A stretch of 64,000 nucleotides of DNA, from NCBI GenBank assembly GCA_021904315.1, contig CM038917.1, positions 18,708,041 to 18,772,040 on the forward strand. Direction: 5' to 3'. This document shows positions 1 to 64,000 of the stretch, piece after piece. Each line of letters opens with the position of its first letter. Within the stretch, counting starts at the first letter, position 1. The position numbers were made by a program, and so were the translations under genes. This DNA is from Sphagnum magellanicum. Its lineage: Eukaryota > Streptophyta > Sphagnopsida > Sphagnales > Sphagnaceae. Under the pieces are notes generated by a model. That model had not been told where the DNA came from. It saw only the letters and a list, made by a program, of their open reading frames with translations, and did no database searches.

Positions 1-360
1 ATTATATATGTCCTTTGACCACAAAAGTTTTGGTAATTTAGACTAAACCATCATATTGGACTATAAACCATCTGCAATTTTATGTGCCATCCCAACACTA
101 TTTATTATGATCTTTGGTTATAATATTAGCCTCATGTGGTTCCTTTTGTGACTTTGAAAGTCAACCTGAGTTTAGATTATGTTTTTAAAAAAATAAGCTA
201 ATGTTTCAATTAACAAAAATTCAAGTCTTTCATCTGCCATGGACACTAGTCTTGTAGACTAATTGAATGTTGTTAATTGTGGTTATTGGTGAGAATAGTT
301 GTAAATGTCCACAAATTGACCACAATATAGATTATTAGTACTACAAGTCCACTTGAAGAC
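1..360. other. AT-rich sequence, nothing recognised
   Basis: No coding stretch, RNA gene or element end was recognised here. It leads into the GTCCATC-word array that follows and already carries a few scattered copies of the word GTCCA. Confidence 0.5.
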
Positions 361-640
361 ATTTAATCCTGAATGCCCATAGATCTTGAATGTCCATCCA
401 TCTAGTCCTAAATGTCTAAATAGTCTTGAATGTCCATCCATCCAGCCCTAAATGTCCATCAATCCAATTTCAAATGTACATATAGTCTTGAATGTCCATC
501 CATCCAGTCTTAAATGTCCATACAATGCTGAATGTCCATCCATTTTCCCATTCCAGTCCCAATGGCCATTTGTGTGTCTAGTCCAATGGAAACAACTGAA
601 TTTGCCTATTGTCCATTAAATGTCCACATACATCCATAGC
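361..640 (+). repeat. Degenerate tandem array of AATGTCCATC words
   Basis: The words AATGTCCATCCATC, CTAAATGTCC and AGTCTTGAATGTCC recur every 20-60 bases in variable order, with many substitutions. The unit TCTTGAATGTCCATCCATC appears three times with little change. The vocabulary is the same as in the larger array at 5.45-6.7 kb. It is an old non-coding array with no clean period. Confidence 0.7.
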
Positions 641-1314
641 AAGGACTTTCACCAGACAATTTTTTGAAGATGCATCCATTCTTGAACCTAACTTTTTACC
701 ACCTAAGTTCAATATGTTGATTTAGGATTGCTGAAAATCAGTATTGGACATAGTAGTAATAGATCTTGGACAGAGTGATGACAGATCTACCACTTGCAAT
801 GACTATTGGCCCTCTTAAACTATCAATTGTGTATATAGGTAGATTAGAAAAACACCCATTGGAGATTTTCAGCAAGAAATCAATATTCTGTGTATGCAGG
901 TACAGATTGGAAATCAATACTTGTAATACAAGCACTATACAACCTCCAGAGTCTAGATAAAATGTAGCAACTCACTACATTATAAATACATAGAAACATG
1001 TTATCCTGGCTTTAAAAAGTGCCTTTGGAAATCTACATACCATCATAGTATTAGAGTTCACTTTTGTATGATCTCCTCAAAGTCTTATATGTCCTTTTGA
1101 AGATTTATATAATCACTTGAGACAAATTGTCTGGATGCAAACTTGATGTCATGAAAGAGAAAATCATCTGTGAACATGGACAAACAACTATTAACTACAT
1201 CAATGAGCTTTTCGGGTAATGTTTACTTGGCATTGATGTCATTACTAGATGATTCCACACTACAGCCAAAAACTTGTGACTCCAGGGCTTGTGCTATCTT
1301 ATATATTAAAGCTA

Positions 1315-1345
1315 TAGTGTCTGTCTGTCCGTCTGTCCGGGTAGT
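1315..1345 (+). repeat. CTGT/CTGTCCGTC short tandem repeat
   Basis: A run of CTGTCTGTCCGTCTGTCC follows TATATATTAAAGCTATAGTG. Similar AT-rich-then-CTGT starts are known at some Helitron-like ends, but no 3-prime Helitron hairpin was found, so no element is called. Confidence 0.5.
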
Positions 1346-1639
1346 GCTTGGAAATTTTTTCCAGTCACTGCCCGTTCCTTGTGGTGTGCTTTATAGAAGG
1401 GGGGGGGGGTCGGGTAAGTTGAGGAATTTCTTGATTTGGGAATTTCGATCTCTGTGACAGTTATTACCCAACTGACAGTTGATCGACTACTATTGCTGTC
1501 TTTTACTTATCTTTTACTTATTTCTTTTTCTTTAACGTCATTTCGCTTTCATTACCTATTTGGCGTAATCCCATTGGCTCTTGTTCCCTGTGGAGTGTTT
1601 TGGGGGGTGGGGGAAGGGAGAGCCCGGTGAAGCATGGGG

Positions 1640-1750
1640 CAGGGGGGGCCAGCACGGGCGGGGAAGGACCGAGCGAGGGGAGGCACAGGCGGGGAAGGAC
1701 CGAGCGAGGTGGGGGGCATGGGTGAGGAAGGACCGGGCGAGGGGAAGCTC
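1640..1750 (+). repeat. GC-rich minisatellite, about 33-bp unit, three copies
   Basis: The core GGGGAAGGACCGAGCGAGG occurs twice, followed by a third diverged copy, each in a unit of about 32-34 bases. This purine-rich, GC-rich patch, with G-runs from 1590 on and a G-run near 1400, stands out against the AT-rich surroundings. The open frames across it on both strands follow from the lack of AT-rich stop codons and are not taken as genes. Confidence 0.7.
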
Positions 1751-2334
1751 GACAAGTGCATTATGCACCAGGTTCACACTAGTTGGATGAATAGAAAGAG
1801 CAAAAGCCATGGAAAGGCCACCCAATAGTCCCATTTGCAACTACTATATGCCTTTGTATTGTTTGTCAGCTCTTTGATGGCATGCCTCCATACTTGATAG
1901 TATTGAACTTCCAATGCCCCAGATTGTCCTTTATGAGAGTTTCTGTTCTAGACCTGCCACTGGCACACAAATGGCCCCCTGCAAATATACCAAGAAATTT
2001 CAGTCAGTGATTTATGTGTGTGGGAGCATAATACAATGAGTAAGAGCAAAATAAGAGTTGACCTAACCCAAGCCCTAACCCTACTAACTTGTTTCTTCAT
2101 GATCATATAATAACCAATCCAGAGTTTACAAAACCTAGGCTTGAACTTTCACCATTTGGTTTTTCTTTTGGAGTCAATTTTATTTTTGCTAAGCTATGTT
2201 TGTTCCTTGAATTGATGTAGTTACCTAGTCACCATTTTGACTCTTGGGTCAAATCTTGGGATCCTTGTTTGACATTAGCAGTTCCTGAAAAGCTGACCCT
2301 GCAAACCATCAATAATGCCCATTATGAAAAAGAC

Positions 2335-2546
2335 GAGTGTTGGGAAGACATTAGAACCTTCATCAAACCCCTGCTGAGTACCAGGGTGGTTCTTGATGTC
2401 TCCTAATTGCATTTCTCAAAATCAAATACCAAAAACAAGTGGTTTGCAAAAATCAAATACCCAGAACCCAAGCTTCTCTGATTCTAAAATTTCAAAAAAT
2501 CAGAACCAACAGTTATTCAAAAAATCAAAATACCCATCCAACACTT
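2335..2546. mobile_element. hAT-like miniature element
   Basis: The left end reads GAGTGTTGG and the right end CCAACACTT, so the two are inverted copies of the hAT-type AGTGTTGG start. Just inside the right end the reverse strand reads ATGGGTATTTTGA, close to the right end of the 58.6-60.9 kb hAT-like element. The flanks AAAAAGAC and GAAAGGAC match at 6 of 8 positions, as expected for a decayed 8-bp target duplication. There is no coding capacity. Confidence 0.5.
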
Positions 2547-3169
2547 GAAAGGACGTAGACAGAGGGCTGAAAAGACTTAACACCCACTAGATCTGTTCAG
2601 CCAAGTTGACCACACCACTTCTTGTTGATACATTCCATATTGCTTGTAATAACAGTAAATCGTTCCAGTTGAATCAAATAGGAAGGAAAATAAACACTAA
2701 TAAATCTGGAAGTAATATGTTACGTCATTAAATCAGTATAAAATAGATGTGGACAAATCTAGTAGTAGGACTATCTCACATGTGAAAGCTACCAATCTAA
2801 CATTTAACACAAAATTGAGGGGAGCTTGTACATGAGAATGTCTAGAATGCCACATTTCTACATCACTCATCTCCAACATAAAAACAGGCTATGAGCCTTA
2901 CTAAGGATGAATGGTACATATACCTGAATGTTACCTAGCATCTGTCCCAAAAAAATCATGATTTCAAATTATCCAATATTAATCTCAAACTCCAAGGCAT
3001 TTAATAAAACACCAATCACCTTCAACTTCTTTAGCTTATTCAATAATGTTAAAAGAATAGCTTCACATCAATTAAAAAATTACATTAAATCCTTATAGTA
3101 ACTCACTACAATTTGCACTTGGTGGCCAAAATCCAAAAAAATTATTCAAAATCTTCAATCTTCAATCAA

Positions 3170-5200
3170 AATGAAGATATAGCAACTGCTTGCTGAATAC
3201 CAGCCAAAGAATAATCAGGTAAGGTATAGGCAAGATCATTGCCTTGCACCCTATGGTCACATGGAAGCACAGGGAATTTGATGGCTCTAACGTGCGCCAC
3301 ATGTAGAAAAATTGTTGGAAAAGTTAGGAGAAAAACATCACTACCTTCACTAGAGCCCCAGTTTTGGTAGTATTTCCCTACAACAACTACATTGCCTGCC
3401 TTGAATTCAGTCCCCCATTCACATGTGAAATCCTTCTCCACAGTATGTACAAGTTATGTACAAAGAACAACGTAGAAATCCACACCTTCACTGTTACCTT
3501 CTTCTGCATTTACAGCAAAGTTATCACTAAGTTCCAAGCAGTTTGCTAAGTAATCACCACATCTTCAATGGCAACAACTTCAATGGCAGACCACACATAC
3601 GTAGCATTGTTTGGAATGAGGACTTCTACATCCCAATCTTTTGTCCACACCAAATTCACACATTTCTTGTAGTTTGAATCCGGGAATAAACAAAAAAAGC
3701 AAGCAAGGTCTCTTTTGAATAGTTTATTGATATCACCAACACGAACAGATTTAACTGAATGCACATTTTGACTCCCTTTAATTGAATCACAAGTTTACTT
3801 GATTTGGCGATTAACATTTGACATCTTGACAAGCCAGAATACATGAATAATTGCCTTCTACACTCCAGAATATCAGGTTTCTGGCTATGAGGATAAATGT
3901 TTCTGCAACAAAACAACATCTTCGACATTCTGTAGTGTTAGACCATTTGGATCTAGCTGGCTGTGTCTAATGAATCTCTTCACAACTGCACCTGCCCCAT
4001 CATGGGGCCCTTTACTGTGACCAGTGCCAAAAAAAAGTCCAAAGCATCGTACACCCACCTGTCAAATATGGGTATCTATTAACAAAATACCATGGGGTTT
4101 TGCTTTTGAATTGAAAAGAACACCCATCTGACCACATCTAATGTTGAGTGGGTTGAAACCCCCTATCCAACACACTCTGTCAATGTAATAACAAGCAATA
4201 TTGAACAAAATAGCTTTCATGAGACTTATTGTCTAAGATATAAAAGTGGTATTTCATGAGTACTTGATAATCTTCATCATTGGGATCTGGATTCAGATTT
4301 CGCTGCCAAGTAATCTACACCAAGATTGTCACTTGATATGAGTGCCAGTGCATACTTTGCATTTCATTTTGAATTTCAAAGCTATAATTTTCAGCAAAAT
4401 CGATCATTGAAATAATTGTATCACTAGGAAAATGTTTTAAACACTCTTTGAACTGTTGGTCTTGCCAACGTGATACAAAGTTCTGGTGTACAAACACAAC
4501 AACAAAAGGTGTCCCTATACGCCAAGTGATTTCACTGGATTTTGAGTGAATTCACTAGTTGTAATGAATGGGGACCAGTGAAGAAGGAGTGAATTCATTG
4601 GTCTAGTGAACATGGACTAATGAACTACACCCACATTTTGTAGTAGTGAAAATATTGAAACTTTGGCTTTAAATAACTAATGAGCTCAACTGAAAAAGTA
4701 GATTTGTAGACAAGTTTTAGTTTCTTTTTTCCTCTCCTTTCTTGATTACAATGGTCTTTAGGGAAAAATGCTTCCAAGAAACTAGAAAATCTAACAAGGC
4801 GTCTTCCTCAATTGGAGAAATTGGGAGATTATCTACTCCACAATTTTCACATTCTCCTAGTAAGCACGCCCTTGCATGCCATTTAGAGAATTTTTCATGA
4901 GGGTAGACCACTGATTCCCAAAGTGAAGTAAGGTTAGGGTATGTGTTCAAGCCCATCACAAATAAAGGAGTCTAAATTGTTGGATTGACAGACCTCTTCA
5001 CAATTGCAGCCACAATTTGAGTGAATACCAGATGTGGTGCACATGTTGTTTAGACCAATTTGTAATTTATTCATTTCCACATGGTAAATACAACAACAAA
5101 CATTATGCTCTTTCATTTTCTTAACCAAGAATGGACATTGCGCATCAAACATTCTCTTCCCAATGATAATTCTAGGATGTGTTTTTTGGAATCATAAATA
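3170..5200 (-). pseudogene. Transposase-like protein, C-terminal part, decayed
   Basis: Reading right to left on the minus strand, one protein can be followed through several frame changes. It begins with a Cys-rich stretch (NVCCCIYHVEMNKLQ, then CNCEEVCQ, then ECENCGVDNLP), continues with VYKSTFSVELI and FVSRWQDQQFKECLKHFP, then the acidic blocks IDFAENYSFEIQNE and MWSDGCSFQFKSKTPWYF, then VNLVWTKDWDVEVLIPNN, and ends with VGKYYQNWG and FPTIFLHVAHVRAIKFP. The DFAENY and WSDGC aspartates could be part of a DDE-type catalytic site; that is inference from the pattern. Stops interrupt between FQPTQH and MWSDGC and at several other sites, and a 154-bp insertion lies at 4495-4648. It is a dead copy of a repetitive-element protein, and its superfamily is not named with confidence. 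Confidence 0.65.
4495..4648. mobile_element. 154-bp CACTA-type miniature element, TSD AAA
   Basis: The left end reads CACAACAACAAAA and the right end, reversed, CACTACTACAAAA: inverted ends differing at two positions. Both sides carry AAA (4492-4494 and 4649-4651), the 3-bp duplication typical of CACTA elements. It sits inside the transposase-like pseudogene, between the codons for PKFQYF and FVHQNF, and removing it nearly rejoins the frame (one extra T in a T-run). The inside repeats GTGAATTCACT-like words. Confidence 0.8.
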
Positions 5201-5229
5201 GAACTTCATTTGCAAATCCAAGAGCATAA

Positions 5230-7225
5230 CCCACTTTTAGCCCAATCTACCAATGTCCATTATAAACCTTGACATCATCAACATATCAAAGAAGCCACCT
5301 ATTACAAGTCCAAATGTCCAACCACCCAAATCCATTAGCACAGATTACATGTAAAAGACAAAATCAACAATAGACCATGAAAACTGAAATGTTTGTAAAC
5401 TATGAGCACTTTGGAGATACAAACAACTTAGTCTTCATGGTCTCATAACATAACAAAGATCAAAATTGGATATTTTGTCCATAAAAAATATTGAGCTGCA
5501 AGTCCATAAAATGCCCACAGATTTTGTAAATCCACAAAATGGCCACAATTTAAACTATTGCAAGTTCATAATATATCCATAGTCTTTTGCAAATCCTAAT
5601 TGTCCATCAACAAATCCATGCCAATTTGAAACTATAACAAATTAACTTGACAATATAATAATTCCTAGATGGAATGTTTACACACTGTGTCCTTAGACTC
5701 AGCAAATAAATTTGAATGTCCATTAATTTGAGTCTATCCATAAACAATCCATAGATACTGTTGTTGCAAGTCCATAAAATGCCCACATGGATTTTATAAG
5801 TCCATAAAATGGCCACAAAGATTGTTGCAAGTCCATAGGATATCCACACAAAATTTTGCAAATCTTAATTGTCCATCAACAAATCCAATCCAAATTCAAA
5901 ACATCATAAATTAATTAATTTTCTTACAATATAATTCCCACATGGAATATTTAAAAGTGTACAAATTCTAGCAAATAAATCTAAAATCTAAATGCCCATC
6001 AATATTGCCATTCGAAATTCAAAATCAAACATGTCCATAGATTGTCCACATAAATTATTGCAAATCATGGACATAACAAAAAGTCTTAGGGATAGATCCG
6101 TCAATAGACTTACATTCCAAATTTTAAAAACTCACCAATGTTGACAAATTGCCGACAGCTACAACACTATAAGTCCATGGACTCAATAGATAATCTTGAA
6201 TGTCCATCAAAATGTGCATTCCAAAACACATAAGTCCACATACTATCCTTCAGAGTTTATGCAAGTCCATGAACTTCACACATAGTCCTAAACATCCATC
6301 ATTAGTCCCATACCAAATCTAAAACCATAAGAGTTGTACACAAAATGTCCAATGAGATTACTACAAGTCCATAGACTTAATAAAAAGTCCTAATTGTCTT
6401 CAATACTTCCCCTCCAAATCAAACAACTTCAAGTGTGTCCACAAACAGTCCTATTGCAAGTCCATGGAACAAAAAGTCCTAATTGTCATTAATACTTTCC
6501 CTCCAAATCAAACAACTTCAAATGTGTCCATGAATTTTCCATAGCCAGTCCTATAACAAGTCCATGGACTTAACAAAAAGTCCTAATTGACCTCAATACT
6601 TCCCTTCCAAATCAAACAACTTCAAATACATGTGCAAACAAACTATCCACATACATTACAAGTCCATGGATTTAACAAAAAGTCCCAAATGTCCATCAAT
6701 AGAACTTTTCCATTCCAAAGACTGTTGCAATTCAGAAACTTTTTAAAAGTTCTCATGATGTTCTAGAATTTATCATGAGTTGCAATTTTACGACACGAAT
6801 TCAATTCTATCACAACTCTTATTTAAAATCCAAAAAACTTCCTACAACATAATAGTATCTTCCAAAAGGTCAATAGCAAAACAAAAAATGGCCAAATTAT
6901 TAAATTCATTATAGACTTTAAACACTAGACACGTATATTCATTTCAACAATGACACTTTCATGAAACTTGTACAAAAAGGAACATCTAAACTTCCAAGTT
7001 GCATTATGTGTTCATTCTAGAGTTATAATTCCAATCTACATCTCTAAGTCTTGAACTCTCTTCAACCAATTTCAATGTTCTTTCCAAGAGAACTGAAAGC
7101 AAGAGAATTACCTATACATTTAAAGTTTTTTGCATTTCATGATGTCCACTGAAGTTTGAAGTCTAAGAATACAATTCATGGACATATTACAGAAAACAAA
7201 GGAGTTAAAATCAAGCCACTCACAT
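5230..7225 (-). repeat. Degenerate GTCCAT/AAGTCCATGGA array between the two halves of the transposase-like pseudogene
   Basis: The words AAGTCCATAAAATG, CAAGTCCATGG and AATTGTCCATCAACAAATCC recur throughout. Two longer periods are visible. A block of about 270 bases is duplicated (near 5498-5640 and 5769-5900). A unit of about 100 bases carrying AAAAAGTCCTAATTGTC and CTCCAAATCAAACAACTTC repeats three to four times from about 6370 to 6680. The block lies where the coding reading stops after METHVS (minus strand, GTGAGT follows) and resumes before THPRIIIGKRMFD, so it may fill or have replaced an intron. Confidence 0.6.
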
Positions 7226-7990
7226 GTGTCTCCATTAAGAATTGGGTGGGCTTATCATCAAAAAATTGGCATTAGCTTCTTTCTTTCAAGACTCATTATT
7301 GTCTCTTGAATCCACTAGGTAATGATTGTAGCTTTTGTGGCGGGTGACAAGGCATCATATTTTCTTTTCTTTATAGACAAAGTCCACAAAAAAAACACCA
7401 TTCAAATTCATAAGCCTTTGCTGTTGCATTGCAACAAAAATATTTTGATGGTGAATACCTAGAGTGTGAGCTTTTGTCTACATGACACATTGTTCCCAAT
7501 GGTACTACTAACAACAGTAGTTAACAAAGCATGTTTGGTAGCCAATTTTGCAGCAAAAGATGAATTTTTCACCTCTTCCAAGCTTCTCACCAAACCTGCA
7601 ACATTTCATTTTGCACTACAATGGATTTAACAACTTTGATGTCACCAGTCTTTGGAACTATGTCATATATGAAAGGATTAGAGAGAACCTTTGACATTAC
7701 TACTCTCTTGGATTCAAGAGGAAGGTGATTCCAGGCCTATCAAATGTATTAAACAATACTAGCTATAACTTTCTTAACCTCCCTCTCCTTTATTAATGTT
7801 TTTAATGGCTGCACAATATGAAAAACCAGATCATTTATGGACAATCTTCTTGCCTTTCCCCGGACCCTTCATATTCATTGTTTTTTCGCATTTTTATCAC
7901 ATTCAATTATTCATTGGGCATGTCCAAGTCTTATGATGTTCGACCTTTTTTTGTAGTTTCTACCATTACCCATTACAGCTTCAAGCAAAG
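7226..7990 (-). pseudogene. Transposase-like protein, N-terminal part, decayed
   Basis: The minus strand reads, through several frame changes, INDLVFHIVQPLKTLIKERE, then AWNHLPLESKRVVMSKVLSN, then LVRSLEEVKNSSFAAKLATK followed by HALLTTVVSSTIGNNVSCRQ, then VFTIKIFLLQ, KYDALSPATKATIIT and DDKPTQFLMETHVS. The stretch around NVSCRQ...VFTIKIF has the spacing of a helix-turn-helix (inference). It lies upstream of and in the same orientation as the Cys-rich and DFAENY/WSDGC part at 3.17-5.2 kb, so the two are read as one gene split by a 2-kb repeat-filled gap. Stops and frameshifts make it non-functional. Confidence 0.5.
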
Positions 7991-8019
7991 ACGAAATGCA
8001 CACTTTATTAAGTGAGCAG

Positions 8020-9170
8020 AAATCGTTGTAGATCGATGCCTCCAAACAACCACCTAAACCATTATGTCCCACCCTAAACATATGCATCTAATTAATGCAC
8101 TTATGGCCAAACTTTCTTGCATGTTGATGCACACATGCAAGCCTAAAATTTAAACAACCCATGTCAAACTACATTGTTTGATTTCCAAAATGCATTGGAA
8201 TAGAACAAAAACCTTGAATAGAAAGGTTAGTGAAGGGTCATGACCTAAAACCTTGCCGAAGTTTGTCAAAGGTGCAAAACATGTTGGCAATTCCAAAGTG
8301 ATTAGCCAATGCTAGTGTAGAGAAAGAAACCAAGGCCATGAGTTTTATACAATGGTGGATGTGAAAACATGCTCTATAACATCCACAACAAAAAGCACAA
8401 AAGCTTCAAGATGCAAAGAAAGAAAAGGTGATTGCTCCCATTGTGCTCAACACAAAATCAAAAGGCGGGAGGTGATCATTCTCCTCACATTCAACGCAAA
8501 ACTGAAAGGTTTGGAGCTTTGATTTCAGTGCAAACTTTCAATTCTTTGACGTTCTCACAATGAACCCTAATCTATAAATGACATCACATTGGTATTCTGA
8601 CATCATTTAGTCAACCAGACATGGTTATTACTAGAAAGAATTCCCCATTGATTCCTAAAGAAAGAATTCCATATGATCTAGAGCCCAATTAAAGGCCTCT
8701 ATTCCTAGCATGTGTATACAAAAATAACTCAAGAACCTCTTTTTTTCAGTATGCTAGGGACTCTTGAAAAAACCACACCTTTTAGCCTATTCAAAAGTTC
8801 ATAATTAAAATCTTATAATGTCATTTTGTAAAAAACTTTAAACTTAGTTTCTTTAATATGTTATCTATTTAAAATCAATTCCTTAACAAACATACCTCAA
8901 ATGATAGGACCATGGCAAAATCCTTTTAAAAGTTGCTGCCAGGATTACAATCCATAATTTTCAACTTCGAAAGTCCATAACTCTAACATTTTTTGTAATT
9001 ATGAAAATATAAAATGTAGAAAAAAATACATAATCAAGTTAATATTTTCAAAATAAGTCCATAGATGGAAATCTTAAATTTATCCTTTCCCATATGGTCA
9101 TTACCATGACAACCATTCTACATGATTTGTTAAAAAGTCCAAAAATTGGTCCACCTATTCATACACTTAC
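8020..9170. other. AT-rich intergenic sequence, nothing recognised
   Basis: No frame longer than about 60 codons with protein-like content, and no element ends or repeats that I can support. Confidence 0.5.
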
Positions 9171-9174
9171 CCTA

Positions 9175-9970
9175 AGGTTTATTATAGAATGGGGGTATTA
9201 CATCTCATCTTTCCCCATTGGCAAGATAATACAAGATTATGGTTTGCAAAAAATATGAAGGTACTACACTTCCCCTATTATTCAAAATTATAGTTTGTAA
9301 AAATATGAGGACATTGCACTTCCCAATATTGTTGATGATTTTGGTTTTCATAATGAGGGTATTGTTATGCCAAAACACAACAAAAGCATGTGCAAGATGA
9401 CAAAGGGTGGAGCTCTGGTGAAATATGATGAAGCTAACTCATAACAATGCTAAGATTTGCAAGGCAAGCATGAAGCCACCACTTACACTTGTAAAAACTG
9501 TAGATGCATGGGATCAACCTAGGGGGAGCTCACCCTAAACCTTGGAATGCAAGGCAACAATATAAGGGAGTTACAAGACAATCACAAGAAAGGGACATTG
9601 AGAAACATCATTCCTTTTTAGATAATTCCCTCTTCTCTGCTACCTACTTACCTCTTTTTTTTGTGCTTGCCATTTGTCCCTAAATGTTCTTTTTTTCCCT
9701 TTCTCTTTTTGTTGAACCCTGAATCCTTTTTTTTCTTTCTCACTTTGTTGAACTAGCTCCATCTCCATAGCCATAGTCTTCAATCTTGTGAAGAGAGAGC
9801 AACAAAAGAGGAAATAGAATATATATATATATATATATGCAAAAGATAATGTGTCCATTCATTCATTTTCCCACAAAGAATTAAGGTTTGTAACAAAATC
9901 AGAATATTGCACCTTGCATAGTCATTAACAATTATGGTTTTTTTTATAAAAATGAGGGTATCACAATGTA
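9175..9970 (+). repeat. About 70-bp repeat, interrupted
   Basis: Units built on ATTATGGTTTGCAAAAATATGAGG followed by a short TTGCACTTCCC-like tail occur about three times from 9175 to 9365. A further unit (ATTATGGTTTTTTTTATAAA, GAGGGTATCACA) appears at about 9925-9970. The 500 bases between hold a pyrimidine-rich stretch at 9640-9750 and a TA run at 9820-9838, which suggests an insertion into the array. Confidence 0.45.
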
Positions 9971-10215
9971 ATTTACACTTGCAAGGCCTTACATGCCCAA
10001 AAAACATATACATGGGTTACTATAAATGTATTTCAAAATATATACATATGTACATGCAGACCATGCAAATGTAAGTTTAATACCTTAAATATACAAGATA
10101 AGAAAGTGTAAGTGTGAAAACTTGAATGTGTAAATGTAAATGATTTACACTTACCAAAAATTATACATGTTGTGTTATACAACCGTTTACATTTATAGGC
10201 ACAACACTAGTTGAA
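9970..10215. repeat. TTTACACTTAC-rich dispersed repeat, copy 1
   Basis: Words such as ATTTACACTTGC, GTAAGTGTGAAAA, AATGATTTACACTTACC and GGCACAACACTAG recur on both strands. A second copy lies at 60.09-60.29 kb with the same order (GATTTACACTTACACC, then CGCACAACACTGAT). The words are arranged in both directions and could fold. No coding. Confidence 0.5.
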
Positions 10216-10508
10216 CTGAATCTTAAGAGCCTTGGCAGAAGGTCATTTTTTGAAACAGGAAATATTTAATCAGAGTTAAGGCTCTCAATTTTTCAGAATC
10301 ATAAGAATTCTGAAAAGCCTGATATATTTTCTCCAATTTCCAGTAATGAAATACCAATATTCCTGGCATTATTTATATACTAAAATTTCTCATTCTTTTA
10401 TTTGATATTTATTATTTGAAAAAATAATTTTGATTTCTAATGCTATTCCATGAATTTTTTTTAATAGTATAAAAGGGAACCCTTAAATTCATCTGCTAGA
10501 GTAAACAA

Positions 10509-11112
10509 GCACCACAAGTGCACCATGCAGGATAGAGGGGAGTGTTGGACAGTAAACACTGAATTGTTGTGTTCTTGGCCCATAGGTAACCACAAAGGTT
10601 AGTTATGTACCAACCTTCCATGTGCATCTACCTACCTAATAGCCATCTAGTGCGTTACATACTCACCCATCAACATGGTAACCATTTACTTTCCCCACCT
10701 ACTAACCTATGATACTTACCCACTTTCAGAGGCAGTTAGTTATTTGCATTAGGGTTGGGGGTCAAGTAGGAGGATTCAGAGGATAGGTCACCATGGTGGA
10801 ACCAGCTTGGTAACACAGTTGTTGTTCATGCCAATAAGGTTCTACCTTGGTAACTTATCTTGTAAACCCTCCTACTTCCACTGCCCACTGCCTGGGTAAC
10901 TACCTAGGTAAGTGGGTAGGTAAGTAGGGTATGCAAGTGATTACTATTGAAGTGGGTAAGTAAGACAATTGTGGTTACTAGGGTAGGTAGGTAGATGCAT
11001 GTGGATGGTTCGTACAGAGCTTACCATCATGGTAGGTTAGCTAATGGGATAGGAATAGAATGAAAATGTGTGTCCATAAACCATCCATCCTGCATGGTGC
11101 TCTGGTGGGTGC
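10509..11112. mobile_element. Foldback element, complete copy A
   Basis: The ends are inverted: GCACC, then GCACCATGCAGGAT, on the left and the complement of the same on the right (ATCCTGCATGGTGC, then GGGTGC). Long inner arms are also inverted to each other: the arm from 10600 (ATGTGCATCTACCTACC) pairs loosely with the arm ending near 11015 (GGTAGGTAGATGCATGTGG). No convincing target duplication is visible. It has no coding capacity. It is the uninterrupted relative of the copy at 58.5-61.4 kb, and half of another copy lies at 56.8-57.1 kb. Confidence 0.65.
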
Positions 11113-11428
11113 TGGTCTGCCCTTCAGGTTAGAGACATTGTGATGCAGAAACCAGCTAAAGTTTGGTGTCCCTTCAGTCTCCATTTGTGGGTCATGTGGA
11201 GTCCCACAATAGAAAAATCCATCTCCAGCATAACTCAAGGGTCCACTTGAGCTTCAAGTGTTTCATGCAAGTGTTTCAAAGCGGAATATTTATAATCCTT
11301 ATGAATATCATTTAAAGGGCAGAGCCAATATGCGATGAGACTTGTTTATCAAGTTCACAAAATTCTTGCATTGGTCCACAACCCCAATTGCCTCTGCTCT
11401 TTCCTTTAAACTATCTAGGAATCATTAC

Positions 11429-11433
<5 letters not shown>

Positions 11434-11470
<37 letters not shown>
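11434..11470 (+). repeat. (AC)n microsatellite
   Basis: About 18 consecutive AC dinucleotides, followed by AAAC repeats. Confidence 0.95.
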
Positions 11471-11475
<5 letters not shown>

Positions 11476-11479
11476 AACA

Positions 11480-14400
11480 AAAGGGAACTGATTGGTCTCA
11501 TGATTTCAATGACCCAAAACCCATCCTGTGATTAAAGAACTAATTGAATAAAAAGCCATCATAAGCAAAGCAACAATGAAACCTAACAACATTTGTTAAT
11601 CACATTTTTGGTATAGTTCATACCCAATTGGAAACCAGTTCTCATATTGGCATCAACTGATGTTGCAAAGGTACCTACCTATTTCCAAAATGCATATACT
11701 AAGACTTGCATGATAAGAAAAGAGCCAAGCACATCACTTGAAGACAACCATTGTACAACTCTATATATATATATATATATAATATCAAGTTGTTCTAAAC
11801 CAATGACTTGTTTCTACAGATATTTTTTGGGTGCTATTGTTCTTTTTCAAGTAGTTGACACTCTGTTTTCGCAGCCTATTGCTCTTCTGAATTTCTCAAC
11901 CTTTGGGTATGATCAACCTTTTTTTTGGTGCGAAATTTAATAAAAATTTGGTCACATATTCCCTTTTTTCTGGGAAAACTCATCAAATTCCAGAATTTTA
12001 AAAATAAAATTTATTGCCACATTTTCACTTGGAATCTAGTTTGGGGGTACTCTTCAAAGCAGTCTTCCACTTTTTGGACAAGTTCTAGATACATGTCATC
12101 ATTTAATGCTACATTCCTCTTCAGATGCTTCAATTGGTGCAACATTAGAAAATTGAAAAAAATATCTAAACAAAGAACATTAGGACGTAAGTATATATAT
12201 AAGCCAATGAGCCCTTATATCCATATTGCTGCACATGGAAAGCATGGTTGTGTGTACAAACTAGTCACATGCCAAATGAATGTTTCACACCAAACATACA
12301 ATTCCATGAATTATTATTGTTGCATTGAGTTGTAATGCAAAAAAATTGCTTTTATTTATTTTTCAATTAAATTCTTAATTTTATTTATACAACTTTGTTT
12401 TTTTTTTTTTGCATCCAATAACATTATATAAAAATATGTATTTCAAGTACATATTTGAAAGTATCTTGTTTCATGCAAATTGTCCATTGACTTTGTTCAA
12501 TTATGAACTTTACATAACAGGGATAAATGATGTGCCAGGGGTTCAATTTGAAAAAAATGAATATTTACAAAATAAAATAAAATTATACACTCCATTTTGG
12601 ATATTGTCAAAATGATTGGAACCTTTTCCAGGTTAGGTGCACATTAAAATAAATTAAAATTTTATTTACACTAGTTGGGAAACTGATGGTAATTTGCATA
12701 GATGTTCCAATTGTTCACAATTTTTTTTTTTGTTACAATGGTAAGCTTTTTGAAAATAAGTGAAAGAAAAAAAAGTTTTCATACCATTTGGCAAATCATG
12801 AGTAAAATATAATGAAAGAAGGTTGAAGGTAATCTATCTATAAAGGAAGGTACTAGTTTGTTTGTTTGAATTTGTTTTGTTTGTACATCCACTTCAGATC
12901 ACGTTCTGGGTCTCTTTGGAAATCCCTTGAGGAGGAGGGTGCATTGGCTTGGTTTCATGGTGTTTGGACTTGTTGTGCAAAAGTTCTTGAATATTGAATG
13001 ATTTCTTCACTGAAAATTAAATTAAATCTTAGCTGAAAATTTTGGAAGAATTGGAATGTGCCTTTGGTGTTTTTGGAAAGATCTTGATGAGCAGGATTTA
13101 ATGGAATTTATTTGGTAAGATTTGGATTCAGAATGTGGGAGATATTGATTTTTAAATGATTTCTGCCACTGAAAATTCAAATAAATTCCAAAAAACCAGG
13201 TTTTTGGAAAGAAAAATCAGTTGGGGACATGGTAACACTTGGGACAACAGCACAGGCCACACTAGCTACTTTGAAGGTTAGTTTGGAGGTAAGGAAACTT
13301 GTTTATAAAGGGGAAAAAGTTAGCTATGTAATCCTCCGTGGTAGGGGAGGCCAAAAGAGATTCACAAGGGAAGGAGAAAGGTAAATATGTATGCATCCTA
13401 TCAACATACATCCATAAACATGGATAACAATAATTTTCATCCAAATTTCATCATTTGATCAATTTCATCTATGTGTTTTTTTTTTCATGCATCTTGTTAA
13501 CTTGGTCGATATTGTGATTTTCATTAATAAGATTCATTTTCATTATGTAATAAATGTTGTGAAAGGTATCCATGACTAGAGGTTTTTCCTTTTGTGAGAA
13601 ATTTTGCACTGTTGCAAAATCCAACACTTCCTTGCAAATTGCATAAAGGAAAGAAATTGGGAAATTTCCCACAAAAGTCAGGTTACACTTTTCCTTACAC
13701 CAAGTTTGCATTGTTGACCTTTCTCCATCACCACCTCTTGCAATTGCAGGATTTGTATAAAAGCCATCTTTAGCTCCCCTCTTCATTAGGAGCTTCATTA
13801 TCTTTGTCCCTTTGGAGATTCAAACTCAATATCACTCAATCCGTTTTTTCTCACATCATTTTTTCCCCTCAAACTTTCTCAGTTGCAGGTAGATCTTGTT
13901 TTAGGTGTAGGGTTTGTTGTAACAACATTCAATTTCTTGAAGCATGAAACTTAAAATTTAATGTGATTTTAATCCACCTACATGGATAAATATGTCCATA
14001 GATAATGATTTCATATGGATGAATGTCATTTTTGCATGGATGAATTTCATTTATGATTTGGATTAAATAAATAAATCATTGGATGAAATTCATTCATGAT
14101 TGGAAGATAAAAATATTCAAAATTATTTATACCCATCCTCATTTGTCGTCCAAATATTAGTATTTCAAACTTGATTATCATTTACTAATGATGGCTAATG
14201 AAATTGTGATGGGTGTTGGCAACAACACATATTTAATTAATTCTAGATTTTAACTTTAATTATGGACTGAATACAATATGCAAGAGGAGGCCAAAACACA
14301 TCTAGTGGGCACCAAATATGACGTATTTCAACCATATTTCATGTAATTGCATAAACTTTCAACAAAAAGTTGAATTTGAAACCAAACTCAACATGTTAAG

Positions 14401-15150
14401 GAACACATTTACCCATCTAGTGGCCACCAAATAGGAGGAATTGCCACCATGCCAACACACATTTTCATAATTTTTCATTAAAAACTTGAATTTCCATTCA
14501 AATTCAATATGATTGTCTAGTAGCCTTTGAATTCCTAAAATTTGAAACATATTTTAATTAATTTGCATAAAATTTGCACAAGAATGTGTAAACTCAAACA
14601 TGTTCAAACTTGTAAACTAAAGTCTAACCAATGTGGTGCTCAACAAATTTCGAATAATTATTTCCATCCTCCTATCATTAATTGCAAACAATATCTTCAA
14701 ATTAAAATTTGTTGAATTCAATAGAAACTAAACCGGTTGGCTAAAATGAAAGTTAGACCTTGCCAACCACAAATCATAAACTTAAGTACATGATTACCAC
14801 TTTTTTTTGTATTTATCATTAATGCCACCAAACATCCACAAAAATTTCATCCGCCCATGACATTAAAAAGAAAAATTTAAATATATCATCTCTATGGTTG
14901 TTTTTCATGCACACTTAAGATGTCATTTTAAAAGAAGCGATGTCCATATTAACAAAAGGCCGGCAATTGAAATGTTTATAAAAAAGATAAACATCAATAT
15001 TTTTCTCAATGAATGCACACATGCAAATTGATATATTCGAGAACATGAAAATCCCATTTGAAAAAAAGACTAAACCAACATTTTTGTTTCATGTTCATAA
15101 AAAATTCAATTTGCAACTACAAAGGAATTATTGTTAGTTGCATCAAGACT
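11480..15150. other. AT-rich intergenic sequence, nothing recognised
   Basis: Several open frames up to 136 codons occur, but their composition follows the AT-rich DNA and no domain was recognised. A short TA run lies at 11763-11781. Single copies of the CTAGTGGCCACC word of the 19-kb satellite occur near 14300 and 14410. Confidence 0.5.
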
Positions 15151-15185
15151 AGCTTTTGCTTTAGATGCATGGGTTGTAATAATAC

Positions 15186-17730
15186 TTATAATGGAATTGT
15201 ATTGCTTCTAACTGAGAAAGAAAACGTGATAGAAGATATTTCAACCCATTGTTTTGGGTCTGCATGATTACATTTCCACTTGCTTAACCAACAATTATGG
15301 TACAATTCCTCATCATTTTTGGTTCCCTTTCTCACATGAACCCACCATTGAACATAGACCTTCATATAATTATCATTTTCTTGATCTCTTACAACATCAC
15401 TTTTGGCCCTTCCCATCTAAATAGGATAGATTGTAAGGTCTGAAGGCCACACAAGAACAAAACTACCAGTAAACAAGTTACAAAAAGGCATGTATGCAAC
15501 AATGCTTACATAAGGGCACATGCTTTTAGGCCCACAATATGAAGGGATGACAAGATCTTCAAGGTCAACATCAACAACAAAAGGAATGGATGCGCGCTCA
15601 TAATTAGCTCCCCAATTGCTAGAAGGCCTTCCAACAAAATAGAGTTTTGCCATGGGATAGGTTTGAATAACATTTCCAAAATGCTCTCCTAGTATTTCAC
15701 ATAAAGACCCATAATTTTAGATACCAATCATCCTTCAACATCTCAAGCTTCCAAAATTCAATATACTTCAAAATCCTTCTACTAATGAACCTTTCCTTCT
15801 CACCTACCCTCAATTCATCATTTCCCCATATCGGGCAAAATGGAACAAGATTTGGAACCCCCACCTGCAATTTTGGCCATCCAGTGCCATCCTCCTTCCA
15901 CAATCATATCGCCATGCCATCTTTAGGGCTCCACAAAACATCAGTAGGAAATATTTTGTATTGCATCATCGGCCACCTTACCTCATCCACAAAAACCCAA
16001 AACAAATGCATCTTTGTATGACCAACAAGGATGTCTGACCCATCGTTCAAATATCCATTGACCCAAGATTTGAAATCATGGATTTCTTGAATGAGCTGTG
16101 AAATGAATGGATGATCTTGGGAAAGCATGAATGTTTTCATCAAATCCACCATGACATAATTATTCTATTATGTTAATTTCTTTGACAAATATTTAAAATT
16201 TTCATCAATATCTTCATGTGTGTGCCCAACTACAAGAAACCCTAATTGAATTTCTTCAAAAACTTTGCAAGAAGTTAGCAAGGAAAGAATTGCTAGCAGG
16301 GGACAATTCTTGTTATCTTTCACACAATTGTCCATATGAAGAAACAACTTCCTTAACAATGGCTTCACATCTACAATTTTGTTTGCAAGTTTCAAAATAT
16401 TCGAACAATAAGAACTTCCTTGTAGGATTTGTTGGAAGAATGCATTTTGGGGTTCAAACTCAAACAAAACTTGTAACTCCCTAATTGGTTCCTTTTCAAG
16501 GCTATGAAGCAAGTACAAAAGTATTGTGACATTAAAATCATTGGGCTAAAGTTCAATAGAATATTGAGTGAAAGCTTTGTCCCCATGGCCATGAACAATC
16601 ATTCCAATCAATGTCACTAGCAATTACCCTAGCCTAAACACCATTTTGTTCTTCACTTGAAGCCAGGGAAGAGCTATTTCAAATTGGTCCATTTCATCAT
16701 GAATTAATTACACATAAGAAATCTTCTTTAGATTGCCTAGATTCAGCTCTCCAAGTGGGATATAAACGTTGACAAGATTCTTGGTGAATGTTATGTTTCT
16801 TCAATTTAATCTCATGTTCCTTCACACTAGGGTTGTTTTTTCCTACTTTGGATATAAAATCTTTCAAGGATTCACAAACGGTACACTTAGCAAAAACAAA
16901 TCCTCTTTTATGCACATCCACATTCAAATGTTTTTTTTTTCAATCGATTCGTAGCAAACTACAAGATACTTCCGATTTGCAACTCCTTGCTAATTTAAAA
17001 GTGTGTGAAGAAACTAACTATAAAAAAAACAAACAAGAACGTTCAATGTTTATTGCAACTTCAATTAAAGCCATGTAACTTTGTAGACCTGGTGGCCATC
17101 GGGTCAACAAACTATCAAGATATTATAGGAGTCCAAGTCTATGTGAATAATCAACTTGTACAAAATAATAACCACATAATTATTTGATTTGGTGGCCACT
17201 AGATGAAGCATTAATTGAGAAGTATACAACATGTTTTCATACAACACAACGAAAATGAATCATTCCACATTTACTTGGTCACTATGTTCCCACATTGTCT
17301 TCCACGTATTTGGAAAAAAGAGACAGATATCTTGTCTCCTACTCCAATGCCCTTCATTTGATGTGACATGACATTAGCACATTGTTCAATCAAGGACTAA
17401 ATGTTTGATTTAGCCTATATCGCTAAGGCGTTACTTTTGACTCCCTTTATTTCGATGCGGTAAAATCCTACACCTTCTTTTGCTTTCCTACTTATAACTC
17501 ATGTAAGTTGACCTAGAAATCCCCATGATTTTGTATCAAGTAGTTTTTGTAAACATCCCTCTCTTGAAGCGTCACAAATTTTGCACAGTTGCAATCTCCT
17601 CTTTGATGCAACCTTCTTGGAATATCCAATGTGTGGGCGGATCTTTCCTCAAACAACTTGTTCTAAAATTCGTGTTTAAGCAATCCCGTCATTTTGTGAA
17701 GGAAATGTTAGTAGTAGTTTAAGGAACAAC
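15186..17730 (-). pseudogene. DUF7869-like transposon-associated protein, decayed
   Basis: The minus strand carries a protein in at least three frame segments. From the N-side: FEERSAHTLDIPRRLHQ near 17.63 kb; VNVDVHKRG-like and FAKCTVCESLKDFISKVGKN (16.9 kb), then a spaced His/Cys stretch HNIHQESC; EKEPIRELQVLFEFEPQNAF; MDNCVKDNKNCPLLAILSL; and LGFLVVGHTHEDIDENF. The last is the hallmark His/Asp motif of DUF7869, a domain common in repetitive plant and animal sequences. The frame runs from 16518 to 15697 with two stops, then shifts, and continues to about 15186 through a C-terminal tract (PYVSIVAYMPFCNLFTGSFV, then WKCNHADPKQWVEIS). The function of the family is not established. The HTHEDID and DNCVKDN acidic residues may be a nuclease site (inference). 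Confidence 0.7.
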
Positions 17731-18171
17731 AAAGTGCCACCCCGACACCATGACATGATTCCTCACTCAGCACCTTCTTTATCCTTGAGACGAAATTTAA
17801 AGACACAAACTCCTTTCGTTTTCTTTTATTGAAGCTATTTTTTTTTCTTCACACCAATCATTCCTTCTACATCCACTTCAGGTACGTAACTTTCATTGTA
17901 TGAAAAGAAGAGCTCTTTCAACAAAAATCCCTCCATAGTTATCTAAGTTAACGACCATTTCCAAATAATCATTACCATTGAAATGTTTCCAAGATAGTTG
18001 AGAATGGTCAAATTGACATGATCATCTTCAAAAATGTCATCCAAATTACTTCTTTTAGATCACACGCCATAACACGACCTCTCGCAAAGAAAACAAATTG
18101 CATTACTTTCTGCACTAACTATTAAGCCGTATTGGTGGAGCTTCTTTTTGGCGCATGTCTTTTAAATTAGG

Positions 18172-18657
18172 TTAATTTGCCACATTATTTTCATTAGCAC
18201 CAAGAAACTCATTGCTTTCATTATACTCACCCCTCAAAAATGCAGGGAGCTCTTGGGTAGAAACTTGATCATTTTGGTGTTTTCTAGCTTTGCCAACATT
18301 CCGAACCGCATTTAGACAAACCACCCTTCTTGAAATAAGATTATTGATAGTCTCATTTCCAATATGCTCCAATTTAGTAGTCAATTGGGTTATTGGCCAA
18401 AAGTAGGTTTTTCCTACCGCTAATATGAAATTCCACAACATTGGAGTCAGGCTATAAAGTACCCATTTGTGGTACGAAAAGAAAATAGTCTCCAGTGAAA
18501 CAATGATACACTCCTCAGGTCCCTGGGCCCCATAGATAGAAAGAGTAGATGTGTCTACACAAACATTGTAGCCGACATGAAGTTTTCCACGATTGTCCCA
18601 TGATTCCCACAAATCAACTAGAACTCTGAAATTCAATGTTTCCATGGTTTTTATCAC
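18172..18657 (-). pseudogene. 161-codon open frame upstream of the DUF7869-like gene
   Basis: This is the longest uninterrupted frame in the window and has protein-like content (VDLWESWDNRGKLHVGYNV, then a hydrophobic middle, then a polar tail). I do not recognise a domain. It lies upstream of the DUF7869-like pseudogene in the same orientation and could be its first exon or an independent element protein. Initiation at its first Met is unproven. Confidence 0.35.
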
Positions 18658-18964
18658 TCTTGAAATATAATGTTTTTATTCAACCGAAAGCATAAGATAC
18701 AGAAATCAAATGAATGTCTTTAATTAAATAAATCAATTTGGATTCTATCATTTATCATTTAACAATAGTCTATAATGTTATAAGGTACTAGTTAGTTCAA
18801 TTTGAAGATTTACAATCAATTGGAGTATTTCTCTATAATGACTTTTATCATTCCTTAAAATATCTAATATACCCAAGGACATATGTAAAAAGGCATTGAA
18901 ATCTAGTTGAAGATAATGTCCTATAAGTCCTTTTAAATAAAGGTTGACCCATTTAGCTTGCCAT

Positions 18965-19700
18965 TGTCATCCTTGATTTTTTGGAGAGAAACTCCATTAG
19001 TCTAGGATTTACAATCCGGTGATCGTTAAATTGTTATCCTTTAAATTGTCATGTGATGACAATTTAACGACCATTAGGTCATTTTCTCGGGATGGTAGCA
19101 AGAGGACGATCTCATGGCCGTTTTTTTCGGGACTATCTTGGGGTTCACGATTCAGCAGTTGCCAAATTGTTGTTTCAAAATGCTTTCAAGATGACGACTT
19201 GGCGATTGCCAAATTATTTTTTAGAGATGTTCTCGAGATTATGATTTGGTGGCCACCAAATTGTTTTTTGTAGATGCTTTCAAAATTATGATCTAGTAGT
19301 TGCCAAATCGTTTTTTTGAGATGGTTCTGAGATTATAATCTAAAGAGCGCTAAATCATTTTCTCGAGCTTCTTTTGAAATGACAATCTAGTGACCACCAG
19401 GTCCTCTTTTTGAGTTGTTTTTGAGATGATGATCTAGTAGTTACCAAATCATTTTTTCATGAAGGTTTCGAATTATTGATCTGGTAATAGCAAGGTCATT
19501 TTCAAAGTTGTTTCGAAATGATAATCTAGGAATCGCTAGATCATTTTCTCACAAATGCTTTGAGTTGGTGATCTAGCGGTCACTAAGTCGTTTTCCAGAA
19601 ATGGTTATGAAATGGATGATTAGGTAACCGCCTAATTATTTTCTCAAGATGGAATTGGAAGTAACTTTCCACTTAAATGTCAACGTGGTGATCACCAAAC
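18965..19700. repeat. Satellite with palindromic core, block 1
   Basis: About ten degenerate units of roughly 60 bases each contain a core close to ATGATCTGGTGGCCACC followed by AAATCATT, then TTTTTCGAGATGGTTTTGAG-like spacer. The idealised core reads the same on both strands, centred on GGTGGCCACC. Units differ by many substitutions but keep the core and spacing. A second block lies at 28.74-29.33 kb. Confidence 0.75.
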
Positions 19701-21430
19701 CATTTGATTTCACAATATCTGAGGATTGTCCATCGGTTGTGTAATGGTCAGGTAATGGGGACTTGGCACTATGAGGATTTTACTCTGAGGATTTCAATTT
19801 GTGGATTCATGTCATGTTATTGAATCGACTACAAAACTTGAGATCATGAAAGAGAAATCGATGAAATAAATTAATGATACAATAGAAGTGAGCTCTGAAG
19901 AAAACATGTTTCATGGACAGTGGAAATGGTAAAAAGTCCATGGGGTGAAATTGAGGCAATTAGTTTTCTTGTTGCTTAATGACTTTTGGTAAATTCCACT
20001 TTCTACTATTCAATTGGATGAGTGATTAAGGGTTCTAATGCAGACACTATGTGGAGGAAATCAAAATGCAGAATGAGATAACATCTAACACGTCACTATG
20101 CTTATTGGATGATCATTCGAGAGACATGATGTTTACTTATTACTCCTTATAAGGTGGGTAGACATTAGAATAGATACAAGAAGAATGGAAAAGGAGGAGA
20201 AGCATTGAGAGGTTAAATACTTGTACATGACCCTATTTCACAAAAAAAGACAAGAAGCTGTGATTTTCGCATTTTCAGTGTAGAGGTGAAATCCAAATGA
20301 AAAACTTGTTGATCATTGTGTTTTGTAGGATTGACTATAATAAAATTTAAGAAAAAGGAAATGTGTAGAAAACATTCATAGTAACATTGTTTGATTTTGT
20401 AACCTTTAAACACTGTACATTGTTGTTTGCTTTTGCAACTTTTGGATGCCACGTAACATTGTTAGTTTGTACAACTTTTGGATGTTCTAGTTATGGAAGG
20501 CCTTGTTTGGAATTTTTGAAACTAGAAGAAAGAAAAAGATGATAATGAGACAAATAAAAAGATGAAGTGAAAAAGCTTGGTGTCATGAAAGAAGAAGAGT
20601 AACTTGGGAAGAGATAACAAGGAGAGAAACAAAACTATGGCCGGGGAGGAATTATTTGAAAAGAATAAACAAGGAGATAGTTGAGCACATTGACATTAAA
20701 GGAAAGAAAGACCTCTGGAAACCCTAACTTGTGACTTCCAAAAGTTGGAGACTTCCCTTTGAGAGAAAGACACCCAAAGACCTTAAATAATGACTTTCAC
20801 AAGTTGAAATGTTCCTTCCCACCTCTTTTCCAAATTGAACAAATAGGATGATGTTATATGGACAAATGGGTTTTAACCTTCTTTCATCCATTTAAGTTTC
20901 GGACATTTAAATTCAAAGCTTGCTAGTTTACAAGATTTATATGCAATAACTGGTCAACATTGTTGTTAATTGTCAACTTCAATAAACATTTCATAACATA
21001 ATTTCAATATTGGTTATTAAATAATTTGTTGGATTATTTAGATACATATTAATGTTATTCATTATAATAAGTTTCTTTGCACAATTATTTCCCAGGTATT
21101 AATAATCAATTATATAGACATGGACCTCTATAATTAGTAAAAAAATTGTTAATATACTTATTTGCAAATTTGGGTAGAAATTTTCGAATATTATCTTTTA
21201 TTGGATAAAATGTAAACATCAATTTTTAAAACCACTTTACAAATAAAAGTTATTGTGCAATGTAAGGCTAATTAATAATATTGCTTTGTAAAATTGAGAA
21301 TTACTTTTGAAGTTAAAAATGTACCCAAATGAAATTTTGGATGACCATGATTTTTTGAAATTTATCAAAATTATTTGAATAAATCACCATGCAAATCAAC
21401 ACAATGATGAATTGTTATAACATTACATAT
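19700..21430. other. AT-rich intergenic sequence, nothing recognised
   Basis: No coding or element signature found. A purine-rich tract (AAGAAGAAAGAAAAAG type) lies at 20.5-20.7 kb. Confidence 0.5.
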
Positions 21431-21431
21431 A

Positions 21432-22044
21432 TAGTAAACTCTCTCTAAACTAATATCCTTGGGACCAGCCGGAAGATATTAGTTTATGGAGGATATTAGT
21501 TTACACAAATTATATGGGGGCTAACAAAAATCATTCCGGAACCTGCCAGAGCAACATGGAAGGTCATGGAGGTTAGTACAAGGTCATGGATAATTGGGGA
21601 AGGTAACGGAACCTTGTGGAGCTTGGTGGAGGATCAAAGAAGCACATAGAAAATCATATGACATGAGTGGTAGAAATCTTGGCAGAAAGTGATGTTGTGG
21701 AAAGCTGCACTTTGGGTACTCTTAGAATACCTTCCTTCACTCTATAAAAGGGGATGTGGGCAATCGGTTGGTCAATCTTGTCCAAACCCTTTCCCCAAAA
21801 ACAGGAGCAGAACAATGCCATAGAAAGGAACTTTTCATACCACTATGAATGATGTATGTGTTTATATATGGTGCCATATGTATGATGTATTAGTTTATAA
21901 AATGTTATGGGACCGGAAAAATATTGAATATCAGTTTATGGAGAATTATTAGATTAAGTATGAGGCCCGCCACGGGCCTGTGCCTGCATATTAGTTTAGA
22001 GAGAATATTAGTTTACACAATATTAATTTAGAAAGAGTTTACTA
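21432..22044. mobile_element. pogo/mariner-type non-autonomous element, TSD TA
   Basis: The left end reads TAGTAAACTCTCTCTAAACT and the right end is its inverted copy with two changes. Both are flanked by TA (21430-21431 and 22045-22046), the target of Tc1/mariner/pogo elements. The terminal pattern with GGGACC about 30 bases inside resembles pogo/Tigger ends (family knowledge). GATATTAGTTTATGGAG-type subterminal repeats occur near both ends. The interior (21.54-21.87 kb) is of other origin and includes a TATA-like CTATAAAAGGGG. Confidence 0.75.
21742..21753 (+). promoter_or_regulatory. TATA-like box inside the pogo-type element
   Basis: CTATAAAAGGGG, a strong match to a plant TATA box, lies in a less AT-rich stretch. 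About 40 bases downstream is CCAAACCCTTTCCCC. No open frame follows closely, so activity is only a possibility; it may be a captured promoter or LTR piece. Confidence 0.35.
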
Positions 22045-22049
22045 TAAAT

Positions 22050-25000
22050 GGAGTTTAATATATGAAAACATATATTAGTTGGGATTAATATATCAGTCTT
22101 CAACTTGATTTCCATGTTTCTTATTTATTTCCAAAATTATATTAGTATGAATTTAATTATATATATAATTTATTATATATTTATTATTTTTGGAAACGGG
22201 TTAAATTATTGAGTTTGACAAAGTTCAAGGTTGTTTTTATAAGTGATTCACGATTTATTTATTGGTGTAATTTCCCAATTTACCACTAAGTGGAAATAGG
22301 AAAAAAAAATCAAAACTCAATGTCACAAGAATAATATTAATATTTTATAATGATCAATGTCTTGTAGTCATTGGAATAATTACGACATTGATGGATTATG
22401 ACAATGTTCAAGTAAATTATATTTAAAATAATTAAATATTATTTCTCCATTTCAATTGTACATCAATGTAATTCACTTGATTGATTTACTTTAGGTTTTG
22501 TTATTAAGTACATTGGGTTCCACATTGCCAAGTTCACTATTGAATATTATTTCACCAATCATAATGTGGTGGGAAGAAGTCTTGTACCAAACTTGAAGAT
22601 TTGTTTCAAGATGATATTATACTAAGCATGACGTTTTTGCATTTAGACTTGACATCATCAATGTATGTAATTATAAGTCTAGACACAAAACATATTAATT
22701 TCAAAATTCATGATTTTTTTTTTTCACTCTATGCTTCATCAATTTAAAACCAATATAATAATTCAATCTTGAATGTAAAAATATACATGGGTGAATACAT
22801 ATATAAAATACATATAAAATTGACAATGCGTGAATATTTTTAATTCATTGGATATATAACAACTTACATCTTTCAACTTAGTTTTATTTTATTGTCACTG
22901 AGTTGCATGATTATGATTTTGGAAACTTCAAACAAAGTTATCAAAATTATAGATTATTAATGTTAATATTGTATTGTTTTATACTATTTATGTTTGGTAT
23001 AAAAATTATAACAAACATGCATGACATCATCCAAATTGGATGGCAACACATCATTAAGCAAAATTTGTTATAATTTATGGGTTTTTAAGTGAAGAAATCA
23101 TCATAAATAATTTTTCTTACATGTGTGCAATAATTTACAAAACACGAAATAGGTAGTCTGACTTGCATTCACATGAAATAATGATTTTCATTGGTAGTTA
23201 CACCACTTGGTGGTGAACATGAGTATGGAGTGTGGAAGGAGGTCACAATTATAGCAATTGAAATGAGTGTAGGTGCTAGTGGATGTAAAGAAGGAAAATC
23301 TAGGTGGAAGCTTGGCAATAGTAGTGCCTTGGTGGCCCAAAGTACTTTGATTATAAAAAAAAACTTTGTAAGATTGGTATTGGGTTGATAATGTTGTCAT
23401 CTAACAACTCCTCTTCACCATAATTCACTCCTATTTACAATGGAAAAAACATGGAGTTGGAGTTCAATTTAGGGTCACCATTTTGTCGCTTAATATGTTG
23501 CAAAATAGTCACAAGATTTTGCATTGCATGTTCCATTCATAAGGGCACCTTGGTAGCACAATAACATGTGCCCATTCATTGTTATGCTGTTAATTGACTT
23601 GTCAATGTAGTGTCAACATATTTTGGATGATTCATATTAATAAATTACTCAACATGTTGTATAAGCCTTTTTTTAATCCCCCACAAAGTTCAATGATGGT
23701 ATTTAACAAGTTTTCCAATCCATATGTTTGAATGATTTTCATTTGTGTGTCTTTTTTACCAAGTTTCATGTCAAAATCACAACTCATAGCAAATTTGTGA
23801 ACATTTTCAAATTTTGTGAAGAAAGGGCTTGGTACAATTTTCCACTTGGAATTTGAAACAAATTATATTCATGAAAAATAACAATAATATAACCATTAAA
23901 TCCAATGAGTTTTCATTCCCATTATTTCCTTTTGTTTCCACCCAACAAAAATCCTTAAGAAAAAAATCACCAAAATTTGTGATATTATGTGAAACATAAA
24001 AAATACTAATCACCAAAATTTGTGATATTATGTGAAACATAAAAAATACTAATCACCAAACAATGTGATTTATTAAAAAGGATTAAATTGTACCATTGGA
24101 CTTTGATGAAAGAAATTTTCTAAAAGTTCATAATCATTGAATGCAAAGTTTGACATTATTTGTTATTTACTAGGACTTCCATTTGGGTTGTTTGCAATGT
24201 TCATTAGAATGGGATTATACATTGCTCATTTGTGTGGCATATACATAGGCATGTTGATTATGTGACCTGGACCCCTATAAAAAATCATATGCATAATGAA
24301 AGTAATGTTGGAGTTTGAAGGTGGGTTGTAAATTGTGAGATCCAAAACTTGGACACCCCCTTGCACACAAAATCCAATAATATGGGATTAAAGTATTGAT
24401 GCCATTGGCATTCATGTCTAATGAATGATAAAGGTCAAAGTGGACACCCAAGGATGTGAACTCCCCATTTTGTAGGATGTTTAGGGGATCACAATGTGTC
24501 CCATAAATGAGCATCGAGTAGCATGCTAGTGTAATGGGAATCAATAGTATTTGGTACAATACCAAAGTCATTAGACCAAAACATCTTTGCTTATCAAGTA
24601 TTCACTAAGTTTTCAAGCAAATGGTCAAACTTCAAGATGTTATAAATTATTGGATTCCAACAACAACCTAATGTCATCTTGACATGTTATTTGTATTGAC
24701 AATTTTGCATTCAACACGTGATCAAACTATTCAAAAGACAAAGTAAATCATCCTAACCCTAATTTATCCATAGTCAACAATTTCACCTCAAATGTGATCC
24801 ATAATGTGTGAAAAAAACATGGAGTTGTGCCTCCAAATCCTTTTTTTGTCATTCATCTTAACTTATTTCATTTTTTCTTATGGTTAGATAAATCTTTAAG
24901 TGCAAATTTCCTCACCATGTTGATTTGGCAAGATTCCCATTTTCTAACAAATAAAGTGCATAATACTACTACCATTATTTTAGACCCAATTCAATCAACT

Positions 25001-25200
25001 ACATTGATTATTTGATTTTATGTGCAAATAAATTTAAATCATTATCATGTATCGTAAATATCAAACATTTCACATCAATCCATGATGAACAGATTTTTTT
25101 TAAACAACATTAATTTAAACTCATCAAATTGAATGGTTATAATATAAGTGTACAAAACATATTCATATGACAAAATCATATGAATCTTGATTTTTTGGTA
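22050..25200. other. AT-rich intergenic sequence with one small tandem duplication
   Basis: No coding signature that I can support. At 23.965-24.055 kb a 43-base unit containing TTTGTGATATTATGTGAAAC is present twice in tandem with no visible change, a recent duplication. A minus-strand frame at 24275-24571 is discussed under rejected items. Confidence 0.5.
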
Positions 25201-26950
25201 GCTATACATTAAAGGGAATTATGTCATGCTCGTATGCATGGCCTCATACATGATGGCCGATTATGGGCATGCCAATCATGCCTTTTAGGGTTAATGTATG
25301 CTCTTAGAGTTAATGTACGTTCTTAGGTATCTGTACGTTATTTGGTGTTTTAGGGTTATGGCTTGTTTAGGGTTTCAACTTGTTGACGGTTATGTAAAAG
25401 GCCAAGCTCTTCCCTTCTCTTGTTAGTTTTTTTAGAATTCCTTTGTTAGGGAGAGTTTCTTCCATAGTTACACTAGATTTCTAGATGCTCACGATAGCTA
25501 TTACATGGCCACCGTTTACATACATTACATTTTCTTTCCTTTTTGCAATTTAATTCTAGACAAACTACTTTCTATCACTTAATGTTGAAAATGGCAAATT
25601 TTTCTTGGTTTTCTTGAATCTCTTGGGTTTTTTCTATTGGTGGTGTTATTGTTGTTGCTACTTCTCCTTTCATGTGTTCCTATTGTGGTTGCAGTATAAG
25701 TGTAGAAAAAGAAGGAAAACTAGTAGCAACTTAAGTGCCATCTTCTTTTCCACAATAGGAGCAACTCTAGTAGAAACCTTAGCTCCTCCTCCTCCTGCCA
25801 CGGCTCTGGCAGGGGCGAAGGAAGCAGTTGTGATGCCAAGCTTTTCTTGCAACCTCTTTGTCACATCTATAGTAAGCTCTTGGGTACCATCACTTAGAAT
25901 ACTCACTTGAGCGCGTGCACGTGAGTGCGTGCATGTGTGTGTGGAAAAGACAACTCTTTCTCTTTCGCACAGAGACATAAAAGGAGGCAGAGGAAGCCTT
26001 GGAGACACTTGAAGGTTGTTGGAGCCAAGTGTAGTGTCATGTAAAAATTTAAAATAATAATAATAATAAATTTAAAAAATTATATATATATAATTTTTTT
26101 TTTTTTACTTTTGCACACTAGAGCTTTCGGATGAATTGCAGCACTGTGTTCGCCATTGTTGTAGAGCTCATGGGCGTTCTACAACACCGTGGCTTTGACA
26201 TCAGTTTGTTTGATGATGTTCGTCCGTCTAACAACGTTCGTTTGTTCGACGTTCGTCCATCATTATCCATAGATGTCTGTCCACTAACATTTTAATTTAA
26301 TTTTGATTTTTAAAATTTTAAATTATTACTTTGACAATAATAATAATACTAATAATAAAATTAATATGTACATCTACATACTCTCATATTAATACATACA
26401 TCTACATATTTAGTATTAATATGTATATTTACTTATTTTTGTATTAATACATACATTTACATAATCTTATTGATACATAAATATACAATTATTTCTTCCT
26501 CTACTTTGTCATTTAACACTAGTGATTATAGAAACTAAAAGTTGTTTAGGGTATGGTCTCTTAAACACTTCACATTTTAGTTTCCATTACGGTTGCATTT
26601 AATTGCATGGTTGTGTTAGAACTTTGTAGCTACTGCTTTATATTGTTATAAAATTTTGGGGCATGGAACAACACCATGTCCTCGGATGATGAAAACACTA
26701 TCATTCAGCCAGAGCCAAAGTATTAGCTATGAAATAACACACAATCATTTGAGCCGACTTTTTTGAGTTCACGATCTTCACAATGGTACCATCAAGTGTT
26801 TACAGCGCCATCGTCATCTAGTACACTCCTACTAGGAATTCAAGTTCAAGTTACATTACATCAACGGTACATCAAGGTCCACTTGGAAGGGTTAATTAGT
26901 GGGGTACGCCTCCTACCGCACTTGCTTTCACACCATCACTGTATATTTCA
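25200..26950 (+). other. Possible LTR/leader region of the gag remnant
   Basis: At 25.25-25.5 kb repeated TTAGGGTTA-like words are followed by TATGTAAAAGGCCAAGCTC and a pyrimidine-rich stretch, the look of the 3-prime part of a plant LTR (TATA box, R/U5). A G/T-rich TGTGTGTGTGG run lies near 25.93 kb, an AT run at 26.05-26.1 kb, and TAATAA repeats at 26.33 kb. No matching second LTR was found, so this is position-based inference. Confidence 0.25.
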
Positions 26951-26992
26951 TTGCAAGTTGTTACCTTTACACCCATATACACCATGGAGGTC

Positions 26993-28580
26993 AGTAGTTC
27001 TTCTTGGAGAATTGAAAAGTTCAGTGGAAGGCCACGTACCATTTTTTTGAAAAAGTTCAAAGCAATTTTCTCAATTGTGGTTTGTGAATTGGAGCTCAAG
27101 TATGGTGCTAATTACACCGAGGCGTTCGCATTCAAACAACTGGCCCGTTATGTGCACTATGAAGCATTGAATGTTTTCAAACAACATTTTTTGAGGATTT
27201 TGGATGTCACCCAAATCCCTAATCCAGTTTATGCCACAGCCATCGCCATCGCCTTTCAAGCTGCACTATAAGCTACCATTGCACACCATGGGATTGTGCC
27301 CAATAATCCAGATCTAGTACCTATTTTAGTAAATGTTTTTCCTCAACAACTCATTATTGCTAACACAAACATTCCTTTCACCATCGATGCACCAACTTTT
27401 GTTAATCTAATGGGGGAATTCTTTCAAGTTTTTGAGCTGGAATTTTTGATTAAAAGTTCTAAAAAAATTCTACAACTCACCACCTTTTTTCGGTAGAAGG
27501 TTGAAACCCTCAAGATGCTTTATAGGTGGCTTCTCAAGCTTAAAGAGGATATTCAAAGCACCACAGAACTGGAAACTACCCATCGATATCTTCGTTCATT
27601 GGAAGTTACTCCAACACTCCATGCGTAGGTTTTGCAACTGGTTTTTATTGAATTTGGAGACTCATACACTTTGTTGGATGTGTACAACATTTCTAAAAAA
27701 CTAGAACTAGCTCATGCACACTATGAAGCCAATACTATGAGGCCTCCATCACGTTCAAGGCCTTAGCCTCCACCAATTGCACCAACTAGATCATCACATT
27801 ATTCTTCAAGGGCTAAAGCGGTGCATTTTGTTACACCCATCTTACCTTTTTGCAACTACTGTGGCAATCTTGCCCATAAAGCTAGTGAATGTAACATTCC
27901 TTTTGAGGATCTTTTTTATGATTATTGTGGGAAAGAAGGACATCAGGAAGTTGTTTGTTTTGCTAAATTCCCAGAATGGTAACAACTCCAATTACCATGG
28001 CAAAATCTGCCAACATCTTCCATTGCTTCTTAACCAAAGCCAAAACACCTCAACCTTCCACTTAAAATTTCCCCACCAAGGGAAATTCCAATAAGAACGT
28101 TGATAAGAAGGAACACAATGTTGATAAAAGGGAGGTGCTTCAAGCCCATGTTGTTTAAGTTCAAACTTTGCAAAATGAATTCAAATCATTGAAGGCCCAA
28201 CTTGCTAATCTAAAAGGCAAGTCTTCCCAACCAACTAGTCATGTCCAACCTATACATGGTTTAGGATCACGGGAAGGACCTCCTAGGTCATTCTATGGCC
28301 TCTCACACGATGCCATGGTTGGGGAATATGTTTTTTTTAATGCACACAATTTTAGTTTCACACCAAAATTTGCCACTTCTTTTTGCCCCTCCTATTTCAT
28401 AGCACAAGAGGCTAATGTGGCACCCAAAGTTTCTACCACTAGGTAGGTAATTCAAATTGATGGACTCACATTAGTTCAAGTCCTATTACTAGGGCTAAAA
28501 AAATTCGAGCAATCATGCCATAATCTTTTCGTCCTTTCAGCACGGAAGAAATAAAGTTTCGTGTAGATATCAATTTGACA
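26993..28580 (+). pseudogene. Gag of an LTR retrotransposon, decayed, no pol
   Basis: From MEVSSSSWRIEKFSGRP the capsid-like part (FLKKFKAIFSIV, YTEAFAFKQLARYVHYEALN) can be read in one frame to 27.98 kb with stops at 27269, 27494, in LHA*VLQ and in RP*PPP. Then come two zinc knuckles. The first, CNYCGNLAHKASEC, is a perfect C-x2-C-x4-H-x4-C. The second, DYCGKEGHQEVVC, has lost its first Cys (Tyr codon TAT where TGT is expected). After a frameshift near 28.0 kb a coiled-coil-like EFKSLKAQLANLKGK segment and a tail with PPRSFYGLSHDAMVGEYVF follow. No protease, reverse transcriptase or integrase is found downstream; the satellite block starts 160 bases later. Confidence 0.8.
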
Positions 28581-28739
28581 TAAACCACACGACCAAAGCA
28601 TGAATTACAGTTGATGTTTATGCATTTCAATCCAAGATTCTAAAGTTAATTGCAGGTTCATGAAAAAACATTTATGTGAATGCATTAGGTGTAAGGATTT
28701 TAAGGTTGATGGATTAGGGTTTTTCCTTAAGCTCGGCTG

Positions 28740-29330
28740 ATTGAAGGATGAAATGATTTGGTGGTCATTAGATCGTTAGCTCCATATTTCACATAATTGA
28801 AGATCTAACGACCACCGGATCATTCACAATGCTAGTCCTTGGGGATGGAATGATTTCTACTATATCGTTAGCAATGTTAGTTCTCATGGATGTAATAATC
28901 TAGTTGCCACCAAATCATTCAAAGGTCAATAATTGAAAACCTAATGATCTAGTGGCCACCAGATTGTTCCAAGGTTAGTAATCGAGGATCTAATGGTTTG
29001 ATGGCCACCAAATTGTTTTAAGGTCAATAATAAAAAACCTAACGATATGGTGGCCACTAGATTAGTACCATCATTAGAGCAAGGGGATGTAATGATTTGG
29101 TGGCCACTAGATCATTCCATGGTCAGCATTGGAAGACTTAATGATCTAGTTGTCACCAAATTGTTACCAATGATAGTCCTTAGGGACGTACTGATCTCGT
29201 GGCCCCAAATTGTTAAAATTAAGACTTAGCATGGACATGATTATTTAATGGCCTTAAGATCCAAACTAGGGTAATTAATGACGACAAAATGATCTTGTGA
29301 CCACTAGATCATAACTTGAGTCACTAATCA
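28740..29330. repeat. Satellite with palindromic core, block 2
   Basis: About nine units of 60-70 bases carry the core AATGATCTAGTGGCCACC followed by AGATTGTT or AAATCATT, separated by AAGGTCAGTAATTGAAAACC-like spacers. The core is that of the 19-kb block, but the spacer is different. The short open frame at 29047-29229 is a by-product of the repeat. Confidence 0.75.
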
Positions 29331-29339
29331 AATACAAAA

Positions 29340-30750
29340 CTAATTTATTTACATAATCATATCGTTGCAAAGGTTGTTCATTGAACTTGCATATTTCATG
29401 TGATCAATTGTTCTTATTGGTTTGACAACAATGGGTATGAGATGCCTACCATGTTCATTTCATCACAAATTTATGATTGCAACAATGAATTATGTAAATA
29501 AATTAATTATGCAAAAGTCATGAAAATTTTATATTGAAACTTGTAGAACTTCCATTTAATATTAGTTGGAATATGGTCACCTAATTTTGTTAGGACCGAA
29601 ACTTCCACATTATGTGTTTGTGTTCATTGTGCAATTTATGTAGATCTATTCATCTTGTATTACTTGACTTCACAATGCCAATGGCATAAATGTTTTGTTA
29701 ATAAAAGCTTACTTGCTTGCATGTGGAAGCAAGTAAAAAACATGATGTGAACAAGTGCAGAGTGGTTATATTTTATACTATAAGCTTTCAATGATGGAGA
29801 CTTTACCAAGTATTAATAGCTTTATCGGCCATAACTACAAATTATCTTCACAACGCCATCCACATTGGTTGAGAATGAAAAGAAGTTGTGGGAGAATATC
29901 AACATCCTATATTTAATGAAATTGATGATTTTCAGGTGAACATGTTCATGACAAAACAATTGCATGTTTATTAATGAAAAGACACAAGTAGAAATAATCA
30001 TGCATTTAAAAAAATGTTAGTTACTAACCAATTGTTTATTTGGGTGTATCATTTGTCAAGTGATGTGTGATTACCACTCTTGTAACCTATGTTGTGCAAC
30101 TACTCATCTAAAGACAAAATTGTTCCTCTAAGTTTGATTGTAAAGAAAACAAAATTGTCAATGGATGGTGTATAACATCTTTTAATCAAGAATATTTTGG
30201 TCTGTGAAGGTCTAGATTTTAGAAATGTGTTTTAAGCTTTAGCATTTGAATTGACTTTGGAGAGGTGTGTTAATTCATCACAAACATTATGAAAAAATCC
30301 CCATTGCTTTTGGTCCCAATAAGACTATCATCTAATCTCTCACAAGTACATTTGATTAAAGGGTGGTCGATCAAGGGGATGGAATAGTGCACATCTCATG
30401 GGAACATCTTGATATGAAAATTCCACATATTACTATATTGAAAAAGACTTGATAATTAGTTACAAAAAGTGCACACATCATTGTTGGCATTTGAAGAAAA
30501 TGTTTATCCTTGTAGCTTTGCTTAGAAGTTATGCACAAGTTACAACCATGTGGCACAATTTTCATCTTTCTTTGTGTATAAGTTGCATGAGTATAGTTAT
30601 GATGTTCATTGAATTTTCCTCACTTGTTTTTCATCAATAACTCTCATTCTTGTCTCCTATTAGGTAACATAAGAAGCTTTTCATTGTGAGCATTCATGTC
30701 ACCAACAAAGTGATACTTGCAAATGATTCAAGTGGCCAATATTTCATACA
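29340..30750. other. AT-rich intergenic sequence, nothing recognised
   Basis: No coding stretch, RNA gene or element ends found. Confidence 0.5.
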
Positions 30751-30759
30751 TTTGAAGCT

Positions 30760-31430
30760 ATTATGAATTTTGGTGGCCATTTGAATGGCCAAGATTTTTG
30801 GTTGCAACCAACCCACACTTGGTCATAGTTTAATGACTTGAATCTAGTTTGAAGACCAAAAATAATAATAATAATCTTGACTATCAAAAATTTGGTCACC
30901 ATGTGAACATTCAAGATTTTTGGTCGCAATTAGGCCACACCTTAGTCACAATCTAATGACCTAAATCTACACCCATGAAATAAATAAATAAATAAATAGA
31001 TGATTAAAACTATTTTTTTAAATGAAAAAATTTGACTATTGAAAAGTGTCAATTGAATTTTAGTCACCATTGAATGGCTAAGATTTTTGGTCATAATTAG
31101 TCCACACTTAGGTTGTAGTTTAACAACTTGGATCTAGTTTCAAAAGTGGGAAAAAAAAATCTTGACCGTCAAAACATATTGATTAGATTTTGCTTGTCAT
31201 TTGAATGGCCATGACTTTTAGTCACAACCAGTCCACACCCTATTTGTAGTGCAAATTCCAATGACTTGAATCTAATCCCAATATTGAAAAAAAATAAAAT
31301 CTTGATCATTGAAAAATGGTGACTAGATTTCAATTGTCATTTGAATGGTCAAGATTTTTAGTTGTAATAAGTCCACACTTAAGTTAGAATCTAGCAACTT
31401 GAATGTAGTCGAAAGATAATTTATTGATGA
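30760..31430 (+). repeat. Tandem repeat, 130-175 bp unit, about five copies
   Basis: Each unit contains CATTTGAATGGCCAAGATTT, TTGGTCACAATTAGTCCACA, then CTAATGACTTGAATCTAGTT and an A-rich or AAATA-repeat spacer of variable length. Unit starts lie near 30768, 30895, 31065, 31198 and 31338. Divergence between units is moderate. No coding. Confidence 0.75.
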
Positions 31431-31689
31431 AATATGAATTCTTATAAATAATTATTAATTCATTAATAATTAGTAATTAAAACTATTGGCATAATGAGAA
31501 AAATAATCATTTCATTTTTACTATGGGAATGTTTGGTCAACTTGGTTGATTTGCCAAATTGACACTAATGTGACAACCAATGAAAAAATGGCATGTCCCA
31601 CCATTTTTTACAACTTTGGATAACATTGATTTTTAAACAAAAGAAAAATTGCAACCATGGTGAATAGATTAAAAGTAAAGTTTATGATC

Positions 31690-32000
31690 TTAATTGTAAA
31701 CACTAAAAAGAACATTAAAGTGCTTCTATTGCAAAAAACTTGGTTATTTGATAAAATATTTTTGAACAAGAATAGCAACCAAATTGGTGTTAATTAAGTG
31801 AGAATCTAATGTGATAACATTTAGTTGTTGGAGGGTGTAATAAAATTCCTAAAGTGGATTATGGTGACACATATCCACCAATTGTTAAAATCAATTGAAT
31901 TATAGTTTTACCAGCACTAGTGATACAATGTAATTTTAACATTCATCAATTAGATGTTAAAACTATTATTTTGAATGGCATTTATATGGGAATTCCAAGA
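31690..32000 (+). pseudogene. Ty1/copia retrotransposon remnant
   Basis: A Gag zinc-knuckle relic (KCFYCKKLGYLIKYF; the His and last Cys are replaced) is followed within about 90 bases by the start of a Copia reverse transcriptase: KIPKVDYGDTYPPIVKIN, then IIVLPALVIQCN, FNIHQLDVKTIILNGIYMG. The RT motif Q-x-D-V-K-x-x-x-L-N-G is family-diagnostic. Protease and integrase, which should separate them, are absent, so the copy has a large internal deletion. Confidence 0.75.
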
Positions 32001-32559
32001 TACATGTTATTACTCTCACTAATTTATTTATTTACTACAAGTTTATTACTCTTGTTGATATTGCACATTTTCCAAATCAAACAATTCAATGATTTGTTAC
32101 TAATGTTTGAGCCATTATGCACCTTGACAAACATTTTTTAGAATTTGAATTTTTGGATTATGATAATGTGAAGCCCTTCAAAAGTAAATTTTCGATAAAC
32201 TCATATTTGGCATCCAAAACATTTTTTTTTTGATATGATACTAAAGTGCATTGCATGTGTTTAATTTATTGAATCATGCCCCAAACCCTTTCAAAATGCA
32301 ACATATGAATGAATTTCCAAATTATTATTTTTTGGTATACTTTCAATTTACTCTCTCACAACGTGACCAACTAGCAAATTGTGCAAAGTAGATTGAAAAT
32401 AGGTTTCAAAAAGGTTAATACAACTTTTGAAAATTTCAAAAACTTCAACATATCACATGTGATGCCTTTGTGTGGTTCAAAAGGAGAATCCCATAAAGCA
32501 TCACCTACTTTTTAATATACTTGTCACAAATTCTAGTTTTTTTACGTTTGACGACGAAT

Positions 32560-32760
32560 TTTTTAGTATACTTTAGTAGGTATTCACCCATAGGTAGTAG
32601 ATAATAAGTAGCAAGTAGGTCATACGTATGTGGATTAAGTAATAAGTACTTTATCATGTTGATATATGTGATATTTTTTGAATTAATTACTATATTAAGT
32701 AGGCAATGTAATTTATTTATTGAATATGCTAGTTAGTAGGAGTAATTGTAACCCATTTAA
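32560..32760 (+). repeat. TAGTAGG/TAAGTAGG word array
   Basis: The words TTAGTAGG, TAGGTAGTAG, TAAGTAGCAAGTAGG and TTAGTAGGAG recur in short succession. It stands in front of the tRNA-like module at 33.35 kb, as other word arrays do in the CACTA-type elements of this window. Confidence 0.5.
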
Positions 32761-33117
32761 TATCATACATTTAAATTACATTTTTTTTGATACAATTATG
32801 GTTTATTATAATCAAAATTTTATAATATTATTTCTTAAGTCGAATAAATGTTTAAGATGTGAGAAGAACTAATTTTTTCTTACATGAAAATTTTATTATA
32901 ATTTGAAGTATAACTTAAAATATTATATGTGTAAACATAATAAAATTTTATTCCATAAAATCAATTAATTATATGGCATTATTAATATTTAGAAGTTTAA
33001 ATTGATTATTTAGATTAATCTCTTATATAATAAAAGAACTCCTATTATATTTTTACTATAATTTATTTATGATCCATTTATAAATCATGCGATTGAATTT
33101 ATTTTTCCCACATAATG

Positions 33118-33640
33118 GTCATTGAACTTATATTGAATAATGAAATTCAAATATATATATATTTTCAAGTCAATTTATATTTTTAAGAGGAAAATGATAT
33201 GTGTGTACATTATTGGAAAAAAATTAAGTTTAAACTTTAATCTTGTCATTTGGACAAAATTGTAATAAGATATCAAAGTTCCAAAATTATGTTTCGTGTA
33301 ATGTTTTAAATGAAGTAGGTTAAATATAATGCACATTCCTTCTTTACCACAACAAGTGGGGTGGCTTGGTCGTAAAAGAGTTAATCTCCATCCTTGGCAT
33401 TCAAGAATCAATCCCCACAAATGACATGGATTGTGGTTAATGTTAGAATGTTGATTGAATATTCCCCACCTACATAGGCTAGGTGTTTACTAGGTTGACC
33501 TTAAGTAGGCACAATAGTTGGCCTACCTAGCAACCTGAACTAGCTTTTTAAACCTAGCCTATGTAATGACATGTGTCAACATTATACAAGTTGAATTTAA
33601 TGAAATTAACAATAATATATATAATAGTATTATTTTACTA
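33118..33640 (+). repeat. Dispersed repeat with tRNA-like module, partial CACTA-type element
   Basis: Alignable over about 500 bases to 49.85-50.34 kb, from ATTGAA(C/A) through the shared stretch TCATTTG(G/A)ACAAAAT, the tRNA-like module, and GACATGTGTCAA to AATGAAATTA(A/T)CAATAATAT. The 49.85-kb copy lies inside a delimited element (48322-50593). This one probably belongs to the element whose right end, reading CTTGTAGTG, is at 34979 and is itself interrupted by 33925-34970. Its left end was not found. Confidence 0.55.
33345..33425 (+). repeat. tRNA-like module 1
   Basis: GTGGGGTGGCTTGGTCGTAA resembles a D-arm with A box, and ATTCAAGAATCAATCCCC a degraded B box. Position and flanks match the modules at 43.8 and 50.1 kb. 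Not a functional tRNA gene. Confidence 0.4.
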
Positions 33641-34299
33641 TTTAAATAATAAATATTTAAACAAATGTATATAATGCGACTACATTTTTAAGTCACAAAA
33701 TCAATCACAAAATGACGATGCCACATAAGTTGGTTAGGATGGATGAAAAGTTCATGTAAGTCACATCTTTATGTGACTTCCATTACAACTTGCTACAACA
33801 TATTATCTTATGTACTAGAATTTTATGTGATTTGTCCAAGGCAATTAAACATTATAGGAAATCACATGTGGTAATTATAATTACAAATGAATTGCAAATC
33901 CAGTCGTGTATTTGAAAATTTCTTCATTACAAGAAATCATAGTTTATTTGATTGGGAAACTAAACCAAAACCAATCATTTTGACATTTGATCAATTTGAC
34001 CACTTAGTCATATTGGACAAATCAATTTGAACACGTCCAACTTGATTGATGGTGTTTTGACTAACCATAACATGGTCTTTTTTATTAGTCAAATTGAACA
34101 AAAAATTGGGTAGCTCAAAAAAATTAATTAAAAAAATGGCTCAATTTGTAAATATAAAAATGTAGATAATAAATAAATAGTAAGTAGTTACCTTACCCAC
34201 CATGGCCTCCTATCTACCTATTCACAACCCACCTATGTATACATTTACACCCATGTACAAGGTATATATACAAATATACATACTCCACATAATATATGT

Positions 34300-34375
34300 T
34301 CATAAAGGATATTGAACTTTGGTCTCCTTCGCTCCACACGAATGTTTTGGCCATCAAACCACCCCATCACTTTGT
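34300..34375 (-). repeat. tRNA-like module 2, reverse orientation
   Basis: On the minus strand GTGGTTTGATGGCCAAAACA is followed after about 28 bases by AAAGTTCAATATCC, matching the A-box and B-box spacing of the other modules. It is inside the element 33925-34970. Confidence 0.45.
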
Positions 34376-34464
34376 AAAATAATATGATAGCAAATGGATT
34401 TAACATGTATCTTTGAACTTCAATGAAATTTTTTGTTAATGTGTATAATAACATTTGAACTTCA

Positions 34465-34690
34465 TAAGTAGGTTAGTAGGTACCTAACTAGGTAAATAGG
34501 TAGGTACACATGCCTACCTACATATGTTTTTAAATGTTCATATCTATTTATGTAAATTATAGGTAGGTAGGTTGGTAGGTGTGTGTTAAGTAAGTAAATA
34601 CGTAAGTAAAACATATTTAGGTAAGTAAGTAAGTATGTGTTAAGTAGATAGGTAGGTAAGTAGGATAGTAGGATAGCAAATAGGTTAATT
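34465..34690 (+). repeat. TAGG-word array
   Basis: GTAGGTTAGTAGG, TAAATAGGTAGG, GGTAGGTAGGTTGGTAGG and AAGTAAGTAAGTATG recur, with one CCTACCTAC run of opposite sense near 34515. It is inside the element 33925-34970. The open frame of 82 codons on the minus strand (YLLTYL repeats) is a by-product. Confidence 0.75.
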
Positions 34691-34979
34691 AACCAAATTA
34701 ATATGGCCAATTTGACTAAGCATGGCCATTTAGTATGGTTGATTTGATTAAACCATGGGCATCTTGATGGACCATTTAAAAAGTTTGTCCTTCTTGACTA
34801 GATGTACGACTTAACACTTGATTAAAATGGTCACTTTAATAAAAAAAACCAACCAAAAGAATCATGTGTCTTTCATGCCCCATGCTTTTAATAAAAGTGA
34901 ATATCTTTTTCGTCAATGTGGACACTTTAATCAAGTTGAACCTTTTGAAAAACCATGATTTCTTGTAGTGCTTGTAGTG

Positions 34980-35230
34980 TTATGGATAATGAAACCTTAT
35001 TGTGATGAAGGGGGTTAAATATGGAAGGGCAAACACAACTTGTCACCTTTAGGCGAAATGGTGTGAAATTGGTATGGGCATTTATAAACATTTTGAATGT
35101 AGTACATCATTTTGGAATTTTGCACAATGATTTGTCCAAAGACAACATTATGTTGCATTTTTCACTAGACAAATTAGATGGTGTGTACATAACCATTTGC
35201 AATTGGGGTGAAATTGAATGCTTACAATAG
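34980..35230 (+). pseudogene. Protein-kinase-like protein, first fragment
   Basis: One frame reads NGVKLVWAFINILNVVHHFG, ILHNDLSKDNIMLHF, then GVYITICNWGEIECLQ and a stop. HNDLSKDN has the layout of a protein-kinase catalytic loop (H-x-D-L-x-x-x-N, with Asn in place of the usual Arg). NWG stands where DFG, or DWG in some divergent families, is expected, so the metal-binding Asp is lost. Upstream codons (VMDNETLL then two stops) begin directly at the right end of another element at 34979. The sequence continues in the same frame 5.2 kb away at 40450, beyond a nested insertion whose TGA target duplication restores the junction. A dead copy of a multicopy family. Confidence 0.7.
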
Positions 35231-36877
35231 GTGACATTACTACAACATGGCTTTTACACTATTAGCATCATGTTTAAAATGACTATATAGTCAATATTTA
35301 AAACACATTAGTAGTCTAAAGTGATTAAATGTGTCCATCATGATTAAGATCAAAAGTAGCAATGTCCATTATGAGTAAAAAATCTAGCATTATAGTCAAA
35401 TCATACAATACATTACACATGTGGTAAATGTAGATGCTCACATGGATTTGAATATGTTGACTAATATAACTAACATGACTAAAATTAGTTATGGAATATG
35501 ACACACATGATTATAATGTTATTTTTAATGACATGGTATTAATATGGGAAAAAATCTTGTTTTCAATTTAAAAACTTCATTACAAAAAAAATGACAAAAC
35601 ACATAATTATCATGATTTCAATTATTAATCTTAATTATTCAAATAAATAAATAATTTCCAAGGAAAAAAATTGAAAGAAAAGTAATGAAAAAATGGAACA
35701 TTAATTTATTTTTTTAATTTTATCAAAATTATTTTTAAAAATATAGTAATTAATTAAATATATATGCTAATCTTGAATTATTCAAATTCCATCATTCAAT
35801 TCATATTTGTGATGAATTAGTTGAATGCATATTTATGTATGATCAACTACCATGACTAAAATGGAATAATAAAATAAAGTAACTTCTTTTAATTTAATAA
35901 AAATAGAATAAAATCGATGCACGTCTCATTTAAATTTGAAAATTTGAAAAATAAAAATTAACTAATTTATGAAATTATAGTAAAATCGATTTTTTAAATT
36001 ATTGTAACATTGAATTCAATTCTTTTACTTTTATTCAAAAATTTGAGATAAGATTGAAGGCATACAAATTTTAATACCATAATATCAAAAGTGATTTTTT
36101 TTGTTATGATATTTTAAATATATTTTAATAAAAATATAATTTATGATACATACATAACATAAATAAAAACATGTAAATTAATGGAATGTCTAAAAGTTTG
36201 GATTGAAAAATTGAAGTCAATGATGAAAATAGGGAAACCAAATGTACCCAAAAGTTATATGCAAAAAAAATATTACTTGAATTTTTTAAACAAATATTTT
36301 ATTTTTTTTGAAATTGAAAGGAATCACAAAGTTGAATATGATTATGATAATAAATTATGTTTTCCTAAATAATTATAGATTATAACTCAATTAAAGATTT
36401 ATTAAATTAGATATGAATTTTTAAATTAAGTGATTTAATTTTTCTGTTCATATTTTGAATCTAATTTTTTTTAAAAATCAATTTAATTGTGAAAATAAAT
36501 GTTTTATTTAAATAAATATATTTCAGACATTACATATGAATTTTAAAAATAAATATTTAAAACCATTTTAGTTGTTGTACATTTTGAAATGGAACAAAAT
36601 CACAAAGTTTCATGAAAGTTAATAAATTAGATGTGCTTAAATAATATTTGAATATATAATTCAATTCAAAGTTTGAAATGATGCATTTGAATTTGTTAAT
36701 TAATGAGTATTTAGAACAATTATGATTTACACATATTCTTGAATTTAAAAAATTACAAAGTTCAATGTACTAATAAACCTACCAAATCAATTAAATCAAA
36801 TAGTGATATAGAATGAATTCAATTTTTTGTTCCTAATATGTGTTTATGTATTCTGTGACGTCATTTTTTGTCATCAT

Positions 36878-36955
36878 GTGAGGTGATGGTTTAGTGGTTA
36901 AGGTCTTAGAGTGTGGTTAAGAAGGTTGTGGGTTCAAACTTTAATTGGAGCACAC
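36878..36955 (+). repeat. tRNA-like module 3
   Basis: GGTTTAGTGGTTAAGGTCTT resembles an A-box region, and GGTTCAAACTT at 36931-36941 a B box 45 bases further on. It is inside the 35235-40446 element, 140 bases before the nested one. Not a functional tRNA. Confidence 0.5.
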
Positions 36956-37599
36956 TAAAAGAAATCTTGAGTTTGGGGATTCAAAGGCATATGATGTAGG
37001 TTAACATGATTTGTTAATAATGTTTGCCCAAATTGTTTTAAATAAATAAATAAATAAAATTTTTGCAACATTGAATCAGAGATTAAAGGTGCATTATGCC
37101 AAAACATGGTTTTCATGAGTAGGACAATTTGCAATTACTATCCAAGTATAGTCATGTAGTCATATTTTGACTTTAATCGTTGTCATTATTTTGATTACAA
37201 CCATTATTAAGACTACATGATTATAAATATGAATATAGGTAATTATATGATTATGAATTATGATTACACAATTAATAATCATGTTGAATATAGTTGACAT
37301 TGGTTTACCAACTATAATTTTAAAAAATAAACATGAAAATAAAAATAAATTTAATAAAAATTGGCCTACATTTAATTTAGGTTTAGTTTTGGTTTAACCT
37401 ATTTTAATTAACCTCTACATTTTATTTGATTGAATTTAAACATCTAGGTTTAACATCCTCAATTTTATTTTCTAAAATTAACTTCCATTAAATTTAGTTT
37501 ATAAGTTTAATTTAAGTAGCTTCATTTAGTCTATGTATATTTGTTAACTTAATTTAACAAATAGTTTGATTTTGCCCTAAATTTTTTAAGGTAATCCAA

Positions 37600-39330
37600 T
37601 CCAATGAAATTTAACTGAAATAAATTAAATTAACATATTTTAGCCTAAATATCTTGAATTAACGAAATTTAACCAAATTTTGATTACTTTAGTTTAAATA
37701 TCCAAAATTTACCAAATTTTGTCTAAACATTTTTTTTTTCAATTTTTGCCTAAATATTTTAATTTTATCAAAATTTTGCAAGTTTAATTGAATTTAAATT
37801 AAATAACCTAGTTTAACCAAATATAATTTTGTATGGTTAAATTTAGCCTAATTTAACCAAATGTAATTTAATATAGTTAAGTTTAACATAATATAGCCAA
37901 GTATAGCCTGATATAACATATTTTAACCAAATATAGTTTAGTATAGCCAAATATAGCCAACTATCACATATTTTAGCCGAATATAGTTTAGTAGAACCAA
38001 GTATAGCCAAGTTGAATCGAAAATAACCAAGTATAGCCTAATTTAACCAAATATAGCCTAATTTAGCCATGTGTAGCCAAGTTAAACCTAAATAATTTAC
38101 TTTTGCCAAGTTTAGTTTAGTATGACCAAATTTAGCCTAAAATATTCAAGTATAGCCAAATATTATCGAATTTAGCCAAGTTTAACCTAAATACCCTACT
38201 TTTACCAATTTAAACCTAGTTTGGCCTAATATAACTTAGTATAACCAAATATTACCAAGTTTAGTTTAAATAAGCTACTTTTGCCAAGTTTAACTTAATT
38301 TAGCCAAATATAATTTAGTATAGCCAAGTTCAACCTAAATAACCTACTTTTTCCAAGTTGAACTTAATTTAACCATATATAATTTAGTATAACCAAGTAT
38401 AGCCAAGTTTAACCTAAATAACTTACTTTTGCCAAGTTTAACTTAATCTAGCCAAATATAATTTAATATTGCCAAGTATAGCCAAATTGAACCTAAATAA
38501 CTTACTTTTGCCAAGTTTAGCCTAATATAGTGTAGTAGAACCTAGTTTAACCAAATATAGTTTAGTATAGCGAGATTTAGCCTAATTTTAATGAATATAG
38601 TTGAGTTTAGCCAAATTTAACTTAAATACCTACTTTTTGCCAAGTTTAACTTAGTTTAACTTAATTTAGTCAAATATTATTTAGTATAGTCAAATTTAAC
38701 ATAAATAACGTACTTTTGCCAAGTTTAACTTAATTTAATTTAGTATAACCAAGTATAGTCAAGTTTAACCAAGTTTAACCAAGTTTAGCTTAAATAACTT
38801 AGTGATACCAAGTTTAACATAATTTAGCCTAATTTAGTTGAATATAATTTAATATAGCCAAGTATAACCAAGTTTAACCAAGTTTACTTTAAATAATCTA
38901 CTTTTACCAAGTTTCACTTAGTTTAGCCAAATATAATTTAGTATAGCCAAGTATAGCCAAGTTTAGTCTAAATAACCTACCTTTGTCAAGTTTAATTTAG
39001 TATAACATAATTTAGCCAAATATAATTTAATATAGCATGCTTTTGCCAATTATAGGTAAATTTAGCGTTAATAACTTACTTTTGCCAAATTTAGCCAAGT
39101 ATAATATAATTTAGCCAAATATAATTTAGTATAACCAAGTTTAACCTATCATGGCCAAGTATAGCCAAGTATAGTTAAGTTTAACCTAAATAACCTACTT
39201 TTGCCAAGTTTAGCCTAGTATAGCTTAATATAACCTACTTTGACCAAATATAATTCAGTATTGCCAAGTTTAGCTTAATATAGCTTAGTTTAACTTAGGT
39301 TAAACTTAAATAACCTAGTTAACTTAAATA
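37600..39330 (+). repeat. TAGCC/TAACC word array with 75-125 bp higher-order unit
   Basis: The array is built from words AAGTTTAACC, AAGTATAGCC, AATATAATTTAGTATAGCC and CTAATTTAGCC. About twelve times the marker AACCTACTTTTGCCAAG recurs at intervals of 75 to 125 bases (for example near 38265, 38339, 38418, 38500, 38707, 39190), giving a loose higher-order unit. The array starts inside AT-rich subterminal sequence and ends just before the tRNA-like module of the same element. Confidence 0.85.
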
Positions 39331-39532
39331 ACCCCAAGGCAGATTAAGTTGCTTAAGTCTAGCCTAGGAAGACCTAGATTTTCTTAAAACAGTCTATGGA
39401 AGCCTAAGTTAGATTGTTGGGTGGCTTGTGTTAGCCTAGGTCAACCTAGGTCAGCCTAAGGAAGCATTAGCTAATCTAGGCTTTAAAAACTTATTTTTTA
39501 TATTTTTGTGATACCTTCATTTGTTAAATAAA

Positions 39533-39605
39533 ACATGTGGTCGTGTGATGGCAAAGGACTTTGCCCCTCCAAGTGGAGGTGAATGGTTCAAGTCCTCTTG
39601 CTTTC
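39533..39605 (+). repeat. tRNA-like module 4
   Basis: GTGGTCGTGTGATGGCAAAG is followed by GGAGGTGAATGGTTCAAGTC; the B-box match GGTTCAAGTCC is at 39585-39595. It shares GTGGAGGTGAA-like and GGTTCAAGTCCTC words with the module at 43.8 kb. The A-box part is weaker. Confidence 0.55.
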
Positions 39606-40449
39606 ATCCTATGTGCTTCTTAAGTTCCTAGGGGAATATTAGTGGAGTAGCCTTCCTAGGAGGAAGGTTAGGTGGTTGGCACATAGCCTAGGTTGTTTTT
39701 ACACCTAGGTTAGGTCACCTAGCTTAGCATGTAGACTAGGTCACCTAGCCTATGGTTAGGGCATAGGGCTCTTAGCCGAGTAGGTGGCCTAGGCTAGGTC
39801 CCAACTGTCATTATTTGATTAAAATTTGACTACCACGTGGCATCATATAATTGGGTAGGAAAAATAATTTCATTATTTTAGATTGCCACATGTCCACTCA
39901 AAAATGGTTAATAAATTTTTTAATTCATTCTAAGTTACCATGTGGCAACAAGACATTAATCACAATAAATTATAATTATATTTTTGAATTAAATTTTGGC
40001 CATTGAAGATGTCCTATAGTCATGGAGAACATAGTCGCAAATGGCATTTATGACTATGCCATTTTTTGTGACAAGTGGTAATACCATGGGCCATATGAAC
40101 TGGTAGTCATATAGTCATATTTTCCATGTTTTGGTGTAGTGGTGGTAGTGTTTTGGATCTACCTATAGTTCAAAAATATTAAAGTTCTATAATGTCATTA
40201 TGTATTCATATAAATAATATAACTTTTAATTTAAAATCAAATTAATATTGCCATGTCAATTAGTAGCTTTCGTCAATTTGGACAAGCATGTTTAGTCATG
40301 TTAATCATACATTTTATGTCACATTTGCGTAAAAAATGATTGGTTTGTTATGACTACAACCAATTTTGTCCATTGTTTAATGTGAGTAAAAATATGATTA
40401 AACTTAGTAAAAAAAACTAGTGTAAAAACACATATCTCTAGTAGTGTGA

Positions 40450-40832
40450 TGTCATCATTGCATAGATTTGCTAAGGAATAAGATGCCACCAATGCAAGGA
40501 AAGTGCATTGGTGGGTGGCCCCATAATTATTTTATGTTTACAACAAACCAGGAACTTCAAATTCCCTTTGACAAATGGTTAAACAACACCAAAAAATTGT
40601 GAAGCCTAAAGCATATTCGATGGGCAAGCTAGCAAATGTCATATGGGGTGAAAATTGGGATGCAAAATATTTTGTAAACAACTCAACCAAGATTTCATTT
40701 GTGAAGGTGTTCCACAACATGTATGAGCCAAATCTAGAGGCACAAAAAATTGTTCAACATGTCATGCACACATTGATGGGGCCTCCATATAATTGGACTA
40801 CACCTAATGAATGTTATCAAAGGCAGCCATAG
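40450..40832 (+). pseudogene. Protein-kinase-like protein, second fragment
   Basis: It continues the frame of 34980-35230: SSLHRFAKE, stop, DATNARKVHWWVAP, stop, LFYVYNKPGTSNSL, stop, QMVKQHQKIVKPKAYSMGKL, ANVIWGENWDAKYFV, and ends VMHTLMGPPYNWTTPNECYQ. AKE-DATNARKVHWWVAPE-like text fits the activation-loop to APE-motif region of a kinase (WVAP then a stop where E is expected), and AYSMGKLANVIWG the following helix F region. Three in-frame stops make it dead, but no frameshift occurs, so decay is mostly by point change. Confidence 0.7.
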
Positions 40833-41039
40833 ATAGTTTATAGTTTCTCCATATGAAATTTGGTGTAATTTACATGATCTCTAAAAAATGGCATGTTATA
40901 GATTTGCAAATTTTATAAAACCCAATTTTGTCAAGGAATCATGTTATCATGTGTAATCATATTTGAAATTTAAAACATATCCTTTTTACAGATTTAAAAT
41001 TTGTGGATCTATGTTCTAATAAAATGATGACATCTTTCT

Positions 41040-41291
41040 TGTAAACATAACAAGTAGTAATATCACATCACCTAATAGTCAAAGAGTCATTCTAGTCATG
41101 TTGGACAACCATCATAGTCATTTCAAACAATCATCTTTAATCATGTTAGTCATATAATTTTAGTAACATTTGTGTAAAAAATGATTGGTTTATTTTGACT
41201 ACATCCAATTTTGTTCATTGTTTGATGTGACTAAAAATTTGCCTAAACTCAATTAGAAAGACCAACTTAAAAACACATATTTGTAGTAATG
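41040..41291 (+). mobile_element. Right-end fragment of a CACTA-type element
   Basis: Closely similar to the last 190 bases of 35235-40446 (GTCATGTTAGTCATATAATT, TGTAAAAAATGATTGGTTT, AACACATATTTGTAGTAATG). The end at 41291 is followed by CAT. A matching left end with CAT was not found between 40.83 and 41.04 kb, so the copy looks truncated. Confidence 0.6.
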
Positions 41292-41299
41292 CATATTTG

Positions 41300-42230
41300 G
41301 ATTAAGTGTACAAGCCCTACAAGATATTCATTTTCGTGAATGAAATGATCACAAATGTAGATTTTAATATCAAACATTTGTAGATATTTGGGCATGAGCT
41401 TTGCTAGATGAATAATCATCTGCTTTTTAGTAAGCAAAAGACATTGGTTTTCCATAAATGCCTTACAAAGTTTTTTAATAAAGTCTTGGGGTGTGCACAT
41501 TGGAAATGCCATAAATATAAACCATAATCTAACCAAAATGATTATGAACCCAATAGATAATGTCATGGTTATTAAAAACTGGAATTGTAAAGTAGAGGTT
41601 TTGTTTTGCACTATTAATGTGGCTAGTCCTCCTGTACTTGGAGGCTCCTCATTCGATAGGAGAATTTGTGTTTACATATATTTTGTAGTGGAATCCTTTT
41701 GGTAGGATGTGGCATATCACTATGGTAGATACAATTTTTTTGAAAGCTATTAGAACCTTGCAACAATCACCATATAATGCTACCTTTTGTACAATGAAAT
41801 CAACTGATTGTTTGTGATTTGAAAGAAACTTTTGAATTTTATGATAAGATAACAAATAACATGTTTGAAGATAATTTCTATTAAAAATGTTGATGAAATG
41901 GTTATCACATTACAACATTTTATTGAAGACATGCCAATTACATTGAACATGACAACATGTAAGTTGTAATTCTCCAATTGGAGTTCATCCTCACATTTTT
42001 TGGGTTCAAAGAACAATAAACCTAGACGTTGAGTTCTGGAAAACCTTCTATGGTTTATAATCCACAATGTTAATGATCAATCATGATAATTCAATTGTAT
42101 GTATTGTATCCTTTGAAGGGTTTGTTCCAAATGCTTGTATTGGCTGAAATCTTAGGCCCATGTTTTTATATGTATGTCCTCATCATTAAAGAATCACATG
42201 ATGTGATTAAATGAAAATGTTTGCACATAT
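41300..42230. other. Sequence of unknown origin with minus-strand protein-like frames
   Basis: Minus-strand frames at 41267-41611, 41649-41855 and 41780-42067 overlap and have fairly ordinary amino-acid content (for example LENYNLHVVMFNVIGM), so this may be a decayed element gene. No domain was recognised. Confidence 0.3.
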
Positions 42231-42233
42231 ATT

Positions 42234-42945
42234 GTGGATGATGTGAGTTCATTTCATTGTGGTTCACATATTGAGCTAGCTTTGCAAGAAATTGCAATGA
42301 TTTTTAGATTCCCAAAAGAAATTCGGCCTACAATGGAGGTGAGCAAATATCATTTAATTTTTGACTTGAATGGTGTACTTGTGGCAACTAGAGAGGGTCA
42401 AATTACTACATCTCACCTAGTGGTTTTGAGGCTTGGGTTGAAAGAGTTCTTCTCCACATGTATAAAGAAATTCAGGGTGTACATTTGGTCTTTGGCAATG
42501 AAAAAAAAACTTTGCTAGGCAGGGAACAAATTTCAATTTTCTGCTAATATTTAAAATAGTAGACTAGACATTATGTGTTAAAAATGACCACTTCTTCCCT
42601 AAGAAGCCTATTTTTCATACAAACCTAGATGATTTTTTGGGTATGTTTCATGGTGTGAACTTTGAAAATACATTGCTTGTAGATGACATGCCTCACATGA
42701 GTATGTTTAATCTTCCTTTCAATGCCATCTTCCTTGAGAACTTTTATGGGTCAACATAGATAGTCATTACTTGCTCTAAATTATTATCCTTTACTTGGAA
42801 TCCTTGCATTCATCCGAAATGTGGAATGTGAGTTTATAAATTTGTAAAATTTAATCCTTTGGTAACATTACGCACAATCTTCCTAATGACCATTCAAATG
42901 CCAAATTCAATACATGTTGTTCTTTCAACATTTTTATAAGAGGGT
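42234..42945 (+). pseudogene. FCP1/SCP-type HAD phosphatase-like protein, decayed
   Basis: One frame reads EVSKYHLIFDLNGVLVATRE, then VVLRLGLKEFFSTCIKKFRV and YIWSLAMKKKLC up to a stop at 42516. After a frame change it continues as KKPIFHTNLDDFLGMFHG, VNFENTLLVDDMPHMSMFN and NAIFLENFYGST, then a tail (VYKFVKFNPL). FDLNGVL is the HAD motif I (D-x-D-x-T/V) with the second Asp replaced by Asn, YIWS is the motif II region, and LLVDD the motif III/IV acidic pair. This order is typical of FCP1/SCP-like phosphatases. Loss of the second motif I Asp would impair catalysis even in an intact copy. It is 136 bases upstream of a CACTA-type insertion. Confidence 0.75.
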
Positions 42946-43269
42946 TAGATTGAGATTTTAAAATTTTAAAAAGTGAAATATCTTATTTAATTATTAATGA
43001 ATTATGATGCATGGATGATTTAACATGATTATTTCATGTCTAGCTTTAACTTGAGTTCAATGTGATCCATTGTGCCATACACACAACGTCAAAACGTGTC
43101 TTTCATGACTTGGACATTTACGACTAATGTTTAATCTACTCATGTAGTCATATGTCCCCAGTCATATACTTTTACTCAAATTTGTGACTACATTGTAATT
43201 GCATTATGACTACGTGATTAGATTAGGATTATTTTTGTGACTACATGACTAACTTACATACATTATTAA

Positions 43270-43760
43270 CCTACCTATGTTAGTAGTTTAATTAGGTGCT
43301 AACTACCTACTAACTATTTATTAGCTACCTATAAAGTAGCTAGTACCTATGGGCTAGTACTACCTATTATCTACCTACCTATTATGTAGTACATACGTAC
43401 CTACCTATTAGACATAGGTAGTACATACCTACTTAATTACCTACTATGTACTTACTACTAGGTACCTACCTACTACCTATTACTAAATACCTACCTACCT
43501 ATTATTTATTATTTAGTACATACTTACCTACCTACTAAATAGGTAGTATGTACCTACTTACCTACCTAGTAGGTAGGTAGTACATACATATCTACCTACT
43601 ACTTTGGTACCTACTTATTAATAGGTACCTATTTACTACTTATTTATTACTACCTCTAGGTACTACTTACTTATTACCTACCAAACTAAATACCTGCTAG
43701 GTTATTAGGTAGGTTCTAAATTCTTACATAAATACCTAAGTACCTAACTTATAAAGTAGG
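43270..43760 (+). repeat. CTAC/GTAG word array
   Basis: CTACCTACCTATTA, GGTAGTACATACCTACTTA and TAGGTAGGTAGTACATAC recur in both senses, so many local stretches are self-complementary. It is inside the element 43082-44298 and ends 50 bases before its tRNA-like module. Confidence 0.85.
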
Positions 43761-43809
43761 TTAGAAAAAAATGTTTATAAAAATATGGTGATAATTTTTG
43801 TCGTGTAAA

Positions 43810-43890
43810 AGTCATGTGGTGCAATGGTTAAGTGGGGGTTAAAGACTTTTTCCTTCACTATGGAGGTGAAAGGTTCAAGTCCTCACACTT
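43810..43890 (+). repeat. tRNA-like module 5, best preserved
   Basis: GTGGTGCAATGGTTAAGTGG matches the A-box/D-arm pattern. GGTTCAAGTCC at 43872-43882 is a near-perfect eukaryotic B box (GGTTCRANTCC), with a plausible long variable arm between. CCTCACACTTGCAAC follows, with no proper acceptor stem. It may be a remnant of a tRNA-derived sequence or SINE fixed in the element family. Confidence 0.6.
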
Positions 43891-44688
43891 GCAACTTAGT
43901 GAACTAGCCTAATTAGCTTAACTTGCTAGCTAAGTTAACTTACATTCCTAGGTAGGTTAGGGCGTGCATTCCTAACATATAAGTTGGGTCTTAGCTTTTA
44001 TACCATGTGTCTACATGCCACATGTCTACATGGCATGGTGGAAAACATATTTATTTCATATTTGATGAATTATATCCAATGGCCATAATTTATGAATTTC
44101 ATCAAACATTGATGACCTCCATGATTTTATAGTTGCAAAAGTCACAGTCACGAATTGTCTTGTGATTGAACCACACTGTGACTAGGTGTCCTAAATAACA
44201 TGTCCTATTCGACTACATAGTCATGTAATCATAAATGTCTTCCATGACTAAGAATCTAGTCAGAAATCAAGTTGCAAAAAACAACTTTTCTTGTAGTGAC
44301 AACTTGGTGCCACCAAATATTATGGGGTTATAATTTGGAAATTGTGGATTGACAGGGATATTGTTAGACATAATCCATTGTTCTAATTGTATACATGTGG
44401 ACTAATTGCCACTAGATTCCTTTTGCAAATAAATTAGGATTTCATTGTAAGTTAATGACTTGTTTGAAATATCATAATGGCATAGTGGTTGTTAGGTGCT
44501 TGTTGGAAACATTAATGGATTTCATGGTGACTCAATGTTTTGTATAACAAAATAACATTAATTATTGATAACACATTATCATTTGATCATCAATTGATTT
44601 TTTAAGGCATGCATAACACATTATGTTATCATGCTTTCATATTGCCTTTTGCCAACACATTTTGTTTTCATTTTAGTTCAATGTTTCC

Positions 44689-45390
44689 ATGAGGTTAGCT
44701 ACTATGATCAAAGGCACTTTGATGCATTCACGTTTATGTTCACAAGATATTGGACTTAAAAAATTATTAATTCTTAGAATCAATAGATTAATGTTATGTT
44801 ATTTCTTGCATTGTGTTGTTTTACAAAGGAATGTTCAAGTGTTTGGAAGAAATATTGATAAGAACAAAATGTAACTTAAAGCTAGAGTGAAGAATTTTCT
44901 TGCTACAACATTTAAAAAGTTTTATGCCATAATTTGGTTTTGTATGAAACTTGAGGATGTGTTGGAAGTTTTTCCAATGTTGATGCCAAATGTTTTTTTG
45001 GATCAACTCATTTTCATTTGGGGATGTGAATAATGCTCCAACATGTTTAATGAAATTACACCCAAGTCTTATTATTATATAAAGGACTTGCAACAAATCT
45101 ATTATGCTTATCGTGGGCTACTTTATGGGAAGGAAGATCAAACATTATTGATTCACGATGAACCTAGCAAGGTGCTTTGGAATCCAATGTGGAGTGGTTT
45201 TTTTCTTGAGTCTTTTAAAGGAGATGTTGTCAAAGAATAAGGTGCAATGGTTGGACTTGCCAGTTTGTTTGTGACCAACCTAAGTGATCGGATTGCCATT
45301 GGTGAAAATGGTTCAAATTCACTAGGACATTATGATCAAGTATTCTAAGCTTCATTTAAATTCTTCTTCACAAAGTTATTTTTGGTTTTT
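44689..45390 (+). pseudogene. Second HAD phosphatase-like protein, decayed
   Basis: One frame with only two stops runs from 44689 to 45240. Its blocks are LMLCYFLHCVVLQRNVQVFG, then KARVKNFLATTFKKFYAIIW followed by FCMKLEDVLEVFPMLMPNVF, then PKSYYYIKDLQQIYYAYRGL, and EDQTLLIHDEPSKVLWNPMW. The spacing FLATTF-K-KFYAIIW resembles HAD motif II, and TLLIHDEPSK motif III/IV with the first Asp of DD changed to His. The motif I Asp is not visible (LRINRLM). Downstream, KNKVQWLDL-like codons continue to about 45390 in another frame. It differs from the copy at 42.2 kb, so this is a second subfamily. Confidence 0.7.
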
Positions 45391-45399
45391 ACAATATGT

Positions 45400-48320
45400 G
45401 AATAATGACAACATGAAAATGTTTGCAATAACTAACCCCCTTTAGATATGCACTTTAAATCATTTCATCTATTTCCATTTTTTCATTTTTCAAGTCATTT
45501 TTTATGTTATAACTTTGACAATACATTGTTATATGTTTTCATATGCATTCATTTTCTATTACTAACTTTTGTTTACAATTGGTAATTCTAAATTTTTTAT
45601 TTATATAAATAGTGGATTATGCATTTATGATAGGTTTATTGTTTTTGAATTTTGTATGAAGATTTTTCGTGAAGTCCTTTTTTGGTGTTTTAACAACTTG
45701 GTGGGCACCACATCTCAAGGTTCAATTTGTATTTGAAATATTCAATCATTTTCTTCGTCTATGTAAATTGCATTGTTAACCACTTGGTGTTTATAAGGCT
45801 TAATTTGCACATGGGTGATGTAAGTTGCATTTTGTTAATTTTTCAAAAACAAATTGTTATGGTTAACAACCTAATGGCCACTAGGTCATATTTATAATTG
45901 AAAGGCTCACTATTTGTATGATGGGTCAAAGCATGATTGGGGTACCAAAAAGGATTGTCTTATTAAATATATAGTGGATTCCTTCACTTGAACATGTCGT
46001 TGAAACTTAATGGTACATTCATATAAAAAATGTGTTTTTTTCATAGATACATACATTATTAATTAAAGTACTATTTTATGCATAATATTTCAAATTTGAA
46101 CAAGTTTAAAGATTCCTAACAAGTTTTGAAAAACTTTCTAGGACTTTATTTCATGGAAAAAAATAGTTCAAGGATTCATAATGAACGTTTAAAAATTTTA
46201 TTTTTCCCAAGATTCTTACCATAAACACTTTAGCTCCTAATGTATATAAAATGTTCAAGTGTGACAAGAACCAAGTGCTCTAGATTGTGATGTATGAAGT
46301 TTCCAAAAAGTAAAATTTCTAAGAATTTTAGGCCATTGATAGCACATGGCTCACATTCAATAAATTTTACTATTCTTATTGAAGTGAAACAATAAATACT
46401 CTCGATGCCTATATAAAATTTGGAGCAAATTAATTTCATTTGATATAAGAAAAAAAAGGGAAACATAAGATAGGTCATAGGTTTTATGAAGAAAAAAGGT
46501 GAATTGGGGTGTCCAAGGAAAGAGTCCTTATGTTTCAAATGGGGTACCCCAACTCTGCTTGGACCTTGGTATAAATTCCATGTTTGTATTATTTGACTTT
46601 TGTAAAGTTGAAAATTAATATAATACATGTTTTAATTAAGGGGCCCCTTTGTGAAAATACTCCTACTTGATGGAGCACTTGCTCAATTTTGAAGGGCTTT
46701 TGTTCAAACCAAAATTCAAAGTTGGAGCATTTATTGATTGAATTCAAATTTTATAACATGAACATATTAATCATAAAAAAAAAATATTCCATGATTAACA
46801 TGATATTAAAATGATACCCCATTGACATATATGTAAAAAAGATTGTAGTTTTTTGGACCATTTGACATGGTTTTTGCTTCATTGTTTTTTATTTAGACCC
46901 AACCTTACTATTTAAAAAATTAATATTCAAATTTTATTGCAACCAAAAAAAAAAAAACTTAACATCATTTCCATGAACTCTAGTGTTTTACAATACTAAA
47001 ACTTTATATGAAGCAATTATAACAAATGGTATTATTCCTTCTTATTCATTTTCAATAAAATTGCATAATTGGATATGGTTCTTGAGTTGTGTTTTATGGC
47101 ATTTAAGGACTATTTTTTGTTATCAAAATTATGATTTAAAAAAAAGTATTGATCTTAATGTGCATTCCTATGTAATGAAAGAAAAAAATTATAGAACTTC
47201 TTGGTCATATTAGTCATAACAATCAATCAAAACATTCTTTTTGTATTTGGACGTTGCACCCCATTGCCAATATTGCAGTACCTTTACTATTTTGACATTT
47301 CTTGAACATTTTGTTTTTCATTTCAATAATAAAAATAAAAATATTTTGAAATTCCTCTATTCAAGTGGGAAAAAAATGCCTTAGGCACATTGCACCACCA
47401 AGCTTTATGGATGGCAATCAAATCTAGTAATGTTAAACAAATTTCTAGAACTTTTGGCATTGCCAACAATTGCAAAACTTCCACATTTATTGAAAATAAT
47501 TTAATTATTGTTTGAATGGTAAAATTACCATGGTAGATTGATAGTTTTGTAATGTTCAAAGGACAACATAAATGAAAGGAAGGGTTTCAAGACTTGTATC
47601 ACATATGTTTGCATGTGTTGTTGCAAAAATTATAATTTAACATCAAAATCCTAGGTTCCATTTGAAACAAATGTCAAACAATTCATTTGTGCATTTACAT
47701 GTGACAAGTGATATAGTGGTATTAAGTGCATGCAACATAGTAGCCAATAACCCTAACTTTGGTTCGACGTACAATGTTGGACCATAGGCCCCAAGGTAGT
47801 AGCAACAACTTGTGTTATTGCCTAAACTTATGGATTTGACGCATGACCTTTTAGTGCCATTGATTATTGTTGTCCATAGGAACAAACAATAGTTTTTGGA
47901 AAACAACAACTTTTAAATTAGCACATGCAATAGACTTGGCATTTTTTTATATTTGCATATGCTTTTCAAAGTTGAAATAAGTTTTTGCACTAGAATAGCT
48001 TTCCTAACCATATGCAAGTATTAAAAGATGCCAAGTTGCCACTTTTGTTGTCCTTTCCCATTTTGGGTGTAAGCAAGATAAGTTATACATTCTTGCTACC
48101 TTGGTAACTAATTACCAAAAAAAAAAAAAGTAACTAATTGAAAAAATTCATTCATCAATTGTTGCCTTGATGGAAGTTCAAATGGGTAAAAACACAATAA
48201 AAGGAACCACGATGACCAAGGTTAAAGTCTTTACTAAGGATTGCATTTTACATGTGTCCTACATGTATTAGTCTATTAAATATCAAAATTGTATTTTAAA
48301 TGTAATTTCTGGGATTGGAT
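45400..48320. other. AT-rich intergenic sequence, nothing firmly recognised
   Basis: Frames of 80-130 codons on the minus strand (46230-46628, 47323-47559, 47643-47909) show no domain I can name. GGTGGGCACC and ATGGCCACTAGG words of the 19/29-kb satellite occur singly at 45.70 and 45.87 kb. Confidence 0.45.
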
Positions 48321-48499
48321 ACATTAGTACAAAAGTGCGGTGTAGTTCAGTAGCTTAAACCACTATGGGACTTTAAAAGTGAAATCAGTTCATTACATTT
48401 TAATGATTTCACCGTGGTTAAAGTTATTTCACTATATTATCATTATGTAAACATCATGTTTCATTACTAGTTGACATAATTCACTATGATAATTTATTG

Positions 48500-49790
48500 T
48501 TGTAAATAAGTTTATTTTCATGTTATTGTTTTAAATACCCTATGCTATTTTATGGTATACCATATATTAATTATCTTAACTTTTACCTTAAATTATTATA
48601 ATTTATTATAGGTTATTATAAATTATTATACCTTAAACTATTATACGTTATTCTATTTTAAGGTATCATGGTTAGCTTATTATAAAAAAATTTCCTTGAA
48701 ATTATTTAAAATCAAATTATTCAACTAACCTTAGGCTATACTTTAATTAAGTTGTTTTTATTTTAAGTTAATATATGTTATTTCAAGTTATACTTCAGGT
48801 TATTTAAGGTCATTTCATTTATTATATTATTATAATTTATTTTATCCTAAATATAACAATTTAAAATATTCTAAAATAACATATAATGACTTAAAGTAAA
48901 ATAACCTAGAATAATCAATAATAACCTATGAAAAATAATTTAGAATAACCAATAACTTATGATAATATAACTTAGAATATCCAATAATAACTTATATAGA
49001 ATAACCACTAATAACCCCCAATAGAATAGCCATTAATAAAATAACCACTAATAACTACTAATAAAATAACCATCAATAGCCACTAATAACCTATGTTAAT
49101 TTAGCCACCAATAGCCATTAATAACCACCAATAACCTATGATAATTTAACCTAAAATAACCATTAATAACCATTAATAACCTTTGGTAATTTAGCCTAAA
49201 ATAACCACCAATAGCCATCAATCGCCATTAATAAAATAACCATCAATAACCATTAATAAAATAACCATTAATAGCCACAATAGAATAATGACCAATAACC
49301 ATTAATAGAATAACCATTCATAGCCACTAATAAAATAGGCACCAATAGCCAATAAAATAGCAATAAATAGCCTATGGTAATGTAGCTTAAAAAAACCAAT
49401 AATAACCTAAGTTGAAATAACTTTCAATATAAAAAAAACTAATAATAACCTCACATAACCAAAAATAACCTAAGATGAAATAATTTAGAATAGCCAAAAA
49501 TAACTTATAATAGCCGTAAATAGCTTAAAGTGAAATAATCTACAATAACCAACAATAACTTACAATAGTTGAAAATAGCCTGAGGTGAAATAACCTAAAA
49601 TAGTTAAAAGTAACATAAAATAACCAAAAATAATTTTGAATAACCGAAAGTAACCTAAGGTGAAATAACTAAAAATAGCAAAAAAACTAAGAGTAGCCAT
49701 AAATAGACGTAAATAATGTAGGGTGAAATATCTGAGAACAATGAAAATAGCCTTAGAATAGTTGAAAGTAGCCTAACATAGGTAGTATTA
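48500..49790 (+). repeat. ATAACC/AATAGCC word array
   Basis: The words AATAACC, ACTAATAACC, CATTAATAGCC, AATAACCTATGATAATTTA and, to the right, GAAATAACC/AAAAATAGCC recur for 1.3 kb with drifting composition: ATTATAC/TTATTATAG words to the left, ATAACC in the middle, AGGTGAAATAACC to the right. No fixed period. Confidence 0.85.
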
Positions 49791-50077
49791 TTATATTAAC
49801 AAAAATGTTATCCATTTTTTTAACATTTTTTTCCAAAAAAATGGCCATTGAAATGTTATTAAATAGTGATATTCAAAAAAAAATTATTCAAATGATTTTA
49901 CACTTTCAAAAAGAAATAAATGTAATTATGTATATTATTGAAAATTTTTAAAATTAACTTTAATCATTTCATTTGAACAAAATCTCAATAAGATATGAAA
50001 ATTTTCAAAATTTATGTAATGTTTAAAATGAAGTATTTGATAAATAAAATGTAATGTAACACGTTATCACAACAAGT

Positions 50078-50150
50078 GTGGTGGTTTGATAGTAAGGGTG
50101 TTTACCTTTATCCTAAAGGTCAAGGGATCAAACCTCACAAATTATGTGTT
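50078..50150 (+). repeat. tRNA-like module 6
   Basis: GTGTGGTGGTTTGATAGTAA is the A-box region, and GGTCAAGGGATCAAACCTC the B-box region with an insertion. Aligned to module 1 through the flanking repeat. Confidence 0.45.
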
Positions 50151-50668
50151 TATGTTCAACAATGGTAAGTTGATCAAATATTCTCCTATGTAGTTCCCTA
50201 TAATAGATGTTCACTTAAGTTGATTAAATGGATTATGTACCAAGGCTAGGTTTTTAACCTAATATAGGTAGTGACATGTGTCAATAATTCATAGGCTTGA
50301 AATAATGAAATTATCAATAATATGAAATATTACATTAAATATTAAATAATTTAGATTTAATTGATTTGCATGTTGCTTAGTTAATTAACTAGCAAGTGAA
50401 ATGGCTTGGTAAATTTGTATTTCATTTGAAAATAACTTTGTTTCATTAAGTATTAGTGAACTAATTCATTGTCCATAACAATTTGTCCCCATTCAATAGG
50501 GCGGGTTGACTCATGTCACCATAATAAAAATGTCCACATCCAGTCAAAATTTAATGAAACCCAAAGTGAACTAAAATGCATTTTGGTGTAATGATATTAA
50601 TATTGAAACTAAAAATGATTCATATTATAAAAAAACTATTTGTTTTGCATGCGGTTGATTATGGTCAA

Positions 50669-51515
50669 GATCCATGAAGTTGTAGAGTAATTTCCACAAC
50701 AACATTTAAAGGTAACACAACAATGAATGCAGTCATAACCTCATGAGAGTCGCTCACAAAGTGACAGACCATCACCTTCATCACGAACGGCAGTGACGAG
50801 CTGCCATGACTACCCACTAAGTTCGTTAGCTCCCAACAGTGGGTGTAGATAAACACATAATAATTTTCCCAAAAACTTCGGCAAACCATTATACACAATC
50901 TGCGTCCTGAGTTTTTGTTGCCTTTCCGGAAGCAATGGGAAGACTTAGACGTGACGTTGGCTAGCACTCAAGAGACATTGCTAATAAAAAAAAGTCAACA
51001 GTATCCTCATTCAAGCTGCAACAAGCTTCTAAAGGAAAAAAAATTTATTTCATTTTAGCATGTCCCTGTATATGCAAGCATCTATGCCTAAAAGACATAA
51101 AGGCCTATATATAGGGTAGTGGTTGGGGCCTCCTGCACCTTGAACATATCCTTTAAGCACACCATTGGTGACTACTTGGATGCATAACATCCGTTAAAGC
51201 CACTAGAAAAAAGATCCATGAAGTTACAGAGTAATCTCCACAACAACAATTAAAGGTAACACGACAATGAGTGCAGTCATGACCTCATGAGAGTGGCTCA
51301 CAAAGTGACAGACCATCACCTTCATCACAAACGACAGTGACGAGCTGCCATGACTACCCACTGAGTTCATTAGTTCCCAACAATGGGTGTAAATAAGCAT
51401 ATAATAATTTTCCCAAAAACTTGGGCAAACCATTATACACAATCGGCGTCCTGAGTTTCTGTTGCCTTTCTGGAAGTAATGGGAAGATTCAGACATGATG
51501 TTGGCTCGCACTCAA
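50669..51515. mobile_element. Element with 303-bp terminal direct repeats (TRIM-like)
   Basis: Two copies of a 303-base sequence (50669-50971 and 51213-51515), starting GATCCATGAAGTT and ending GCACTCAA, flank a 241-base interior that holds TATATATAGGGTAGTGG. The copies differ at roughly one base in ten. Each carries a similar minus-strand open frame of 95-100 codons (shared GRRLCIMVC, FWENYY, HSHEVMTA-type blocks). The flanks GGTTGATTATGGTCAA and GGTTGATTATAGTCAA match at 15 of 16 positions. That is longer than the 4-6 bp expected for an LTR element, and the repeats do not start TG or end CA, so the class is uncertain. Confidence 0.6.
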
Positions 51516-51539
51516 AAGGTTGATTATAGTCAAATGTAT

Positions 51540-54500
51540 AATTTTGTTTTTGACCATGATAACAAATTTTGAACTTTTTTGACCATTAAGGATGTTTAGA
51601 ATCAAAATCAACAACATTTGTTAAAAGGATTCAATACATGTGCATTTAAAAATGTAAACAAATGTGGCCCTTTTTATGAAGTATATTAAAGCCCATAATA
51701 AATTTGAGAACATTTGATGAAGGTTTGAATAATAAAAAACACATTCACATTTTCTTAGTGCAATGACGCATATAGAAACCCAAATTTACCAATGACCTTA
51801 AATTTGATGGATCATTTTTCATGAAAATGCAACATTGCCTTCCTTAAACAATAATGTTTTTTTGTTTTTTAGGAAGTTTTTATAATTTTGTGTTTTTGAA
51901 GGTGATAAACATGTTTAAATGCAAACAAAACACACCTAGCTAAAGGCAATTTATGGCATGTTTTTGTTTCATACTGGGCCTTTTGGTTCATCCATATATG
52001 GTCTTCTATAAATTTGGAGCATGAATGGTTAAGTTTAGCATAGGATTAAAGATGAGTGAAATGAGAAGCAATATTGAACTGTAGACTTTTCACTACTTTA
52101 TGACCATTAAAACAATTGAAAATGATGAACACCACAACCAACAAAATCAACAAGGAGTCAAAAACCACCATGAATAGTAAGGAAAAACACAAACATTAGC
52201 AAAAAGAAAAAAAAAACTTGAACTTACAACATAAGAAAAGGAGATTGTAGAGTGGTGATGGGAGAGCATAGAACATAACAACCCACCATAGAACAATAGA
52301 ACAACATCAACAAGAAAAAGATGAATATCAATAAAATTTTTATCAAGAACCACAAGGAACATTAACAATGTGTTGCAAGATTGATGAAAGCAATGGAAAA
52401 CAATAAGAAGAACATAGAACAAAAAGAGCGAATGAACTTTGGAGAAGGACATAAAAGTTTCTTGGTGATGGTGAATGATGAGCCCTCAACCCTATAATGG
52501 ACACGGAATTAGTTTTAAAAAAAAATAAAACTTAGTTCTAATTTCAATCACAACTTGGAATTAGACTGCAATTTTTGAAGCCATTTAAAATTCATACCAA
52601 AATTGAAGGGTTGGGTTACCAATTGATTCCAAAACTTGAGTCCTAGGTCGTTTTGATTCTAAATTGATTCCAAACCTTGCCTAGGTAGGTTTTAGATTAG
52701 TTATTTAAAACTCAAATTCAAATGACTAGTTCTTCACCATCAAAGTGAAGACTTGCCAAAAATATTGAGTTTGAACAACAAAAATAACACTTTGATATCT
52801 TGATTATGATTTTGTAAAATAATAATAATTAGTTCATGGTATGAACATGGTATTGCCTCAACTATTAAAACACATAAGTCTTACAATAGCTTTTTAAAAA
52901 TATATTATAAATAAAGTAATCAATAATTTAAAAAAAAAAAATGAATGTTATTTCAACATTGAAATTTAGTCTTACCAAATAACGTATGGTAATGCAATAA
53001 GGTGCCATCTAACGCCAATAAGCACAAACACATGTAATGACAATGATTGGTGCTACTTCATACTTGTCTCTTAGGGTCTTAAGGGCCATTCCAACTTTTA
53101 AGGCATTACAAGTTGACCAAGGTAAACCTTGGTAATATGTGTGACCTTATACTTGGATGTTCCAGTCCTTTGTACTAGTATTTAAATCTAGGCTTAAAAC
53201 TGAGTACCAAAACGATATCAATCAAGACCATCCACACATATAAAAGTAAAACTAGTCTACGTGATGGGAATTCATCACATACAATGTTTAAAACTCCACC
53301 TTATGAAAATGCTTCATCAAATCCCAAAAAAAACTTTGCCCCTTGAACATTTTGAACCTTTTCACCATTGGACAAATATAACACAATGTTTTACAACCTA
53401 AATGAGAAGATGAAGATTTAAGTTCCAACTCAACCATGATGACCTCTTTCTGAAGAAAGTGAATGATTAGTTGTCTCTTTTGTTTCAGCCTAGTCCACAT
53501 TCATCACAAGACTGTGTTACAAAGCTGATTGGGTTTTGCCACTCACCTCCTTCTAGAATGTCCATCTATTTTAGGGATGAGACTTTCATTTTATTTGACA
53601 TCTTCCCTTGGAACATCTTTGGATTATATGAACGATGTCAACCTACTTGACTATTGTGTGTTCAGTCTCTTCCTAGCCTAAACAAATAAGATGACACTTG
53701 ATCATTTTTGAATTAGTCGCTTATATGGAGGAGTCCAAAATTGATTTAAAAATCATTAAAAAAATTTCCTTCATGTGAGGTCTATCTATAAGGCATAAAT
53801 AAATATAATAATAGATTTAATTTTTTTAGTTCTCCAGCTTATATATGATGAATGTCAAAACATAAATTTGTGCCCTCAACCTCCACCCACATACGAAACA
53901 AATTGACGGTTTTTGTGTGGTTACAAGATGGAACAAAACTAGAGTGAGTTCCCAAGACTCGATCAAATCATGTACAATGTCCAGAGCCAACTGTGCCCCA
54001 AGCATCTTGACAGTTCCCGAGGTAATAATCCCTTCTTCTTTTGGCATCTATGACTATCTTTCTTTCCTACATGTGCGCCTCTTTTGGAACCAGACTTCAC
54101 AAAAGTGGTCAGCATTTTTGAAGTGCAGTGGTTTATTAAAACCTAAGTCCACCTTCCTTTTTTTTATTGCTGCAAATGTGTGTGACAAATTCTCATTTCC
54201 TTCCCCCCCCATCTCCCCCGGCCCCTAACATTGCTTGCTGTCAATAGTAGCATCGTGTTACAAGTCTATACTGAAAGGTTTCCGACACACACTTCCCACT
54301 AGATGTGCGGGTCATCCCTAGTTGACTCTCGAACTGCAGGGTTGATTTTTGGTGCCTTTTGTTTTCCCTCTGCTGAGAGTGAAGAGAATTCATATCAAGA
54401 TAGGATTGTAGGGTAAAGTTTTGGCTTCATCTTGAAAATCATTGTGTTTTTAGTGTCACCCGTGCTGCTGGCCAAGTGTGACTAGAATTATGTAACTACT

Positions 54501-55070
54501 CCCAAGTGTGAATAGAACCTGATGATGATAGAGCCCAATTGTGACAAAAGTATTAAAAAATTTACATCAATTTGAAGTGATGATAGTTGCTCGAAATTCA
54601 ATATCTCCTCCACCGTAGGTCTAGAAATTTACAAAAATTACCTCCAAGAAATCCAAGCAATCACAGGCCTTTAAATATTACTACAAGCTTGCCCCAATTG
54701 CCCTAAATTTTTAGATTTTGTTCAATTTGCTTTGACAAAGTTATTCAATATTCAATGAAGCTTACACCGTAGGTATAAACATTACAAAATCACCTGGGTG
54801 CACCTACTCATTGAGGGCTTTCCGCAATTACCAAGAGCATAATAGGGTGCCATAATGGTTTGGTAGATCTCACCATCACAAACAAAACCAAACAATCATC
54901 ATTCATAGATAGGTGACAACTAGAGACCTTTAGGATTCTTTGGGTCGTCCTTTTTTTGATTGAATGCTTGTTGCAATGGGTAATGCACTAGGAGAAATTT
55001 CCTATGTGTATTCATTTGGATGCAACCTTATACCCATGAATATCCTTCTTAAGAAAGAGAAGGGATCTTA
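51540..55070. other. Intergenic sequence, no gene I can name
   Basis: An A-rich stretch at 52.1-52.45 kb gives a long hydrophobic frame on the minus strand that is compositional. From about 53.9 kb base composition is more balanced, and a 103-codon plus-strand frame (53917-54228) overlaps a 73-codon minus-strand frame. Neither shows a domain, though a diverged exon of a host gene cannot be excluded. C-runs occur at 54.2 kb. Confidence 0.4.
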
Positions 55071-55074
55071 AGCC

Positions 55075-55134
55075 CTTACTCCTTAAGAGTGAAAGGGATC
55101 TTACATAATTTCCCTTTCACTCTTAAGGAGTAAG
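55075..55134. repeat. Perfect 23-bp inverted repeat (hairpin), 14-base loop
   Basis: The left arm, 55075-55097, starts CTTACTCCTTAAGAG, and the right arm, 55112-55134, is its exact complement. The loop is ATCTTACATAATTT. The copy GGGATCTTA just before the left arm shows that one flank is repeated too. Confidence 0.9.
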
Positions 55135-55209
55135 TGTAAGAACCCTACCCCTCTTACACGTCCTCGTATACATATGTTTCACAATAACCTTAGACTTGTG
55201 CTATATGAT

Positions 55210-56412
55210 GGGTAAAGCCCACAGACGGGGGGTTTAGGGGTTTAGCTGGCAGAAGTTATCTAACCGTATCACCTCATTCTGAGGCCCTTATTTTGGGAAT
55301 GTCCCCAATCCCGCAGCTTTTACCTTATAGAAGTTTCAGGTAATGTTCTCTAACCATGTGTTAGATGGTTCTATCATTTCTCATGGTCTTGTTGGCTTTC
55401 TCCCTTCTGTTCTCTAACCATGTGTTAGATGGTTCTATCATTTCTCATGGTCTTGTTGGCTTTGCCCAGAAGGGAGAAGAAACTGTGGAATATTCAGAAA
55501 GGTGAACACTGCCAGTTCATTTTTGGGAACTTCATGGGTCATTTCCTATTCTATTGCTGGTTTGAACTTGGCATTCTAAATTAAGGGGCTGAGCCCGTAC
55601 ACATTCGGTGGCTTTTTTGAACTTGTCATAAAGTCTGTTAACGTGTAAGGAAAAGGCCCTAGGGTGAGGGTGTTCCCAAAGTATGGGGCCTAAGATGGGG
55701 TCCCTCACAGTAGAGTCCAGCTGCACATTTTGGTAATGTCCTATATCCATAAGCACATGATAGGTACTTTAAAAAAATAAATTCTTTCACAGTTGCCTCA
55801 TGTTTTGTAAGTGGACTAAATTCCACTAACTCCTTGAGGGTCCCAAACCTTCTATGTTTTCTGCCCATTTTCCTCTGAGTTGATATGAAGTTACTTACTG
55901 TTGTTGGTTATAACAGAATACAGTTTTTTCTACAATTGTGGGGCTTGACTTCATGGCATATGTGCAATAAACTTTGTAGTGCATCCATTTCAATGTAAAA
56001 TGTATGGGGTGTTAATTACGATTCGACATTAGTACGTAACATGTCTTACAATTAACATGTTACATCTGTCAGACCACACGGTGAGTTAACCATTGACATG
56101 GGTACATCCACCAAGTTCAGATCACAAACGTGCCATGAGATTTGAAGGAAGACCATCTTCCATGTAATTATGTCTTTGAAAAGCTTGCAATACAAGAAAT
56201 CTTGTGTGCCGACTTGCAAATCTTTAAAGTTTTGGGGGGCCTTTATTCCATGTGTTCATCTATCCCAGGAAACTCCCAGGTTGGCTCACTGGGTAGCTCT
56301 AAAATGAAATCATTGATTATTTGATGCATGCCTCGTGCTATGGAGGCTCCCTCACATGTTCATTGCAGCAGAAAGATCAAGGGAAACTTGTAAAAACCAT
56401 TGGGCTTTACCC
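55210..56412. mobile_element. Possible element with GGGTAAAGCCCA ends
   Basis: GGGTAAAGCCCA at 55210-55221 is matched by its exact complement TGGGCTTTACCC at 56401-56412. No target duplication is obvious. A related sequence, GTAAAGCCCTTGGG, forms the arms of a 98-base hairpin at 61150-61247. The interior holds overlapping minus-strand frames (55532-55868) with no recognised domain. Chance pairing is possible. Confidence 0.3.
55345..55472 (+). repeat. 64-bp tandem duplication
   Basis: GTTCTCTAACCATGTGTTAG and the following bases to CTTGTTGGCTTT are repeated once at a distance of exactly 64. Identity is complete until the last few bases, so the duplication is recent. Confidence 0.9.
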
Positions 56413-56844
56413 CACAATGGATCTTTGACAAAAGGATATTTCTTGAGAAAGACAACTTCAAGGTTTGGATGCAAATGTCACAAGCTCACTCTTATTTTCT
56501 ACTTAATTTTCTTGCTATTGTATAATGTTGGATTTAACATCATGAATTCCGTATTTGAATTCTAGTGTGCAACACATAGTAAACAAATGAAAAAAATCTT
56601 AAGGTATACAAGCTAGATTGTTAACATCCTTTTGGGTGCTACCAAAGGTTTCCATTTTCCATTTATTGACTCTACACATAGGGAAGAGACCACACGTTGG
56701 TTTAGGAAAAGTGTTTCCATCCTTCAACTTCAGCCTTAGTTGCGCTTATCTGTCTCAGCACTTACCAGCGCACCATTCATTGGAAAATCATTATGACTCA
56801 GTTGTGGAGTTGAATCACAACTGAGCTACCAATGTTCCACCAAT

Positions 56845-57115
56845 CCTTTAGACCCTCCTAATTCCCCCTTTCTCTACCTAGGTGATTATCTATATAATTG
56901 GGCAATGACCATAAGTGAGTAGGGGGCGGGTGTAATTAAATGACTACTTTGCAAGTAAGTAACTATGCAAGGCACTTGGTGGTGACTAGCTAGATAGATG
57001 CATGTGGACGGTTAGTACTTCGCTTACTACTGTGGTTAGGTACTGGAGGGAAATAATATGAAAAAGTTTTCTTGTTCACTCGACATTGATCCTGCATGGT
57101 GTCCTCAGCAGAACA
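56845..57115. mobile_element. Foldback element, right half only (copy C)
   Basis: It follows the order of the right half of copy A: CCTCCTAATTCCCC, TAGATAGATGCATGTGGACG, GTTAGTACTTCGCTTACTAC, then GATCCTGCATGGTG. No left half with the GCACCATGCAGGAT end is found before it, so it is truncated. Confidence 0.5.
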
Positions 57116-57119
57116 GAAT

Positions 57120-58510
57120 ATCGAAAAGGTTGTATCACTTCAGATTGCTATGTTCTGTACACACTTTATAGCTTTCCAGCATTAATGTATACACAGTTTG
57201 GACCCAAATTTTCCTTTGTACTTTAGGTGCAGCTACAGGTAGGGGAATGGCAGTACAAAGTGGGTTATATTGTCTGCTCCTCTGCCCCCACCCCCTTTGT
57301 TTTTCAGTGTCAACCTATTCAACAACGCATTCAACCATCTCAACCATTGTCATTAGTTATGTGTAACAATGGTTTCATCCAATTTAGTCTGTTTCAACCA
57401 TAATTGATTGTAGGGAGCATCTCACTAACATGGCAGCACACCCTTAGATCATGTACATTGTTGCGTTCTGACATTTTCATACCTCCTTAATTTGCTTTTA
57501 CACATTCCAAGTTGTTGGTTGGATGAACCTCATAACTCACCCTCTCATGCATCCAATAACCCCTAAGCTCATTGCTCATGTACAATCAGCTATGTCCAAT
57601 AAGTGGCTCATACCCATAAGCTGGACACTCATACACCTTGACCATACCATGTAATCTTTCTCCTATACTTTCCATGAGTGTTTTGTCAAATTAACGTGCT
57701 TCAAATTAAATGTTTTTCATGTCTATTTTCACATTTGATTCTTTAATATCCAAAACATGACATCTATATACTAAGATATTTGTTTGTTTTGTTTGTGATC
57801 ATGTCTTAACCCTCCCAAACCATGGGGGGCCCTTACTACACTTTTGGTATAATTGAAAAGCTCTCAGCAAAGCAAAGTCCCTAGTGATCATTTCACAATG
57901 TAACAAAAGTCATTGAATTTAATGTGATTTTCATATTGGAGAATAAAAATCAAAACTTTAATTTTTGAACCCATCAATGTCTCTTTATCATATTGACAAT
58001 TGAGTTCATTGCCTTTTCATTTCACACAAAGATATGTTGTTTCTTTTTCATGAAACTCATGTGAAATTTCCCATTGGCCACCCTATTGATCATTCTCCCA
58101 TTGTCATCCCAATCAATCAATGCTTCTTCATATCACATGAGGATATACATGATAAATCTCACATGGACCATCCTATTTTCCTTTTCATTATTAGCTGGCT
58201 TGTTCACATCCCAAAACTTACACGTGAGGTCGATGATATTTGACTTCACACTTGGGCCAATACGACGTTTTTACAATTGAGTTTCTTTTGAAAAGTCATG
58301 TGTCTTATACCCTTGCAGATGATCCCACTTGGGCCGCCTGGGAAAGAAAGGTTCATTAGTCCCAATGGATTGATCCTTTTAGTATGTCAAAGTCTTGAAT
58401 GGTGTGATGTTCCAAAGTTTTCACACATGTTCTCCAATTCCTTGCAAAATGCATGGCCAGGTTAAAGCCAATAACTAACTCCAATAGTCTTTAGTTTGAG
58501 ATGCAGGAAA
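57120..58510. other. Intergenic sequence, nothing recognised
   Basis: No domain-bearing frame, RNA gene or element end that I can support. Two overlapping short frames at 58.03-58.28 kb are not protein-like. Confidence 0.5.
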
Positions 58511-58622
58511 TATTCAATTGGGCACCAGTGCACCATGCATATGGATGATGTGTGGACACAAAACACTTTTTTCATTATATTCATGTCCGGTAGGTGACCA
58601 TGGATGTCATCTATGTACTAAC

Positions 58623-60876
58623 CAGTGTTGGTCAATTATTGCTTTTTAGAAATAATTTTCAGAACCGTTAATTATCAGAAAATTTTGAGTAATAACTGTC
58701 AGATAATCTGAAGGTCATAGACTGATTATAGGGTTTTTTCCAAAAAATAAAATAAAATAGATTTAAAAAATAAATTGTATTAGCATTTAAATATTGATAA
58801 CCTAATTAGCAGCATTTTTTTTGTGGCTAGAAATTGCCAAATGGTTACCTGTTTTCTGGACAGGCTATCTGCAGGCATGAAATTAAGAAAAAAAAGCTAG
58901 GGATTCTTTTGGCAAAGTACCGGCGTCGCCTCCCTCATCACTCTCACTTAGCCGCTCCTACTCCCATTGCTAATCAACTTTTCACCAACCCCACTCCCTT
59001 CTCTCATGAGTAATTGCCACCCTTCCCCCCCTTCTTTCATCGGCAATAGCCAAAATTTATACACAGTTATTTTTATGTAACCACAAATATGTATGGCTTT
59101 GGAGTATATACACGAATGGCAATTTCCTCTTTGAAGATGTCATCACCAAGTGGAAGGACACAAAGGTCTGATATTGTGTTGATGCTTAGTAACAGATGGG
59201 TTGTTTATTGAGGTAGCTTAAATTCCTTTTCTGGGGTCCCCTTCATGTTGGGGCATTTTTCTTTCTGTATCAAGTTTTGCACATAAAAAAATTGCAGGTA
59301 TACATTTTTGTTATTTGATCTTGTTAAAATACACATAAAATGATTGCATAGGTTGGTTTTCAGCTTTGAAACATATTTTGAAAGGTCATGCAGGTCTATG
59401 TAGCAGGCTTGAAGATTTTTACTTGATGTTTTAAAAGTTATTTTGTGTAATGTGCACGCTGGAGAGTTTAAGTTTGGAATCTCGACCAGTGTATGCGTGC
59501 AAAAATAAATATATTTATATAATTTTACTTGGTCCAATAAAACAATGTATATATATAATTTTACATGGCTACATGTAAAACAACGTAAATATATAACAAT
59601 TAAAAAATGTGACTTTTACTTGAGTAGGGGAGATTTCATGATGTTTTTGAAGATAAGCCAGCTAAATGGCCCATTGCAAAAAAAAAAAAAAAAACCATCA
59701 AAATATACACCCACAAGTAATTCATATGACTTTGCAAGAAGGTCTGGTCATTAAAGATATATAAGAAAATTATCTATAGAGTAAGAAAAACAACACTATA
59801 ACCCTGAGTTTATCATAAATAGGGTGAGATTCAAAAAAAAAAAAAACAAAAACTTTCGCATTCAAGGGTGGGGGAACCTCAGTTTTGGTGGTGAACTCAG
59901 TTTCACCCTGTCTTTCCTTTTTCTTTAGCGCCTCCACTGTTGCTGCTGCCTATTTTCACTGCTCCTACTTGTAAAGCTCCTATAATTAGTCTCGAACCTT
60001 GTGCATTAAATGCTGATTTTCAGCATTTCATAAAATTTCCTTACTTTATGGATACCCCTGACAGAAGGGTTTGGGGTGAAAGGAGGCCCAAATACAGGGT
60101 GACTTTACAAATAATTTTAGTATTTACACTTACAGGCCCCAAAACATTTACACAGGGCTGTGTAAGTGTATTTGACAAATATTTACACTGGCCTTGTGTA
60201 AGTGAATGATTTACACTTACACCAGATTTACACACCTTACATACAGCTATTGACACTTACACGCACAACACTGATCTGGACTCTGGACTTGCACTGTGCA
60301 ACATGCACTAGTGTTTCTGGACTCACTGTTTGCAATTTTGGTCTGTTGCTTAACATGACTGGGGTTGCAAGTTGGAACTGGGGGTGGGGTTGAGGGTGAG
60401 TGCATGCACACTCCTATCGCAAATGGGCAAAGTCTTTTAAGACTTGGGTTCAACTCCCTTAGCAGTGCATGCAATTGTAGTGTGTTTGTTGTCAAATGCT
60501 TTCTCCCCTTATTAATTCAAATATCCAAATTATGCTATGTAAATTTTGTTTGGTCATCAAAAGCTCACTCTTGATTTAGCATGATAGCCAATCATGTTAT
60601 CCAAAAAATATATATATAGCCAATTTATTCGACTCTGAAAATTTACAAATAGCCACATGACTGGGTGTGACCAGTTAAGCAACCTTGAAAAAAGGAAAAA
60701 AAGAACACTGCTAGTTAGACGATAATCAAGTCATCCGAGTAAGTTGTTAGATTTTGAAAATTCAATATGAAACCATTATCAATATTAATCAGTTATCAAA
60801 AAATCAAGAATCAGGTGATAAGTTATTAATAATCGACTTGATAATTGAGTCAAAACTCAATACCCAACCAACACTA
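58623..60876. mobile_element. hAT-like non-autonomous element, 8-bp TSD
   Basis: The left end CAGTGTTGGTCAATTATTG and the reversed right end TAGTGTTGGTTGGGTATTG are inverted copies. The 8-bp flanks GTACTAAC (58615-58622) and GCACTAAC (60877-60884) match at 7 of 8. CA/TAGTG starts with 8-bp duplications are hAT hallmarks. Its 2.25 kb hold no hAT transposase; frames up to 110 codons have no domain. The foldback copy at 10.5 kb provides the empty-site comparison. Confidence 0.8.
60090..60290. repeat. TTTACACTTAC-rich dispersed repeat, copy 2
   Basis: TATTTACACTTACAGGC, GTGTAAGTGTATTTGAC, GATTTACACTTACACC and CGCACAACACTGAT occur in the same order as at 9.97-10.22 kb. Words occur on both strands and can pair. 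It is inside the hAT-like element. Confidence 0.55.
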
Positions 60877-61062
60877 GCACTAACCACCTACATGCATCTT
60901 ACCCACCCAATAGCCACCAAGTGCATTACTTAGTCACCTACTTATATGTGATAATCACTTGCATTCCCTACCTACTGATCTGTGGCATGTACCCGCTCAC
61001 ATAAAGACCTAAAAACCTAATTTGCAGATATCTTTATCCATCATAAAAGACTTGTAGGCATG

Positions 61063-61112
61063 TTTTTTCCTGTGATACTTGGCAGTTACCAATCGAGTAT
61101 CACAGGAAAAAA
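61063..61112. repeat. Perfect 17-bp inverted repeat, 16-base loop
   Basis: TTTTTTCCTGTGATACT pairs exactly with AGTATCACAGGAAAAAA. It lies within foldback copy B, where copy A has no counterpart, so it is a later insertion or local rearrangement. Confidence 0.85.
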
Positions 61113-61149
61113 TAAAAAAATAAAAAATGAGGAACAATCTTTATGTAAT

Positions 61150-61247
61150 GTAAAGCCCTTGGGGGCAAGCTTTACCAAATTGGGGCCTCCACTCAGCTTC
61201 ACCTTGCAGGGCCCTTATTCAAGTAAAGCCGGTCCCAAGGGCTTTAC
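61150..61247. repeat. 98-base hairpin with GTAAAGCCCTTGGG arms
   Basis: GTAAAGCCCTTGGG at the left and CCCAAGGGCTTTAC at the right are exact complements of 14 bases. GGGGCCTCC and GGGCCC words lie between. It looks like a miniature inverted-repeat element; related ends are at 55210 and 56412. Confidence 0.6.
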
Positions 61248-61632
61248 CCTACACATAGGTCCTAGTTACCTGGGGAAGGGGGAAGTAGGAGGCTTTAGAG
61301 GATAATTTACCAGGGTGGAACCTTGGTAACTCAGTTGTAGTTTATCAAAAACTTATTCATAGCAGGTTTCCAATGGATGGTGCACTGGCGGGTGCTTGGG
61401 TCATATTATCTGTTGCTCTCTTTTTCATATTCTTTGCAAAAAAAATTGCCTTTCACCATTCCGTGCACAGCTTGTGGAAGGGAGAGCATGCAATTTGAAA
61501 GATTCTTTGATTGCACTAAGAAGTTGAAACTTTTCTTTCACTTTTTAAAAAATACAACTGTATGAATCGGTGAAGACTTTTTCATTTGTTTGATGTGAAA
61601 GGTCAAAAACTTGCCAACCCAAGTTATCATAT

Positions 61633-61878
61633 GGAAGACATTTGCAAAACTCTTCTACCAAATTAAAAGGGAGAAAAAAAAGTGAAAATATCTCTTATAA
61701 GAGAAGCAGATAAATCATGTTACTTGTTAAAATAAATAAAAAAAGCATGAAAAAAGGAAGACATTTGCAAAACTCTTCTACCAAATTAAAAGGGAGAAAA
61801 AAAAGTGAAAATATCTCTTATAAGAGAAGCAGATAAATCATGTTACTCATTAAAATAAATAAAAAAAGCATGAAAAAA
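61633..61878 (+). repeat. 123-bp tandem duplication
   Basis: The unit starts GGAAGACATTTGCAAAACTC and ends AAAAAAAGCATGAAAAAA. Two copies follow each other at exactly 123 bases and differ at about two positions (CTTGTT versus CTCATT). Recent duplication. Confidence 0.9.
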
Positions 61879-62789
61879 TAGTCCTAACCATCAAGGATTG
61901 ATTCTTGTTTCTTTTCCTAATATCAAAGATTGAAATTACATCCATGCAAAAGCCCAATTAACTAAAAATCCCAAATTATCCACATTGAAGAAATTGTCAA
62001 ATTAAGACCAATTTGTCATATATTTGGATATACCATAGTCATTTTGAGGTTGGGGAGACTGCATTGAAAAAGAGGGTCACACGTTCCTTTGCCAACTACT
62101 ACAAATTAATTATTATATAGAATTTATACGGAGTTGACAAAAGAATTTGTAGGCGACCACCCTTCATTTCAGGTTCAGACTGATGTCAAACTAAAGCAGG
62201 CTAGTTTTTACACTGGTCACAAAACGGCAAGAGCAAAAAAAATTATAACTCGGAGACTGGTGATGCAATATTGACCCAAATACTATAATTTCTTACACGT
62301 GTTGTAGGAATTATTATTATTATTTTTTCACTTACTGGAGGTAGCACCTTTTCCACCTTCAGAATATGTCGAGTGTAGACTGAGACATGGTTCCATCAAG
62401 TGGTCCTGGGCTGTATTAGACTAGGGGTATGTTCCAGAGTTTAATGACGTAGGTTTGTTCTGAGTTTCCGACCGTTTTGGGTTGACATCATTACAGCCGT
62501 TCTCCACCATCAAAATTCACATTTGTAGGTGAAACTTTTGGTGAACGAAAAAGTGGAACCAGATTCCGGCAGGTTACTACCTGGTCCACTTCTGAAGAAG
62601 GCGGGACAAAAAGCAAGAACTTGAATAAAACACCACAACTGATTACACCCTAGAGGCGCATTATAGTGGCTTGGAACCTTCCAGTAGCTTCTGGAACATA
62701 CACAAGAAATTGAGGGTATGCAAGAATTGGTCGATCTTTTCTGCAACAATATATTTGTGACAATAAGCAATTTACTGCTGAGGAGGAGG

Positions 62790-63020
62790 ACATGGAAACA
62801 AAGCGGAGTGAATTGTGGGGGATGGGACAAATAAAAAATAAAATAAATATATTCAAAGAACCTGTAAACAAACAGAGAGAATTGGGGAGGGGGGATGGTA
62901 CAAAAAAGCAAAATAAATAAATAAATAAATAAATAATTCCAAGAACGTGGAAACAAGCAGAGTGAATTTGGGGGGCAGGGGCGGGATGAATAAACAAAAT
63001 GAGTAAATAAAGTACTGTCT
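62790..63020 (+). repeat. Minisatellite of about 80 bp, three copies
   Basis: Each unit carries GGAAACAAGCAGAGTGAATT (or the variant AAACAAACAGAGAGAATT), then a G-run, GGGATGGTACAAA, and an AAATAAATAAAT stretch of variable length. The minus-strand open frames across it (FIYLF-rich) are by-products. Confidence 0.8.
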
Positions 63021-63029
63021 GTGACTTCT

Positions 63030-64000
63030 AGAACCCCAAACCATGTAACTCCAGCCAGTTGTAGCGAGCTGAATGGACAGCAAGTCCTGGAAATACAAAT
63101 TTTAATTTATTTTTCCCCCTCCAAAAAGAGCAAACATTGTGACAAAATTATTTTTAAAAAGTTTACAACGAATCTGAGAAATGCTCCCTCAAGAGTTTTG
63201 TGTGATTTTGAAACAAACGGGCCCAAAGACATTGGCTTGTAACTGAAGGTAACCAACCAGTAAGAAGCCTGAAACTGCAAAAGTTATTAGAGGGGAAAGT
63301 AGTACACACATGTGCGCACATCTCATACTTGAGTGTATGGTGCATGGCATTATGCTGCATGTCTTGCACCTGGTATCTTGGCCAGGACTTATGGAGTTTT
63401 CCTTTGGGGAACTGCATATGTCACCCAATGAGGTAAGTCCTTCGACAGTATGATGACCAATGCAGTTTGCAGGGTTTCATCATCATCCTCAACAATATTA
63501 TTCTCATTTGGATCTCATTTGGAGCTCGGTAGAGAGGTTGCAAAATAATTCATGACACATGTGCGAGATAATCTACCTTACCTTAGGCTTAGTTTCGTCA
63601 TTAATTCATCCTTCAAATATTGAAATGAAATTTTAGGAAATTATGAAGTTGAGGTGTAGAAAATCATCATAATTATTGCAGGCTATGAATATGAAAAAAA
63701 TTCACTATAAATCAGATGACAATCTCATAGTAGACTATTGTAAATCATGAAATAATAATAAATCATTTTTTTTATATGGATTGCTTTTTGGGAAATTTTA
63801 TTTATTTGTTTTGTCAATGTGAAAAGCTGATCCTAATCTCCAGTATGTGGTTGTATTTATTTCAATAGAAAATATATGTGATATATTCCAGTATAGGACA
63901 GTCCTTTGCCGGCAAGAACCTCCAGTTTCGGCTTTAGAAAATAAATAATTGTTTACATTTCTGAAATTGACCTGGGAATCTGATTCCAGTTTCCAAATTC
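63030..64000. other. Intergenic sequence, nothing recognised
   Basis: Two overlapping minus-strand frames (63163-63428) of about 80 codons are not supported by a domain or by conservation I can see. Confidence 0.45.

Follow-up and report, generated by a model that had tools for sequence, protein, structure and literature searches.

At least five multi-copy CACTA families of Sphagnum magellanicum share a common right-hand plan, in which a tRNA-like module is directed at the right end of the element. The module consists of an A box and a B box at tRNA spacing and mostly lies 350–550 bp from the right end, and this distance is kept across element lengths of 1.0 to ~6 kb, the longest perhaps reached through nested insertions. 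Its boxes suggest an origin from a tRNA, and we take the A box, the B box and their spacing to be like those of a type-2 Pol III promoter. From these sequence features, we give about an even chance to the reading that non-autonomous CACTA families have inherited, in these modules at their 3' ends, an internal promoter of Pol III type or a site for TFIIIC. The initial annotation of the window, a 64,000-nucleotide stretch of contig CM038917.1, had united its five long elements in one CACTA family; there are at least five families instead, and BLASTN at E 0.001 among the five window elements recovered only one shared array stretch. What stood of the proposed plan is the module before the right end, which recurs far beyond the window, whereas its other two parts, a short-word array and a CCTAGG tail, are not universal.

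All six end pairs proposed for the window, each with a perfect 3-bp target duplication (TSD), are present in its sequence. The element of the alpha family lies on the minus strand (33925..34970; TSD CTT, TIR 20/24) and is backed by a seven-copy full-length alignment and by copies with TSDs. The others lie on the plus strand: an element at 35235..40446 (TSD TGA; TIR 13/24 in the window pair scan); nested within and interrupting it, an element at 37092..40141 (TSD GTG), delimited by its ends and genome copies; an element at 43082..44298 (TSD ACA); one at 48322..50593 (TSD ATA), whose TIR falls below the scan's listing limit of 13 of 24; and a short CACTA-ended element of 154 bp (4495..4648; TSD AAA, TIR 16/24) that has no room for the layout and in which neither a match to our module model, R1, nor a listed tandem array was found. 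Six independent 3-base matches had been considered very unlikely by chance, but the evidence of the window alone is weaker than that. Four end pairs of the real sequence (one of them, 18101–21694, absent from the initial list) combined a TSD with a TIR identity of 16/24 or more; 40 Markov shuffles gave 1.05 such pairs on average and no more than 4 in any one, and only 33925–34970 stood apart. The ends are real because genome copies share the same limits, and chance CACTA-like ends were rejected on the ground that multi-copy families stop at the same places.

Two further features of the window had been missed. One is a sixth module, M6 (33353..33427, plus strand; R1 44.1 bits), in a remnant of a 48322-type element (33102..33660, plus strand; 68% over 574 columns to 49828–50360), around which the window search gave no convincing end pair. 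The other is a second right end of the 35235 family (41127..41291, plus strand; 81% over 165 bases to 40282–40446), for which no partner end was found in the window. TAGTCAT-like words were seen by eye in the 35235, 37092 and 43082 elements only.

Genome DNA searches scored 40 candidates each, the best of 48 to 894, a selection biased toward copies with module and end both retained. For the alpha family, 20 of 65 places found by pattern were fetched over their full reach; a partner end lay within 10 kb at 13 of them and none did at the other seven. Copies lacking both array and module did not form the majority: the module was present in 13/13 two-ended copies, nine of which had also gone into building R1 and three of which (L025, L026 and L028) are long enough that the module could belong to a nested element. 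Two of the 20 alpha loci (L009 and L020) are without a module, and at L016 its link to the end is doubtful. For the other families, L041–L047 were picked from the best-ranked 43082 and 37092 matches, and L048, a 48322 copy, was chosen for a nearby transposase match. The five fetched 43082 copies, its five best matches, all span reference bases 1–1217 and end at the same places; among right-part matches at the best 39 other places, 22 stop at 519/520 and none beyond 528, at most nine bases past the proposed end at 519. No match to 37092 among the best 39 other places runs past 40141, and its left end falls at the same base in L046 and L047, the right ends of both lying outside the fetched stretch. 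For 48322, 28 of the best 39 right-end matches break off no more than 3 bases from the end and the farthest runs 13 past it, and L048 covers bases 1–2272 (TSD TTG, TIR 11/20). Exact 3-bp TSDs were counted in 6/6 window elements, 9/13 two-ended alpha copies, 1/1 48322 copy and 2/5 fetched 43082 copies, with a third 43082 copy having one only with an alternative end and two having none. Genome copies thus support the ends of the 33925, 43082 and 48322 elements, the right end of 37092 and, in two copies, its left end.

As the initial annotation had it, module and array occur together in four of the five long elements, the array before the module in each, and 35235–40446 has a module but lacks the array. 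The alpha module (M5, 34296..34371, minus strand) scores 58.8 bits with R1, a model that includes M5 itself, and recurs in the other six copies of the alignment. On the plus strand are M1 of the 35235 element (36879..36952; 39.6 bits), overlapped by genome matches; M2 of 37092 (39531..39606; 48.3 bits; 535 bp from the right end); M3 of 43082 (43817..43893; about 405 bp from the right end), which reached 18/18 in a generic A/B box scan; and M4 of 48322 (50073..50143; 47 bits; 450 bp from the right end), found also in L048. The generic scan returned ten hits in the window, only two of them modules, and M2, M4, M5 and M6 fell below its threshold. Among the best 39 other genome places for each family, the module is held by all 39 for 43082 (and by 5/5 fetched copies); it is joined to the downstream part in 30 for 37092, with a separate piece in two more; and it is whole in 38 for 48322, the remaining match starting from just inside it. 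All 39 other listed places that match a 242-bp query of the 35235 family (36850–37091) overlap the module, including nine that end by query position 145, and at L033 a 35235-type module and right end lie 456 bp apart. R1 also finds modules in elements outside its building set, namely L022, L025, L026 and L028, and in 7/7 of the copies L041–L047. Pairing ends around modules by identity was too loose and often gave wrong pairs (19/32 modules vs. 43% of controls at score 16; 13/32 vs. 10% at score 18).

The A-box pattern of the module occurs at 231 places in the genome, against one for the reversed pattern. Ten loci were sampled, nine at roughly even steps through the listing, with alpha-type and already fetched ones skipped, and a tenth selected for an adjacent transposase match. 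The right-end motif lay 350–500 bp downstream of the module at six of the ten (8.7% of control windows) and in the upstream mirror window (300–560) at one. The remaining four align with CACTA families, so that all ten sampled loci are CACTA elements. R1 matches all ten, and nine of these matches extend into the B box, which the search pattern did not contain. Within this sample the module is confined to CACTA elements, and no free-standing copy with ends of its own was found among the ten; a free SINE was therefore rejected.

Arrays of short words, their limits approximate, precede the module in the four elements that have them: TACC-type words, poorly conserved, in the alpha element (34470..34700, minus strand); the pentamer and decamer words TAACC, TAGCC and TTTAACC in 37092 (37780..39330, plus strand), seen as tandem-repeat rows; and, from tandem repeats and word counts, TACC(TA) words in 43082 (43270..43770, plus strand) and AATAACC-type words in 48322 (48860..49780, plus strand). 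In the 1200 bp before the module, 37092 has 41 C-words and 2 G-words; the counts for 48322 are 45 and 3. The 43082 array is present in the five fetched copies and shortened in L043. At least six C-words in the best 300-bp stretch before the module were found for 21/32 modules, compared to 25% of controls, and TACC/TAACC arrays precede 11/11 alpha modules and 10/21 others. A universal array was rejected, as it is clear at only three of the ten pattern-chosen loci (L032, L034 and L039). In the seven-copy alpha alignment, four 30-base bins of the array have 0.64–0.70 identity, compared to mostly 0.76–0.89 elsewhere, and the lowest single bin (0.56) lies in the G-word stretch after the module.

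A CCTAGG tail common to all elements was not borne out. CCTAG/CTAGG occurs 16 times in the 250 bp after the module of 37092, whose CCTAGG-rich tail (39620..39810, plus strand) has a low folding energy, twice after that of 43082, once after that of 48322 and not at all after those of 33925 and 35235. Two or more occurrences within 250 bp follow 15/32 modules (controls, 14%), and a universal tail was rejected, since the alpha window element, the 35235 element and the L040 type lack it. Nor is a structured RNA generally supported for the tails: only the 37092 piece folds well (z −4.2), and pieces of the 43082, 48322, 33353 and 33925 modules have z of −0.25 to −1.2. A 120-base window at 33461 gave z −5.9, and a wider 213-base piece z −0.5.

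Agreement among five family consensi is 0.967 at twelve tRNA-critical positions versus 0.651 at 62 other positions, a comparison that uses 24 of the 33 rows of alignment A4, nine being left out, with families assigned by the analyst and two consensi from one sequence each. None of 20000 permutations matched this conservation, which is inflated because the first modules were found by their boxes. The conserved positions are presumably the tRNA-invariant ones. Within the alpha family, the module (bins 0.81 and 0.76) is no better conserved than its flanks in the seven-copy alignment. Cloverleaf pairing reached 59.4% of cells, compared to 58.8% in shuffles, and 149 of 500 shuffles were as high, so that covariation lends the cloverleaf no support; both pairing and the covariation score nevertheless exceeded those of slid versions somewhat (50.4–54.2% paired), and to that extent the negative is not clear-cut. 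ARAGORN found no tRNA in the window and none in L009–L028 except one tRNA-Thr, outside the L014 element; the Rfam tRNA model reported no modules in the window stretch and six loci tested. A tRNA gene was rejected, as neither program reports the modules. Internal TTTT should stop Pol III; it occurs in 6/44 modules, rarer than in controls (56%). These T-runs are no clear sign of Pol III, because AAAA is depleted too (15/44; control, 53%) and six modules contain TTTT.

An autonomous partner with the same ends was looked for in the genome and none was found among the matches listed. PF02992 has at least 152 matches in the genome; comparison by eye of their listed coordinates with the module and end places gave no transposase-coding element with a module. 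The transposase remnants near the L040 and L048 elements lie outside those elements, no ends were found within 10 kb of the transposase loci L029 and L030, and L040-type ends (103 places) gave no pairs by eye among the matches listed.

In the Pol III reading, several non-autonomous CACTA (En/Spm) families inherited a common 3' cassette, comprising a tRNA-derived module toward the right end, often after a C-rich short-word array of variable length. As DNA sites, the boxes would serve as a type-2 promoter for Pol III or as a landing site for TFIIIC, and would keep the 3' end open or give rise to a short RNA from it; either would favour mobilisation by transposase made elsewhere, and elements losing the module would have left fewer descendants. 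That this amounts to a CACTA lineage with a built-in 3' Pol III promoter, its short RNA or TFIIIC site being needed for efficient mobilisation and the host Pol III machinery thereby a working partner of a cut-and-paste transposon, seems rather unlikely.

The main rival, to which we assign a substantial but minor probability, is a neutral fossil, in which a tRNA gene or the head of a SINE was captured by an ancestor of these CACTA elements and the module has since been copied along without function. CACTA elements do capture other sequences, according to the accessible text of PMC8978399, and the decay of the alpha module at the pace of its flanks, the unsupported cloverleaf and the six modules with internal TTTT all agree with this. 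Against it, box positions persist between families that share little other interior at BLASTN E 0.001, and the right-end distance stays mostly at 350–550 bp despite the range of element lengths. An improbable alternative is that a DNA-binding protein of the transposon or the host recognises the module, its tRNA likeness being secondary; against this, the conserved set coincides with what we take to be tRNA-invariant positions, at tRNA spacing, and the module is single in each cassette, with no repeat. It is the boxes rather than the stems that are conserved, as such a site would have it, and TNPA-like proteins bind CACTA subterminal repeats in the part of PMC2613891 consulted. That an active tRNA-derived SINE inserted repeatedly into CACTA elements unrelated to one another is very unlikely, given that the module points to the right end from about the same distance in several families and that all ten pattern-chosen modules are within CACTA elements. 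Such insertions would account for boxes that presumably resemble SINE heads. Chance assembly of CACTA-like ends, 3-bp matches and box-like words from AT-rich sequence would fit the window end pairs, most of them near shuffled expectation, and the eight of ten generic scan hits that are not modules, but is practically dismissed by multi-copy families with the same limits and by the 231 pattern places against one.

The moss module is, as we take it, like tRNA-derived SINEs in its A box, B box and spacing, but unlike them it resides inside CACTA elements (10/10 sampled) and moves with a DNA transposon. The moss elements have the same ends, 3-bp TSD and divergent subterminal sequences as plant CACTA elements (En/Spm, CMC) and their non-autonomous derivatives, features described in the accessible parts of PMC8978399 and PMC2613891; what sets them apart is the tRNA-like module that at least five families carry close to the right end. 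The term tRNA is absent from the available text of both papers, and tRNA and SINE are absent from that of PMC9946827, according to which CACTA outranks all other classified repeat types in Sphagnum genomes (6.8%). In the portions of the open literature searched, we came across no DNA transposon described as retaining a Pol III-type promoter among its fixed components. If the module works, the most abundant classified peat-moss repeat would be linked to Pol III or TFIIIC, the reason why non-autonomous elements retain internal sequence could be put to a test, and the module would serve as a marker for annotating many elements. The Jozin CACTA elements of Chenopodium also have added tandem repeats near their 3' end, as described in the accessible text of PMC8978399; there, some elements gained a satellite array, whereas in the moss words of 4–10 bp and the module recur in several families.

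The genome searched comprised 438,994,042 bases in 31 contigs, with the window at positions 18708041-18772040 of contig C11 and containing one open reading frame of at least 150 aa. In two Sphagnum genomes, CACTA elements reportedly outnumber every other classified repeat type, at 6.8% (PMC9946827). The initial annotation had recognized six CACTA-type elements with 3-bp target site duplications (TSDs), and all six duplications are present in the window sequence; by comparison with shuffled sequence, only the element at 33925-34970 (minus strand) is clearly above chance on the window alone. The reality of the ends was decided by genome copies. An 18-base end, CACTACAAGAAATCATGG, occurs at 65 genome places and its reversed control at 0. 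Of 20 fetched places of the 33925 type, 13 are two-ended, the partner end lying no more than 10 kb away; nine of these 13 copies show an exact 3-bp TSD. The five fetched copies of 43082-44298 all span its 1217 bases with identical end positions; two carry the TSD GTT, a third has GTT only with an alternative end, and two lack a TSD. A copy of 48322-50593 aligns across all 2272 bases, with TSD TTG. Among the matches listed for the right part of 37092-40141, none other than the element itself extends past the end at 40141. This element sits nested inside 35235-40446, a type backed by locus L033 (the same module type, then the same right-end type 456 bp on) and by a second right end in the window at 41127-41291. 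Right parts of the 37092 type cluster locally at C13:19.37-19.48 Mb and C9:1.61-1.76 Mb (four places each among the matches listed), perhaps by segmental duplication.

Several CACTA families have the tRNA-like module by inheritance. Six mutually alignable modules are present in the window; the sixth, at 33353-33427, lies in a remnant of a 48322-type element (33102-33660) whose ends were not found in the window. Across 270 kb, a sequence-only model, R1, built from the 15 modules of alignment A3, matched 49 times, with an E value of at most 0.0003 in 33 cases; the matched loci include L022, L025, L026, and L028, all absent from the model. At least one module is present in 13/13 two-ended copies of the alpha family (that of 33925-34970), with the caveat that those of L025, L026, and L028 could come from a nested element. 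A pattern covering the A box but not the B box matched 231 genome places versus 1 for the reversed pattern. Ten of these loci were fetched: nine sampled at approximately regular intervals along the list of places, with alpha-type and already fetched loci passed over, and one picked for a nearby transposase match. R1 matched all ten, nine times extending into the B box. A right-end motif lies 350-500 bp downstream of the module in six, compared with 8.7% of controls, and in the upstream mirror window in one; since the remaining four are alignable to CACTA families, all ten are CACTA elements. In a search with a plain 242-bp query of the 35235 type, all 39 other places among the matches listed overlap the module (nine end at or before position 145), which gives partly independent support for module conservation. 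A tRNA-Thr (TGT) at L014:9594-9666, outside the CACTA element, resembles a plastid gene within nuclear DNA.

The distance from module to right end is 354-398 bp in alpha copies, 405 bp in 43082 (about 408-411 in its copies), 450 bp in 48322 (from coordinates), 535 bp in 37092, and 402-456 bp in the six pattern-chosen loci, with longer cases in L022 (493), L011 (714), L025 (795), and L028 (848). A single plan of word array, module, and CCTAGG tail had been proposed, of which the module in several CACTA families stands. By simple count, a TACC/TAACC/TAGCC array lies upstream of 21/32 modules (controls, 25%), comprising 11/11 alpha modules and 10/21 others; it is common rather than universal, because only L032, L034, and L039 of the ten pattern-chosen loci have a clear one. 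Most array bins in the alpha family are weakly conserved (0.64-0.70), and the lowest bin (0.56) is downstream of the module, outside the array. The tail is not shared by all: two or more CCTAGG-type words accompany 15/32 modules (controls, 14%), marking some families only.

Among five family consensi, 12 positions that we take to be invariant in tRNA genes agree at 0.967 versus 0.651 for the other 62, a contrast matched by 0/20000 permutations; the consensi used 24 of 33 aligned rows, two are single sequences, and the first modules were located through their boxes. The cloverleaf has no covariation support in the modules (59.4% paired versus 58.8% shuffled), its pairing being somewhat higher than in slid versions (50.4-54.2%). 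With boxes kept and a cloverleaf lacking covariation, a DNA-level promoter or factor site would fit better than a folded tRNA. T-runs give no clear signal for Pol III: TTTT is rarer inside modules than in controls (6/44; controls, 56%), and AAAA is depleted as well (15/44; controls, 53%). The best single reading, to which we give roughly an even chance, is that the module may function as a Pol III promoter or as a TFIIIC site. A neutral fossil, in which the module has no function, ranks next; in the alpha family, the module is no better conserved than neighbouring sequence. No account of such a module in CACTA elements was found in the titles and abstract starts listed from an open literature library.

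The genome contains at least 152 matches to PF02992, several within open frames. Long open frames of tnp2 type (674 and 811 aa) occur in two fetched transposase loci, which showed no module and, within 10 kb, no end pair like those above. Two PF02992 places lie near modules (coordinates among the matches listed, compared by eye); by our own estimate from 657 candidate places, about one PF02992 neighbour per 100 modules is expected by chance within 3 kb. The transposase remnants at these two places, fetched in L040 and L048, lie beside the CACTA elements, outside their limits. Thus, no autonomous partner was identified among the two tnp2-type loci and the module-PF02992 coordinates listed.

Elsewhere in the window, DUF7869 (PF25273) is present in broken reading frames at 15907-16545 on the minus strand (E 2e-23 for the better piece). 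A fragment at 42207-42515, between two CACTA elements, resembles NLI-interacting-factor phosphatase (PF03031, 3.8e-5) and is possibly a captured gene piece. A near-perfect inverted repeat at 47927-48048, with arms of about 40 bases, scored under the curated threshold as a plant miRNA-like hairpin (MIR6288) and may be a small foldback element. Immediately right of 48322-50593 is a 308-bp direct repeat of 91% identity (50667-50974 and 51211-51518).
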